DNA of 64,000 bases from Diphasiastrum complanatum (taxonomy: Eukaryota; Streptophyta; Lycopodiopsida; Lycopodiales; Lycopodiaceae). Under the pieces are notes generated by a model. That model did not search any database and was not told where the DNA came from. It was given only the letters and a program-made list of their open reading frames with translations. The stretch lies in NCBI GenBank assembly GCA_029204225.1, contig CM055095.1:15406049-15470048 (forward strand), given 5' to 3'. Within the stretch, counting starts at the first letter, position 1; each line of letters starts with the position of its first letter. Below are positions 1-64,000 of this stretch, piece by piece. The translations under genes and the position numbers were made by a program.

Positions 1-2770
1 AAGTTATTAGACTCAACTAGTTTCAAATCTAGTATATTTTGTTGCACCAGTTAATGTTGACATTTTCTATCACATCATATAGCTCAAATATGCTATCTAT
101 CATTAAAGATAGTTGTATTTTTGGCCTTTATCACTCAAGATTGTCCATCGAGTGACGAAACCAATAGAATAGTGACTTTGAGACATTGAAATAGCTTGAT
201 TTTGGTAGCTATCCACTCGGAATAGCTCAAATTCGATGCCTAACGTGTGATTTTGGTGCTGATCACTCGACATGGCTGATCAAGAGATTAGACTCAACTA
301 GTTTCGAATCTAGTATTTTAAGATTCATCAACTTTGACCCCTTCTCGATGGGGTTTACCCCTATCACATGAAATAGCTCAAATTTGATGTCCATCATCAT
401 AGATAAGTTGATTTTGGACTTGAGATTTTACATTGGGCGATTGAATTAGCTTTAGGACATTTAAGTAGCTCAAGATAATTCAAATTTGACATCAATCACC
501 CATGTGATGATCTTGGATTCCAAGGGTACTATTTCTGGGATGATCTTGGACTTATACAACATTCCACTCTCTCCAACGTGCACTCTTTTGTCCATCACTT
601 TGTTTGACTCTTAGGATGATGGTCCTGTTGATATCCTACAAAGATGAGATGTACCTCATTGATAACCTATCCTATTCGTGTTGGATATATATGTCACAAT
701 CATAGTGCTTATCCATATCCACTTTGGCTAAGATTCCACTAATTTGCCACATCGTCATTGGTGGCTAGTGTTGACCTTCTAGATTCCTACAATCTAGGAG
801 ATAGCTCCTACAATGTAGAAGATTTGACATTTGACTCTTATGAAAAGTATATACAATGGATTTGAATTTAATACTTGATATTTCACATTGGGAGACCACT
901 CCTACGCATGTGATAGAACATTTTCTACCACTAGAATGGTGCCAAGTGGCATAGTACGTCTACTAAACTAGTTGTTGGCCAATTTAACCACTAGTTTCCA
1001 AATTAAATGAGATGTACAACCCATATGATCTATCTAAATGACTTAGGCATAGATTTCACATGTGGGAACAGGCTCCACACATGTCTATTGATTATAGGTA
1101 TAAGTCATTGTGGTATTTACAAGATTTGATCAAGTTAGCTTTTGCCAATTTTAACACTCCTCCTCAAAACTAACTTGATAAAAGCATGATGATAATTGAT
1201 TCCTTCCAAATTCCATGTAGATGCTTGACTTTGAGGCATTCTCTTTCTTGATGTGCATGCTCCTCCTTGATGGAAATCCGAGACCTCCATGTCTCATGAT
1301 GATCACTACAAACATGATCATACAATGTGCACTTACTCATCAATATTACTTGTGCTAGAAACATAAGTCCAAAAATCACCACAACTTGGCATGATTTTTC
1401 TAATATTGAAATCAAAAAGTATTTCCATCTCAATAAGGCTAACTACTTGCTTATGGATCTAACTACCTGCTTATTGATCTTATTGAAAAACTCAAACATC
1501 TTACTTTTGGAATCCAAAAGTGCCTCTTTTTCACAAGTATCTAATGGAGGTGCATTAATGTATGAATCTTTTATTGATAATTACTCTAGATAGATCTAGT
1601 AGAAGAGTTAGCAAATGCTTGCGAGCCTTTGAGAGTCTACAAGTCTCACAACTCTTTCCACACTTTGAAAATGCTTTTGGAAGGCCGAGTGCAAGCGCCT
1701 TTGTGCATAGGATCTCCATTGATTTGAAGTTGGGGTGGTCGACCTCTTATGACAAAGTTCCACTTGTGTAAGCTCCTCCTTAACCATGTTCACACTTCCA
1801 AGAAACACATTAGCATCAAGCTTGAATAGCCTCCCTTGCTTGAATCCGTTTATTGAATGCAAGTGTCATTCATCATAATAGAGCAAACACCTTCCTTAAA
1901 ATGAACATCTAAACCACTATCCATTAGTTGCCCAACACTAAGCAAGCTCCTAGTAGGATTAGAAGCAATCGCACTTCCCCGGCCCTCGGCATCTCAGTGA
2001 CAAAAACGGTTGGACGACTTTCTCCTGCCGGATTTTCTTCTTGGACTTCCATCATGTAGTACATTTAGATTGATTGTTTTTTATCACTTATGGATGGAAT
2101 TGACCCCTATCATGCGATATTGCTCAAAATTATTGTCTATCACTTGAGATAAGGCATTGAGTGATCAAGTTAGAGTAATTTTGAGTTTATGACATTCATG
2201 TAACTTTGAATGTAGTGCTTACATGTGAGACAACTCAATTTTGGTCCTAATTACTTGTCATTGTTCTTTGAGTGATCATAATTGACCAACATCACATCAG
2301 ATAGCTCAAACTTGGTGTCCATCAATGTAAATAGCCCCATTTTGGTGTCTCTATCACTCGGAAAAGTCAAAATTTGCTACCTAACATATGATTTTGTTGC
2401 TTATTACTTGACATGGCTCTATCAAGTGACTAGACTCAACAAGTAGTATATTAAGACAACTCAAGTTCAACCCCTTGTCAAACTCCTATTACATGTGATA
2501 ACTTAAATTTTATGTCTGCGTGGTTTTGTTGCTTATCACCCGACACGACTCATCAAGTGATCGGACTCAACCAATCCCAAGTCTAGTATATTAAGATAGC
2601 TCAAGCTTGACCCATTTTCAACGAAATTGACTCATATCACATGAGATAACTAAAATTTGATGTGCATCTTTTGGAATAGCTCACTTTTCCTGAATATCTT
2701 GGTCTTTATCACTTGACATAGAAGTTCGAGTGACTGAACTTGATCAATCTATGATTTGGAACAATCAATT
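1..2770. repeat. Degenerate dispersed/tandem repeat
   Basis: A phrase built around GACTCAAC followed by TCTAGTAT(A)TTAAG recurs at about 10, 291, 2433 and 2562. Between the copies there are recurring phrases such as ATAGCTCAAA, 'ttttggtgc' and 'atcactcgacatggct'. This is a diverged repeat with uneven spacing (about 130-280 bases within each cluster), split by a copia fragment. No gene is visible in 1-1150 or 2060-2770. Confidence 0.55.
1580..1990 (-). pseudogene. Ty1/copia fragment: end of protease and GAG-pre-integrase zinc domain
   Basis: Read on the minus strand, 1880-1965 encodes a segment containing LLSVGQLMDSGLDVHF, the characteristic link between copia protease and integrase. After one frameshift near 1730 it continues with an HKR...PNFKSM...GLPK...CETCRLSKA pattern, the HHCC zinc-binding head of copia integrase. 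No catalytic integrase core or reverse transcriptase adjoins it, so this is a short remnant. The neighbouring 1150-1580 has no domain I can name. Confidence 0.72.
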
Positions 2771-4199
2771 TTGGCCCCTGGTAGATTGAATCTAGTCCTT
2801 GGGCAGGATGATTACTCTGCTGCTTGGAAGGACAAGAGCAATAGTGATTTTAAGAAGAAATTATGACAGCAAAGATGTAATACATGAGCATGAGCACTTC
2901 AACAGATGGACATTGCAAATGCTCGATTTTTCCTTGTCCCCCATCACCATCTCAAGAACCCATTTCACGCTCTCAATGATCCTCTAAAATCAAAATCCGA
3001 CCGTGATACAATCAATTAGTCTTGGCGATCCTCTCAACATTGTCGGTAGCACCTCTGCACAAGACCACAGCCCAAGATTCCACAAACAAAGATGCTTGAT
3101 CCATTCCTCAACGTTAGCAATCATCTAACAATGTTTGCCGAGCTGCTGCTAGCTATTTCCTTTCCATCCACTAAATTCAAAGTCGGAAAAACACCCCACC
3201 ACTTTCCTTGCGCTCTTGTCAATTGCTCCCATCTCCATCCATCAACAATCCCTTCACAAAAAAACCCACCTCCAATCCCTCCTCGGATCCCACCCACAAA
3301 GATTTCAGATCTCTTCTATCCTTAATCTTCCTTCAACTGCCTTTAACCGCACAACACACAACCATTTTCCTTGAAATCTATCAGCTCCTTGGTACCATAC
3401 TTCGTGGAAGTAGTAGTATATCTAGCATCCCTCAGTGTATTACAAGGAAGAAGAAAGAAGATTGCGACCATCTTAACACATGTTTTTTTATTTTTAAGAA
3501 AACGTTCCAACCCACAGTACGTTCTGACCCAAAAGGGTCGGAACGGGTTTCTAAGGGACACATATATAACAAATTAATTAAGACTTTATAAACTAAATAA
3601 TGTCCACAACTTATATGCGACATCAAACCACATTTATCATTTGTCATTTTTTATAAATCACAACAAAATTTTAAACACATTGTCATTTTGTACCAACCAT
3701 ATCAAATCATTTACTTGTCTTATATCAAATCAGAATATAATCAATACTCATTTGCCCTTTTTAAGAAATCATCAAAATTTTCAAAAAAAGCATGGTCCTC
3801 TTGTACCCAAAATATGTCATATCAATCACATGCTTTTGTCCTTAAAAATTCATGCCTAAAAATATGTCATATTACTCACATGCTTTTGTCCTCAATTTTT
3901 TTATTATAAAATAACAGTCATATCAATGTTTTAGTTCCATAATTTGTCTTTTTGACAAACCACTCACTACATGACACCTTTCAGGCCGTGGTCACGTATT
4001 ATCAAGCAAAAAAACAATTGTGTGGCACTTCCACACATGGCACAAAAATGCGTGGCAGAGCCACGCGACACTTGAAATCTGAAAAGTGTATAAAAATGAT
4101 GCCCTCATTCAATATTTCTTCACGCTTTCTTGTGGATTTCTTGAGGCTCACTATCACTCTCAAGCTCTCACACTCTCACTCTCAAGCTCTCAATCTCTC

Positions 4200-4200
<1 letters not shown>
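2771..4200. other. Region without recognisable gene
   Basis: The short open frames here are not supported by homology that I recognise. A small imperfect hairpin lies at 3521-3544 (arms GTTCTGACCC and GGGTCGGAAC around AAAA, one mismatch). The stretch is AT-rich. Confidence 0.5.
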
Positions 4201-4556
<356 letters not shown>

Positions 4557-4755
4557 CTTCTCACTCTCCAATCTCCAATCTCTTTTTCTCTCTCACACAC
4601 TCTCATATCTCCTTTTCATTTTTCACACATTTAAAAGTTTGATTCTCTTTCTCACTCTCTCACATATCTCACACACACACGCACACTTTCTCATTTTTCA
4701 CATTTGATATCTTTCCAAGTTCTTTTCACAACTTCATATCTTTCTCTCAATAGTC

Positions 4756-5598
4756 ATGTCTACTAGCGGTAGTGGAGCATCAAGGAGGAGGCCAAGATCC
4801 TCTTCCGGTGGAAGAGGACAAGCCTCGAGATCGAATTCCGATTCAGTGCGAGATTTTTATACTATGCTATCTCCCGAGGAAAGGCAAAGGATGAAAGCCC
4901 TTTGTCTTTCCGAAGGAGAATCCGATCAACAAGATCATGGATTCGTTTCGACGGAGATGCCGTCGGAAGAATCCACGAATGTTTTCTATGACCCTGATGA
5001 GGAAGGTTCCATCATCATGGACCTTACTCTTAAATACTTTGGTCACGATTTGTTTAACCCTTGGGAGCAACAAAACCAAGGGGACAAAGACAAGATGCTT
5101 GATATATTGTACCGTGAGTTTTCACAACCAAATCAATTTAATGACAAATGGGCGAAGACGAGTATGTGTACACATATTCGTCATAAGCGCCAATCATTAA
5201 GACGATTATGTAGTAAAGGCAAGAAGAGGCCGGGATGGGTGTCTAAAAAAGATTGGGAAAAAGTTATTTATTAATCCAAGCATCCTAATATCGAGCACTT
5301 TAGGCAACAAAGAGAGGCAACAAAATCAAGGCTTAATCTTTTAGGCCAATCTCACCTTGGATCGGGAGACGAGGCTAATATGCACGCCCAATTTGTAAGC
5401 AATTCTCTTTTAGTTAATTGCATTTCATGTATTTTTTGTTTATCAATCATTTTTGTTTTTTTTCTGATCATTCGATTTGTGTTGATGTAGGTTGAAGATT
5501 ATGGGCGCAAGTATACAAATGTCGAGTACAATATTGGATATCGCCAAGGCTATAGTGCCTTGGTTGATCATCTTGTGGCACAAGGCGTACATCCAAGA
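4756..5598 (+). pseudogene. Transposon-type protein, possibly plant Transposase_24-like, broken
   Basis: The start at 4756 follows a CT-rich leader. The protein begins with a Ser/Gly/Arg-rich tail and continues with an acidic middle (DPDEEGS). The basic end around KRPGWVSKKDWEKV resembles plant Transposase_24-type ORFs captured in CACTA elements. A TAA at 5272-5274 interrupts the frame, which then continues in the same frame (SKHPNIEHFRQQREATKSRL) to a good GTAAGC donor after 5394. A candidate second exon runs 5491-5598 (VEDYGRKYTNVEY...). Downstream sequence is replaced by a copia element. The family call is an inference; the frame continuity across the stop is seen directly. Confidence 0.45.
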
Positions 5599-5879
5599 GT
5601 AAATTTTTGCTACATAATTTGTATTTCTCATATTTTTATATTCTGTTTGCCATCGAGTACATAACCTTCAAGTTGGATCATGTAAATATCTTCTTCAATC
5701 TCCATTGTCATATCGAAATCAGGAGTGATAGTTCAATTGTTGGAACCTTACCCTTACCCTTGAGGTCTTAAAACTAACCCTCATTAAAAAAAAAAAAAAC
5801 TATACATCTTATAGTTCTTGTCTGAAGAGGCAACCAATGAAAATGGATTTGATATTGTGGGAGTCCAATTTATTTATGA

Positions 5880-7260
5880 TATACTCTGGTATCTATGCAT
5901 AGGCAATACATCCAAATACTCTGAGGTTAGATAATGAAGGTTTAGAGCCTGTCCAAACTTCATAAGGTGTTTTGTATGAGAGCCCTTTAGTCAGATATAT
6001 GTTTTGAATATAAGCTACAATAGAAACAACTTCAGCCCAAGTATACTTAGGCAGTGTCACATGAGCAAGCATACGCATAACCGCTTCGACTAAGGTTAGA
6101 TTCTTTCTCTCAACAAGTCCATTTGATTGAGGTAAATAAGGAGTGATGAATTGTTGCTCTCAAGCCTAGCATGTAAAGTACTTCCTTGATCGTCTTGCTT
6201 TTGCCATCAGGTAGCTAGATGGAAACAATGCCCATGCCTCTGATCTTGCACAAGTCACCATTTGCTTGCAAAACTGATATTCCAGTATTTAAATCCTTCA
6301 GACTACTGAACCAATCCTTGTTACCTATCATGTGTCTAGTGGCTCCCAAACCAATGTACCAAGCATGAACTTCTTGATTAGATGACAATGCTGATATAAA
6401 GATATTAGAATCTTCAACTTTACCTTTATCAACAAGGTTGTGTGCTTTGGATTTCCCTTGCCTAATTCCACTAGATATTTACGACATTCACTTTTCCAAT
6501 GGCCCTTTTTGTTACAAAAAAAACATTTGTCCTTCTTCTTGCTCTTACTGGATGATTCCTTATTCTCTTGGGCCTTGGCATACTATTGTTTGGACTTTTC
6601 TTAGCCTTGCCCTTGTTGTGTTTTTGGCATGCCGCAAGTGCTTGATCATCAACGTTTTGACATCAAGCTTTCACCATTTTCTGTCTTTGCTCCTCCTACA
6701 TCAAGATCCTTGTAAATTCATCAAAAGTTGGTAGTCTTTCCCTTGATGCTATCCCACTCACAAACATCTGATAGAGCTCTGCAATGCTGCATAATGCATT
6801 GTGCACGAGCTCTACATCACGTATGTGCTTGCCAATAGAGTGCAGATCATCCATCTGTCTTGATTCTGGTCATATAAGTTTGAATGTGCTCCCCTTGGTC
6901 CATTCGGACACTATTCAACTTTGACTACAAAAACATAATCCTTGATCGATTCGATGTCTCAAAATGCTCCTTCAATACATCCCATGCTATCTTGGTGTAA
7001 CTACATCTCTAATGTGGGTAATGATGTGGTCTTTTACTAACAAGTTGATGAAGGTCAATGCTCTCCTTGCCTTGATGTCGAAGACCCTGATGTCCGCTTC
7101 ATTTGGCAGTCTTCGCTCATCACCTGTGAGAACATCCCATAGTTCATTCTATATCATAATATTTTTCATTTTGAGTTTCCATACCGCATAGTTGGAAATA
7201 CCGTCCAATTTGTTATTTTCAATCAAAATGGACTCTCCCATGTTCGCCATCTCAAAACTG
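5880..7260 (-). mobile_element. Ty1/copia element remnant: gag, zinc knuckle, protease, integrase tail
   Basis: Reading from right to left on the minus strand: a UBN2-type Gag beginning near 7250 (MANMGESILIENNKLDG...), then ALTFINLLVKDHIITHI near 7050. A complete CCHC knuckle, CFFCNKKGHWKSEC, lies at 6484-6525. A protease-like segment (AWYIGLGATRHM, 6300-6370) follows, and finally the integrase C-terminal part at 5893-6120 ending in LRVFGCIAYA. The integrase core is deleted between 6120 and 6240, and several stops are present. Reverse transcriptase and LTRs are not visible. It interrupts the downstream part of the ORF that begins at 4756. Confidence 0.85.
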
Positions 7261-7269
7261 CTTTGAAAC

Positions 7270-8200
7270 TGCAACCATAGGCCAAAAATTGTGTTTTGAG
7301 CACAATGGCGATGTTAGAAACTTTTTTTAATGACCTGCTAAAATTTCACACCAAGCCCCCTAGTTGCTTAGGTGGCAATTCGAAAGCCAAGTTGGTTTCT
7401 AGGCATGAAATGCCTTTTGTCTCACATCCTTGACTACTTGCTCTCTAAAAGGGGCAAAAGAGATTTGGCATCCATTGAGTGATTTCTCCATGGTAATCAC
7501 TCTATTTTGTGGTACCGTACTTGTAGGCACAGTCCGGGTGTCCTTCATTTGAGTTCGTAGCCTTTCATTTGGTCTAAAATGGTTAAAGGAGGTGAAAATA
7601 AGGGCCTTTCTACAAAATGAACTGTTTCTTCCCTTTGAAAAAACTTCAACTTTCGTGAATTTTCTGACCTTGGTCCCTTTCAAGACAAATATTTTTAAGG
7701 AAAATGAAGGCCAATATGCACTTTAGTGTCCTTCGTGTTGGAGTTTAATCTTACTCCTACTCATCCTAACTGCCCTCCTTCATTCTAAGTGAATCACTCT
7801 CAAAAGGATCTGCAGAAATGAATTGTTTTTCAAAGATCCGTTAACTCTGCAAGTATCTATCTCAACAATACTTTTATCATATGTTTATCAGCAGGCAAAA
7901 TCTCGACAAACCCAACAAAGTTCTCTATTTCACTTTCAGGCCATTCTGAACACAAAAGTATTTTGCGAAAAATGCAACAATGTGTTCAGTTCATATTTTG
8001 GTCCATTTCAAACACTTTAAAAAATGCGACACTTTTCCCGAAGTATGTGAAAAAGCGACAATGTGTTCAGTTTAGATTTCGGTCCATTTTGGACACTTCC
8101 ATTATTGCGACACTTTCTCCAAAAAATATGACACTCTACAGATTCACACAAGATTTTAAATACAGACTATGAACGTCTTCACGCTCCAATAACAACGCAA
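7270..8200. other. No gene recognised; holds an imperfect ~80-bp tandem repeat
   Basis: Two imperfect units of about 80 bases lie at about 7966-8050 and 8051-8131. They share caatgtgttcagtt..., ggtccattt and gcgacacttt. Nothing else is recognisable. Confidence 0.5.
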
Positions 8201-8354
8201 TTGTAAAGTTAGAATAGCACAAGATCATCCAGCTGCTATATAAGTAAATGAGCATTGTAGATACGAGCATGACGATGCTCGAGTGATTGATATAGAATAC
8301 GACATAGATCAAACGACCAAAACTGGTCTTCTAGTAGCTGACTCCTTCTAATAT

Positions 8355-8382
8355 AGATATATATATATATATATATATATAT
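8355..8382. repeat. (TA)n microsatellite
   Basis: This is a run of about 14 TA units. Confidence 0.9.
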
Positions 8383-8849
8383 TCAGGACTATAGCAATTG
8401 ATTCGTTTCTGTAAGTAAGATCACGTGCTTATCAGCGCAATTGTATTGTGATCTGATCGTTGTTATTACAACATTAGTATATAGATTCATTATTGTTCTA
8501 CCTCACTGCATTCGGTTGAATGTTAATTAACTCTCACTCTTCTTCCGTAAGTATCATAAATGAAGAAATGCATGGCTGTCATTGACGCCTAATCGTTCTT
8601 ACATTTCTTTATATCAGAATATCAGTATTAGAGAATTGCATGGTTGTCTCAGACGCCTAATTGTTTTCTTGCAATATCTTTTTATGGTAGTCTAAGACTC
8701 CTACATTGATACTCTTAATCAACACAATCAAAACAGCTCTATAATATCCATTCTCCAAGTAATCCAGTATTTCATAGTTTTTATCTCGTTGGTGTGAGCG
8801 AACCACAGACCTCATCCACAAATTGATATCAGCCTATCTATCAAAGACA

Positions 8850-10425
8850 AATCCATGGCTCTATACACCAAGAAGAAAGACTACTCCAAGGGCAAGAATC
8901 AAGTGCAGCAACAATAGTAGAAGCCTCATACTCAAGGTGAGAATAGTGGATCATGAAAGAAGCTTTTCTGCACATATTGCAAGAGAGCCAATCAGGACAT
9001 CAGGGAGTGTCGTATCCAGATTTACAATGAGACGAAGAAGCAACAATAGCAACAGCCAGACTCCTCCAACATGGCGGAATTCAAAGAGCAAGATACACAT
9101 TTGTTAATGGCTTACAACAACAACAAATAAGACTATGATAGCTGGTACCTGGACATCGACGCTACCCAACACATGACCTCTCGCAAGGAATGGTTTACCA
9201 AGTATGCAGCTTACAACAGAGATCAATTCATCTACCTCGGAGATTCAAACACCATACGCATGGAAGGGCAAAGGAACAATGAAGATCACTTTCAACAAAG
9301 ATCTTTCTATTTGTGTTCCCAATGTCCTTCACGTTCCTCAGCTGTCAAGGAATCTGTTATCAGTCTCTAAGATAATTGATGAGGTCTACACTGTTACTTT
9401 CTCATCTGAGTAGTGTACAATATTCAAGGAAGATACTACTCTGACTACATGCACTAGAGTCGGAAGTCTTTATGTACTCTCTAATTTAGTTGCATTAGCT
9501 AGTATCTCTAATGAAAATGTAAACGATAATGCTATTTTGTGGCATAGTCGATTTGGACACGTGAATACAAGATCACTTTCCTATATGCGTTGTAATAACT
9601 TTCCTATATGATGGATTGAATTTCTCTTCTTCATTAGATAGGAAATCTTTCTTTTGTGAATCATGCGTCTATGGCAAACACTCTAGAAGCAAGTTTCCCA
9701 AATCACATTACATCAAAACAAAGCATGTATTGGATCTTGTACATAGCGATCTTTGTGGTCCAATGCCAACTCCATCCTTAGGAGATGCAATCTATTTTAT
9801 CACTTTCATAGATGATTATTCTAGATGGTCTACAGTCATGTTCATTAAGCACAAATATGAAGCCTTTGAATGCTTCAAGAGATTCAAGGCCATGGCTAAG
9901 ACACAAACGTCTACAAAAGTGAAGACACTCCGAACTGATGGTGGTGGCGAATACCTCTCTAATGAGATGTCCGACTACATGGCTGAACATGGCATTAGAA
10001 GACAGTTCACCACTTCCTATTCACCTCAACAAAATGGGATTGCAGAAAGGAAGAATCGGACTCTTCTCAACTCAGCCAGATCCATGCTACATCAAGCACA
10101 CCTACCTGCGAAGTTATGAGCAGAAGCTACTGCCACAACCTGTTACGTGCAGAACAGATCCAACACCAAAGCCGTCAACAACAAAACTCCTCATGAAGTT
10201 TGGCATGGGCACAAGCCTAGTGTCATCCATTTAAAATTCTTTGGTTGTATATGTTTTATTCACATTTCTAAACAGCTTAGGAAGAAGCTGGATCATAGGA
10301 CAAATAAATGTATTTTCATTGGCTATCCTGATGAACATAAAGCTTATAAAGTTTATGATCCATCCACCCTCTCCAAGCTTTCACCTCCTGTGAAGGACTT
10401 TCTCACTTCATTGCGGAGCTTGTGA
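8850..10425 (+). mobile_element. Ty1/copia pol fragment: Gag end, protease, integrase
   Basis: In order: a Gag tail with a knuckle-like CTYCKRANQDIREC near 8970-9010, whose histidine position is Gln; a protease-like segment (WYLDIDATQHMTS, about 9143), where the usual DSGA is changed to DIDA; a GAG-pre-integrase stretch (LWHSRFGHVNTRSLSYM, about 9540); and an integrase core at 9616-10119. The core shows the DDE positions in HSDLCGPM, RTDGGGEY and QQNGIAERKN. The integrase tail (10147-10425, FFGCICF...FIGYPDEHKAYKVYD) is in a different frame. Reverse transcriptase and RNase H are missing, and several stops break the polyprotein. Confidence 0.9.
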
Positions 10426-10463
10426 CAAGCTGTATCCACTGATCAGGCATGCAGGACTATCGG

Positions 10464-10475
10464 GCTCTGATACCA
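10464..10475 (-). other. Primer binding site (tRNA-iMet type)
   Basis: On the minus strand this reads TGGTATCAGAGC, immediately after the end of the LTR at 10476-10708. Confidence 0.85.
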
Positions 10476-10708
10476 TGTCGACAATCAGATAAGCACTATC
10501 AAGCATTCACCATAAGGAAGAGGAAGAACACAACATCACACTATTATACTGAAAATGTCTTGTATACAAAGAACCATGAAATAGAGAGAGAAAAACACCT
10601 AGGAGTTGACTGTCAAACTAGCCTATAGCTAATTACAGCTGGTAACAGCTGTCAACAGTAACGTAACTAATAAGCCATAATACTTAAGTTTATAATTGAT
10701 TTCTAACA
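10476..10708 (-). mobile_element. Copia-type LTR, 233 bp, minus orientation
   Basis: On the minus strand it begins TGTTAGAAATCAATTATAAA and ends GTCGACA next to a tRNA-Met primer binding site, so it is a 5' LTR facing left. The body to its left is plus-oriented copia sequence, so the parent element has been rearranged or cut. I found no partner LTR in the window. Confidence 0.75.
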
Positions 10709-10834
10709 TGATGAAGCCCTCAAGCTATGTCAGTTAGATGTTCTCTTCACTAGTCCAGTGAAGGAGGCATTACTAACATGCATTTGAAGTAAAGGCTAAT
10801 CAAAATGAGAAGCCAAATCAAAAGGCACTTAGAT

Positions 10835-11120
10835 TTAGCTATTGGAATGGTTTCTCAAAATCAATGCACTTTGTTTGACAACATCCCTTTCCCACAAGCC
10901 TTGCCTTATGCTTATGGATGGTTTCATCTTTATTAAATTTGATTCTAAACACTCATTTGCAACCAATCACATTATTGTCCAAAAGCAAATCAACCAACTT
11001 CTATGTATTATTCTCAAGAAATGCATTGTACTCAACAATCATTACATAATGACATTCCTTCAATTCTAAAGTTTCATTCCACTCTTGAAGTTTCTCCAAA
11101 GAGGAAAGAATAGAATGATC
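10835..11120 (-). pseudogene. Ty1/copia reverse transcriptase fragment
   Basis: Minus-strand translation gives VIGCK*VFRIKFNKDETIHK, then [17 protein letters not shown]. This is the N-terminal block of copia reverse transcriptase. A TGA replaces the conserved Trp after GCK. Nothing of the catalytic core follows. Confidence 0.85.
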
Positions 11121-11334
11121 TACCTTACTCGATTTTTTTCATGATATGTGAATTGATGGCTCCAACTGTAGCTTGGGTGGACCTCCTTGGAGTTGCTGGA
11201 GCTCTTTGCACTTGCTCCTCCTCTTCGTCAAGCTCCTCCTTATCTCAACGATCTCTTTGACAATGGACTTGTTTGTGGCTCAACTTTACATTATACTTTC
11301 GTCAAAGATCACATCTTTAGAAGATGTTCCATAC

Positions 11335-11432
11335 ATGAAAATGCCACATAGAAGATCGTATTAAGCACCATTCTCTCTAACTTATGAAAATGCCACATAG
11401 AAGATCGTATTAAGCACCATTCTCTCTAACTT
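11335..11432. repeat. 49-bp tandem duplication upstream of the STR12-like gene
   Basis: Two nearly identical 49-bp units begin at 11335 and 11384 (atgaaaatgccacatagaag...). They lie about 190-290 bases before the start codon, just upstream of the TATA box. Confidence 0.9.
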
Positions 11433-11534
11433 TTGTTGACTGCAACGGGCAAGGCATATGCTTTAATCCGAGCTTGTGTAATGACATATTATGAGCTTGC
11501 TTCTCACCTACTAATTGCATAACACACACTCTCT

Positions 11535-11544
11535 CTATATATAC
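11535..11544 (+). promoter_or_regulatory. Probable TATA box of the STR12-like gene
   Basis: CTATATATAC lies about 77-86 bases before the ATG at 11621, next to a CT-rich stretch typical of plant leaders. Confidence 0.6.
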
Positions 11545-11620
11545 ATGTGGCCCCTTTCCCCTTGTCTTTCTTTTTGGCTGCCATTGAGCCAAGGTCCTTC
11601 TCCTCCTTCGCTCTTTGGCT

Positions 11621-11903
11621 ATGATGCAAGCTTCTTCTCAAACCATGGGCGCTCCATCCCTTGCGCGCTCTTCGTCCCTCATCTTCATCAGAGCAGCACC
11701 TTCGCTCATGCGATCATCGCGTTTCTGCTCATCTGCCTCCTCTCTTTTTCTAACCGCTGCTGCTGCTTCGACTTGGGTTTCTGCTCTCAACTCAGCTAGT
11801 ACTAATTCTTCATTTTTGTCTTCAACACCCACTATCTTCGCTGCAGCGCTCCAGCCCTCTTGCAGTCATTATTGGCTGTCGCGCCAGGCGCGATCTCTAT
11901 GCG
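11621..11903 (+). CDS. STR12: STR12-like exon 1: transit peptide
   Basis: The exon runs from the ATG to GCG|GTAAGC. It encodes a Ser/Ala-rich stretch consistent with plastid import and ends one base into a codon. Confidence 0.85.
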
Positions 11904-14900
11904 GTAAGCGGCACTGCACTTTGGGTTTGAGATGAAATCGGGGAAGGCCTAGCATTGCGGATATGTGTGTTGAATTCAGAATAATCGAGCTCGAGCATAC
12001 TGATTAAGGGCTGCTCTTGTATCGACTGAAAGCACTGAATCTAAAATGCAGGCTTCTTACTCTCAGTAGTTTATTTAAGCTGCAATGTTAATACATATGA
12101 AGAGTTTTATTAACGGGTTTTGTATTTTAAGTAGTTTTAAAAGCACATTATTCTGCAAAGATTGAAGTCTTCTTGTGTTGTATATGAGTGATCAACCAAG
12201 CTCTGTCTGTAGCAAGCACTTATTTTAGGAAAAAATAGCATCACAGGGTATGACAGTTCAAAATATTTCAAATTGGCATGATGCTTCTCGCAATGTTTTT
12301 TCTATCAATCTGGAGAAAAGAACCATGATTCAAGAGAGTAGCTATGCCATGTCTGAGTTTTTTTGAAATTGTTGGTCATCACGTTGAAGAATGCTGGTTG
12401 CAAAGTTTCAATTTTCTAATGTCAAGATAGGCTTGAAGTTTATTGTATTGGATGTGAGTTTCAGACATTCAAAGCAGTAGCTAATGTAACATAGTTTTTG
12501 AAGTCCTATGTAGTTGCAAGCAACACAGGAGGTATGGCTGGCACAGAGACATCAAACGCCGTGGAGCGAGAAATTCTGGTTCAACATTTACTTGTGAAGG
12601 AGGATCAGCTTCACTTGCTGTTGGATCTTCAGCGAAGAATCATTCAAGGTGTATCAATCAATATTTACTCTTGCTTAGTAATTCCATGATCAAAACGTGA
12701 AGGGTTGGTTTCAGGACTGCTTCTAAATCTAATCTTTCCAATAACAACCAACTATGATGTAATAAATTTGTGGGCTATTGGAGTCCTGGATACAAAATTC
12801 TAGAATATGTTATTATTTTAAGGAGAGTGTGATTTTGGGATGATGCATGCTGATGCTACTTCAATATTTCTTGTCTCCTTGTTTCAAGAGGGTGCTGACC
12901 TGAGCGATTTAGTTGAAGAGTATTCTCTTTGCCCATCAAAAAGTGAGGGTGGAATGCTTGGCTGGGTAGCAAAGGGCCAATTGGTAAGCTTTTTATGTCA
13001 AAATTTTGGTTGATGATTGGTTCAAAAAGCATGTACAAGTTCTGATTACAGTTATAATGGATATTTGTAGTACATGCCATGTTTGTAGTAAAAGAGTTAC
13101 GAAAAAATCATCATTAGAGCACGCACGAAACCAAATAGTGAACAAACAAAAATCTAGGTTCAACTAAGACCTCGTACAATCAACAATAAGCTGAATAGCA
13201 AGTTAACCTCTAAAGGATGGCTGAACACAAGAAATTCCTACTGGGTAGCAAAGGGCCAATTGGTAAGCTTTTTATGTCAAAATTTTGGTTGATGATTGGT
13301 TCAAAAAGCATGTACAAGTTCTGATTACGGTTATAATGGATATTTGTAGTACATGCCATGTTTGTAGTAAAAGAGTTACGAAAAAATCATCATTAGAGCA
13401 TGCACGAAACCAAATAGTGAACAAACAAAAATCTAGGTTCAACTAAGACCTCGTACAATCAACAATAAGCTGAATAGCAAGTTAACCTCTAAAGGATGGC
13501 TGAACACAAGAAATTCCTAGTATGCCAAACAACACAGAAATGCTGGGAACTGCAAAAATATTCTAGGAAATGTACTTTGCTTATCAAATGTATGCTTAAA
13601 AGTGATGATTTGTATCTAAACATGATGCTGGAAATGACAAGCTGGAAATGAGAAGAATTATTCAATAGAGCTCCTACCTGCACAAATGAGGCCACACTAG
13701 CCTAATTATAGGACAAGGGCTAGCTTTGTGACTGTCTAATTAGGCCCAATAATAGCCCAAGTAAGAAACCTCAATGATACATGATGGTTTTCCTGGTGCC
13801 CAAACCAAGGTTTCATTACCTCGAAGCTGGAAATGGACCTGAACATGGAAAGGACCTCTAGATGACTGGTGATCAAGGCTTGTGCTACAACCACGATCTC
13901 TGACTCAAGGTAATCTAGCAATATCCTCAATAAGGAGATCTAGGTAGTGGGCAGCAAAGGCATCCAAAAGATGTGGGGCATAGGTAATGAGCCTTTTCAT
14001 GGGCACACAAATTGACACATCGTTAGTGACGACCTGTAAAATTATCAATGTTTAAACTTGAATCAAATTTTGGAATTTAAATATTATCAAAGTTTGAATT
14101 CTGAACAATGACCATACCCACAATGCACATTGACAGTTGACAAGCAATTGAGATTACCTACGCAACGTTGTCTCTGGCCCCACCTCCTCAATGGCTCCTC
14201 TAATATGGCCAAACATGTACTTGCTTGTGATCATAGTGCTTGAAAGGGATATATTTGTAAATTGTAAGTTTTAACGGTCCATAGATTGCAAACTTGAAGC
14301 TAGTATACAAATTACAATGTACATCAAGTTTCAACAAACGGACAAATACATGTAACATGCCACGGCCTGCATATTGGAAATTTTAGAAGATACCTTACCT
14401 ACCTTAGAGGTGTCGATGTCTTGGAGTGACATAGTACTAGCCCATGCAATTTTGGGGGTGCCAATTTTTAGAAGGAATAAAAAACAAGGTAACAATTTAC
14501 AAGTACAAGGCAACCTACAAATTGCAAGTTACAAGTAGCAAGAATAGGAATAAGGATGCAAAAGCCAAAGAGTAATTATGAATTAGCAATAGTTTGTTGA
14601 TCAATTGTCACCTGATGGGCTCTAGCTCTTTGCTCATAGCATCTGTCTCAAGGAGAAACTCTTTAGTCCTCAACTGCTCCATGCTAGGCCCAAGAGTCGG
14701 AGGAGTTTGATGGGGTATGTCCTAACTCGGTCTCTCTTGAAGGGGTTTACGTGTGCAATACGCATTTAACCTTGAAATAGATGGGGGGTGGGATGGGGGG
14801 TTATTAAGTGAAATTGTGTATTTAGGGTTCAGGGGATCTAGACATGAATATGGTCACACTTGTTTATCATGGAATAAACTCCAGCTAGGCCTAATTAGAT

Positions 14901-17900
14901 TTTGATGCATGAAGGGCTCCCTACTTACAAATTCTAGGAGGAGGTCCAAAGCAGATCCTTCATATCTGGCACAAATACCTTTCCATCTCTCAACGACATA
15001 CCTTCCTTCATGGTGTATGTTAGATATGTACTGGTGTGTGTTGTGTGCCTATGGAAGCTACAGGCGAAGCTGACTCTTCTATTTGGTCAACTATCTTGCA
15101 TGCATTAGGCCACACACGCTGACAACATGAGTTCTTTTGCTGAGCCCTTTTGATCTTCTTTAATGTTAATTCTCTAACGTATCACTTCTCAAATTTATCT
15201 TTACCAAGTCTCTTGGTAAAAAGTATATGCAACTTGTTCTTCTGTAGGACAATAGATAAACTCAACTTCATGATTATGAAGTTTCTCTCCGATGAAATGT
15301 TGTTGTACTTCAATATGTTTTGATCCGTTGTGTTTATGTCTTCGTACCACTATTATTGTGTGGTTTGTACTTGTGGATTATAGTAGTGGTAAATATGTTA
15401 TGACAATGAGTATTACACATGGGAGATTTTTTGAGGACAAGAGATTCTATTATGTCATAGGACACGAATCAATGGTGTGGTTTTGATAGTAGTGAGGACA
15501 CTATGATTTCTCATGGTGTAGGCATTGATTGGTAGTTGAGGCTGGCTAAATTTAAGCTTTAAACACACATTTTGTATCATATCGACAAGTGGTTGTCGAT
15601 TTGTGTGTCGTGTTACTGCAACATCCGTTGTGCAAGATGTGAGATCTGTTTGTGCTCAATGAGGTGGACAAGGACATGCCATTCTTTTGTGCTTCTAGTT
15701 AGATGATGCATGAAGGGATCTAGATTGGACAAGTTCAAGTTTGTCATTGGAACCTTCATTCTTATTTTTTGATAATGTTGTCCATTGTCTAATTGATTCT
15801 AGCGTATGCTTCTTGTCCTTCTGTCTTGCATCTTATCCTTCTGGATGGCATAGTCATTAAACACATTGACATTATTTTATCGGGTGCCATCTTAGGGACA
15901 CTTTCCACTCGAAGTATTTGACATAAGCGTGGAAATGCTCATTCTTGCACATCTTGATCTTGTTAAGATGTAGGAAGGAGTTCTACAAGAAACAAAATGG
16001 CTTGAACATTTTGATGAAGGTAACATTCGTTGAGTCCAGTTGTTATGCTTGTACTACTCGAGATTGAATTACCACTCTTTGGTTTTTTTCAGCTGAAATG
16101 AGAAAACCAAATTGGAGGCCCAAGAGTCTATTTATTGTCCCATGGGCAACAATCTCAAAACCTAGTTGAGACAAACATTTGGGAAGATCCTGGTGCGAAG
16201 GAAGAAGGATGTTAGATTTAGCTGTAAATGAGGAGCATTGCAAAACAAAGAAGATACAAGTGCAATGAGGTGACCAACAAAAAGTGAACATTTATAGGAG
16301 AAAATTGGATCTATTCCAATTTCGAAGCAAAGCAGAATTTAAGCATGCATCACTAGAGTCTCACGAAGCTTTTTCAAATAAGTTGTAGTTAGATGTTGTA
16401 GAATGATATCCATTATGTTTCAACCCTTTAATTGGACCCAATTGTTTTGGAGAGATGAGTCTACTTAAAGTAGGACTCAACCTAATAATTACAATAATGT
16501 TTTGTTGCCTTTGTGGATGTTGCTACTTTGGTTTGAATAGATGTGATCCCTCCATTATCAGGATCAACCAATGTTGGGTGGGTATATAGTTGCTCGACTA
16601 GTATCAACTCATGTATCAACTTAGGTATCAACCCGAGTATCAATGAACCAACTAGTATATGTTTTGTGACATTAGGGTTGAGAAGCAATTGCTCTCCCTA
16701 ATATAAGCATTGTCAACACCTTGGTCAATACTTGACTAGGATTGGTTTTGGCCTAAACAATTCTTATTTCGATATTCTTGTTAGGGGCGAAATCTTGCCT
16801 TTTGCCTTGTAATTGATTCTGGTGAGAACATTTATTCACGAAACCCCAAGTATGATGGTGGGCAGCATCAAGTATTGCCTTTTCATAGCAATTTGACATT
16901 GCATTTGTGAAAGGTCATGCCTTTCAATAGTTGCGTACTACCTTCAAAAAATCTATGCCTTTGAACAATGTATATATATTCATATCCAGGTTCATAATTA
17001 GTTGGCATCACCCTTGCAATACTAGTTTGTTTAAATCAGTTTGCAACTCATATATCATGTGTATATCGGTTGATATCAAAAATTTGTAATATTGTAATAT
17101 AATTAAATCAGCCAGATTTAAAAGTTAGGGATTTTTCCAATAAAAGGGCTCGGTTGGTATTGGAATTAACGGCCTTCGCCCTAGATCGGTATCAACAATA
17201 GCTATGAACTTAGTTATTTCCAAAGAGATGTCACCACACATAGTAAGTTCTCCCTCTGGACCAGCAAAACCACGATCATTCTTGACGTTGGTCGAATCAA
17301 CAAGCATGGGTTCCTTAGTACTCTTGTCAGGCTTCCTCTCTCAATGAGCCATGTTAATAGCAATACACCCTAGCCCTTGGACTCTTGGCTGGAATGATTT
17401 TTCACCATCATGAGGTGCCTCCTCACTCACAAGCGGTTCTATTAGCAAATCATCTTTATTAATTCCACTCGCAAATGACCATTATCACGGAAAAATGCAC
17501 ATTGGACTTTCAGCGCCTCTTTTCCATTGTCCTCGTCATTGCTCCGTTCTCCCTCCAGTCGTCATTGTGTACATAAAAATGAGCATGTCTAAAATCATAC
17601 CATCTATCTTTCCATATATCCTCCTTATAACATGTTTACCATATCAATGGTAGAGAGAATGTCAGGTGTTCACTCCAAAGAAACAAAAAACACTTGGTAT
17701 GATGTCAACTCTAACATTGATGCATGCAAAATGCTATTCCTTCCATACTGCTTGCAAAATTCTTTTGTTGGAAGTAAGTGGCATATTACATGGATTTTTT
17801 GTTGGATCTATTCTTGCTTGGTGGCATTTACCATCAGAGACAAAAGTCTTATCTTGTTATTCTTTTATATCAATTGTTTCCACTTGTAATGTTTCTATTC

Positions 17901-20900
17901 CTTTCTAATGTTTGTTTAGAAAACCATTCAATCTTTGATATGGTTTTTCTAGGTACCTGAATTTGAAGAAGCAGCATTTAGCGCCCCACTCAATAAGCTT
18001 GTACGTGTGAAGACAAAGCATGGTTGGCATTTGGTGCAAGTTCTATCTGAAAGGTATCATTTTATCTTTGTTTAATCTCTTGAATGATTCACATAGACAA
18101 GTATCAAAGCAACATCGAGGATTAGTGAAGAAGCATGTGTGCTCCTTAAAAGGACTACTAGCAAGCTTTTCAATTCTATCTCCATGAAGGATTATGTATA
18201 TAAGGGAAGCTCCTTAGATCCTGCTTACAAATCCTAAACACAAAAGGATAACACACTGTGAAGAAACCACCCAACCAAGTAGAAGCATCCAATCAATCTC
18301 TAGAAGCCTCACCCCCAAGCCAAGGAACAAGAAGCATGAATGTAGAGTGAGAGCCTGGCAATGAATCAAGAACCATGATGAGGAGTAGGGCGAGTTTGGT
18401 CCTCTTATATAGAGCCTAATGCATCCTGGGCACATAGCCATGCATAGCCCTATGTTCCCTAGACATAGATTCACCTAGAATAGGGTCCTATGCATGGACC
18501 AACTATTCATAGAATTGCTATTGATAACTCTACACATGCATACACTGTCTCATTACCTTGTCTAAACTCCACTTAGTGTGTTATGGGCCTCACAAGGATA
18601 TTAGTTACTTTCGGGTCACGTCCATTATGACGTGGCATAACTAACAGCTTGTTTCACTGGAGTACCGTGTATCCAAGACTAGGAGTATACTGTATCCTAT
18701 GTACTGGTCATGGACATAACATTCTTCTCTCCTTAAACTGTTTCTATCCTTAGAAACTAAAATTCGGGAAATTCTTCTTTATGTTATCAACTCTCTCCCA
18801 CGAATCATCATCCTCAGTACGACCCTTCCACCGAATTAAGCACTCAGAGATAGAACGATTTCTCAATTGTTTATCTCTGGTTCTGAGCACCTTCTCAGGT
18901 TCCAAAGGTACACTAAGCGACAAATCTTCCAAATGGGATAAATCCTCATCCGATCCAACTGTATCACCATCATGTAAACTTAGTTTCCAACGACTTACAT
19001 GAAACACTGGGTGTGCAGTCGATTTTCCTTGAAGATCGAGTTCATACGCCAAAGAACCAATTCTACATACAATCCTGAAAGGTCCACAATAACGGGTAGA
19101 CAACTTATAATGCTTCCTTGTACGTAATGCCTTAGAATCTTTTGGAATCCTAAGATATACCCAGTCATCAACTTTAAAATCTCTTGGAGATCTCTTAAGA
19201 TCGGTATAGTGTTTAGCTCTATCCTGAGCACTACAGATACTATCCTTAGCCACCTGCAACATTTCTTGCATATCATGCAAAAAATCAGCAACCTTTTGGA
19301 TCTTAACAGACTTCGTCTCAACATTTATTGGAGATCTAGGTTGAAAACCGTACATAAGCATAAAAGGACTTTAACTTGTAGCAGAATGTTTTCTACTATT
19401 ATATGCATTTCCATCAAGGAATTTAGTTGGGGGAGGCCCTATTGAGTGTAGTGGCCCAGGTTTAATAGAGGCAGGAGCTCCTGTGGCAGCTATGGATGGA
19501 GCACACTCATGCCCTAGAGTCAGGCCATGCATGACCACATTCACCCACACAAGATAGCGCGGGCAGATATCGACAGAGCACAGTGCCTTCAGGGTGGCAA
19601 TGGACACACCATGAGGCCACTAGACTTACATGCCAGTTTTTCTATAGTGGCTATCTTGCATTTGCCTTGGTCAACACCGCCATCTTTCATGAATGATGAG
19701 GGAGACAACAGACAACTTGTGACACAACTTGGAGATCCCCACATGCGAGTCTCTGTGTACTCGCCATTTGAGAGAGGAGCATGTATGCATCACAAGAGAG
19801 CTCAGCCCATATGGCATGTCTAGCCCACATATGGTTGCTCTATTCTAGCGAATGGGTGGATTGATATTAGGCTCAAGCCTATTATCAACATCTTGGTTCC
19901 ATGCCCAACGGGCATTGTATTTCTCAAGGGTGTGGATGCTTCTTGAGCTGGTGTTGTTGAGTTGGGGAGAGGTTATTTATGAGCGTATCCATGCAGCAAT
20001 CATTGAGGTAGGGGCGCAACGTGTAGTACAGGTGGTCACTGACAATGCCAACAATTGTGTGGCCATGGGTGAGCTTTTAGAGTGAGACTATCTTGCCATT
20101 GTGTGGATCCCATGTGCACCACACTAAATCGATCTTTTGATGTCGACATAGGAGCCCTCTCTTGGGATTCCACCATCATATCTACTGACATCTTCTTGGC
20201 CACATTTGTGACCAGGAGGAAGAGTGCACTTGCCATGTCAGGACATATAGGCACTAGATGGCAACCAGCCCTAAGTTTACACAGTTGCTTCGCAGCAGCG
20301 AGCTAATTGGACTTAGATTCCAGAGGATTGTTTTTGGACTAGCGATAGGCCAAAGCAGCTGGTTGAGGTCCTGCAGCCAACGTATCTTGTGATGAGGTTG
20401 GTGGATTGTAAGGGTCCTACACTCTACCTCATCTACAGAATAGGATTGAGGAGACCCTTCAATGACCACTTCTTCAAGGAACATCATCTGCGATGGTAAA
20501 ATAAGGGTACAATGCATGCAAAGCGTGCATGATCTCCCAAGCAGCATCAGTGAGAGGTCTACCGTGCCATGCAACCAAGTACTCACGGATAAAACGGTTT
20601 CTAAGTCGTCTCTCTCCGTTCCAATACTGTGTCAGGTCTGTGCATCACCTCAGGCTCTTGAAACAAAACAAGTCCATCAATTAGCAAGTTATCACCGTCA
20701 TCTAAAACCCTCTTGAAGCGTGAAACATGTAAAACTTGATGAACTTTACAATTATGAGGGAACGCTAGTTTATAAGCAACATCATTAAGCTTTTTAACTT
20801 TTTTCTAATCTGTTTTATGCATTTATTTTGTGAAAGTGTTTCAAATTATTGAGTTATTTTTTTTACAATGAAATGATTACTGTTTTGGTTCCTGTAGGAT

Positions 20901-23900
20901 GTCATCTATTCGAGAGAAGTGGTTTGATAGGTGGAATTTCTTCCACAAGGCCATACACAGTTGCTCATTTGCTTCACCCTATGTGGGCTATTGGAGGCAT
21001 ATGCACAGACGCCAAGCTTGTGGACGGCTGGAGGACATACATGCAGAACTTGTATCCAGTTCAGGCTTGTGCCCCAATAGTTCTCACAGAGCTATCTAAA
21101 TCAAACCCAAAGCACACCAAAGTAGGCACCAAATATCCACTTTATTGATTTCTCCTGAAAGTGCATATCAAGTTACAAGCATAAACACAAAGGGCACTAC
21201 TGCTAAGTCTCCTCCCAGCCACTTGCTGCATAGATTATGATTAGGAATGCCTCTCTCTATGCTCACTTATACATAATTCTCAAGCACCGACTTTACCCTG
21301 ACCCTTTCCTAACGTCGACACATGGCGAGCCCTATGCACAATCGACTCTTGTCACTTGGCATTATGGTTAGAATTTGATTCTAGAAGTTCACAAAGACTT
21401 CACTTGTTTGAATGACTCAAAAGGAGGTCAATCCAATAGCCTCTAAATTAAGACCCAGTACCCCCATACTAAATACAAGCAGGTCAACAAGTTAACAAAA
21501 TCTACTATTTACATTTTCTTACAAAACACCACAGGCCGGTGTGAGCCATTTCAATATTTACAATTTACAACTACATTTTACAATTTACAATTATCTAAAA
21601 CCCTCTTGAAGCGTGAAACTGGATGAACTTTACGATCCTGAGGTAACGCTAGTTTATAAGCAACATCATTAAGTATTTTAACTATTTTCTAGGGTCCACA
21701 ATAACGCGGAGATAACTTATAGCACTTCCCTGTCTTAAGAGAAGGTGAGTCCTTAGGAATCAGAAGAAACACGATGTCTCCTTCCTCGAACTCTCTTGGT
21801 GTGCGATCCCATATAACTATGGACATCTTTATTAATCTTAGGCCATCGGAAATTACATCGGATCAACTCACAAGTCTTATCCACACCGGGACACCTGCAC
21901 TGGGCTATCATAACAGGAATGCAAGATTTTCTTACGCAGCTCCTCACAAGTTGGAATGAGAAATTTGCCATTCCTCTCAACAAAACCATCCTCTATGGTA
22001 TACTTAAGATAAGTGTGAGCAAAGGAGTAGAGCTCTCCTCTTGAGACTCTGCATGGCCGTGACTCACCTCAAGCTCCACTCTCTTACACTAAGGATCCTC
22101 TAGTTGAGCCTTCTTTATCTCAACTGATAGGTCCCTTTCAATGACCACAAATGACATTGATACACTGTTCGAGACAATGCATCAACAACTCTATTTTTGC
22201 CCCTTTGTTATACCGAATTTCCATTTGAAATTCTTGCATAAGTTCAGATCATCTCGCCTGTCGGCCTCTGAGATCAGGTTGTTTGCAGAAATACCTCAAG
22301 GTATCATGATCATTGTAGTATGTACACATAAAACTCAAATCCATACAAATAATGCCTCCATACCTTTAACGCATGGACTGTGGAGGTGGTCTATTTACAG
22401 GACAAGATCCGGGAATAAGCTCTTATGTTCAACATTTCTATTAGGCGGTAACGCAGATGCAAATCATTAGTAAACACATCTGCAAACTCACTCCTAATTT
22501 CATGGTCTAGGTTAGCTAAAGTATTGTCTTGCACCTACCACATGCTACTCTCACTAGTACTAGTAGTCATATCTAGCAGAAAACAAACATACATACTTTC
22601 ACAGCTTACCTTACGCAACTGCGTAGCTGAGACCAGTGGTCCTGGAGGCACATCCCGCTCACCACGGATGGAATGAAGCTTACCACCATGCTGAAACTCA
22701 TACACATGAGTATCCCCGACTATGTAAGGCTTCCACAACACATCCCCAGAACGACATCAAAGCGCGCCTAACGAGTTATCTCAAAAGCCAACTCCATAGA
22801 ATAACTTTGAATAGTTAAGGGCATACTCACAACCCTCGCGTCCCAAATCTCCTTACCCTTTCCATCAGCCATGTCGATTGTGTACTAGTACTTGGACGGT
22901 TGTGTGCTCACTCATAACTTCTTAACAAGAGTTGAATTAATGACATTATGCGAGGACCCAGTGTCAAATAGAACTAAAAATACTTCTACCACAAAGCTGT
23001 CCACGCATAACTATCAAGGAAGTGTCAGGAAATTTGATACCCGTGTTGCGCTTCTTTTGATAACGTCATTGGAGGAGTTGTGTCCACCTTCCGCACGACA
23101 AAAACATTCATTAATTGAAGAACATCAAGATTAGCTTATCTCTTCTACTTCCATCGGCTGCTGCTGCTGCTCTACTTGAAGATTATAAGTGGTTCTCATC
23201 TGGTTACGTGGACATTTTTTCCACCGATGTTGTCCCAAGCATCCAAAGCATAGATTCTCTCTTTTTGCCCTCTCTTGGTCCTGTGGTGACAACATAGAGT
23301 GTTGATCCCCTTGGGCATTAGGCCGCCCATACAAAGGCGTTTCAGAGCACTAACCCCTTTACCCTTTTGGCTACATGCAGCTTGCCCTTGCCCTTGCCAT
23401 TGGCCTTTGAACTTCTTGAATTTGCGCTTACTCAAAGGCATTTGGCCCCCTTGGGCTTGACCACCCGAGGTTCTGCTGGTTCATGGGATTTCTTCCCATC
23501 TTCATAGTAAATAGCCATTTGAATGGCATTGTGGACAATATGTGTTTGCCCCTTTCGCACAAACGGCGGCAAACTCTCCCTAAGTCCTTTGATAAAATGA
23601 AACACCTGTAAATACATATGGACTTCCTCAGGGATTCTTAGCAATGCCTCTTTATATCAATCAACATATTCTTGAACTGACCAATCGCCTTCCTTGAGGC
23701 CTGTCCACTATTGCATGGCTTGATTCTTTTCATCAAGAGGCACCCACTTTTGTACAAACATCTGTTGAAATGCCTCCCAGGAATCCGGTACAAGGCCATC
23801 TTTTCAACTTTCCTCCACCATCGTTGTGTCGATTCCTATAATCGTTAGGTAGCTTCAGCAATCATCTCTAAATCATCGGTAATGCCACACATACCAAAGG

Positions 23901-26900
23901 CCTTTTCCCATTTTTGCAACCAGTTTTCCACTGCATCTGTGGTTCTTATAACTATTGCACCTGTAAACTTTGGAGGTTTCAAGTCCTTAATGGACGACAA
24001 CTTGCGCTTCTTGCCAAGATCCACATCTCTTTTAGTTGAACCAGGCTCACCACCCAAATTCCCTGTACCACTCAGATGCATGGCAATTACTCTAAGATCT
24101 GCTTTAACATCAACTTTGGCAAAAAGTGCATCGATCCTCTGAGAATCATGTGTAGTATCACTAGAAGATGCCATAGCAAAAACTAGCCAGGAAAAAGCTA
24201 AGAAACTTGCAAAATTGTGCAAAAACCAGCAACAAAAGCACTTGAAACAAAGCACCAATGCCTTATGGTACCTTTCGAATTGCCTTTTTGAACTGTGTTT
24301 GAATCGAGTTTGAATCGGGAAAGAATCGGCTTCTCCAGGTTTGAACCGGAAAATCGGTTTTAGGGTTTTTTTTTTCAAAACATTAATGTCACACCATACA
24401 TATTACATATTACATATTACAATGTACCATGTGCATGGCTAGTTAGTAGTAATTTGTAAATTAGCAAATGTTCAATGATTCAAACATAACGAAAATGACA
24501 TTGAATACAATGTGCATTGTAACTTTAAATTATTAACATGTAATAGATTATAGTACTAACTTCTAACAGCTTATAGGTAACAGTACTAAGTAGTAAGTAC
24601 TAACTTCTAAGTATAAACTCTTGAGTTACTGTGAGTACAAATCCCATTCGACATTCAACATTGATAATTGAAACATTCCACAGTTGAACATTACCAAAAT
24701 GTAAACATATTACCTGAGTCTTGAATCATATATGTAGTTTTAACTTATCCATAAATGCCAAATGGTAATAATGTTGTACCAGTGATGACAAATTACTATC
24801 TGCTAGTAACTAGTCTCAAGTTTATAATCTCAAAACTTCAAAGTCAACTCCTAATTTTTATAAACTAACCAAAAGACTTATTACTAAATAGTAAATGCCA
24901 AATGGTCCACTCTCCTGGACCAAGGCAAACTAAAGCCTAACATAGCCTCCTCCTAGTCACCTGTGGAAGCTGTGACCTGCTCGCTCTTGCAGGCTTAGGA
25001 GCAGGATCCTCGTCAATGCTATTATCATGATAAGATGGATCACTCTCATCGCTATTGACTTCATCTTCTGAGGTCTCTGTGTCATCTTCATCTTCTAGTG
25101 GCTCCTCGTCCTCGAGGGCTCGAGGTGAGAGAATGTGTACGACGAGCTTCTGCAATCGAGGAGCATCACCCCCATACTTGTCAATGGCCCGTGCATCATC
25201 CCAAAAAGGAGATGCTAGCACAATCCTCTCAAATTGCTGAGCCTTAGGCTCTCGTGAGGCCTCCACTCATGCTAATGGTTTAAGACCACCATCTGTTTGA
25301 AGTTGTCATGCACCTTCAAGAGGCACTCCAGAACAATGAAAAAAAAGGCAAACCTGGAATGAATCATGATTGCAAATTGTATTAGCTTCAACAAATCAAT
25401 TATCGAATAACAAAGTTGAAACTTGAAAGTGGTCAGTAGTTACTAGTAAGCTATGTACTAACTTCTAAGAATCTAAGTGATGAATCAAATTTGATGAATA
25501 GAAAAGTAGACTTGGTGGGGGAATTCCTCTAAATCTTGAGGCTAGAATATTCCCTGAACATGCTCAGGACTCTCGGTCTCTTGGTGACAAACCTCACCAA
25601 GAACCGGTTTATGTCTAGTACCTCTCTAATCCATGGCAACTTTGCTATATCTGCAAATAAGAGGCCTAAGCAATGTGCAGCACGTCCAAAAAATCCAAGG
25701 GTACTTTTCATTTACGAGCTTCCCCATGGCAACACAATTTACCGCATTGTCTGTGACAACTTGCAAAGCAGACAATTGCAACATTGGACATCCATCATCC
25801 ATGATCCAAGAATCAACATTGAACAAGTAGTAAATATTAAGTACAAAGATTTCACTCATTTTTATTTCTCACTACTCAACTGAAAGTAAAGAATCAATAC
25901 CTGCACAACATTTTCTTTCCTGACCTCCACAATGGCCTCGTCAATATATCTAAACAATGTCTGGCCATCCAAGACTAAGCCCACTTGTGAGGTGTCGATG
26001 GATCTCAGGAACATCGTGCCCAAGCAAGAAGAAACCAATATATTTACAATATGGTGCTTCCCAACCATCTAACATGATGGAGCACCCATACCTAGTTCAA
26101 AAGATCCCATTGCCCACAAAATTCAAATTTCAGATGGCAATTGTCAATTGCATTTACAATATATGTAATTGGTCAATAAATATAACTATTTTCAACCATT
26201 CTTAAAACATAAAAGTTAAGACATAGAAGTTAGAACTTGGCACCTGCCACTTCAAACTTAAAATTCAAGTTAGAACATATATGACAAGACATATTACATT
26301 AAAGTAGGGTTTAGGATTTACATATCCCATGATCTCCTGATAGGCTCTAGCTCCCTATCCACGGAGTCTCGCTCAGCAACCAACTGAGTCGTCCTCAACT
26401 GCTGCATGAATGGTCCCTCCCACTCTGAACCAATCCTAGACACATGTCTCATCATCTCCCTCCATATAGGGGTCGTAGTCAAGTGAAAGGGGAGGTTGCA
26501 CATGTAGAAACACCTCCTAATAGACACATTGGCTATCTCCTTGTTACTTTGCTAGGAGGATGCCACATACACATCTCTGCCCCTAAGTTGTGTACGGCTC
26601 TGGGCATGAGAAGAGCCTTGTGACAACAATGCCATCATATTGGTCTGACTCTGAGTTTGACCCTATGATGTGGAAGGGTCTGCTGGAACTGTTGCAAGCT
26701 CCAAATTAATAGCTACTATCTAGATTCTACAACAATGGAGATAGATGAATTGTGATAGACTATAGTAGTCTGTAGATTGTAGCAAGTACATACTACATGC
26801 AATGAATTATAATTTACGACACAATCTTCAATGCAAATATTTTCTATTTAGCATCTAGCAACAACTTACAATTGCCAATATTTCAAGCTTTATAATAGCT

Positions 26901-29900
26901 TAGGAATCACTGATTACGATCACTAACTTGTGGTTGAAGGACCAGCCTTTGAGGTAGCCGTAGATGGAGCTGCAGGTATCATCAATGAGTCTGGTGCTCG
27001 CATACAACCTGCGATCTCACAACCACGCAAACACAATAGGTGTGCGGCGTGCCTTTATTCTAGTGGGGCCACCTGTGTAGTCCTTGCCGTAATACTCACA
27101 TGTCCACCTCTTAGTGCTTGAGGTGCCATAATTCGAAGCAATTGTCACATGATTCCACAAGGGATCCTTCTCTCTCGGTATGGTATCTAGTCTCTCTCTG
27201 CCTCAATGGTCAAGACTCAGTGGCAAGTGCTCACTCAAACTCGTATGATCTAGATTCTAGTTTCTATCTCAATAAACTACCTAGCCTAAGTTACTAATAC
27301 TTATTACTAAGTTTTAACACGCCAAATCAACATCTAACATTCTAACTTAACATTTCTAAACTCTAATTTCTCACTCACTCACACCGAAAGGCTAACTCTC
27401 TGTAATAGATCCTAACACCACAGTAGGGCAAACACTCCTGATCCACCCAACCTTGCCTACTCCCTGATATAGAGTAAGCCCCTCCTAGCCCAATGTGAGG
27501 ACTGGTAGCATGCTACTGCCAAGTGTCGGCCACATGGCACTGACGTGGCCGACTGCACGTCGGGACCCAACTGGGGGCCCTATCCTGCTGACAGGGTCCC
27601 TAGGCTGTGTTAGGCCCGCCATGGCTATGGACCATGCTGGGGCACACTACTCACACTGTCTTGCCCTGTTGGTCATGTACGCTGGACACGACCCTGACTG
27701 TGGTATTTGACCTATCTGTGTTCTCTAGGGTTCGGCACTGGTTACGAGCTCGTAACACTCCCTCCCCCTTAAGAACCGTCTTGGTCCTCTAAGACAAAGT
27801 CTGGAAAAATCTTGCGAAGGACGCTGCCTCTTTCCCAAGTGGCATTCTCAACAGGCTGATCATTCCACTTAACCAGATATTCTCGGTATAGAGTATGACG
27901 AGTCTGCGTCTCTCTACTATCAAGAATCTCCTCTGGTTCATGTGGAGGTTGTTGAGGATCCAATGGGAGAACTAGAACACTGTCCCCTACCAGATTATCT
28001 GATCTGGTTAAGGCTTTTCGTAACTGACTTACATGAAAGACTGGAAAAACCTTACTGCTGTGTGGGAGTTCTAGTTCATAGGTGACCTCGCCTAGTCTCC
28101 TACTGATGGTAAAGGGACCACAATACCTTGGAGACAACTTAGCACACACTCCTGATTTGAGGGTTTTAGAGTCAACTGGGACTCTCAAGTAGACTTTCTC
28201 ACCAGTGGAGAACTGCACATCCCGTCTGTGTGGATCTGCATAATGCCTGGCTCGATCCTGGGATTGTCTAATGCTACGCTTAGCATGTTCTATCATCTGG
28301 TTTAGGTCTTCTAAAAAGTTTCTGGCTGCTTCAACTTTTTCTTGTTTAAACCCTACAGCTGTGGGTGAGCGTGGCTGAAAACCGTACATCAGCATAAATG
28401 GGCTGTATCCCGTAGCTGAATGTTTGGTACTGTTGTAAGCAAACTCTAATATCGAGAGATACTCCTCCCAATTAGTCTGCTTCTTGCTGACGTATGCACG
28501 AAGCATATCCTCCAGCACTTGATTTACCCTTTCTGTTTGACCGTCCGTCTGTGGATGGTCGGTGGTACTCATATTAAGTTTAGTATGGAGATGATGGAAT
28601 ACTGCCTTCCAAAAATTTCCAGTAAACTTACTGTCCCGGTCGCTGACTATGCCGGAAGGTAGACCGTACAATTTAAATAGCCCGTCTACAAACAACCTCG
28701 CTAACTCTGGAGCTCTAACGGTTGTTTTGGTCGGAATAAAATGAGCCATTTTGGTCAGACGGTCAACTGTGACCCATATAGCGTCATTACCCTTTTGGGT
28801 TTTAGGCAGGCCTACTATAAAATCCATGGAGATACTCTCCCATTTACCAGCTGGTATTTCTAAGGGATGCAACAACCCTCCTGCCTTTAAACGCTCTGCT
28901 TTATTTACTTGACATTTCTGGCAACTGGTTACATACTGGTGGACGTCCTTTTTCATACTGGGCCAGAAAAATTGCCTACGAAGAAGCTCATAGGTCTTCT
29001 GTATGCCTGGGTGTCCCGCGCTAGGATTGTCATGACATTCATATAGGACCTGCTGCCTATAATCCTCTGAATTGGGGACACATACTCTATCTCTATAGAG
29101 CAAGTACTCATCCTGAATGGAATACTGTTTCCATTTGAATCCTTGAGTCAACTGACCCTCAACCACTGGGGTTTGCTTGGGTGATACAAGCTCAGAATCC
29201 TCAACGTCATCTGATGACGTATACTCGGACTCATCATCATCCTCAACGAAAGCTGCCGTATTCTTGGATGAACTGGCACCAGCCCCGGGAACTGGTTCTG
29301 GAGTCTGTAACTGTCTGTTCTGGACTGAGTTCCAGATAATAGAGAAGAATGCATCATGCTGGCATTTCCCTCTCAAGGACTCGAGTAACTCATTACGAAT
29401 CTGAGTAAAACTCAGCTCGTTTATCATAGGCATTCTGCTAAGGGCATCTGCTACTGTATTGAATTTTCCACGCCTATATCTGATAGACATGTCAAACTCT
29501 TGCATCAACTCTGCCCAACGAGCTTTCCGACCTCTAAGCTCAGGTTGATTGCAAAGGTATCTGAGACTCTCATGGTCTGTCAGGACCTCAAAGTTGGCAC
29601 CATACAAATAATGCCTCCAAGTCTTAAGGGCATGGACTATAGAAAAGAGTTCCTTTTCATAGGCACTATACCTAGTCTGTGCTGGCTCGAGTTTTTTACT
29701 CTCGAACGCAACTGGTCGTCCACCCTGAGTTAGCACAGCACCTACTGCAAAGTCGCTAGCATCTGTTTCGACCACAAATGGCTGATTGGGGTCGACGACC
29801 TTTAAAACTGGTGCTGTAGCTAAGGCTGTTTTGAGAGCATCAAAGCTCTCCTGTTGTGCGGACTCCCAAATGAACTCCTTTCCCTTCCCCTTAATAAGGA

Positions 29901-32900
29901 GATTTGTCATAGGGACTGCTATCTGAGCATATTCCTTGACAAATCGTCTGTAATATCCCGCCAGACCAAGAAAGATTTAAAGTTCCAAAATATTCTGAGG
30001 TCTCAGCCAACTGAGTATGGCTTTAACCTTATTTGGGTCCATCTTAATCCCATCTGAAGAGATAATGTGACCCAAATATGCTACTTCTTCAACGAAGAAT
30101 TCACACTTGGATTGTTTAGCATAAAGCTTATGCTTTCTGAGCAGTCGAAACACCTTTCTGAGGTGTTTTAGATGCTCCTTCCTGGTTTTGCTGTAAACGA
30201 GGATGTCATCTAAAAATACGACTACAAATTTACCCAAGTATGGTCTGAGGACACTGTTCATCAAGGTCATAAAGGTAGCTGGAGCATTTGTGAGCCCAAA
30301 TGGCATCACCTTAAACTCATAATGACCGTGACGAGTCCTAAAGGCTGTTTTTGAGACATCTTCCGATTTTATACGGACTTGATGATATCCCGATCTAAGG
30401 TCTATTTTACTGAAAAACTTAGCCCCGTCGAGTTGATCAAACAACTCGTCTGCCCGAGGCATAGGGTATTTATTCTTAATTGTGACTTTATTGAGGGCTC
30501 TGTAATCTACGCAAAGACGCATAGACCCCTCCTTCTTTTTCACCAATAGGACTGGTGAGGCCCATGGTGAACTACTGGTCTGAATTTGGCCTTTCCCAAG
30601 ATAGTCTGTTAACTGCCTAGTTATTTCTTCATCCTCTGTTCGGCTGACCCGATACGGAGGTTTAGAAACAGGTGCTGTACCTGGTACTAGGTTTATTACA
30701 TGATCTACCTCTCTGCTAGGTGGTAAACCATGTGGCAAATTTTCAGGAAAAACATCTTTAAATTTAGACAATAAAGTTTCTAATTTACTGATTTTCTGCT
30801 GAATAGAATTGGAAATAGAAACTTCAGGAATAAACTGAAAGTCACATAAGAATACCTGATGGTCTTCGTCTCCGATTAGCTGACAGAGCTCTGAACTGCA
30901 GACCATAGGGCTGTTGGGAACATCATGCTCCCCATGCAACTGGATCTCTCGGCCTTTATACTGAAAGCTGAGGGTGTTCTCCTGATAGTTTCTCTGGAGG
31001 GAAGGTCCTAAACTGTAGAGCCAATCTCTCCTGAGAACAATGTCTGTTCGATCCAGGTGCATTATCTGAAAGTTTATTTGATCTTGGTACCCCTGAATAC
31101 CAAGATTTAACTTACTTACCATAGTTTCCCATATTTTTTTATCTTCACCCTTAGCTAATGAAACTATGTACCTATGCTGACTAGGTACTTCTGGTAGTTT
31201 AAGCTTTTTAACCAGGGTGTGGTTGATGAAATTATGGGTTGCCCCATCATCAACCATGACTCTTACTGACTGGTTACCAACTTTCCCATGCATACGTACT
31301 AGGTCATGCGGCCCAAAGCTGAAGGGTCTCGCTAGCATTGCAGAGGTCAGCTGGCAACAGTGTTCATGATCTTCATGGAACACTTTGATCTCGGAAGCTG
31401 CCGAGTCACTGGGGAAACATACAATCTGAACAAGATGAACTTGTTTTTTATCTTTTTTAGTGAAAGGCCCCTTGGGACACTGTCTGACTGTGTGTCCCTT
31501 GCCCATACACACAAAGCACAAACGTTCTTGTTTGGCTTTCTCAAAATCATCTGGTTTTAAGGGCTGTATGAGTGAAGGGCGTTTCTGAGGAGCTTCACCT
31601 TTAAATTTATCTTCTTTCTTTCTTTTTAAAAATTTCTTTTTAAATTGAAAGTCTTTCTGAGGAAGCTGCTCAGAAAGTGGTTGCTGTCTCGCTCTCTTCC
31701 TACCCACTGAATCATCATAGATTTGAGCATATCTGAGAGCTTGCTCAAGGGTAGTAGGCGAGTTTCTCTGGACCTCTACTTTATATTCATCTTTGAGGCC
31801 ACGGACAAATCCCCTGATTTTTTGATAGTCATCCATATTTTTAATCTTTAAAATTGCCTCTCGATACTGCGAGATATATTGGATGAGGGACTTGTCCATT
31901 ACTGTTCTTTCCCAGGCTTCCCAGGCTCTATCAAGTTCATTCTCTGGTAGAAATTCTCTTAGGAAAGCTTCTTCAAAAGCTTTCCATGACCGGGGAGTCT
32001 GCCCAGTCTCCTGGAGATTTAACCACCACTTATAGGCCATAGGCCCTAAAGAAAGACTGGCCTCAATTGCTTGCAAATGGTCAGGGGTCTGTTTAAGAGC
32101 ATGAATGTTCTTCCATTTGCTGAGGAAGGTTTGTAGAATATCTGCATTTCTATCCTTCTCTTCCCCATTAAAAGTAGGAGGCTTTAGATCTTTAAAAACA
32201 TTGGGGTGAGACCGTAAAGTCTCACCCGAAACTGATGGAAGAGGAGAAGGGGATAACTGAGAAGTGGAGGGAAGGCTTCCTTTCGCGGAGCTCAAAATCA
32301 AGTTTTTGAGTTCAGCGAACGAGTCGTCCACACTGGACTTGAAATTGGCTAATGCCAGCTTCAGTTCATCCACTTCTGTTACCAATTGGAGGAACTGCTC
32401 CTTGGTAACCAGTTCGTCGAGTTCTTCGGCGAACTGTTCCTGTTCTTCTACTTCCATGGGTTCCTTCCCTTTTCTGTAAGCCAAGGCTTCTGTTTCAAGT
32501 TCGTCGAAGCCTCTCTCCTGGGGTTGATCAGGTCCCTGAGGAGTGGTCATCTTCGAAACTGAAAGAGAGCTACCTTAACCTCTGAAGGAAAAAAGTCTAA
32601 AAGACTAATTTACAACTATACAAGGGAAAGGAAAGATGACTTAGCTGTTTCTGAGGACTGTACTTCCAAAGAAAGAATGAAGAGGAACCCTTTCAGCTCT
32701 TTTCCCCAAAATTTCAGACCTGCTGTTCCGAAATGCCAGTTTGAGGCTTCAAAACGATACTAAATTTCCCGGTTTTTTGAGGATAGTAGCTCGCTGGTCT
32801 GATTGCAATCCAACTTGTCCACAAAAAGGCAAATCTGAAGTCCAAAAACCCTTCTGAGTTCTGAAATTTCAGAAGTCTCCTACTCGCTGATCTGGTAGGA

Positions 32901-33723
32901 ATCCTCTTGCTCCAAATCTCTGACGTTGGGGCCCAAAAACTTGTTGAAAAACCAGATTTTCAAAAGCACTGGCAGCGCTGGCCCTGCTCCTCTTTTTTGG
33001 CTTCCAACTCGCTGAGAACCAGTAACTTTTTCCCTGGAAATCGGATGTAGGTCTCTGACTGTACAGCGATGGAGGTGCTGGCTTCTTCCTACTCTAATTT
33101 CGCTGTGAAAACTACGAAGAATCCTTTGAACTCAGTGAGAAACAGCTGTTTTTTCAGCGAGTTACCTACACTTGGAATCTGACTCCTTGCTACTGTGATT
33201 TCTCAGTGGAAATCAGAAGTTTGAAGGCTGCTCCTACAGCGATCCTCCTCCTCTATTCCTCTCTGAGAATCTGAGAAACACTTCCTATCTTCTGATAGCT
33301 TTCTCTACTGCTGTCCTAAACTCCCTAGGATGGAGATGGCTCTGATACCAGTGTAATAGATCCTAACACCACAGTAGGGCAAACACTCCTGATCCACCCA
33401 ACCTTGCCTACTCCCTGATATAGAGTAAGCCCCTCCTAGCCCAATGTGAGGACTGGTAGCATGCTACTGCCAAGTGTCGGCCACATGGCACTGACGTGGC
33501 CGACTGCACGTCGGGACCCAACTGGGGGCCCTATCCTGCTGACAGGGTCCCTAGGCTGTGTTAGGCCCGCCATGGCTATGGACCATGCTGGGGCACACTA
33601 CTCACACTGTCTTGCCCTGTTGGTCATGTACGCTGGACACGACCCTGACTGTGGTATTTGACCTATCTGTGTTCTCTAGGGTTCGGCACTGGTTACGAGC
33701 TCGTAACACTCTCCCACACACAC

Positions 33724-33805
<82 letters not shown>

Positions 33806-36800
33806 GGAGTTATGGAAATGTGCACGAGGGCTCGGGCTGGCAGTTGACGCATTTTTTTTTTGAAAATTTTTGAACCAAGCCGGTTCGAACCGGAAATTGC
33901 GGTTCTTTCATCGAACCGCGATTCGACACAACACTGCAAAGCACAAATAAGCTTTTTTCACCCCAAATAAGCTACACAAAGGGACTACCTTGAATTTCTC
34001 AGAGAACTGGATAAAATAGATCTTTTACAGTCGAATTCTAGCAACCGGCAAACTCTTTTCCTTCAAAAATCAGCAAACAAGGGTTTGAAACTGACAATCT
34101 ACAAAAATAAAGGAAATCACTGAGAAGGAATGTGATAGGCGTCTACCCCACCAACGACGTACCACTAGATCCTTATTGCAATTGTCAGATCCAAAAAAAT
34201 GTTGAGAATTGAAAAAGTTACAAACACTTTTGCAAATCTAAAGAAGGCTGAATTTTTATAAAAGCAAAGAGAAAAAGCAAGCCAGATAGCAGGAGATGCT
34301 CAAAGGCTACTTAAAGACCAACCATCCACCATAGGCCCCAATTTGTAAGCTTCAAGGGACTCAAAATGCTCAGAAATACACCTGTAGGAGGGCACCGACT
34401 CTCCTAGCCCACCATAAACCCTAACTCAAGGCAAAAGTAATGCCAAACCCCACACAATCCTAGAAAGGAATTGCTCTGATACCAAATCTCACGAAGCTAT
34501 CTGAATGAAACCCAAAGCACACCAAAGTAGGCACCAAATGTCCACTTTATTGAAGTACATATCAAGTTACAAGCATAAACACATAAGAGCACTGTTGCTA
34601 ACTCTCCCAACCACCTGCTGCATAGACTATGATTAGGAATGCCTCTCTCTAAGCTCACTTATACATAATCCTCAAGCACCCACTTAACCCTGGCCCTTTC
34701 CTAACATCGACACATGGTTAGCCCCATGCACAATAGACATTTGCTCTTGGTAGTACCTTGACATATTGGCAAGCAAGTAGGAGGACCGTCCGACCGTGAC
34801 CTCATGCACTAGATGGACCAAGTGTCTCAATGAGCATATGACATGTGTCCCATTGACCTATCAACACCTACTTTTTAGGAGGTCAGTCCAGCAGCCTCTA
34901 AATTAAGACTCAGTACCCCCATACCAAATACAAGTAGGTCCGCAAGTTAACAAAACTTGCTATTTACATTTTCTTACAAAACACCACAAGCCGGTGTGAG
35001 CGATGTCAATATTTACAATTTACAGTTTACAAGTCTAGCGTGTTTACATTGAGGGAGGAATATAGGTACATGACAATAGTGCTATCTAACCCATCTTTTT
35101 TTCTGCACTTTTATAATCGTCAACACTTTTTTGTGGTTTTGACTCATTGCTTTCTAGAATTTGAGATTGTTCCCTACCTTTGTGTAGGTCATGACCCTTG
35201 TTGCGTAGAATTGAGAGACAAATGTTGGATTTTGAGTGCAGACAAGGATGTTTCTTTGGATCTCAAGGTGAGTATAACGAGTTTTTGCTAGAGCCGCTCA
35301 CATGGTGGTGTCTTATGCATACGAGGAGATGCAACAGGCTCAACATTCCCCAACTAAACAAGTTGGCTTAGTGCACCACCAACTTGAGGCTACTCAGGCA
35401 CATGTGAAAGACGGTACACCTAGGCAGGTGAATCACCGTACCTTAGATCCATAGGCACTGCAGCAGGCCAGGCACAAACAGAGCCTATGGCTGATAATGG
35501 GATCTTCTTGGAGTATAATTGGGAGCTGAGATGTCATGATAGGGGCAGCGTTAGACCATTGGGTCCACAACTAGGGTCGATACGGGTGGGCGGGGGGGGG
35601 GGGGGGGGGGGGGGGGTTTGGGTTGGGGTGCCTAATTGATTTGCATGTTGAGCCGGAGACAATAATATCAAGGGTAGAGGGAGCAGTGCCCTGACGAGGC
35701 CCTGGTAGACCTAGAGGTAGTGGTAGTGGTAGAGGCAGAGGTAGAGGTGAATGTTCGCAAAGATAGCAGCGTATCCTTGAGGAGGATTTCCTATCTTCCT
35801 ACTCGTCCACTAGTGACAGTAATGAGGAGCTGACGAGCTAAGGACATCGGGTGGAGTTTGGGTTTGTAGACCAAGTGTAATTCAAGTCCAAAGAAGGCCA
35901 AGTTTAGCTTGTTACACAATATTCAATTTAGGTTAGAAGATGGCTCATACATGTAAGCTCAAAGCTAATATCAATGCAAGATCCTAAGCAATCAAAAGCT
36001 ATAACATGATCCACATGCAAGAGGTTTAACAAGATTCGACCATACAATAGCAGGGCTGGATCTGAGGAAGCAAGATTTTTTAGAAGATCCAAGCATGCAA
36101 TAGCAACAAGCTATCACTAAGCATACTATAGCTTCAACAAGTTCCAAGCATGCAATATTAAGGCACTTTGGTTACATCCAAGCTTGTAACAAGGCTAGAT
36201 CTATGCATACAAGAGTTGGTAAGATCCAACTTTGTAATTGCAAAAGTGAGGTCACTGCAAGCAAAAGCTTTGGTAAGATCCAAGCATGTGATAATAAATG
36301 CCAAATCAATGCATGTAATGGACAAGTAGAGAGGCTTGAAGAGAGAATTGGCATGGATGTGGGTTTCCCTCTTGAAGCACAAGACTTTCCATTGTTGTGG
36401 ACCTATAGTACCTTTAAAACTTATGGGTCTTTCATCCATTGTACTTGGCATGACCAATGTCTGTTATTGTTCATAATCATACATGTAGCATCACATCAAG
36501 CACATATACACCATAAAGGATCAAGCAAATGGCCTCCTCCAACTAGGGACACTGAAAGAACATTCAATAAGGCCAATAGTTGATCCCCTACAAGGTAGAG
36601 CAATGAGTTTCTTACAAAGAATTCCAGTGTAATCCAAAACATGTATTCCAAATGAATGTGTCTACTTCCTGTTATACTCTACTAAAATCAAAGCTAGGTC
36701 CCTAGTTTGAAAATGAAGATCAAGAGAAGGGCAATGGGTGAATGAAAATAACCATTCTTCCTATAATTAGTCACAACTTGTGAATAACAATACCCTTAAT

Positions 36801-39800
36801 TCTACCAAGTAGAATGAGTGCTGGGTCCATAAGCCCGAAAGGTGCTATATGTCCATCTCTTTCAAGATCAAACAAAAGTGGAAAAAAGGGTAGCTTTGTT
36901 CCATGTGCAATTCTACTATTGGAAAATAGCCTACAAGCAATAGTATTAACCTTCATCAGTTCTGTCCTCCCTAGATGCTGGCCTCCTCTTTTAGTCAAAG
37001 AAAGGCCTGAAGCAAGTGGTGGAGAGAGTAAGGAGAGAGTTTGAACGTTGGGAAGGCATATTCCAATTGTCATAAAGAGAGAAGTATGAGTGGAAAGTTT
37101 TTCATGTGAGAGAAATGGCATGGGGAACATAGACATGTCTACCTGTGAGTGAGGTATTCTTTGCATGTGAATAGATAAGAGTAGGTAGGAAAAAGAATTT
37201 GACCCTTCTATACCATGCAAAATTCTCTTATCTCAACTTGTATTTTTCTCTTTGCCATAAAATTGATTCCACCCATGGGTTGACTTGCATGTTGATGTTG
37301 GATACACCATCTTCCTAGTTGCACACCATTCTTAAAGTTTCTGTTCTTTTACGTCAAGGTCTGAGTCCAAGAATCTTTCTTCTTGACAATTCCAGAGGAT
37401 TAACATCACCCACCCAATGGCTATTTGCATATTGGGGTTCTATGTGATGAACCTTTTTTCGTGCACTAAGGCACATCACTCCAGAGGACCCTCACAAGTG
37501 TGTTCAATTCTCCAGGGCCTTCTTTTGTTCTTGAGTCTCTGGATTCATTGTGCAGTATAAGTCTTAAGCAGGACCTTCACATATATGGTTAGATCATCCA
37601 ATGTAAAAAATAAAACTTCAAACGCATCTTACCCCTCAACATAGGTAGGGTTGCCGATCTCATTGATCCAAAGAATAAACCATGCATGGTAATCAAATAT
37701 TAATGAGTCACATGCATACACATGCATCAACGATCACTCATAAAACAAGTACTTTGAAGGAAAAGTCTTTATTGCATTTAAGGCACACTTATAAGAAACT
37801 CCAAAGTCAGGTAATCTTTTGCCTTAAATTTCAGGGAGCGTGCTTGAGATGGTGATTGTTCTTATTGTATAATTTGGTTATGTGGTTCATTGTGATACTT
37901 TTATGAGACATTCTTGCTCAATCAATGCGGTTGTGTTATCCAAATTCTGCCAGCAATTTGTCCAGATTTTCAAAATTTGAGCTTTGATCTCCATTTAGAA
38001 GTAAATATTCTGTCCAAGGGCTTGCCGAGCAAAGATTTTACCTTATTTTCATGGGTACAGAAAGTTGCCAATTTTTTAGTATTTTTACAGGAGCATCATG
38101 ATGATGATCTCAAAGAAGTTGTAATCAGAGAAAATCATAAGGAAGAACCACACATTATGATCTGCTACCTAGCATTGTGTCATTCTTATCAGTAAAGGAG
38201 ATATTGGGTTCTTGGAGTAGCAGTACAAAATGAGTAACCCGTAAGCAAAATCTTGCAATAAAAGTCTCAATAGCTGTCAAGGAGTTACTATTATGGATTA
38301 CTTCATTATCTGCTGTGAATGGTATTGCCAGGGAACTAGAGACTGCACAAACTTGACTATTATCTTTTGTTTTGCATATAGGGAGGCGAGCACCTTGAAG
38401 GGGATACAACCTGAGGAGTTGCATATTCTCATGCAGGACCTATGCTTTAGGGAAGAGGCACAATTGATTGACGTTCGAGAACCTGATGAGATGTATATAC
38501 CTATATACCTTGGCGTTGTCATGTTATCTCTAAGTTTTATAATGAGGAATCTCCTCTGGTGAACTTTTCTTTTATGCTAAATAATCTCTGGTAGATGAAT
38601 ACTTCTTTTTCACTTATTACAAATGTGAAAAGTTGAGTCACCAACGGCAAGCATGTGTTAGTGATTTTATGTAGGAGATGGCTGCAAACTGCAGTCAGAA
38701 TATGTAAGGTCTGTTTTAAGGTTCTAATGGTTGGCACATGCTCGGGAGACTATGTTGGTAACGTACAGAAGGTTCTTTTGTGCTAGTGTGTCCAGTAAAG
38801 AAGCACAGCTGTTACCTATTATCATAAATAGTTGAAAGGTTACAGTTCACATCAATGGATTGTGCATCAGTGGACCAGTCTCAAAAACACGTCATGGCCT
38901 AGGTATCATATTTTGTAAGCCTGCAAACAAAGGTACATGCTCCAACTTGTTGGCTTTGTCAAGACACGGTTCTTCATATTCAATTGCTGCTGGAGTGCTG
39001 GTTGGAAGGTTGGGGGACTGGAGCAGAGGGTGGTTGCCTTTGATCGATCCTATCTTGCTTACCATAATATCCTTTCCTGACCATAATATGTAGGAGCCTT
39101 CATGTGAAAGAGTCAGATTATTATGTAAGAGGGTTCCTTGGGTCTCAGCCCTCATGTTGATATTTTCTTTTCAGCCACTTGTATCTGGGCCATCCTAATA
39201 TTAGTAGTTAGCTGACTTTTCACATGGTTTGGGTCCCATGGTCCCATTCTTAATGATTACCATTTATTATTCACATTCTCATTGTTTGTTATATTGTTGG
39301 CATTAGGAGTTTGCATTCTTACATGCACCGTAAATAATCAATAGGTAGTGTGGCCTCATTTGAATGGGTGATTGATTGGGGGGTAGCGTTAACTTTCTCT
39401 TCCAGTTCTTAACGATTCTAGCTTTTATCAGCATTTTCCTACTGTTAATCACAATGATCAGCTTGGTTACATTTCCTGTTTGGTGTGTCTGCAGTTCTTT
39501 CAGTTCTACTAGTGTTATTTGTCTCATTTACCTTGTACTTTTGGTGACTAGATCAATTGCAGCGATCGGAGGATTCAAGCCATATCCCTTGAGCCAATTT
39601 GGCCAGTGGGCTCCGACAATTACTGAAGATCTTGAGCCTGCTAAGGACACTTACTTGCTTGTTAGTAAGCCATATTATCAAGCTATTCAAATTTTCAATA
39701 CACCTTGAAACCTGTCGTTTTAGGGGGATTTTTTTTTACTTTAGTAGCAGAATAAGTATTTGATGATAACCATAAAAATCCCAAACAAGGGGAGCGGGAA

Positions 39801-41847
39801 GAATGATTTTAATATGGTTCTGGTATGAAAATGTTCTTTTTTGTGGATTCACTTATGTGTTTACCAGGTCTAGAAGGCAGCTTGAACGTTGTGTTGAAAG
39901 TTTCATATGAAATAAGCTTGTTGAAAGTTGCATTTGGGAAGTTCTTTGTTTTTCTTAGGGATTTGGCTATTTCCTTATAATGAACTAACGAAGGGCTATT
40001 TTTCTATTTTTTCATGCAGTGTCACCATGGCGTGCGGTCAATGCAGGCTGCGATGTGGCTTAAATCGCAGGTAAAAATTTTGAGCCCTCAAAACTGCTCT
40101 TGGCTCAATTTTTGTCTTTTCCCTCATTTCTGGCACGCTGAGTGTCCAGCTGAGCATATGAAATGTCTATTTTTGTCAAAATCATCCTTGAAAAAATGTC
40201 CCTGTAACAAAAATCACCCCTGCTCAGTGCCTTCTACAGACACAGTTGAAGGATGTGAAAGAACATGAGCTGAAGCTGATTGACCCTTCATTATGGCCAA
40301 ATAACTTGCTCTAATATCAAACATGCTTCTCCTTCATATGGATCTTACCTAGTGTCATGATGCTTTAGTCTGTAAAGAAACCAATTCGAATCCTTCCACA
40401 GAGTCTATTGAGTTTCTTTCTTGTTTCCATGTGCTGTTTTCAAAGGCATTTGGAGAGTACTATCTTAACTTGTCTTTCTCGAACTAGGCACATTCAGCCA
40501 TTCATGAACTAAAATTGGTCAAGTTACAGAGACCCATGACCCTCACTGAAAGCTGAATAATGTCAATCCTCTCTGTTCTGCCCTTCAGCGTCAATACACT
40601 CAATGGGCTCATTCTCATGGGTTTCTCACTTTACCTGATGCACTGACAGTATCTAGCTTGTACGCAAGGCTAAGTTTTGGTACTGCCGGATTATGATTGT
40701 ATTGTCACAAGTGAAGAGACCTTGGTGAGACGACATATGTCTACCATGAAAGCTCATACCTGTTAATCTAGAATGGATCATATATCATATATAAATATGA
40801 ATGCTTCTGCCTCAGATCGTGCTTATTTTCCATATGCTAATTCTGACGAGGCTAGGTATGGAAACAGTTGATGACTACATGGCCTCAATCGCTATCTTCC
40901 ACTATTGGAGGAAATTTAGAAGACTATGGTTTTAGATGAGCTTTTCGTTTTCCCTGTATACCCAATTTGGCCTATCCATCTAGATAGAGGACACGGAAGT
41001 AGTAAGTCAGGATGATGTTGGATACATCTACATCAAGTCAATTTTTGACTTGTTCTACTCTGTTCTATATTCTCTTTCCAAGACATTTAATAAACTTGTG
41101 AGACCTTAAAGCTTTCAAATATAGCTTAAGGCGATCCTTGGGTAGCCCCGTCCTGTTAAAACAGCTAGCACTACATGTCTATTCTCGTCTTAGTGTATGC
41201 AACTTAGCCAGTGTTTGGTTCCCTTATATTCCCATTTTGTGACCGTTACCTTCACAGGCTTGTGAGCAATGTTATAAACATACCATCATGTCCCGACATA
41301 CTATCACATTTTCTTACAGGAGGGATGGTTCAACATGAACCTTCTTGAGGTGGATATTGTAAGGAATTTCCAAAAGTTTAGATTGCGCACTTTGGGATTT
41401 CACATTGCGAAAAAACAATGTTTGGTCAATCACTATCAAAGGAGTACTTTGTACTTCGTCGTTTCATGTTTGCTAATATCTTAGCTTTGAGTTTATAGCT
41501 TCTAGTGACTCTGTTTGAGTTACATAATGTGTAGAACGAACTTTTGCCAAAATGCTACCAGCTTTTAATTCCAAGATCTCATTATATCCAAAGTGTGCTA
41601 CAGGCGATATATCATAGTATAAGCCCATGTGTTTAGATAAGGTAATATGGGAGTGTTGTTTATGTTGCTTAGGTCGGTGCAATTTTTAGCTTCCTTCAGT
41701 TTTTTCTATGCTAGCCTTAAATTATCGTATGTTCTAAAATTAATGAGCATAAAATTGTCCTTGCAGGGCTTCAAGCGATTATTCAATGTTGTGGGTGGAA
41801 TTCATGCGTATGCTACGAGGGTTGATGAATCCATCACAAAATATTAG
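11621..41847 (+). CDS. STR12: Rhodanese-like/PpiC domain protein, chloroplast (STR12 type), 8 exons
   Basis: Coding exons are 11621-11903, 12514-12648, 12889-12983, 17953-18053, 38382-38492, 39552-39660, 40020-40070 and 41767-41847. Each junction is GT-AG and the phases match throughout, giving about 321 residues. Residues 1-94 are Ser/Ala-rich with few acids, like a plastid transit peptide. Residues about 110-205 form a parvulin (PpiC) prolyl isomerase domain ([30 protein letters not shown]). Residues about 215-320 form a rhodanese domain ([13 protein letters not shown], active loop CHHGVRS with Cys and Arg, [11 protein letters not shown]). The order matches Arabidopsis At5g19370. Introns are 610, 240, 4969, 20328, 1059, 359 and 1696 bases. 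An ATG at 11624 could also be used. Its substrate is unknown to me. Confidence 0.93.
12514..12648 (+). CDS. STR12: STR12-like exon 2: start of PpiC domain
   Basis: The acceptor TATGTAG restores the frame with exon 1. It encodes [15 protein letters not shown] and the following helix, and the donor is CAAG|GTGTAT. Confidence 0.88.
12889..12983 (+). CDS. STR12: STR12-like exon 3: PpiC core
   Basis: It encodes [18 protein letters not shown] and [12 protein letters not shown] and ends TTG|GTAAGC. Its last 22 bases and donor are repeated 279 bases downstream. Confidence 0.9.
12962..13519. repeat. 279-bp tandem duplication across the exon 3 donor
   Basis: Unit 1 is 12962-13240 and unit 2 is 13241-13519. 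I see two base differences (acagtt/acggtt and gcacgc/gcatgc). Unit 2 carries the final 22 bases of exon 3 and an intact GTAAGC donor, but no acceptor. Confidence 0.95.
13730..14730 (-). pseudogene. hAT (DUF659-type) transposase remnant
   Basis: On the minus strand, exon-like pieces match the hAT copy at 24.9-26.6 kb: [20 protein letters not shown] near 14640-14710, DIDTSKVG near 14410, and LQVVTNDVS...[20 protein letters not shown] at 13925-14045. The catalytic-region phrase VVTDNA reads VVTNDV here. Stops are present and no ends can be defined. It sits in intron 3 of the host gene. Confidence 0.7.
15165..15330 (-). pseudogene. Ty1/copia RNase H C-terminal fragment
   Basis: The minus strand reads [20 protein letters not shown], then [12 protein letters not shown] and, after a frameshift, [12 protein letters not shown], the usual end of copia RNase H. 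A 3' LTR would be expected to its left (14990-15160), but I cannot prove its borders. Confidence 0.75.
15331..17952. other. Rest of intron 3, nothing recognised
   Basis: This AT-rich intron sequence has no open frame I can assign. Possible LTR debris near 16400-16700 is not supported by a partner copy. Confidence 0.5.
17953..18053 (+). CDS. STR12: STR12-like exon 4: end of PpiC domain
   Basis: It encodes [19 protein letters not shown] and [15 protein letters not shown], ends AAAG|GTATCA and leaves two bases for exon 5. It precedes the 20.3-kb intron. Confidence 0.93.
18260..18721 (-). mobile_element. Probable 3' LTR piece of a gypsy remnant
   Basis: On the minus strand a purine tract (AAGGAGAGAAGAA) just left of the chromodomain end is followed by TGTTATGTCCATGACC, as expected where a polypurine tract meets an LTR. 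The far border is a guess and no partner copy is present. Confidence 0.45.
18750..19437 (-). pseudogene. Ty3/gypsy chromovirus: integrase C-terminus plus chromodomain
   Basis: An open stretch of 203 residues starts in the integrase tail ([11 protein letters not shown]), continues through the GPY/F module ([20 protein letters not shown]) and ends in a chromodomain ([19 protein letters not shown]). Upstream, [11 protein letters not shown] is joined after one stop. The element is cut at about 19437. It resembles, but is not identical to, the intact element at 27401-33708. Confidence 0.92.
19620..21080 (+). pseudogene. hAT (DUF659-type) transposase remnant
   Basis: On the plus strand [19 protein letters not shown] (19888-19945) and [20 protein letters not shown] (about 20025-20085) match the DUF659 region, followed by degraded sequence. 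At 20898-21080 a later exon shows [13 protein letters not shown] and, after a frameshift, LLHPMWAI and [13 protein letters not shown] gypsy chromodomain fragment interrupts it. There are several stops. Confidence 0.7.
20455..20815 (-). pseudogene. Gypsy chromodomain and integrase-tail fragment
   Basis: Minus-strand translation shows [20 protein letters not shown], a chromodomain core, reached after one frameshift from PDTVLERRE. Next to it, 20703-20815 repeats the integrase tail found at 21594-21700 (caagagggttttaga... region). It lies inside the hAT remnant. Confidence 0.75.
21082..21569 (-). repeat. Left (3') LTR of the decayed gypsy element
   Basis: It aligns with 34487-35024 over both ends (agcacaccaaagtaggcacc..., acaaaacaccaca...ccggtgtgag), with a diverged or shortened middle. 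The borders are approximate. Confidence 0.75.
21594..21990 (-). pseudogene. Gypsy integrase fragment (zinc domain joined to GPY/F region)
   Basis: Minus strand: [20 protein letters not shown] is the HHCC-domain region; LSPRYCG... and the following tail near 21650-21760 is the C-terminal module. The DDE core between them is missing. Confidence 0.75.
22150..22400 (-). pseudogene. Gypsy RNase H fragment
   Basis: Minus strand: [20 protein letters not shown], then [20 protein letters not shown], typical of gypsy RNase H, with frameshifts. Confidence 0.8.
22535..22990 (-). pseudogene. Gypsy aspartic protease and linker
   Basis: Minus strand: [20 protein letters not shown] with the protease D-T-G site, followed by a stop and then a linker ending in [20 protein letters not shown]. 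Confidence 0.8.
23131..24174 (-). pseudogene. Gypsy Gag, broken
   Basis: It starts at [13 protein letters not shown] (24174), has [11 protein letters not shown] near 24000, a capsid-like segment at 23644-23432 and a knuckle [13 protein letters not shown] near 23225. The knuckle is one residue shorter before His than CX2CX4HX4C. Frameshifts separate the pieces. Confidence 0.85.
24930..27150 (-). pseudogene. hAT (DUF659-type) transposase, intron-containing remnant
   Basis: Reading right to left: [20 protein letters not shown] and [19 protein letters not shown] at 26527-26318. Then [20 protein letters not shown] near 26040, [20 protein letters not shown] near 25750, and [20 protein letters not shown] near 25660. 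An acidic tail ([20 protein letters not shown]) ends the protein near 24937. An intron of roughly 130 bases separates ENVVQ from VVTDN. The N-terminal BED finger is not visible. It is inserted in the leader of the decayed gypsy element; the terminal repeats are not resolved. Confidence 0.8.
27401..27757 (-). repeat. 3' LTR of young chromovirus
   Basis: 357 bp, TG...CA, matching 33352-33708 without a difference that I can see. Confidence 0.97.
27758..27770 (-). other. Polypurine tract
   Basis: AAGGGGGAGGGAG on the minus strand lies directly against the 3' LTR. It primes plus-strand synthesis. Confidence 0.85.
27769..29910 (-). CDS. pol: Chromovirus pol, second part: RNase H, integrase, chromodomain
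   Basis: 713 residues in the same frame as the upstream part. RNase H ([18 protein letters not shown], then [12 protein letters not shown]) is followed by the integrase zinc domain ([10 protein letters not shown]...CQKC). The DDE core shows [17 protein letters not shown] and [10 protein letters not shown]. The GPY/F module ([20 protein letters not shown]) and a C-terminal chromodomain ([20 protein letters not shown]) close it. The chromodomain is known in this family to guide insertion to marked chromatin. The listed start is only the first Met after the stop; translation would need readthrough. Confidence 0.95.
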   Translation of the reverse strand: MTNLLIKGKGKEFIWESAQQESFDALKTALATAPVLKVVDPNQPFVVETDASDFAVGAVLTQGGRPVAFESKKLEPAQTRYSAYEKELFSIVHALKTWRHYLYGANFEVLTDHESLRYLCNQPELRGRKARWAELMQEFDMSIRYRRGKFNTVADALSRMPMINELSFTQIRNELLESLRGKCQHDAFFSIIWNSVQNRQLQTPEPVPGAGASSSKNTAAFVEDDDESEYTSSDDVEDSELVSPKQTPVVEGQLTQGFKWKQYSIQDEYLLYRDRVCVPNSEDYRQQVLYECHDNPSAGHPGIQKTYELLRRQFFWPSMKKDVHQYVTSCQKCQVNKAERLKAGGLLHPLEIPAGKWESISMDFIVGLPKTQKGNDAIWVTVDRLTKMAHFIPTKTTVRAPELARLFVDGLFKLYGLPSGIVSDRDSKFTGNFWKAVFHHLHTKLNMSTTDHPQTDGQTERVNQVLEDMLRAYVSKKQTNWEEYLSILEFAYNSTKHSATGYSPFMLMYGFQPRSPTAVGFKQEKVEAARNFLEDLNQMIEHAKRSIRQSQDRARHYADPHRRDVQFSTGEKVYLRVPVDSKTLKSGVCAKLSPRYCGPFTISRRLGEVTYELELPHSSKVFPVFHVSQLRKALTRSDNLVGDSVLVLPLDPQQPPHEPEEILDSRETQTRHTLYREYLVKWNDQPVENATWERGSVLRKIFPDFVLEDQDGS
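29977..32550 (-). CDS. gag-pol: Chromovirus gag-protease-reverse transcriptase, ends at a nonsense codon
   Basis: 857 residues. The N-terminal acidic/coiled stretch (1-100) and capsid-like region (115-275) are followed by a CCHC knuckle [14 protein letters not shown] (345-358). Protease has [11 protein letters not shown] (431-441), with DDGA in place of DSGA/DTGA. Reverse transcriptase (about 617-850) includes the [13 protein letters not shown] region and FLDD (779-782). The TAA at 29977-29979 falls in the link to RNase H; translation on the far side continues as [17 protein letters not shown] in the same frame. This is a one-codon defect in an otherwise open element. Confidence 0.95.
32551..33338 (-). 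other. 5' leader of the chromovirus
   Basis: About 790 untranslated bases lie between the primer binding site and the Gag start, with no conserved frame. Confidence 0.7.
33339..33350 (-). other. Primer binding site (tRNA-iMet)
   Basis: TGGTATCAGAGC on the minus strand, one base from the 5' LTR. Confidence 0.95.
33352..33708 (-). repeat. 5' LTR of young chromovirus
   Basis: 357 bp, partner of 27401-27757, next to the primer binding site, which sets the element's orientation. Confidence 0.97.
33724..33803. repeat. (CT)n microsatellite
   Basis: About 40 CT units next to the chromovirus insertion site. The CTCTC target duplication is probably an edge of this run. Confidence 0.95.
33804..34472 (-). 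other. Leader region of the decayed gypsy element
   Basis: It lies between the microsatellite and the primer binding site. A phrase with gaaccggaaat...cggtt near 33885 resembles one near 24340, which suggests the leader was split by the hAT insertion. No coding sequence. Confidence 0.5.
34473..34484 (-). other. Primer binding site of the decayed gypsy element
   Basis: TGGTATCAGAGC on the minus strand, two bases from the LTR end. Confidence 0.85.
34487..35024 (-). repeat. Right (5') LTR of the decayed gypsy element
   Basis: Minus strand begins TGTAAATTGTAAATATTG. It aligns with 21082-21569, with many differences and a longer middle. The borders are approximate; the end next to the primer site reads GTGAGA rather than CA. 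Confidence 0.75.
35025..38381. other. Rest of intron 4, no gene assigned
   Basis: It holds a poly-G run at 35592-35616 and a Gly/Arg-rich then Ser-rich stretch at 35690-35850 that could be a transposase tail. A degenerate 50-60 base repeat (gatccaagcatg...) spans 36000-36330. No complete domain is visible. Confidence 0.5.
35592..35616. repeat. Poly-G run
   Basis: About 25 G in a row; the length may be uncertain from sequencing. Confidence 0.9.
38382..38492 (+). CDS. STR12: STR12-like exon 5: start of rhodanese domain
   Basis: The acceptor CATATAG adds one base to the two left by exon 4. It encodes [20 protein letters not shown] and [13 protein letters not shown], and the donor is GAGAT|GTATAT. 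Confidence 0.92.
39552..39660 (+). CDS. STR12: STR12-like exon 6
   Basis: The acceptor GACTAG is chosen because it alone keeps the frame and gives the family's spacing between DEI and GFK. It encodes [20 protein letters not shown] and DTYLL, and the donor is CTT|GTTAGT. Confidence 0.85.
40020..40070 (+). CDS. STR12: STR12-like exon 7: rhodanese active-site loop
   Basis: 17 codons, [17 protein letters not shown], between CATGCAG and GTAAAA. It contains the active-loop Cys and Arg. Confidence 0.93.
41767..41847 (+). CDS. STR12: STR12-like exon 8 and stop
   Basis: It encodes [20 protein letters not shown] and ESITKY, then TAG. It ends the rhodanese domain. Confidence 0.93.
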   Translation, partial: GFKRLFNVVGGIHAYATRVDESITKY

Positions 41848-43281
41848 TTGTATATTCTCCTCGACCTATCTATCATATCAATCATTGTGGACTAACTTCA
41901 AAGTGACAACTTGCACAGTCTTGTATACCCTTTCGGTCTAAAGTTTTCCATGCATTTGCATCATTGCTTGTAGAGCATGTGCTACTCGTCAATGGCATGC
42001 CTAAGGACCTTGGATGTGGAGTCTTCTTGTAGCATAATTTGAGGAGATTTATCCCATGAAATCCATAATCCATCTCAAGTTTTTGAAAAAAATGACACAT
42101 TAGAATTAAAATGCAAATATGAAAGCTCAATAATTGAGATTTTTTGGAACTGTGATATATATTATTCATAAAATAAATGAACACTTCAAATGCCATATTT
42201 TCTCTTAAACTTGAACGGAAGTGGTCTACTCTAGTCCCCAGATTAGGTAATAATTGAACTGGGCTTTTAAAAAATTTTGTGCATAACTTTAGAATTGTTT
42301 TCAACACTTAGGCGTGCATGTGTAGTGATTTGATGTAAAAACAAACGTGCTTATTTTAGATGGAATTTTTTTTTTATATAACCAGATTGACGAGAAAATG
42401 GCCGAAAAAGAATGCCATTTTAAAAACCTTAGTGGACTTTTTTGCTACTATTTTTTGTGTAGATGCATTTATGCAACAAGTTTATAGTGTTTTTGTTTTG
42501 TCATTTTTACATAGACATACACATGTACTAAATTGTTATGATTATTAATTATAAAGGATGCCTTTAGCTTTGTTGATTCAAACAATGCATTTTAGCACTC
42601 GACATACGAACATTTAATTGACTGTATCTATTCTAGTAAAACTTCAAATGGGATTGTTTTTCGATGACATCATGTTATGGTTATATAGGATTTTTTTAGA
42701 GTATATAGTTGTAAAATGTTCATTGAAAGACATGGGATTACACAATTGAAAATATCAAAGTTTGACCAATGACCATGGATGTTTTGACATATCATATCTT
42801 CATTAGAGAAATTTAGAGCTCGAAGAGGGCCTTTGAATTTTTTTTTTTTTAATATTTTTTTTCTTATTTTTGTTGCCATGTTGACCAATTGAAACCTTGA
42901 AATCGGGGTTCTACGTAACGTAGGATTTTTTAAATATAAATAAAATAAAAACTTTTAAAATATATTGTTGTTTCGTCAAGCAGCATGCAGAAATGCTATT
43001 GGTTGATGAGGCTTGCCCTTCCAGCTCATCACTGCTCGAAGAGACCAAAAAATATTGAAAATGAATATGACAGATGGTTGAGATGAGAAAATCGATGTAC
43101 CATTAATGTATATGTATTGTCAAATCATGGTTAACAGGGTTAACCAGAGTTAATTTGTCAAGCCAAATAAATCAGTGTTTCAAATTTTTGCCAACACATT
43201 TTCTCAGATTCATGGCTTTTTGTTTACGCAAATTTTCAGATTCATAGTTCATTGTTTCAGATTTTTGCATGCAAATTACGA
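41848..43281. other. 3' flank of the host gene and intergenic DNA
   Basis: AT-rich; an AATAAA-like string lies near 42172. I see no coding sequence before gene X copy A. Confidence 0.5.
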
Positions 43282-44602
43282 ATGGTGCCATCAAGGAAGC
43301 CGTGCTCTTCAATTGACTCTGTGCTTCTATTCAATGAGACAAATGATAATGGATTATGAGTGCCAAGAAAATATTCAAAAAACTCTTGGGTTTTGATGCA
43401 TCCATCATCAAGAGGAACATTTCGAAAAAGGAAAAGGTCAAAACTATCATTTTGATCTTCAGAACATCATCAGGAGAAAAATCTATTTCTGAAATTCTAG
43501 TCCAACATGTATATATGCATTCAGAGATAAATGTGTAGGGATTCAACCGTCAGGATCACCAAAAAAGCAACTGTGAGTATTGATATTTTTGATACTTTGA
43601 TTTTTGTCATTCATAAATATTTAATAGTAAATTTGCCAATCTGATCATTTTTCTCTTGTAGATTTATATCCATCCAACATAAATGAATGGGAGCCGAGTA
43701 GATCTTTTGCAGGTGTGTTAGATGTTATTCACTGATATTGGACAACTGCAATGTCGAGGTAAAACTGCAAAAGATCTAGCTGATAGTGAGATCTTTTTTT
43801 ATGAATCAATGTACATTCCTGATACAATTTTTTTTTTTGGACAAATAGTACCAATTCCATCACCTAGTTTTGAAAGTGATAAATGGATTGCACCAGATAC
43901 TACAGTTTCAAAATCATTTCGTTGCAAGATATATAATGATGTAAAAAATTCATTAAAAATGAGCACGGGATAAAAAATAGTCAGATTGAGTTGGTTTATT
44001 TCCTTGAATATATTTGTGGATTTCTTTTCAAGTGTCAATGACACAAAATCCCAACGATGTTTGTATGCAAAAATTTATCAGATAGTTTATTATCTGAACT
44101 TATGGATGAAGGCTGGGACAAAAGATCAGATGGAATGCAAAATTAAATTGTCTTCCATGTGCTTCCGTTATTAAATTGAAAAACAAATGTTGAGCTTATG
44201 CTTTCATTATCAAAGATGGAAAAATAAAAAAAAAAGACTCGATTAAGATTTGGAAGCCAGTGGACATTCAAAACGAAAAAATATTGAAATTATATACAAT
44301 GATGTCGTTTTGACGTGTGTTGAGGTGGAAGAAGATTGGAGTCTAAACTACATCAGGCAGGAACTATTGCTCCTACAAGATGATGTACTTTTAGACTTCA
44401 GATTTATTTTCAATGGTAAACTCGTAAGTAACTGTAAACACTCGATCTTTTATGAATAGTTTCAATCAAAACTTTCTAATACAATTTCTGTACTAATTGT
44501 AACTAACTTTGTATTAGTTTTATGCAGGTACGTAAAAGACATGAGCTCGAGATCAAATGTAGAGATATTGGCGAAACAATCCAACTTATGAAAGAACATT
44601 GA
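43282..44602 (+). pseudogene. Unknown gene X, copy A (degraded)
   Basis: It follows the layout of copy C. Exon 1 starts MVPSRKPCSSIDSVLLFNE and includes KNSWVLMHPSSRGTF and VQHVYMHSEINV. Exon 2 shows QLQCRGKTAKDLADSEIFFY and LSWFISLNIFVDFFSSVND. The last exon reads VRKRHELEIKCRDIGETIQL. Several stops and frameshifts break it. The function is unknown. The decayed Ulp1-like copy A converges on it about 240 bases downstream. Confidence 0.75.
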
Positions 44603-44845
44603 GATTCACTATCAGCAAATACATGCCAATCATCATGTCTTTTTATCAATATAGAAAATTGCATTCCAGTATTACACTATGGACACAACCTGATTGTAAG
44701 AATCTATATTGATATCAATAAAAAAAATCCATAAACGGGTTGTTTACATGTAAAATGATTGCATCTTTTTTTTTTTTTTTGATGTATCTCTATTTACAAA
44801 TAGATTTCTATTTAATCAATTTTTTTATATTTTTTTTTATCAGTA

Positions 44846-45860
44846 TTAGGAACTGATAAGAGAACAACTCCTTCTATAATTTCGCCCTCTACTATTTCGG
44901 AAAGGGCCCCAATGCCCTTTTAAGACAAGAGGACTCTTTGCTATAATATTGCCTTCCTCTGTATCAGGAAGGATTTTTATTCCTTTTTGATCATATAAAA
45001 TAAGATCTGCATCCTGAGCAACCTGAAAGGCTGTTAAGGCAGGAGCAGGTTCCTTTTGAGGGCCCTCGATCCCAAGTGCAACGCTTACATCGTACTGGGC
45101 ATAGGTTCTGATCAACTCTTGCCGAAATCTATATACATCATCAGGAGTACACGGCTCAAGAGTGAACTGTCATCACAAAACACGAGAATAAGCAAATTAC
45201 AAACAATGATAGTAAAAAAATATGAATCAGAATGAAAGGAACTACAAATGAACAAAATATTACCTTTTCAATATCTACATCCACTTGTAAATTATACCAC
45301 TCAAAAAATAGCTTTGTATTGTACATGACGAACCATGCACAACTAAAAGCGTCATTTTGCTGTACACACTGCATATATAAAACGAAAATTAGTAATATTA
45401 TGATAGAAATTTTATTTATGCTATGACGATACATTTGAATTAAAAAAGAAATACATGCATATCAGAGATAGATTGAATATACCTTGAGAGATCTAATGGT
45501 TATTTCTCCAATTGAAGTTGTCGTTGTCGGTATTTCCTGAACGACATCATGAAGTAGAGAATCAAATTTTCTATGTGTATTTGCAGCTGAGTTTAATTTT
45601 ACACATAAAAAATTTGATACTCCCTCCTTACTCATCTTTACAGAAAGAATGTTCAGGTTCCAATGCCGACTGCAACAACCAAAATACAAATATCGATAAA
45701 TCCATATTTCTGAAAGAGTTTCTTACTTATTAAAGACTGCATTCGATAAAATAGATAGCCTTCTCAAAATTGGCTTCTTTCGTTTTTATCGCTCCCATGA
45801 AAAATGGACTAACAACAAAAACTGTACCATGGAAATCGAAACTAATACTATTTAGCAAAA
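44846..45860 (-). pseudogene. Ulp1-like cysteine protease, copy A (N-terminus lost)
   Basis: On the minus strand the catalytic His segment is RHWNLNILSVKMSKEG, followed by CVKLNSAANTH, where Asn sits at the usual Asp position. The Gln/Cys segment is QQNDAFSCAWFVMYNTKLFF. Spliced pieces lie at about 45689-45483, 45370-45270 and 45165-44846. Farther upstream (45740-45860) only a short pre-catalytic piece remains. No histone-like part is found. The Gly after Cys is Ala here. Confidence 0.7.
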
Positions 45861-46216
45861 AAGATACTCCGGCTTCTACTCATTACAAGAGTTCTCAAAC
45901 TTAGAAGGGCCGTTTGTTACGAGTTTTTTTTTTCCCTCGCTGTTTATGTCCATGTGGCCCAATTGGTTCTTGACATAGTGACTTCTATGTAACATAACTC
46001 GCTTGACCCGGAAAACACAATTCATGTTTGGGCAAATTTGAATTTCCGGTCCGGTAGATTGGAAGCATACTATTGGTTGGCGTGCGCGACGACTGGTTGA
46101 CTAAATTGCTTGGGTTAACCTCAAGTTAAAATTATCTTGGGACTCACAAATAGGTTTGGCGCCTATTATACTCTGGACTCTCATATTGACAAGTTCAAAC
46201 GTGAACTCTTCAAGCT

Positions 46217-47575
46217 ATGGCGATGAGAAGAAGACCGAGATCCTTGATATGCTCTGCAATTTTTTATAATGAGAGGGAAGACAATGGCACATGGATTGCT
46301 CGTGAATATCATAAGGCTTCTTGGGTACTGATGCATCCATCGGCGAGAGGGGCTTTTCGCCAAAAGAAAAAGGCCAAGTATACATATAGATCTTATTGGA
46401 AAGGGCGGATTATTGATTTCAAAGTTTCTTCAGGAGGACAAACCATTTCAGAGGTGCTTATTCAACATGTTTATATGCATTCAGAACTTAATGTGGAGGC
46501 TGTAAATCCACATGATTTTTGAAAGTGTAATTGTAAGTATCTTAATTTTTTGGTTTGCTTGTCATTTTTAAAACGTAATCGTATATATGAATCGGAGCTT
46601 ATTATGATTTTATATTGTAGATCTATATCCTTCAAATATACATGAATGAGAACCTGTGGCATCTCTGTCAGATATTATAGATGTCATCCATTCAGAAATT
46701 GGCAAATTGCAATACAGAGGACGAACGACAAAAGAACTTGCAGATTCAGGAATATTTTTTTATGATGCTATGTATATTCCAGACATAAATGGAGGAATGG
46801 AAAAACTAGAGTGTATACCTCTACCTAATTTTCAAGATAATGTGTGGTGGATTGCAGTCAACGACAATATAATAAAATGTTTTTGTTCCAAGCTATATAA
46901 TGATGTACAAAAGTCACTCAATACTAGTACTGGATCAAGAAATGTGCACTTAAGCTGGTTTGTTCCAATGTCATTGTTTGTCAGCTAAACATGGAGGTGC
47001 ATCGAACTTCCACATTGTTTGTTTGCAAAAATCTATCAGATGATTTTTTATTCAAATTCATGGACAAAGGTTGGGATATAAGATCCACTGCAGATATTTC
47101 TTGTAGAATCAAACATTCATCCATATCATTTAGATACAGTATAGAGAAGCAAATGCTTAGTATGGCGTTTCATTATCAGAGATGGAAAGAACAGAATGGT
47201 ACTTGGGCCCCATTAGATCAAGATCTAGACAACATTGGACACACTGATCGTATATGCATTGATATCATGGCAAATGGGGAGTTACTTACCAATATTGAGG
47301 TTGAGCAGGACTGGACCTTATTCTACATTAGAACGGAACTGATACTTTTACAACAAGATATCCCCGAATATTTCAGCTTCATATTGGATGGAAAATTGGT
47401 ATGTGAAATCTATGAATTTGTATATTAATTTGTATTCATTATTTTTTTTTGTCAATATTTGGATCACTAACTGTAATTTGATTAACGTATGTTTGTGCAG
47501 ATATGTAAAAGACATGAAGAGAAAATCAAATGCAAAGATTTAGGCGGAATTGTTCAGATAATAGAGCAATCATGA
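46217..47575 (+). pseudogene. Unknown gene X, copy B
   Basis: Exons 46217-46532, 46621-47398 and 47501-47575 have GT-AG borders at the same places as copy C. Two in-frame TGA codons (46520-46522 and in exon 2 near 46645) and a frameshift near 46985 break it. Shared blocks: SYWKGRIIDFKVSSGGQTIS, EVLIQHVYMHSELNVEAVNP, VIHSEIGKLQYRGRTTKELA, LFVCKNLSDDF, SIEKQMLSMAFHYQRW. No known domain is recognised apart from a possible beta-grasp fold near the C-terminus (see copy C). Confidence 0.8.
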
Positions 47576-47753
47576 TACAAGATTTGTAAAAGCTCTCATA
47601 AATATCAATATATTTCTCATTTTCTGAGAATGTACATGTGTGTCCTGTATATAACAATGGATGCTTTTCCCCCATTGTCTCTATCTTTCTATATGCCCAT
47701 AATTATTCACAGGGCATTACATCAAAAATGTATATCTCTATTTAGTCTATTAT

Positions 47754-50200
47754 TTACAGCTCAAAGTAACATGGATTATCTCCACCTTGCACTAGTGTCA
47801 GCTGTGGACTTGATTGGCCTCCCGTTTCTGCAGCTGGACTGGGTGTTGCATGAGATAATAAGTTCACCAACATCTGTTGACGAAACTCATATATCTCATT
47901 CATTGTAAATGCTCGACATTTATACTGCAAATCGAAAAGAACCGAGTCAATTGACCTATCAAAAACCAAATCGAAAATAACTTAGTTAGGAAATTCACTA
48001 GTCTATTTACCTTTCGCATATCTGGAACCCCGGATTGCATGATGTACCACTCTAAGAAGTCATGTATATTGCGGATGGAGAACCATCCACAGCTATGTCC
48101 ATCATCGTGCTGAGCTGACTTCAATCAGAAAATGTATAATAAATTAGTTGTGCACTCTGAAAAAAGTAAATCATATTACCTATCAGATACTAGATGAGAA
48201 ATACTTACTTCTGCATCAACAATCTCCAGGTGGCTATTTACAGTGGCCCCATCCGGCCTTGGCAAAAATGGCAACATTTTGCTGTACATCACGTCCATTT
48301 CGGCATGGGTAGACTTTAAGGAGTTCATCTTTAAACAGATGAGATTAATGATCCCATCTGAATCTTCCCTAAGGGAGATTATATGCACACTCCAATGCTT
48401 ACTACAAACAAGAGATAATTAGTTAAACTGAAGGAATTACAAAAGTTATTAAAAATATGTGACTTGAATATATTCTATGTAATCACTTACTTTTGGCAAT
48501 ATGGAATAATAAAGACTTTGGTCTCCGAGGTTGTATGGAGAAGATACTTTGCTGCCTTAGTTGGACTATGAAGGATGTGTGCAAAAAAGGACAACACAAC
48601 TTCAATGTCCTTAGTATCATCACATTTACATCTATTTACAAAATAGATCAAACCAGCCTCCACAACTGGATCTGATATATCTACTGTCTTCTCCTTCAAG
48701 GCATCACAAAAGTCTTTATTTATGTGATTTACATAATTAATTGAACATAGACAAAAAGAAAATTGACCTCCTAGCTTATCAATTTCTTTGGCAACATACT
48801 CATCAAAAACTATATACCTCTCAAAATCCAAAAATGAATCTTTCGGATCAACTAGAAATCTTACACAAAGATCCTTATAAAAATCATCTACTAAAGTTAT
48901 ATCTAGATCCGATATTATTTTATCTAAAGTAGAGGTCATATCCTCGTTATTGTGGGATGAAATGGAGGGAATGGAAGAGGAATTACTTGAATAGCTAGGG
49001 GTGGCAGGAGGAGAGAACGACATTGCAGACTGGTGTGATGGTCCAACCAAAGGACGAGATATATGAGGGGGGGGATGGTGATTAGCTGACTACGACCCTT
49101 TGCCTGGCAGGCCTGGTGGGCTTGGTCTACTTTCTTCTTCTTCGTTGAGGAACAAGACCTCTCTCTGTAGGTGGTGGCCTAGAGGTGAAGCCACTCTTAA
49201 AAACTTGATCGTATGTACTCCTCAGTCTCATGACAAGATGCATGTCCTGAGACATGAGGGTAACTCTCTTTTTAATATTTACCTGTGCAAATGCCTCCTT
49301 TATCATCTTAAACATTGTTGCATATGCTTCCCTACTGATGTTAGAAAAGTCACATGCCCCCTGAAGCAATGTAATGTCTAATATTTTTCCAACCTCATCC
49401 ATAATGCTATCAGTATCTGAAGCCTTAATCTTTTTCATTTTGTTATTATTTAACATTGATTTCATAGATTTAGAAGTCAAGATAGAGCCTAGTGAGTTTC
49501 CAATTCAAATCTCATTGGCCAAATGGTCTTCAACAACCAATGCTGATCTGCATTGCAAACATAATATTCATGAAAATGTCAGTAGAAATTAGGACACTCA
49601 TAGTATTCACAGTAGTATATAATAAGCAAATCAACAGAAAGTTGAAATGAATAAATAACAAAATTAGTGATTATGAATGAATCAAAAAGTCCAAGCAATA
49701 TTCAATACCAAATAAGCTATAACTTACTTGAATGTATAGATTCGTCTTTTTCTATGACCTCCTCTGGATGATAGATCACATATATCCTTATTTACCAGTC
49801 TTTTCCTCTTGTTGCTTCGGACCTTTCTGTTGAGCACATCCATATCTTTAACAAGAGACAAATATGAGATACGCATGGATTGAAATGCAGTTTTTATCTC
49901 ATCATTACTAGTTGTATAATGATGCAAAGAAGATTTCAACCTTTGGATCTCCTTCTTGAGCATCTCATTTTCATCCAAACAAGTTTTCATCTTTGTAGAT
50001 TTTTCTTTGCACTCCTTTGATATTTTCCTTGATTCTTCTTCCAAATAATGTATTCTTTGCATTGAATGTGCATTCCCATAGAGCATCAAATTCTCACAGT
50101 AACCCAAAAGGCCATATTTACCATGACACATATAGATTATTAACTGACTCAACGAATGAAAATCTGGATGTTGCAATGAACATGGATCAATAGGATACAA
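47754..50200 (-). CDS. Histone-fold/Ulp1-like cysteine protease, copy B
   Basis: Minus-strand gene in several exons. 50200-49724 encodes a basic coiled-coil segment (LEEESRKISKECKEKSTKMK) ending in a KRKR-type cluster. 49480-49127 has a weak histone-fold-like stretch with KKRVTLMSQDMHLVMRLRST, matching the H3 phrase [18 protein letters not shown], then FKSGFTSRPPPTERGLVPQR. 49050-48487 is the pre-catalytic part ending KVFIIPYCQK. The His segment KHWSVHIISLRED lies at 48400-48180 (His-Trp at 48392-48397), with Asn in CLKMNSLKST; Gln (48110-48112) and Cys (48089-48091) are in SAQHDDGHSCGWF. I see no stop inside the catalytic exons, but one (TGA) in the region joining the coil and histone exons. 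Exon borders are partly uncertain. Confidence 0.7.
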
Positions 50201-51059
50201 TGTTCTTGATGACCATAAATCTACATGCTTTAGCTTTTCCTCCCTGTATCAGACCATATCAGAAGTTGACAATTTGGGTTGCTTTGAATTTCTTGTCCTG
50301 AGCGGAGCATATTCTGGTGACAGATTCACATGAAGATAACAAAGCTTTGTCATCAGTACAGTAGTATAGTAACAAACAACACAATGACAATAACAAAGCT
50401 GGAGATGGCAGTAACGACTCTGTTGGAGATAGAGATGGCGCTAAACACTTGTTTTTGACCCTAGAGATAGAGATGGCGTAGGCTTTGTTTCAGAAATGTT
50501 ACTCCTAATTCAAATTTTTGAGTGTTCCCAACTATTGGGAGGGAATATTTCAGCATTTTAAAAAATTATATTTCAACTATGGTTAAGCACTAGTGAAGTT
50601 TGATGTGATTAAACTAAGGTGCATTCATTTACATGGAAAGTAGTGCGGGCAGATGCGTAAAGAAGTTAGAAAATGATATTATAATTACTTTATAGTTATT
50701 TTTCTCTCTCTTACATGGCATTTCTTATAAGGCTCTCTTTGGGCCCATATTTTCTCTAATGGTTGGCAAGTTGCTTAAAATCAATGGCTTAATCTTTTTA
50801 ATTGATATATGTATATATGAAGAACATGTATGTGAATGAATTTGATGACATTTGTGATAGTTAGTGAGAAGTGAATTTTAAAAGGAGTGATTGAAATGTA
50901 CACTTGCATTTTGTATCATTATACTATTAACAAAAATGAATCAATTAGAACTTTTTCCTTGAATAGAACATAAATATTTAGGCTTGTTTGAAGTTCAAAA
51001 TAGAAGTTTTTGTTTAGTTTTATGTATAGATTTTTGTGACTATCTTAAAGGAGTTGTTT
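50201..51059. other. Intergenic, nothing recognised
   Basis: AT-rich sequence upstream of H3/Ulp1 copy B; it probably contains that gene's promoter. Confidence 0.4.
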
Positions 51060-51300
51060 TCAATCTCATGGAGAAAGAGTTGTGGGACATCATTGCAAGC
51101 ATAGAGGTGAGGCTGGACACTACTCCAGCTGACATGAGGGCTTATGACTGGAAGGCACAGAGAGCGTTATCTTTGATCAATTTATTAGTGAAAGATTATG
51201 TGATCACCCACATAAGTGACATGATGACAACCAGAGGGGCTTGGGAAGCCTTGAGAACACAATTCCAAATCACCAATCCATCTTGTGCAATCATTAGAGG
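51060..51300 (+). pseudogene. Ty1/copia Gag (UBN2-type) fragment
   Basis: LMEKELWDIIASIEVRLDTT, then AQRALSLINLLVKDYVITHI, aligns with the copia Gag at 7000-7250 (LTFINLLVKDHIITHI). It is isolated, with no pol. Confidence 0.8.
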
Positions 51301-51548
51301 AGTTCCAAGGCCCAAAAGGGTTGGATGCCACATAAGAGAGAAAACTGTTCGATTTTAAAACTCGGACCAAGTTTTTGGTCTGCCCGCACAACTCCGATGA
51401 CTTGACCTCACTAGTAATGTGTGTAGTTTATGGTTTTGTGGTTTAAGCTAATATTGTTTTGTTATTATAGGTCTAAGTTTTAAATATACTTGATCGAGTA
51501 ATACTGTTCAATTCTCTTAACATAGTCCATGATTTTGTGTTTCAAACA

Positions 51549-51990
51549 GGTTTTAAAAGAAGATTATGACATTCTATTTTGGATTTTTAGTAAAACAGAT
51601 TATCCAGAGATAATCAAGAATCATATGAGCGGCACACCACTCAATGTTCCTGGAATAGGTAATTTTAAGGTGGAATGGCATTTGGCTGGAGACCGGAAGT
51701 TGTTGAAGTGCATGTTCAACATCTCACATGGAGCAAATTCAAAACATCCATGCCTCTATTGCATGAAAACTACATAAGACATATCGAAGAGCATGAGAGT
51801 TTCAAGGGATATAGAAGATTCGACTTGGAAACCAGTACTACTGATTCTGCTTAAAATGTCCACATTTGTACACTACATGGAGGTTAGAATTATCGAAAAA
51901 TTGATATACCTTCATATTTGGTTTGCCTGGAATACTACCAGAGTCATTAGCCAAAAAAACATTAGAGGAGTTCTCAATATCAAAAAGGCC
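51549..51990 (+). pseudogene. Transposase-like gene T, fragment 1
   Basis: Blocks shared with the minus-strand copy at 58.7-59.15 kb: VLKEDYDILFWIFSKTDYPE, LNVPGIGNFKVEWHLAGD, KCMFNISHGANSKHPCLYCM, then VRIIEKLIYLHIWFAWNT. An acceptor (CAAACAG) precedes it. One stop follows CLYCMKTT and a frameshift follows near 51860. I do not recognise a named superfamily. Pairing of an Asp-bearing LAGD motif with CLYC and a later Glu is reminiscent of cut-and-paste transposases, which is inference. Confidence 0.55.
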
Positions 51991-52408
51991 TTTTGTAAAG
52001 ATACTTTAAATTTTTTTTCTTTAGTTTTGATTCTTTAATCAAAATGCACAGATTTGAAATCTACGTAATGTAGTTCAAATTAACTAAAAAATAAAAATGC
52101 AATATAGAAAACTTTGAAATTTGTGTCCGGGCAGCATGGACATATCCCATTGGTTTCTTCTTCCTGCCCGACACGTGCTAATCTGCCCGACGTCAATACC
52201 TCAAGTTAAATTTACTTGACTATGCTGGTTAGTATAATGAAATTTTCTAACTATACTTGTTACAGTTATAGAAATATAGTATGTACAGTTACATAAAATA
52301 TGGTATGCGCAGTAACTGTGACTATGTTGGCATTCACATTAGATTAAATGTGATACGAAAAATTATCATATCAGAGAGATTTTTGGCGCCCAAGCTTTGA
52401 AAATAGCA

Positions 52409-53781
52409 ATGGCAAGGAGACCCAGATCTACAATCGATTCTGTGATTCTTTACAATGAGAAAGATGAAGCTGATAATTGGAAGCCAACAAAATATACGAA
52501 GAACTCATGGGTATTGCTGCATCCATCATCAAAGGGCAATTTTTGACAAAAGAAAAGAGCAAAAATGACTTACAAATCTTATTGGAAAGCAAAAATTTTG
52601 GAGTTTAAGACTACCCTGGGAGGTCAATCGATATCAGAAGTCTTAGTGCAACATGTATATATGCATTCAGAAATCAAAGTACATAATATCAATCCTCATG
52701 ATCATAAAAAATGTAATTGTAAGTATATCAAAACATATACACTCTACAACAATCATAGGTGATTTCCTTTATTGATGCTCTTCAGATTATGATGTAAATG
52801 CCTCAACATTGTTTTTTTCTTTCAGATTTATATCCATCATGCATAAGTGAATGGGAGCCCGCACAATCACTTGCAGGAATATTAGACGTGATTCACTCTG
52901 ATGTTGGAAAGCTGCAATACAGAGGAAGAAGTCCAAAGGAACTTGCAGATTGTGGTATCTATTTTTATGAATCTTTATATACGACACAAACAGATGGAGT
53001 TTTTGGCAAGCTCGAAGCAATTCCTTTGCCTAGTTTTCAAAGTGATGAGTGGCCTACTCCTGACAACATTGTTTCTGAATCCTTGAGATGCAAGCTACTC
53101 ATTGATATTAGAAATGCTATGAAGATAAGCACAGGCTCAAAAATTATTCACCTAAGTTGGTTTATCTCATTGCATATATTTGTTGATTTTTTCTCGAGTG
53201 CTAGTGTTCGTAGGACACCAACTTTATTTGTTTGCAAGGATTTATCAGATGAGACTTTTTCAGATCTCATGGATCAAGGCTGGGATAGTAAAACAAATAA
53301 TGACATAGATTGCAGGATCAAAAAGTCCTCAATGATCTTTCGTTATCATATCGAAAAGCAAATGCTCAGTCTCACATGTAGCTACCAGAGATACAAGAAA
53401 ATTGAAGGTACATGGCTACCACTGGATCAAGACTTTGAACTAAATGGTTACACAAACCGAATGGAGATAAGCATTATCTACAATGAGGAATATTTGACTA
53501 TGGTTGAGGTAGGAGAGCATTGGAAGCTTGATTTTATCAAAACAGAGCTCATGCTATTACAAACCAATCTACCAACATATTTCAGATTTATCATCAACGG
53601 AAGACTCGTAAGTATTTTATGTTTATTTCCATTTCAAAATAGAACAAAATAATAGAAAATGTCATCATTTACAATTGCACATTCACTAATATTTGCCATG
53701 TCACAGATGCGAAAAAGACAGGAGCTGATAACGTGCTACAAAGATCTACCTACAACAATCACCATTGTGGGAGAACAATAG
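52409..53781 (+). CDS. Unknown gene X, copy C (best preserved)
   Basis: Three exons, 52409-52718, 52826-53607 and 53707-53781, with GT-AG borders and matching phases, about 388 residues. It starts MARRPRSTIDSVILYNE. The only defect seen is one TGA near 52535, where copies A and B have CGA/CGC (Arg), so CGA to TGA decay. Blocks: SYWKAKILEFKTTLGGQSIS, VIHSDVGKLQYRGRSPKELA, GSKIIHLSWFISLHIFVDFF, LFVCKDLSDETFSDLMDQGW. The last ~70 residues (EISIIYNEEYLTMVEV, then an IKTELMLLQ helix, then FRFIINGRL) look like a beta-grasp (ubiquitin-like) order; that is inference. Convergent with H3/Ulp1 copy C. Confidence 0.8.
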
Positions 53782-55227
53782 TTTCAAATAAACTTTAGTA
53801 AAAATCTGTGTATACACTCTTTCATTCAATAAATGAAAGCCCAAGTTGGGCATCTATACATGTATTTTGTGCTCCCAAATTCATAAACTTGAGCAGCATT
53901 TGATATATCAATGTATATTTTTCTATGAAGTCTATACATGTATTTTTGTTCTATGCTATCTATATTTTTTCTGATCTTAATTTAGTATAACTACATCATC
54001 CTTTGCACCATCATCAATAATGGGAGGTTGAAGCCTTGCCCTAGCTAGTATACTCAAGAAAATTTCTTGTCTAAATCTGTACACCTGGCTTGATGTGTAC
54101 TCAAGAAGTGTAAACTGCAAAATAGAATATTCATGTATTGGTAATGGCCAAAAACATCACCATAATAGAAAACTAATCATGATTCCAAAATAAAAATAAA
54201 CAGAATCTATTATCTTAGAAATATCAACATCTTGTTGAAGGTTGAACCACTCTAAAAACAACTTGGCATTGTATAATGTGTACCACCCACAGCTGAATGA
54301 ATCATTTTGCTAGGGTGACTGCAAAATAATTCAGCACACAAGAAATCAATTATGAAACAGAATGAATTGGATTGAAAATATTTCATTAGAATACTGATTT
54401 CAAAATGCTATTAAGAAAGACAGAGTTTACCTCCAAACTGACGATCTGCCAGTCCACGGAATGGGGAACGTCTGTTGGAATATATTTACTTAGATATGGA
54501 AGGCATATATCTACATCCTTATGCGTATTTCTCGCCGAATTCATCTTGACACAAAAACCTTTAATAATATTATTTATAGATCTCTTAATAGAGATCAGGT
54601 TTAAACTCCAGTGGTCACTACAAAATAAGATTGAAATTTCTTTAGCTTCAATTCTGAGAACTATTTCCATTGACAATGCCAATGTTAATGCATAAAACAG
54701 CAAGAAGCATTTAATATATCTTACTTCGTATGATAAGATATGAGCATATACTTTGTTGCTGGTGTGAATCCACTTGTCAGACACTGTGACAATGTGTCAT
54801 TATTCTCCTTGAAGGCCTGAAGCAGAAAGTTACTCAGCACCAGCAACTCATTTGATGAATCTCTTGCAATGTCATATTGCAAGAGTGTAAGCCCGGACTC
54901 TATCACAGGATCATTGATAGGAGCCCATCTGACTTTAATACTAAAATCAACTTCATCTAGTCTAAAGCAAAAAGGAGTACCAATAGTATCTATAGCATCG
55001 GATATGTCTTTCTCAAATTTAAGATAATCATCCGAATCTATATATGTATAAAAATTTGGGGGAGGAGGAGGAGGTGGATGTGTAGTATCTACAACAATTG
55101 AAGGGGTATCCAAAACAAGGTAGCTATATTTACAGCATTATCAACAACAACGTTATCTACAATGGATTCCGGGTTAGGCTTCACAGAATCTGAAGGGTTA
55201 GGCTTCACTTTCTTAGGAGCATGCTTG

Positions 55228-55250
55228 GGGTTTAGGGTTTAGGGTTTAGG
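55228..55250. repeat. Telomere-like TTTAGGG repeat
   Basis: About three units of TTTAGGG sit exactly where the histone-like frame of copy C stops, replacing the segment that follows KDM/KDF in copies B and D. Confidence 0.85.
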
Positions 55251-55602
55251 ATAAAAAATCCTTGGGCATTATGGTAACCCTCTTGAAATGGATGGCAAGC
55301 AAAAAAGAATCCTCAAAAAAAAGGCTAATGTAATCTTCAGTAGCCTCCTGAAGGCACTGAAGAGCACTAGGTGTGAATCTAACCAGCTGTCCGAGATCAT
55401 TTCTTGTTATGTTTCAGACAGCACGGTAGAATGGAGCTCTTGGGATCAACAAAGCTGTTGATCTCTAATACTTGCGTATCTCAGAGAGCCACCTGCTGCG
55501 GTTGCGCGTTCTAGGTCTAGCGGGTGGTGTGATGGCAACCGCAGGGGATGAGGATGAGCCAGGAGAGAAGAAGTCCCTCCTTGTCTGCTTTCTCCTATCC
55601 AT
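55246..55602 (-). pseudogene. H3/CENH3-like histone domain of copy C
   Basis: The start Met at 55602 opens MDRRKQTRRD, an H3-type tail. Residue 37 onward reads RWLSEIRKY, a stop (TAG at the Gln of RRYQKST), RSTALLIPRAPFYRAV, and a second stop (TGA at the Arg of VREI). The frame continues [40 protein letters not shown] and [11 protein letters not shown]. All in one frame without gaps except a loop 1 one residue longer than canonical H3. LLIPRAPFYR and [13 protein letters not shown] recall plant CENH3. Both stops look like C-to-T changes. Confidence 0.9.
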
Positions 55603-56397
55603 GGATGTGTACTATGTGATAGCGGACTTGTGCGTGACGGTTAGGATGACCAGGGAGGGATGATAAAGAACTCGCAGAGGACCGATATGTGCGAGCCGAA
55701 TATCAGAGAGAACGACTAGTTTTGAGGAAAGACGCACAAGTGCGATATGGGGTGACATGTAGGCAGATGTATCAGACCTGTGAACATGGAAGGCAGTAGG
55801 AGGAATTTCGATTGTGAAGGACGCGCACAAGTGCGATATGCAGAGCCTAAAAAAAAGTGAAAAAAATTCATCAAAGTTTGTGATTTTATATCGCGGTTCA
55901 CACGTGCAAAAGAACATCCTGTCACACGTGTGAGAGTTGTACGAACAAATGCAAGAGTGACATGTGTCACCTTGTCACATTACACGTGTGAGATTTGTAC
56001 GATCAAATGTGAGAGCGACATGTGTTGTTGAGCAAATGAATGAACATGCAACACATGTCCAGGTGTCATTTCACACGTGTGCAGGTGTCACCTCACACAT
56101 GCCTGTGCCTGTAGTCCAATTGAAAGTTGACACGTGTCCTAAGTTCGTTGACCACACATGCAAAAATTTAGTATAAATGGCACGAAAACTGATTAATTTT
56201 TTATCTTTTCTGTTCTCAAAATTCGCGGCATATTGCTCTTGTGCGCTCGCATTGCCTTCCGTTTGCCTGCAATGGTACCTACTCGCGCACAAGTGCAATA
56301 TTCGGTATCTGCCTGCCGTACATATCTCTCTTGTGTGTCATTTTGATAGTTAGTTTTGGTTCAGTTCTCCCTCGCGCACAAGTGCAATATTCTTACT
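55603..56397. promoter_or_regulatory. Divergent intergenic region with repeated motifs
   Basis: It lies between H3/Ulp1 copy C (leftward) and gene Y (rightward). A near-palindromic motif, CGCACAAGTGC(G/A)ATAT, occurs at 55733-55748, 55824-55839, 56286-56301 and 56375-56390, with an inverted copy (one mismatch) at 56230-56246. The centre (55895-56160) has many CACGTGT and ACATGTG boxes. A bidirectional promoter or transposase-binding array is likely. Confidence 0.7.
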
Positions 56398-57844
56398 GAA
56401 AACCTAGACTATTTCCACAGTCTATTCAGGCCATATCTACATGTTTTCAGGACTGCACAACCAAATTTTGACGTATTTTATGACCATTATGTCAGATTCA
56501 GAGATATACTTAGTAAGCATGTTTTCTCCATAGGTCCACTCCAGTACATGCATTATACTGATCTTGTTCATTTCTTCCCAGCTTTTAGACATAGACTGGA
56601 TAGAATGTTCACCAAATTGTTTGATCTTTTCAAAGCAGTTCAATGTGTCCGTATTGCAACAAGAAATGTCGATTGGTTGAATTTTAGAGTGGTTTCGTAC
56701 TTTTTCTGTTAGTTCAGATCCCAGATGATGATGAAGTTTCTATTGCTGACCGTCCTTTTGCACCATCCTCTGTTCAGTCAGCTATTAAGGATATCAGTCA
56801 CTTCCTTATCGACACTCCTGATAAGGAAAGTGACTTTATTGATGTAAATACTAATGTTCTCCGGGATTCTTTCATTGGCCAAAATACATCTGATGATAAA
56901 TCCAAATCTATGGAGGAGTCAAAATGTCTTTTCAATTTGCCTATATATTATATTAATGACAATGTATATTTTACTACTGCTGATTTATGTAAATTTTTTG
57001 ACTATCGTGAGGACGAGGTTCTATCTTTATTATCCGGCACAATTTCCGAATTCTCCGACTTTGTAGATTTTGAAACAGATGACCTTGTTGTTGGTATTGA
57101 TTTTGATGATGAGGAGGGACTTATGACCGGTGAAGAATGCCTGAATAAGACTTTATCAAATATAGCTAAGAACGGGCGAGGCAGACCATCGGATGAAGAA
57201 TTCACGGCATTTTAATCCCAGATGGGCTTCCCTCGTCCATCATTAATGCATTTCACTAATGATTCCACTTCAGTCGGTGGTCATTATATTGATCATCCTG
57301 ATCTATTTGCTGCTGATGATGAAGAATGTGTAAGTGTTTAATCTTCCTTGCATTTGAATGTTTTCAATCACTGAATGTGTTTTTGCTAACATATTTCCTA
57401 TTGCAGGATGCTCTCATAATAGATGATTTTGCTGCAAGACGAGGTGGTTTCAGACAACATGTATCCTCGTTCCAGAGGGACAGTGGACTGGGCCACTATC
57501 TTAGGCATTTCCTGAAGAATGAGATCTGTATTGCTCATTTCAAGTTGAGCCCAGCCGGGGAGAGTCTTATAATGGCAGTTAGAGCTTTATCATTTTACCT
57601 AGGAGGACATAAATTTGTTAAGATGAATAAGATCATTTTTGTCAAAAGATCTTATGTTTTGAACATTTTAGGCTTTACTGATGGGAATGTTCCTTTAAGG
57701 AGCTCCCATTATTCATTGTATTACACTTATATTGAGCTTAGTAAAAATAAGGATAATGCACATCTATTAGATGCATACGCTAGCAGAGAATTTCTTCATG
57801 ACAATACTGCCATAGAATCTGATACAAGATCTGGTGATGAATAG
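56398..57844 (+). CDS. Unknown gene Y
   Basis: At least three segments. 56398-56636 encodes an aromatic-rich helical stretch (DYFHSLFRPYLHVFRTAQPN). A short intron (56637-56717) is possible before the acidic segment IPDDDEVSIADRPFAPSS (56718 on), which continues through YREDEVLSLLSGTISEF to 57215, where a TAA interrupts before DEEC. A GTAAGT donor (57330) and TTGCAG acceptor (57405) lead to the last exon, 57407-57844 (DALIIDDFAARRGGFRQHVS ... YVLNILGFTDGNVPLRSS), ending TAG. No domain is recognised. Start codon is unclear: an ATG at 56273 is not in frame. It probably belongs to the same mobile unit as its neighbours. Confidence 0.5.
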
Positions 57845-58049
57845 TTGACACTTTGTATTTTGGTATAATACAATCAATACATTTACATTAGGTATTTCTC
57901 ATCTCTTGTTCAATGAATTTGCAAAGCAATTCTGAACATGTCATGATTTGATGACAATGATGATTTTCTACTCATCAATCATCTAATTTCCTCTTCTTGT
58001 ATGAACGCATGCTTTTCTAAACTTGTTATATTGTGTGGCCTTTGTTATA
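57845..58049. other. Spacer between converging genes Y and T
   Basis: About 200 AT-rich bases, similar in size to the spacer between X and the Ulp1-like genes. Confidence 0.4.
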
Positions 58050-59710
58050 TGTCAAATCTGAACTCTGCGGTAGAACCACTGAAACAATTTACAAATGTAG
58101 TTTCGTTTTTCATTGGTTCCTCCATGTTGTGTATTTCGATGAAATGCTGCTCGTGCTTGCCAGTGTGACTTCTCCATCCCTTGTGATGACCATACACTCA
58201 AGCTTCCATATGTATTTGCAAAAAATGTTATATGATCTCTTAGTATGTGCTGCATATGTCAAAATCATAATGTTAGTCTTATGTTTGGATCTAAATATAT
58301 ATATGAAAATTTGAAAGCATTTTGAAAATTTTATACTAACCATGTAATGAGTGATGTGATCTTCTCCCCATGCTTTTGATACTGCATTAACAAACTCGAC
58401 ACAAGTCCTTTGGACAGCTTTCTTATCAATATCGGAGTATTTTTCTTTTCTTAAAATAGCAATCACTATCACGCTTTTTTCATACATCAACTTTTAGTAC
58501 TCTGGTTTTGCCATCTTTCTCGAAGTCCTGAGTGGCAGCAATAATATATGTCCAGACTGAGTGTTGAATATTAGAAGCCTTACCAGTATGATTTGATAGA
58601 AAACAACGTGCTTTTGCTCCTCCTATGCTTGGCTTAGTTGGCATGTTCCCATTCTTTCTTGAAAGCTTTTCATCTTTTCGAATTTTGACATGTCCTCTAT
58701 GGAGTCTTGCTTTTGATAAAACATCTTCTAATCAAGAGATAGCTTCCTTTGCTAATGATGCTGGCTTAGTATTCCAAGCAAAAACTATATGAAGATAAAT
58801 GATCTTTTCTATTAATCTAACTTCTGCATGATGAGTGCAAACATGCACATCTTTTAAGGGGATAGGCAGCACAGGTTTCCAGTTTGGATCTGCATATTCT
58901 CTAGTAATTTCTATACTCCTAGTACATCTTTTGCCATTTTCATGCAGTACAAACAAGGGTGTTTTGATGTAGCACCGTGAGAGACATTATACATACATTT
59001 CAATGTTCTCAAATCACCTGCTAAGTGCCATTCAACATTGAAGTCTCCAACTCCTGGAACATTGAGAAGTTAGTCCTCCATCCATATGGTCCTTGAGAAT
59101 ATCCATGATAATATATCATGATCCTCTTTCAGCACCTGTCCAAAGAATTAATCAGACTTAGTTTACAATGTATTAATACTATTCAATGAATGTAATGTAA
59201 TAATGAGGCTAGTTACCTAAAACGCTGCCAACCACCATATATCATTTTCTGACTAGACACTGAATTTGAAATCTTCTTGGTTCTCTGTTTGTGATAGAGC
59301 ACCATTCATGAAAGTTATACTAACACTCTCCATCTTCTGCTCTTTCACAATTTCTGACTCATCTAACTTAAGTACTATGATTATTTTGCCATTCACCTTT
59401 TCATAGGTTATATCATAGAATGTGACGATGTATCTCAACAGGTAATTTAGATCAACAAATAAATTGTTTGATGAATTATAGAATATCGATCTTCCATCAG
59501 TTTCATATACCTACTCAATATGAAATGGAGTTCGCTATGACGCGAGATGGAAAGAAGTTGCCCCAAAATCAAACAGTCCTCACGTGATGGCGATATTGGT
59601 GACTGACAGGATATCACAGTGACGCGAGGGATACAAGCTCGTACAGACTGTGACCTAGATTTTCTCGTGGTAGCAATATTGCCTAGAACAGGAAGTGTGG
59701 ACACAAACAA
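58050..59710 (-). pseudogene. Transposase-like gene T, copy 2
   Basis: Minus strand, right to left: DITYEKVNGKIIIVLKLDES at 59438-59250, ending FKFSV and a stop. Then VLKEDHDILSWIFSRT (about 59145) and FNVEWHLAGD. A CLYC motif like that at 51.7 kb follows, then SIEITREYADPNWKPVLPIP, EVRLIEKIIYLHIVFAWNTK (58956-58732) and GEDHITHYM near 58350. Frameshifts and stops are frequent. The protein family is not one I can name; its repetition next to the H3/Ulp1 genes suggests it is the mobility protein of the unit, which is inference. Confidence 0.55.
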
Positions 59711-60379
59711 GAGCTACGGGGAGTGAAAATCGAAAACTAAGCGATAGTTGTAAACTGATCGAACAACATTTATATAGCTAAAACCAATAAAATCCAAGCC
59801 GTACATGCATTGATCCAACAACGGATCAGATCTCACATGCGTAATGTAATCGTCCACATGTGCTAGTCCACACGTGCAACAATACACGTGAATTTGCCAT
59901 TCGGACATGTGCCCACACGTGCGAGAATGCACGTCAATTTACCATTCGACCCCATGTCCACATGTGCAGTTTTACATGTGCGAGTCCACACGTCATTTTT
60001 TGATTCGGCCACGTGTCGCAAGTGCACACATGTGTGAACTTTTTTTGGCTATATAAGTCCATTCCCCATGATTTTTTAGGTTTTTGTTCAATTTTGGTTT
60101 CTTCCTGGAATGCTACCAGAGTACTTGTAGACCCGATATCGCCATTATGTGAGGACCTCCCCCCCCCTCTGACTCAGCTCCTTTCTCGCGTCATAGTGAT
60201 ATCAGCTCATAGTTTTCACTATCGGCATCACACGAGAGAACCCAATATCGTGTGATGTACCGCTATCTTCGCGTCGTAGAGATATCCATCTGTACCACCC
60301 AATATCGCCATCACGCAAACATGTCTATCATTCATCACCATGGTAACACTCTCTCGTCTGGTAGAGATATCCGACCTCA
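59525..60379. promoter_or_regulatory. Divergent intergenic region with inverted motif arrays
   Basis: It lies between gene T (leftward) and H3/Ulp1 copy D (rightward). CGTGATGGCGATATTGG (59583-59599) has an exact 17-base inverted copy at 60299-60315. AGGATATCACAGTGACGCGAG (about 59608) mirrors CTCGCGTCATAGTGATATC (60185). Related sites lie at 60133, 60241, 60268 and 60351. The centre (59835-60030) is full of CACGTG and CACATGTG boxes. The arrangement is symmetrical and matches the layout at 55.6-56.4 kb with different flanking motifs. Confidence 0.7.
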
Positions 60380-62060
60380 ATGGCTCGGATGAAGCAAACC
60401 GCTAGGCTAACTAGCTTTGCTGAGCCAGTCCACTGAACCTGTACGTCCGCAAAGACATGGAAGACCTCGTCGTCCATGGTTGAGGGACATTAGGGGGTTA
60501 CAAAAGAGCACCAAGCTTCCGATCCTGAAAGCAGCCTTGTACTGGGCTGTGAGGGAGGTCACGCAAGATATGACTACTCATCTGCCCTATGCAGTGAGGT
60601 GGAATATCATTGCTTTGGAGGCATTCCATACTGCATACGAGGACTTCCAGAATAAAATGTTTGAGGATTCGATCTTGTGCTCGATACATGCCAAGAGGGT
60701 GACACTGATGCCCAAAGACATGCCATGAGGCTTCGGAACACCTATGACAACATTTTTAAGTCTGGCTTCACACAGAGGCAAGTTCCTCTTGAAAGGGGGC
60801 TTGTCCCATCCCAAAAATAGAGAAAGCAGACACAACCCAAGCGTTCAAAACCCCAGCCTAGGTCTCCCAGCTCTTCACCCTTGCCTCCTCCCATTAAAAA
60901 AGATGTGACAAGTACATCGGCAATTCCATGGGTTGAGAGTCCTCCCGTAACTCCTAGGATCTTGAAATCCAAAGTTCTCCTTCTCAACATGCGGATGATT
61001 TAAATAAATACAATGGTGGACAAGATTGTTTCTGATGTTGATGCAACTGATAAAGAGTTGCATATCAGACTCCCCAATGATCCAAATGACACATTCTTTG
61101 ATTCTGAAAGATACATTGATTTTGATATGTATATAGAAAAAAATAGATGATCTTGGAGGAGAGTTTATGTTTTGTATATATGATATTAATTTTAGAATGC
61201 ATATCAAAGACCCGCATTGTAAGGAGCTAAAGGAGAAGACCTCCCATATCTCCGACATAGTTGCTGAATCTAGGTGTGTATACTATGTACATAAATACAA
61301 ATATACAATCACGAAGGAGATTTTTGTTGTATCTCTATTTTTTGGACATCTGTTGCATAAAGAGAGGAAAGCCAAAAGGCTCTTCAGGCACACAAGCAAG
61401 GAGGCATCAATATTCATCATCCCATACTGTGCAAAGTAAGATATTTTTTTTTTGGAAACTCTTATAGATTTTAGTAATTTATTGCTTCTCATTTGTTGGC
61501 AGCAAACATTGGAGCGTGCACATAATATCTTTGAAAGTGGATTCTGCTGGAAGCTGCACACCTGTGTGCATGACAATGAATTCCTTGAATGCCACCCATT
61601 CCATTGTTAACTCCATGTACAAGAGAATGGTGGGGCTATTGCCAAGCCAGATGGGCTGATTGTAAATATTAACTTAGAGATTGTTGATGAAAAGGTAAAA
61701 GGATCTTTTCACGTTTTTTATTTACATGATGGTATGGAGTTTAAAATTAAACTCACAGACAACAACGGTCCAATCACAAGTCAGGACCCTACCCGGTGGG
61801 AGTTTTGAATTGTATAAAAATATGATCAAAAAGTTCCAAAAAAATCTATGGAAATTGCAGATCCTGTAGCAACCTTCTAAGCCAAATTATCTCCTTCACT
61901 GTTGATGTAGTTGCAACGTATTCAGATTATGTAGAGGACAACGAAATGCATTTCGGCTTTCTACTGTTCCATAAAATGGGTCCTCCTGCAAGGAAACAAA
62001 TGTAACATGATGTGGATTTTTTGGTGTCCAAGTCTCCTGTCCAATCTGAATCTGAATAAG
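60380..62060 (+). pseudogene. Histone H3/CENH3-like domain fused to Ulp1-like protease, copy D
   Basis: The ATG at 60380 opens MARMKQTARLTS, very close to the H3 tail. One frameshift before about 60430 leads to WLRDIRGLQKSTKL, VREVTQDM, RWNIIALEAF and FEDSILCSIHAKRVTLMPKD, the histone fold, then a second frameshift and RLRNTYDNIFKSGFTQR as in copy B. The protease pre-catalytic part is 61018-61436 (ending FIIPYCAK). After an intron (61437-61502) the His exon reads KHWSVHIISLKVDSAGS with MNSLNAT (Asn). The Gln/Cys exon is absent: after 61695 an unrelated sequence follows. So the protease would be dead. Confidence 0.85.
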
Positions 62061-62092
62061 TGATTAGTGAAAGTACAGCTTCTGTATTATCG

Positions 62093-64000
62093 TTATAGCT
62101 CAAAGCATAGTGCTTCGTAGCTTGAATGTACTTTTATACTCTTTGTAGAGTCTTCTAATGTTGTAGTCCTAGATTGGACATGTATTGAGACAGTGTGCTT
62201 ACTACATATGCTAGATGAGGTCATGTGCAGATCATAGAATACATTATAGATCCTATGACAGACTGATAAGGATACCTGCACATTTCTTGCTGATCTGCTT
62301 GAGTTCTGGGGCACATGTCTTTGGACAGCTTTGATCTAGGATCCATAGGTGTGTCTATGGGCTTGCAGTCCACTATGCCATATCTACGTAGTACATTGAT
62401 TAAATAGGACTCTTGGCTTATAGTGATCCTTTTGCTTGCGTGATCTCTATTGATCTCCATACCGAGTAAGTAATGAACTGGGCCTAAATCAGTCATCTCA
62501 AATTCTGATGAAAGCAAAGACTTGTTTTCATGTAGCACCTGATTTGAATTGTTGATAATTAATAAATCATCAACATACAATGCTATAATAACATAGCTTA
62601 CGCTTGAGATACACATTAGAGTCTACGAAGCAAGAAGTGAAATTATGCTACAACAAGAAGTGGTTGATTCTTTCATACCAGGCTCGGGGAGCTTGCTTGA
62701 GGCCATATAGTGCCTTGTGCAATTTACATACCAAATGCTCTTGGCCTTGAAGGACGTAACCTTCTGGTTGATAAATGAATATGTCTTCTTGTATGTATCC
62801 ATGAAGGAACGTTGTTTGGACGTCCATCTAGTGAATGTCTAGACCCTTTACAGTAGCTTATCCAGCAAGGTGCGAATAGATGATGCTTTACCAATGGACT
62901 ACCACTGTACTGAAGGTGTCAGTGTAATCTATTCCATATGCTTGCTCAAATCCTTTACCCACTAAGCGAGCTTTCCATTTGGATACTGATCCATCTGGCT
63001 TAAGCTTTAGCTTGAAGATCCATTTAGAGTCAATATGTTTTATACCTGCAGGAGGATTAACAAGATTTCAGGACTTGTTTTTTATCAAGGAACTATACTT
63101 AGCATCCATTGTAGCCTTCCAGCTATCTACATTTGACGTTGACAATGCTTCTGCAACAGTGGAAGATTCATCATGACTGATAAACGCTTGAGGGATGAAA
63201 TGATTAGGTTGCTGTCGTTGACGTGTAGATCTTCGGACTGTAGGTGCTTGAGTTGATGTTTCTCTTGGGTGAATGACTGTGATAGCTTCATCTTGTGGTT
63301 GAACAGTCATGGGACTAAGCCCATCGATGGTGAATGGAGTTGTTGGGACAAACTCCTGCATTTGAACGTTCGTAGGTTGTTGCCTATCGATGGAAAATGG
63401 AGCTGTTGTGATAGACTCCTGCATTTGCTGCTTCTGCTTGAAATCATGAAACTTGTCTTCAAGGAAGACAACATCACGACTGACTGAGATATGTCCTATG
63501 TCGATATCATAGATACAATATGCCTTGTGTGACGTTGAATAACCGACAAAGATATACTTATAGCTTACTGGGTCTAACTTCTTCCTAAGATCAGACGAAA
63601 TTTGAGCATAGTAGAGACATCCGAATATACGTAAATGTTTCAGACTTGGTTTGTAGTCATAGTAGGCTTCAAAGGGTGTCTTGGAGTCGATTGCGTTCAT
63701 GCTGGAATAATTTTGTAGATAGCAAACTATAAAGATTGCTTCAACCCAAAAGTTCTGGGGTAATTGAGCGTCGACAGTCGCGGATCATGCAGCTTCCAAC
63801 AATGTATGATTCTTTCGCTCACAGCTATGCCATTCTGTTGTGGAGTGTAGCTGGCTGTGAACTGATTGTGCATGCCACATGATGATAGGTAGTCTGCCAT
63901 TTCATTTGATAAGTATTCTCCTCCTGTATCAGACCAAATGGTCTTGATTCTCTAACCAGTTTGGTTCTCAACGAATTGCTTGAACTCCTTGAAGAAATTG
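62093..64000 (-). mobile_element. Ty1/copia element, pol, cut by window end
   Basis: Minus strand, right to left: integrase core (SDTGGEYLSNEMADYLSSCG, YTPQQNGIAVSERNH, about 63970-63790), integrase tail with LRIFGCLYYAQ (63650), and a proline/glutamine linker. Reverse transcriptase begins [20 protein letters not shown] (63000); its YVDD box is ALYVDDLLIINNS (about 62570), and LGPVHYLLGMEI precedes RNase H. The end is degraded by 62093. A stop splits the frame at 63068, and others follow. Neither LTR is in the window. Confidence 0.93.

Follow-up and report, generated by a model that had tools for sequence, protein, structure and literature searches.

Ulp1-type proteases are contained in several kinds of transposon, as described in PMC2836005. 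In plants, Kaonashi/VANDAL elements carry Ulp1 domains and VANC relatives counter silencing, and the precise role of the Ulp1-type proteases in plant VANDAL elements was called unknown in the same source (PMC13317346). For the Kaonashi proteases, a plant ULP nomenclature paper judged action on SUMO unlikely on account of low expression and distance (PMC6117577). CENP-A chromatin is maintained by SENP6 (PMC6981222). In open-access PubMed Central text, no described transposon family with a fusion of histone H3 to a Ulp1-type protease was found, in agreement with the first-pass annotation, which knew of no such described family.

In the window analyzed here, a 64,000-nucleotide stretch of Diphasiastrum complanatum DNA, four decayed copies (A, B, C, and D) of a protease-bearing repeated gene were counted. 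Copies C (55602-53980, minus strand) and D (60380 to about 61750, plus strand) were composed of a histone domain followed by a protease, while copy B (49504-47757, minus strand) contained a weak histone-like part, a linker, and a protease. Copy A (45680-44849, minus strand) comprised only the protease from the His-Trp segment onward, and upstream of it no histone match was obtained by tblastn at an E value of ≤1. The exon joins are predicted, on the basis of open frames and homology. Two in-frame stops were located within the histone domain of copy C and at least two frameshifts in copy D, near 60430 and near 60722. In each of B, C, and D, the stretch leading from histone to protease was interrupted by frameshifts or stops. 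All copies in the window are broken and dead.

Table 1. Features of the protease-bearing copies and their neighbors, in window coordinates
Feature	Position	Strand	Evidence
Gene X copy 1, with stops, tail-to-tail with A	43291..44588	+	tblastn with X3, E 1.7e-74
Copy A protease C-terminal half, HW and QxxxxFSCAW	44849..45680	-	tblastn with C, E 3.7e-24
Gene X copy 2, tail-to-tail with B	46223..47572	+	tblastn with X3, E 2e-104
Copy B Ulp1-type protease, about 4 exons	47757..48885	-	Peptidase_C48 23.3 bits, spliced pieces
Copy B degraded histone-like domain and linker	49130..49504	-	Pfam Histone 20.6 bits; collinear with D
Gene Y fragment (HLAGD..SHGAxSKHPCLYC), upstream of X3	51541..51954	+	tblastn with Y4, E 2.3e-47; blastn pair
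Gene X copy 3, tail-to-tail with C	52409..53610	+	Relative P0016
Copy C Ulp1-type protease, about 4 exons	53980..55038	-	Peptidase_C48 on spliced pieces; tblastn map
Copy C linker	55039..55248	-	Sequence reading; CCCTAAA units at start
Copy C histone H3-like domain and N-terminal tail, 2 in-frame stops	55249..55602	-	Pfam Histone, PDB H3
Motif-rich non-coding stretch upstream of C: CACRYG repeats, four GCACAAGTGCRATAT	55700..56400	+	
Gene Y fragment, head-to-head with D	58735..59510	-	tblastn
Motif-rich non-coding stretch upstream of D: CACRYG repeats, repeat family D3	59840..60040	+	
Copy D histone H3-like domain, frameshift near 60430 after MARMKQTAR	60380..60725	+	Pfam Histone
Copy D linker, opens MRLRNTYDNIFKSGF..ERGLVP	60722..61079	+	67.6% identity to B; collinear with B
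Copy D Ulp1-type protease, HW segment, without detected Cys segment	61080..61748	+	tblastn with B, E 3.7e-30

The histone domains of C and D belong to the histone H3 family. Against the Pfam Histone profile (cut-off, 26.4 bits), copy C scored 84.5 bits (E = 9e-24) and copy D 58.8 bits (E = 8.1e-16), and H3 entries headed the PDB sequence matches for both, with histone H3 best for C (E = 3.4e-19) and H3.3 for D (E = 3e-16). The highest identity of copy C, 53% across 86 columns, was to an H3-family protein from a green alga (P0003). Both domains open with a KQT-containing tail, which suggests that the histone forms the N-terminal end of the predicted protein; the xRxKQTxR terminus is similar to the canonical H3 tail. 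Copy B scored 20.6 bits (E = 5.5e-4), under the cut-off, with the match confined to the last 30 profile positions, KKRVTLMSQDMHLVMRLR among them. A histone fold for this copy was considered and dropped, as the model had a pLDDT of 51 and no histone occurred among nine Foldseek matches (E ≤ 10). In that same pLDDT 51 model, the helix order appeared histone-like by eye. Taken alone, copy B did not group with the histone H3 family by score or fold search; it is a degraded relative collinear with D.

The first-pass annotation had described the domain as H3/CENH3-like. For C and D the H3 family was borne out, and a slight lean toward CENH3 was indicated by the profile scores, which favored CENH3 by 2 to 3 bits with database rows labeled by the analyst, and by 7 to 11 bits after the addition of two further plant CENH3s from outside the database. 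For copy B, the lean was 2 to 3.5 bits, again resting in part on added sequences. A tree that took in C and D, with B left out, did not separate H3 from CENH3 (0 of 15 inner branches starred), and C and D paired together as two long branches.

With a Pfam Peptidase_C48 cut-off of 20.7 bits, applied to the spliced pieces of B and C, scores of 23.3 bits for B and 25.8 bits for C were obtained; both belong to Peptidase C48 (Ulp1/SENP) by Pfam score. The best match of the protease profile among solved structures was SENP2 (E = 1.9e-4). The His-Trp segment was present in all four copies, while Gln and Cys were clear in three (A, B, and C); in copy D the Cys segment was looked for and not found. In copy C, HW was located at about 54.62 kb and the Cys segment, QxxxSFSCGW, at about 54.3 kb. 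The fusion of an H3-like domain to a Ulp1-type protease, with a Cys segment in C, was recovered as originally annotated, by profile for both parts of C and by the histone profile and HW segment for D. The Asp position reads Asn in 4/4 copies, and the activity of the protease is consequently uncertain.

The linker MRLRxTYDxxFKSGFTxRxxPxERGLVP was common to B and D, with 23/34 residues identical (67.6%; E = 3.3e-11), and ties these two copies together as had been proposed. The histone-linker region of D matched copy B by tblastn with an E value of 1.6e-15, and the alignment ran through the histone, the linker, and protease exon 1 (1,015 versus 1,057 bp). The first protease block common to both copies lies about 381 bp past the histone end in B (49231 to 48850) and about 353 bp past it in D (60725 to 61078). 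Since B and D could be aligned over all three parts, the fusion is probably older than their split. In contrast, the linker of C was interrupted and had CCCTAAA units, of the plant telomere type, where B and D keep the conserved linker. These units and the copia/gypsy-like open frames point to plant DNA. In three copies, the histone was found at one and the same N-terminal position. An excess of change at the third codon position was observed in 15 of 16 pairwise segments (P < 0.05, uncorrected). For the histone domains of C and D, 42, 32, and 65 differences were counted at positions 1, 2, and 3 (P = 1.2e-6), which shows that this domain evolved as protein-coding sequence, and between B and D the excess extended to the linker (P = 0.012) and the histone end (P = 0.0053).

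A relative of gene X copy 3, P0016, was 90% identical over 78% of copy 3. Gene X gave nothing of weight against Pfam or PDB sequences, and its predicted structure was set aside at a pLDDT of 36.5; its C terminus looked beta-grasp-like by eye in that model. Pattern matches to gene X and the protease in viral contigs (30 and 33, respectively) and to gene X in prokaryote contigs (88) included none that was confirmed. The gene Y fragment lying head-to-head with D had no Pfam match. CACRYG/CRYGTG sites numbered 16 within 55603-56400, upstream of copy C, and 18 in the 600 bp upstream of copy D (59780-60379).

A six-frame unspliced Pfam scan of 42.5 to 62.5 kb (E ≤ 0.01), a method insensitive to split or decayed domains, detected Histone at copies C (76.5 bits) and D (52.8 bits), along with two matches under their cut-offs, copia gag at 22.8 bits and RVT_2 at 17.5 bits. 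It missed the intron-split protease and the copy B histone, and in the same scan no transposase domain, MULE included, was found. Only short, weak inverted matches were seen, among the 25 of 59 pairs listed and in the regions upstream of B, C, and D, and none made a convincing terminal repeat. Of the annotated description of these genes as repeated and mobile-like, the repetition was borne out, and the mobility found no support in these scans. The protease-fusion family and gene X are probably, but not certainly, transposon-borne. A profile search with the whole fusion returned 15 matches covering 18 to 27% of the query, each a histone without C48, and with the linker plus protease 0 of 3,087 candidates were confirmed as relatives.

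The explanation we favor, though its chances fall somewhat short of even, is a deSUMOylase encoded by a repeat family and tethered to chromatin, with histone H3, linker, and Ulp1/SENP protease in one ancestral protein. This protein would have consisted of an H3-family domain (a short tail beginning xRxKQTxR, plus the histone fold), a linker of some 120 residues that is basic and rich in proline, and the cysteine protease. The histone would bring the protease to chromatin through H4 pairing or H3/CENH3 chaperone binding, the protease would strip SUMO or a similar modifier off silencing or centromere proteins at the family's own chromatin, and SUMO removal would favor the family's expression or persistence. 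The first-pass annotation had likewise suggested tethering to nucleosomes or centromeres, or action on a SUMO-like or histone substrate, and these ideas are hypotheses. The explanation is supported by the histone and C48 scores, the H3 and SENP2 matches in solved structures, the His-Trp and Cys segments, the B/D collinearity, the third-position excess, and the KQT-containing tails, with the Ulp1 domains of Kaonashi/VANDAL elements and the role of SENP6 at CENP-A chromatin as precedents. Counted against it were the failure to find a fusion relative although close gene X relatives were present, the dissimilar linker of C, the subthreshold histone of B and its model without a histone match, the Asn at the Asp position, and, in the stretches covered, the failure to find a transposase domain or convincing terminal repeats. 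The analogy with SUMO proteases is also weakened by the view, in PMC6117577, that Kaonashi proteases are unlikely to act on SUMO. A more specific version, in which a selfish plant repeat made a nucleosome-entering SUMO protease whose own H3/CENH3-like histone, made by the element, served as a device for targeting centromeric or silenced chromatin, and which there removed SUMO from factors of silencing or of kinetochore assembly, is decidedly doubtful.

A clustered host gene family, with X and protease genes side by side in tail-to-tail pairs and the fusion a host innovation involving no transposon, is on the unlikely side. The pairs X1-A, X2-B, and X3-C share one orientation over about 12 kb, the scanned region lacked a detectable transposase domain, and gene X has six uninterrupted relatives elsewhere; however, these all came out of one source and carry no assigned name, copy D is inverted, and the copies are strongly diverged, decayed, and near copia fragments (by the analyst's reading and by weak Pfam matches). 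It is unlikely that the repeat family merely captured a copy of H3 or CENH3 from the host, in the way that exons are captured by Pack-type elements, and carried it as a functionless passenger. Every copy is indeed broken, the histone of B falls under its cut-off where its protease is over, and two captures of host genes could equally yield the third-position pattern of C versus D, but the linker and histone end shared by B and D, with their third-position excess, and the constant N-terminal histone position argue against it. That the histone and protease were translated separately, from two adjacent genes or through exon skipping, appears quite improbable: the interruptions between the parts of B, C, and D and in the C linker, the lack of a fused relative in the profile searches, and the predicted nature of the splicing would all suit it, whereas histone-protease spacing is similar in B and D, and their linker right behind the histone aligns over its whole length and exhibits coding-type change.

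Under the deSUMOylase explanation, the unusual pairing of an H3-like domain with a SUMO-type protease may in the past have brought the protease to chromatin. A histone-fused Ulp1-type protease would point there as its site of action, making the function of element proteases testable, and, if true, the family would be an example of a repeat with its own histone variant.

Compared with known systems, the fusion family loosely resembles the Kaonashi/KIU VANDAL MULEs in having a plant repeat-borne C48/Ulp1-type gene beside other element genes. It differs in that the MULE transposase domain was not found in 42.5 to 62.5 kb, and the word histone occurs 0 times in the text of PMC13317346 and PMC6117577. 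In the Ginger1 DNA transposons of animals, Ulp1 likewise lies at the C terminus of an element protein, in one case with a PHD finger added, but according to PMC2836005 Ulp1 is joined there to a Gypsy-integrase-like transposase and here to a histone H3-like domain. The protease is similar to the SENP2/Ulp1 SUMO proteases in its HW segment, by alignment, and in its Q...C segment, by motif, and differs in being very diverged, with Asn at the Asp position and a histone added at the N terminus. The histone shares with plant H3/CENH3 the H3 core and KQT-containing tail, whereas the tail is shortened, loop 1 has, as judged by eye, one extra residue in C and four extra residues in D, and a protease is added at the C terminus.

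Between 43 and 62 kb of the window, four decayed copies of a Ulp1/SENP-type protease gene were identified (A, B, and C on the minus strand and D on the plus strand), and in three of them (B, C, and D) a histone-like domain preceded the protease. The Pfam Histone profile scored 84.5 bits in C and 58.8 bits in D (cut-off, 26.4), and both matched solved H3 histones (E values of 3.4e-19 and 3e-16, respectively), matches that are beyond chance. On the spliced protease pieces, Peptidase_C48 scored 23.3 bits in B and 25.8 bits in C (cut-off, 20.7), and the best match of a profile of all four copies was SENP2 (E value of 1.9e-4). The joining of an H3-like domain to a Ulp1-type protease, proposed in the first-pass annotation with profile searches as the check, was therefore borne out for C by both profiles, with Histone also above its cut-off in D and Peptidase_C48 in B. 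For B the proposal held in part: its protease score stood, but its Histone score of 20.6 bits fell below the cut-off. When its histone part was modeled from an alignment of three rows, the structure had a mean pLDDT of 51.3, and none of the nine Foldseek matches at an E value of ≤10 was a histone. B is placed in the family because of its alignment with D. Copy A was protease alone, from the His-Trp segment onward.

The alignment of B with D (1,015 and 1,057 bp) ran from the histone through a linker to the end of the first protease exon. The linker, which the annotation had described as common to B and D, indeed followed the last histone helix directly, with 67.6% identity over 34 residues (E value of 3.3e-11). 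C supports the domain order and not the linker, since at that place it has CCCTAAA units of the telomere type and a linker of its own. These units are perhaps filler from break repair, and they hint at a plant host. C and D both start with a tail resembling xRxKQTxR, suggesting that the histone opens the protein. As far as sequence can say, histone and protease form one gene rather than two neighbors.

In 16 pairwise segments, differences were tallied separately for the first, second, and third positions of the codons, and 15 segments had a third-position excess at an uncorrected P of <0.05, the segments not being independent; the exception was protease exon 1 of C versus D (P = 0.27). Counts at the three positions were 42, 32, and 65 in the histone of C versus D (91 codons; P = 1.2e-6), 20, 20, and 31 in the histone end of B versus D (44 codons; P = 0.0053), and 9, 10, and 18 in the B/D linker (34 codons; P = 0.012). 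The copies therefore diverged as coding genes and were broken later. Between C and D, the excess could also stem from selection that acted on host genes prior to two independent captures, but for B and D the common linker speaks for one fusion event. Decay was evident as two in-frame stops within the histone domain of C, frameshifts in D, and a shift in the linker of B. The His-Trp segment was present in all four copies and the Cys in three, the Cys segment not being found in D. The position of SENP2's Asp was Asn in all four copies, and protease activity is therefore uncertain even for the ancestor.

The label "CENH3-like" may fit the histone part. Profiles of six H3 rows, of four database rows labeled CENH3 in this analysis, and of the latter plus two presumed plant CENH3 sequences scored 76.3, 79.2, and 87.1 bits with C, 71.6, 73.3, and 78.3 bits with D, and 10.3, 12.2, and 13.8 bits with B, a lean toward CENH3 and not a decision. 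In a tree of 18 sequences (C, D, 14 database rows, and 2 from outside the database, with B left out), none of the 15 inner branches was starred; C and D grouped together (89/87), though each sits on a long branch, a situation of which the tree program itself warned.

The copies lie among other genes and retroelement fragments (see the table). Gene X is tail-to-tail with A, B, and C, and a Pfam search with it gave no match of weight. Among 3,969 candidates, six relatives of its third copy lacked stops (52 to 90% identity; 68 to 78% of the query covered), all from a single source labeled lgn, presumably assembled public reads. Gene Y, possibly a transposase, had no Pfam match or family; one fragment precedes the third X copy and the other is head-to-head with D.

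Features of the window surrounding the histone-protease copies
Feature	Position	Strand	Remarks
Putative gypsy-type retroelement	27772-32574	minus	Two long open frames
Gene X, three copies	43291-44588, 46223-47572, 52409-53610	plus	No assigned family
Copia-type gag fragment	51062-51277		Retrotran_gag_2, 22.8 bits (below 27-bit cut-off); just ahead of first Y fragment
Gene Y, two fragments	51541-51954, 58735-59510		HLAGD...KHPCLYC motif
CCCTAAA-like units	55227-55250		End of C's histone part; two full, one minus a base, one partial
CACRYG-rich, upstream of C	55700-56400		
GCACAAGTGCRATAT, four copies	starts 55734, 55825, 56287, 56376		
Gene Z open frames	56688-57841		Between C and the later Y fragment; no substantial Pfam match
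CACRYG-rich, upstream of D	59840-60040		
Putative copia-type polyprotein frames	62221-63951	minus	Just beyond D, where its X partner would be expected

The motif CACRYG/CRYGTG, picked after inspection of the sequence, occurred 16 times in 798 bp upstream of C and 18 times in 600 bp upstream of D. By comparison, the 796 bp preceding B had none and the 498 bp preceding A had one. Within the window (mean, 0.89 per 500 bp), at least 5 sites per 500 bp were reached only upstream of C and D. When the sequence was block-shuffled 200 times, the top bin held 7 sites versus 14 observed, and 13 shuffles had a bin of at least 5. The sites may be promoter or element-end motifs.

The annotation had also called the genes mobile-like. 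They are repeated and lie close to copia-like fragments, but a six-frame Pfam scan of 42.5 to 62.5 kb, which also missed the intron-split protease, gave no transposase, and the stretches examined held no convincing inverted terminal repeats. Among 7,427 candidates, the fusion profile matched 15 proteins, all with histone domains (18 to 27% query cover) and none with a C48 domain; the linker-plus-protease profile matched none of 3,087. Because close X relatives are present in the same database, the failure to find a relative of the fusion speaks against a fusion gene that is still alive, although less strongly given that the search was word-based and the genes have introns.

The domains, their order, and the evolution of the copies as coding sequence are demonstrated. 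The likeliest role of the histone part was to carry a deSUMOylating enzyme to chromatin: the histone would enter the nucleosome, the protease would act there on a substrate, and a benefit to the repeat family would follow. Against this mechanism, SUMO is considered an unlikely substrate of Kaonashi proteases in a paper on nomenclature (PMC6117577), and the word Ulp1 does not occur in the text of a VANC paper (PMC10398659). In the open-access PubMed Central text available, we found no description of a histone-Ulp1 fusion in a transposon, in agreement with the annotation, which knew of no such family. According to PMC13317346, plant VANDAL/Kaonashi elements contain Ulp1 domains, and VANC-type proteins there counter silencing. 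Like the copies described here, those elements carry a Ulp1 domain in a repeat-borne gene; Ulp1-bearing repeat genes are already known, and what would be new here is the fusion of a histone to Ulp1.
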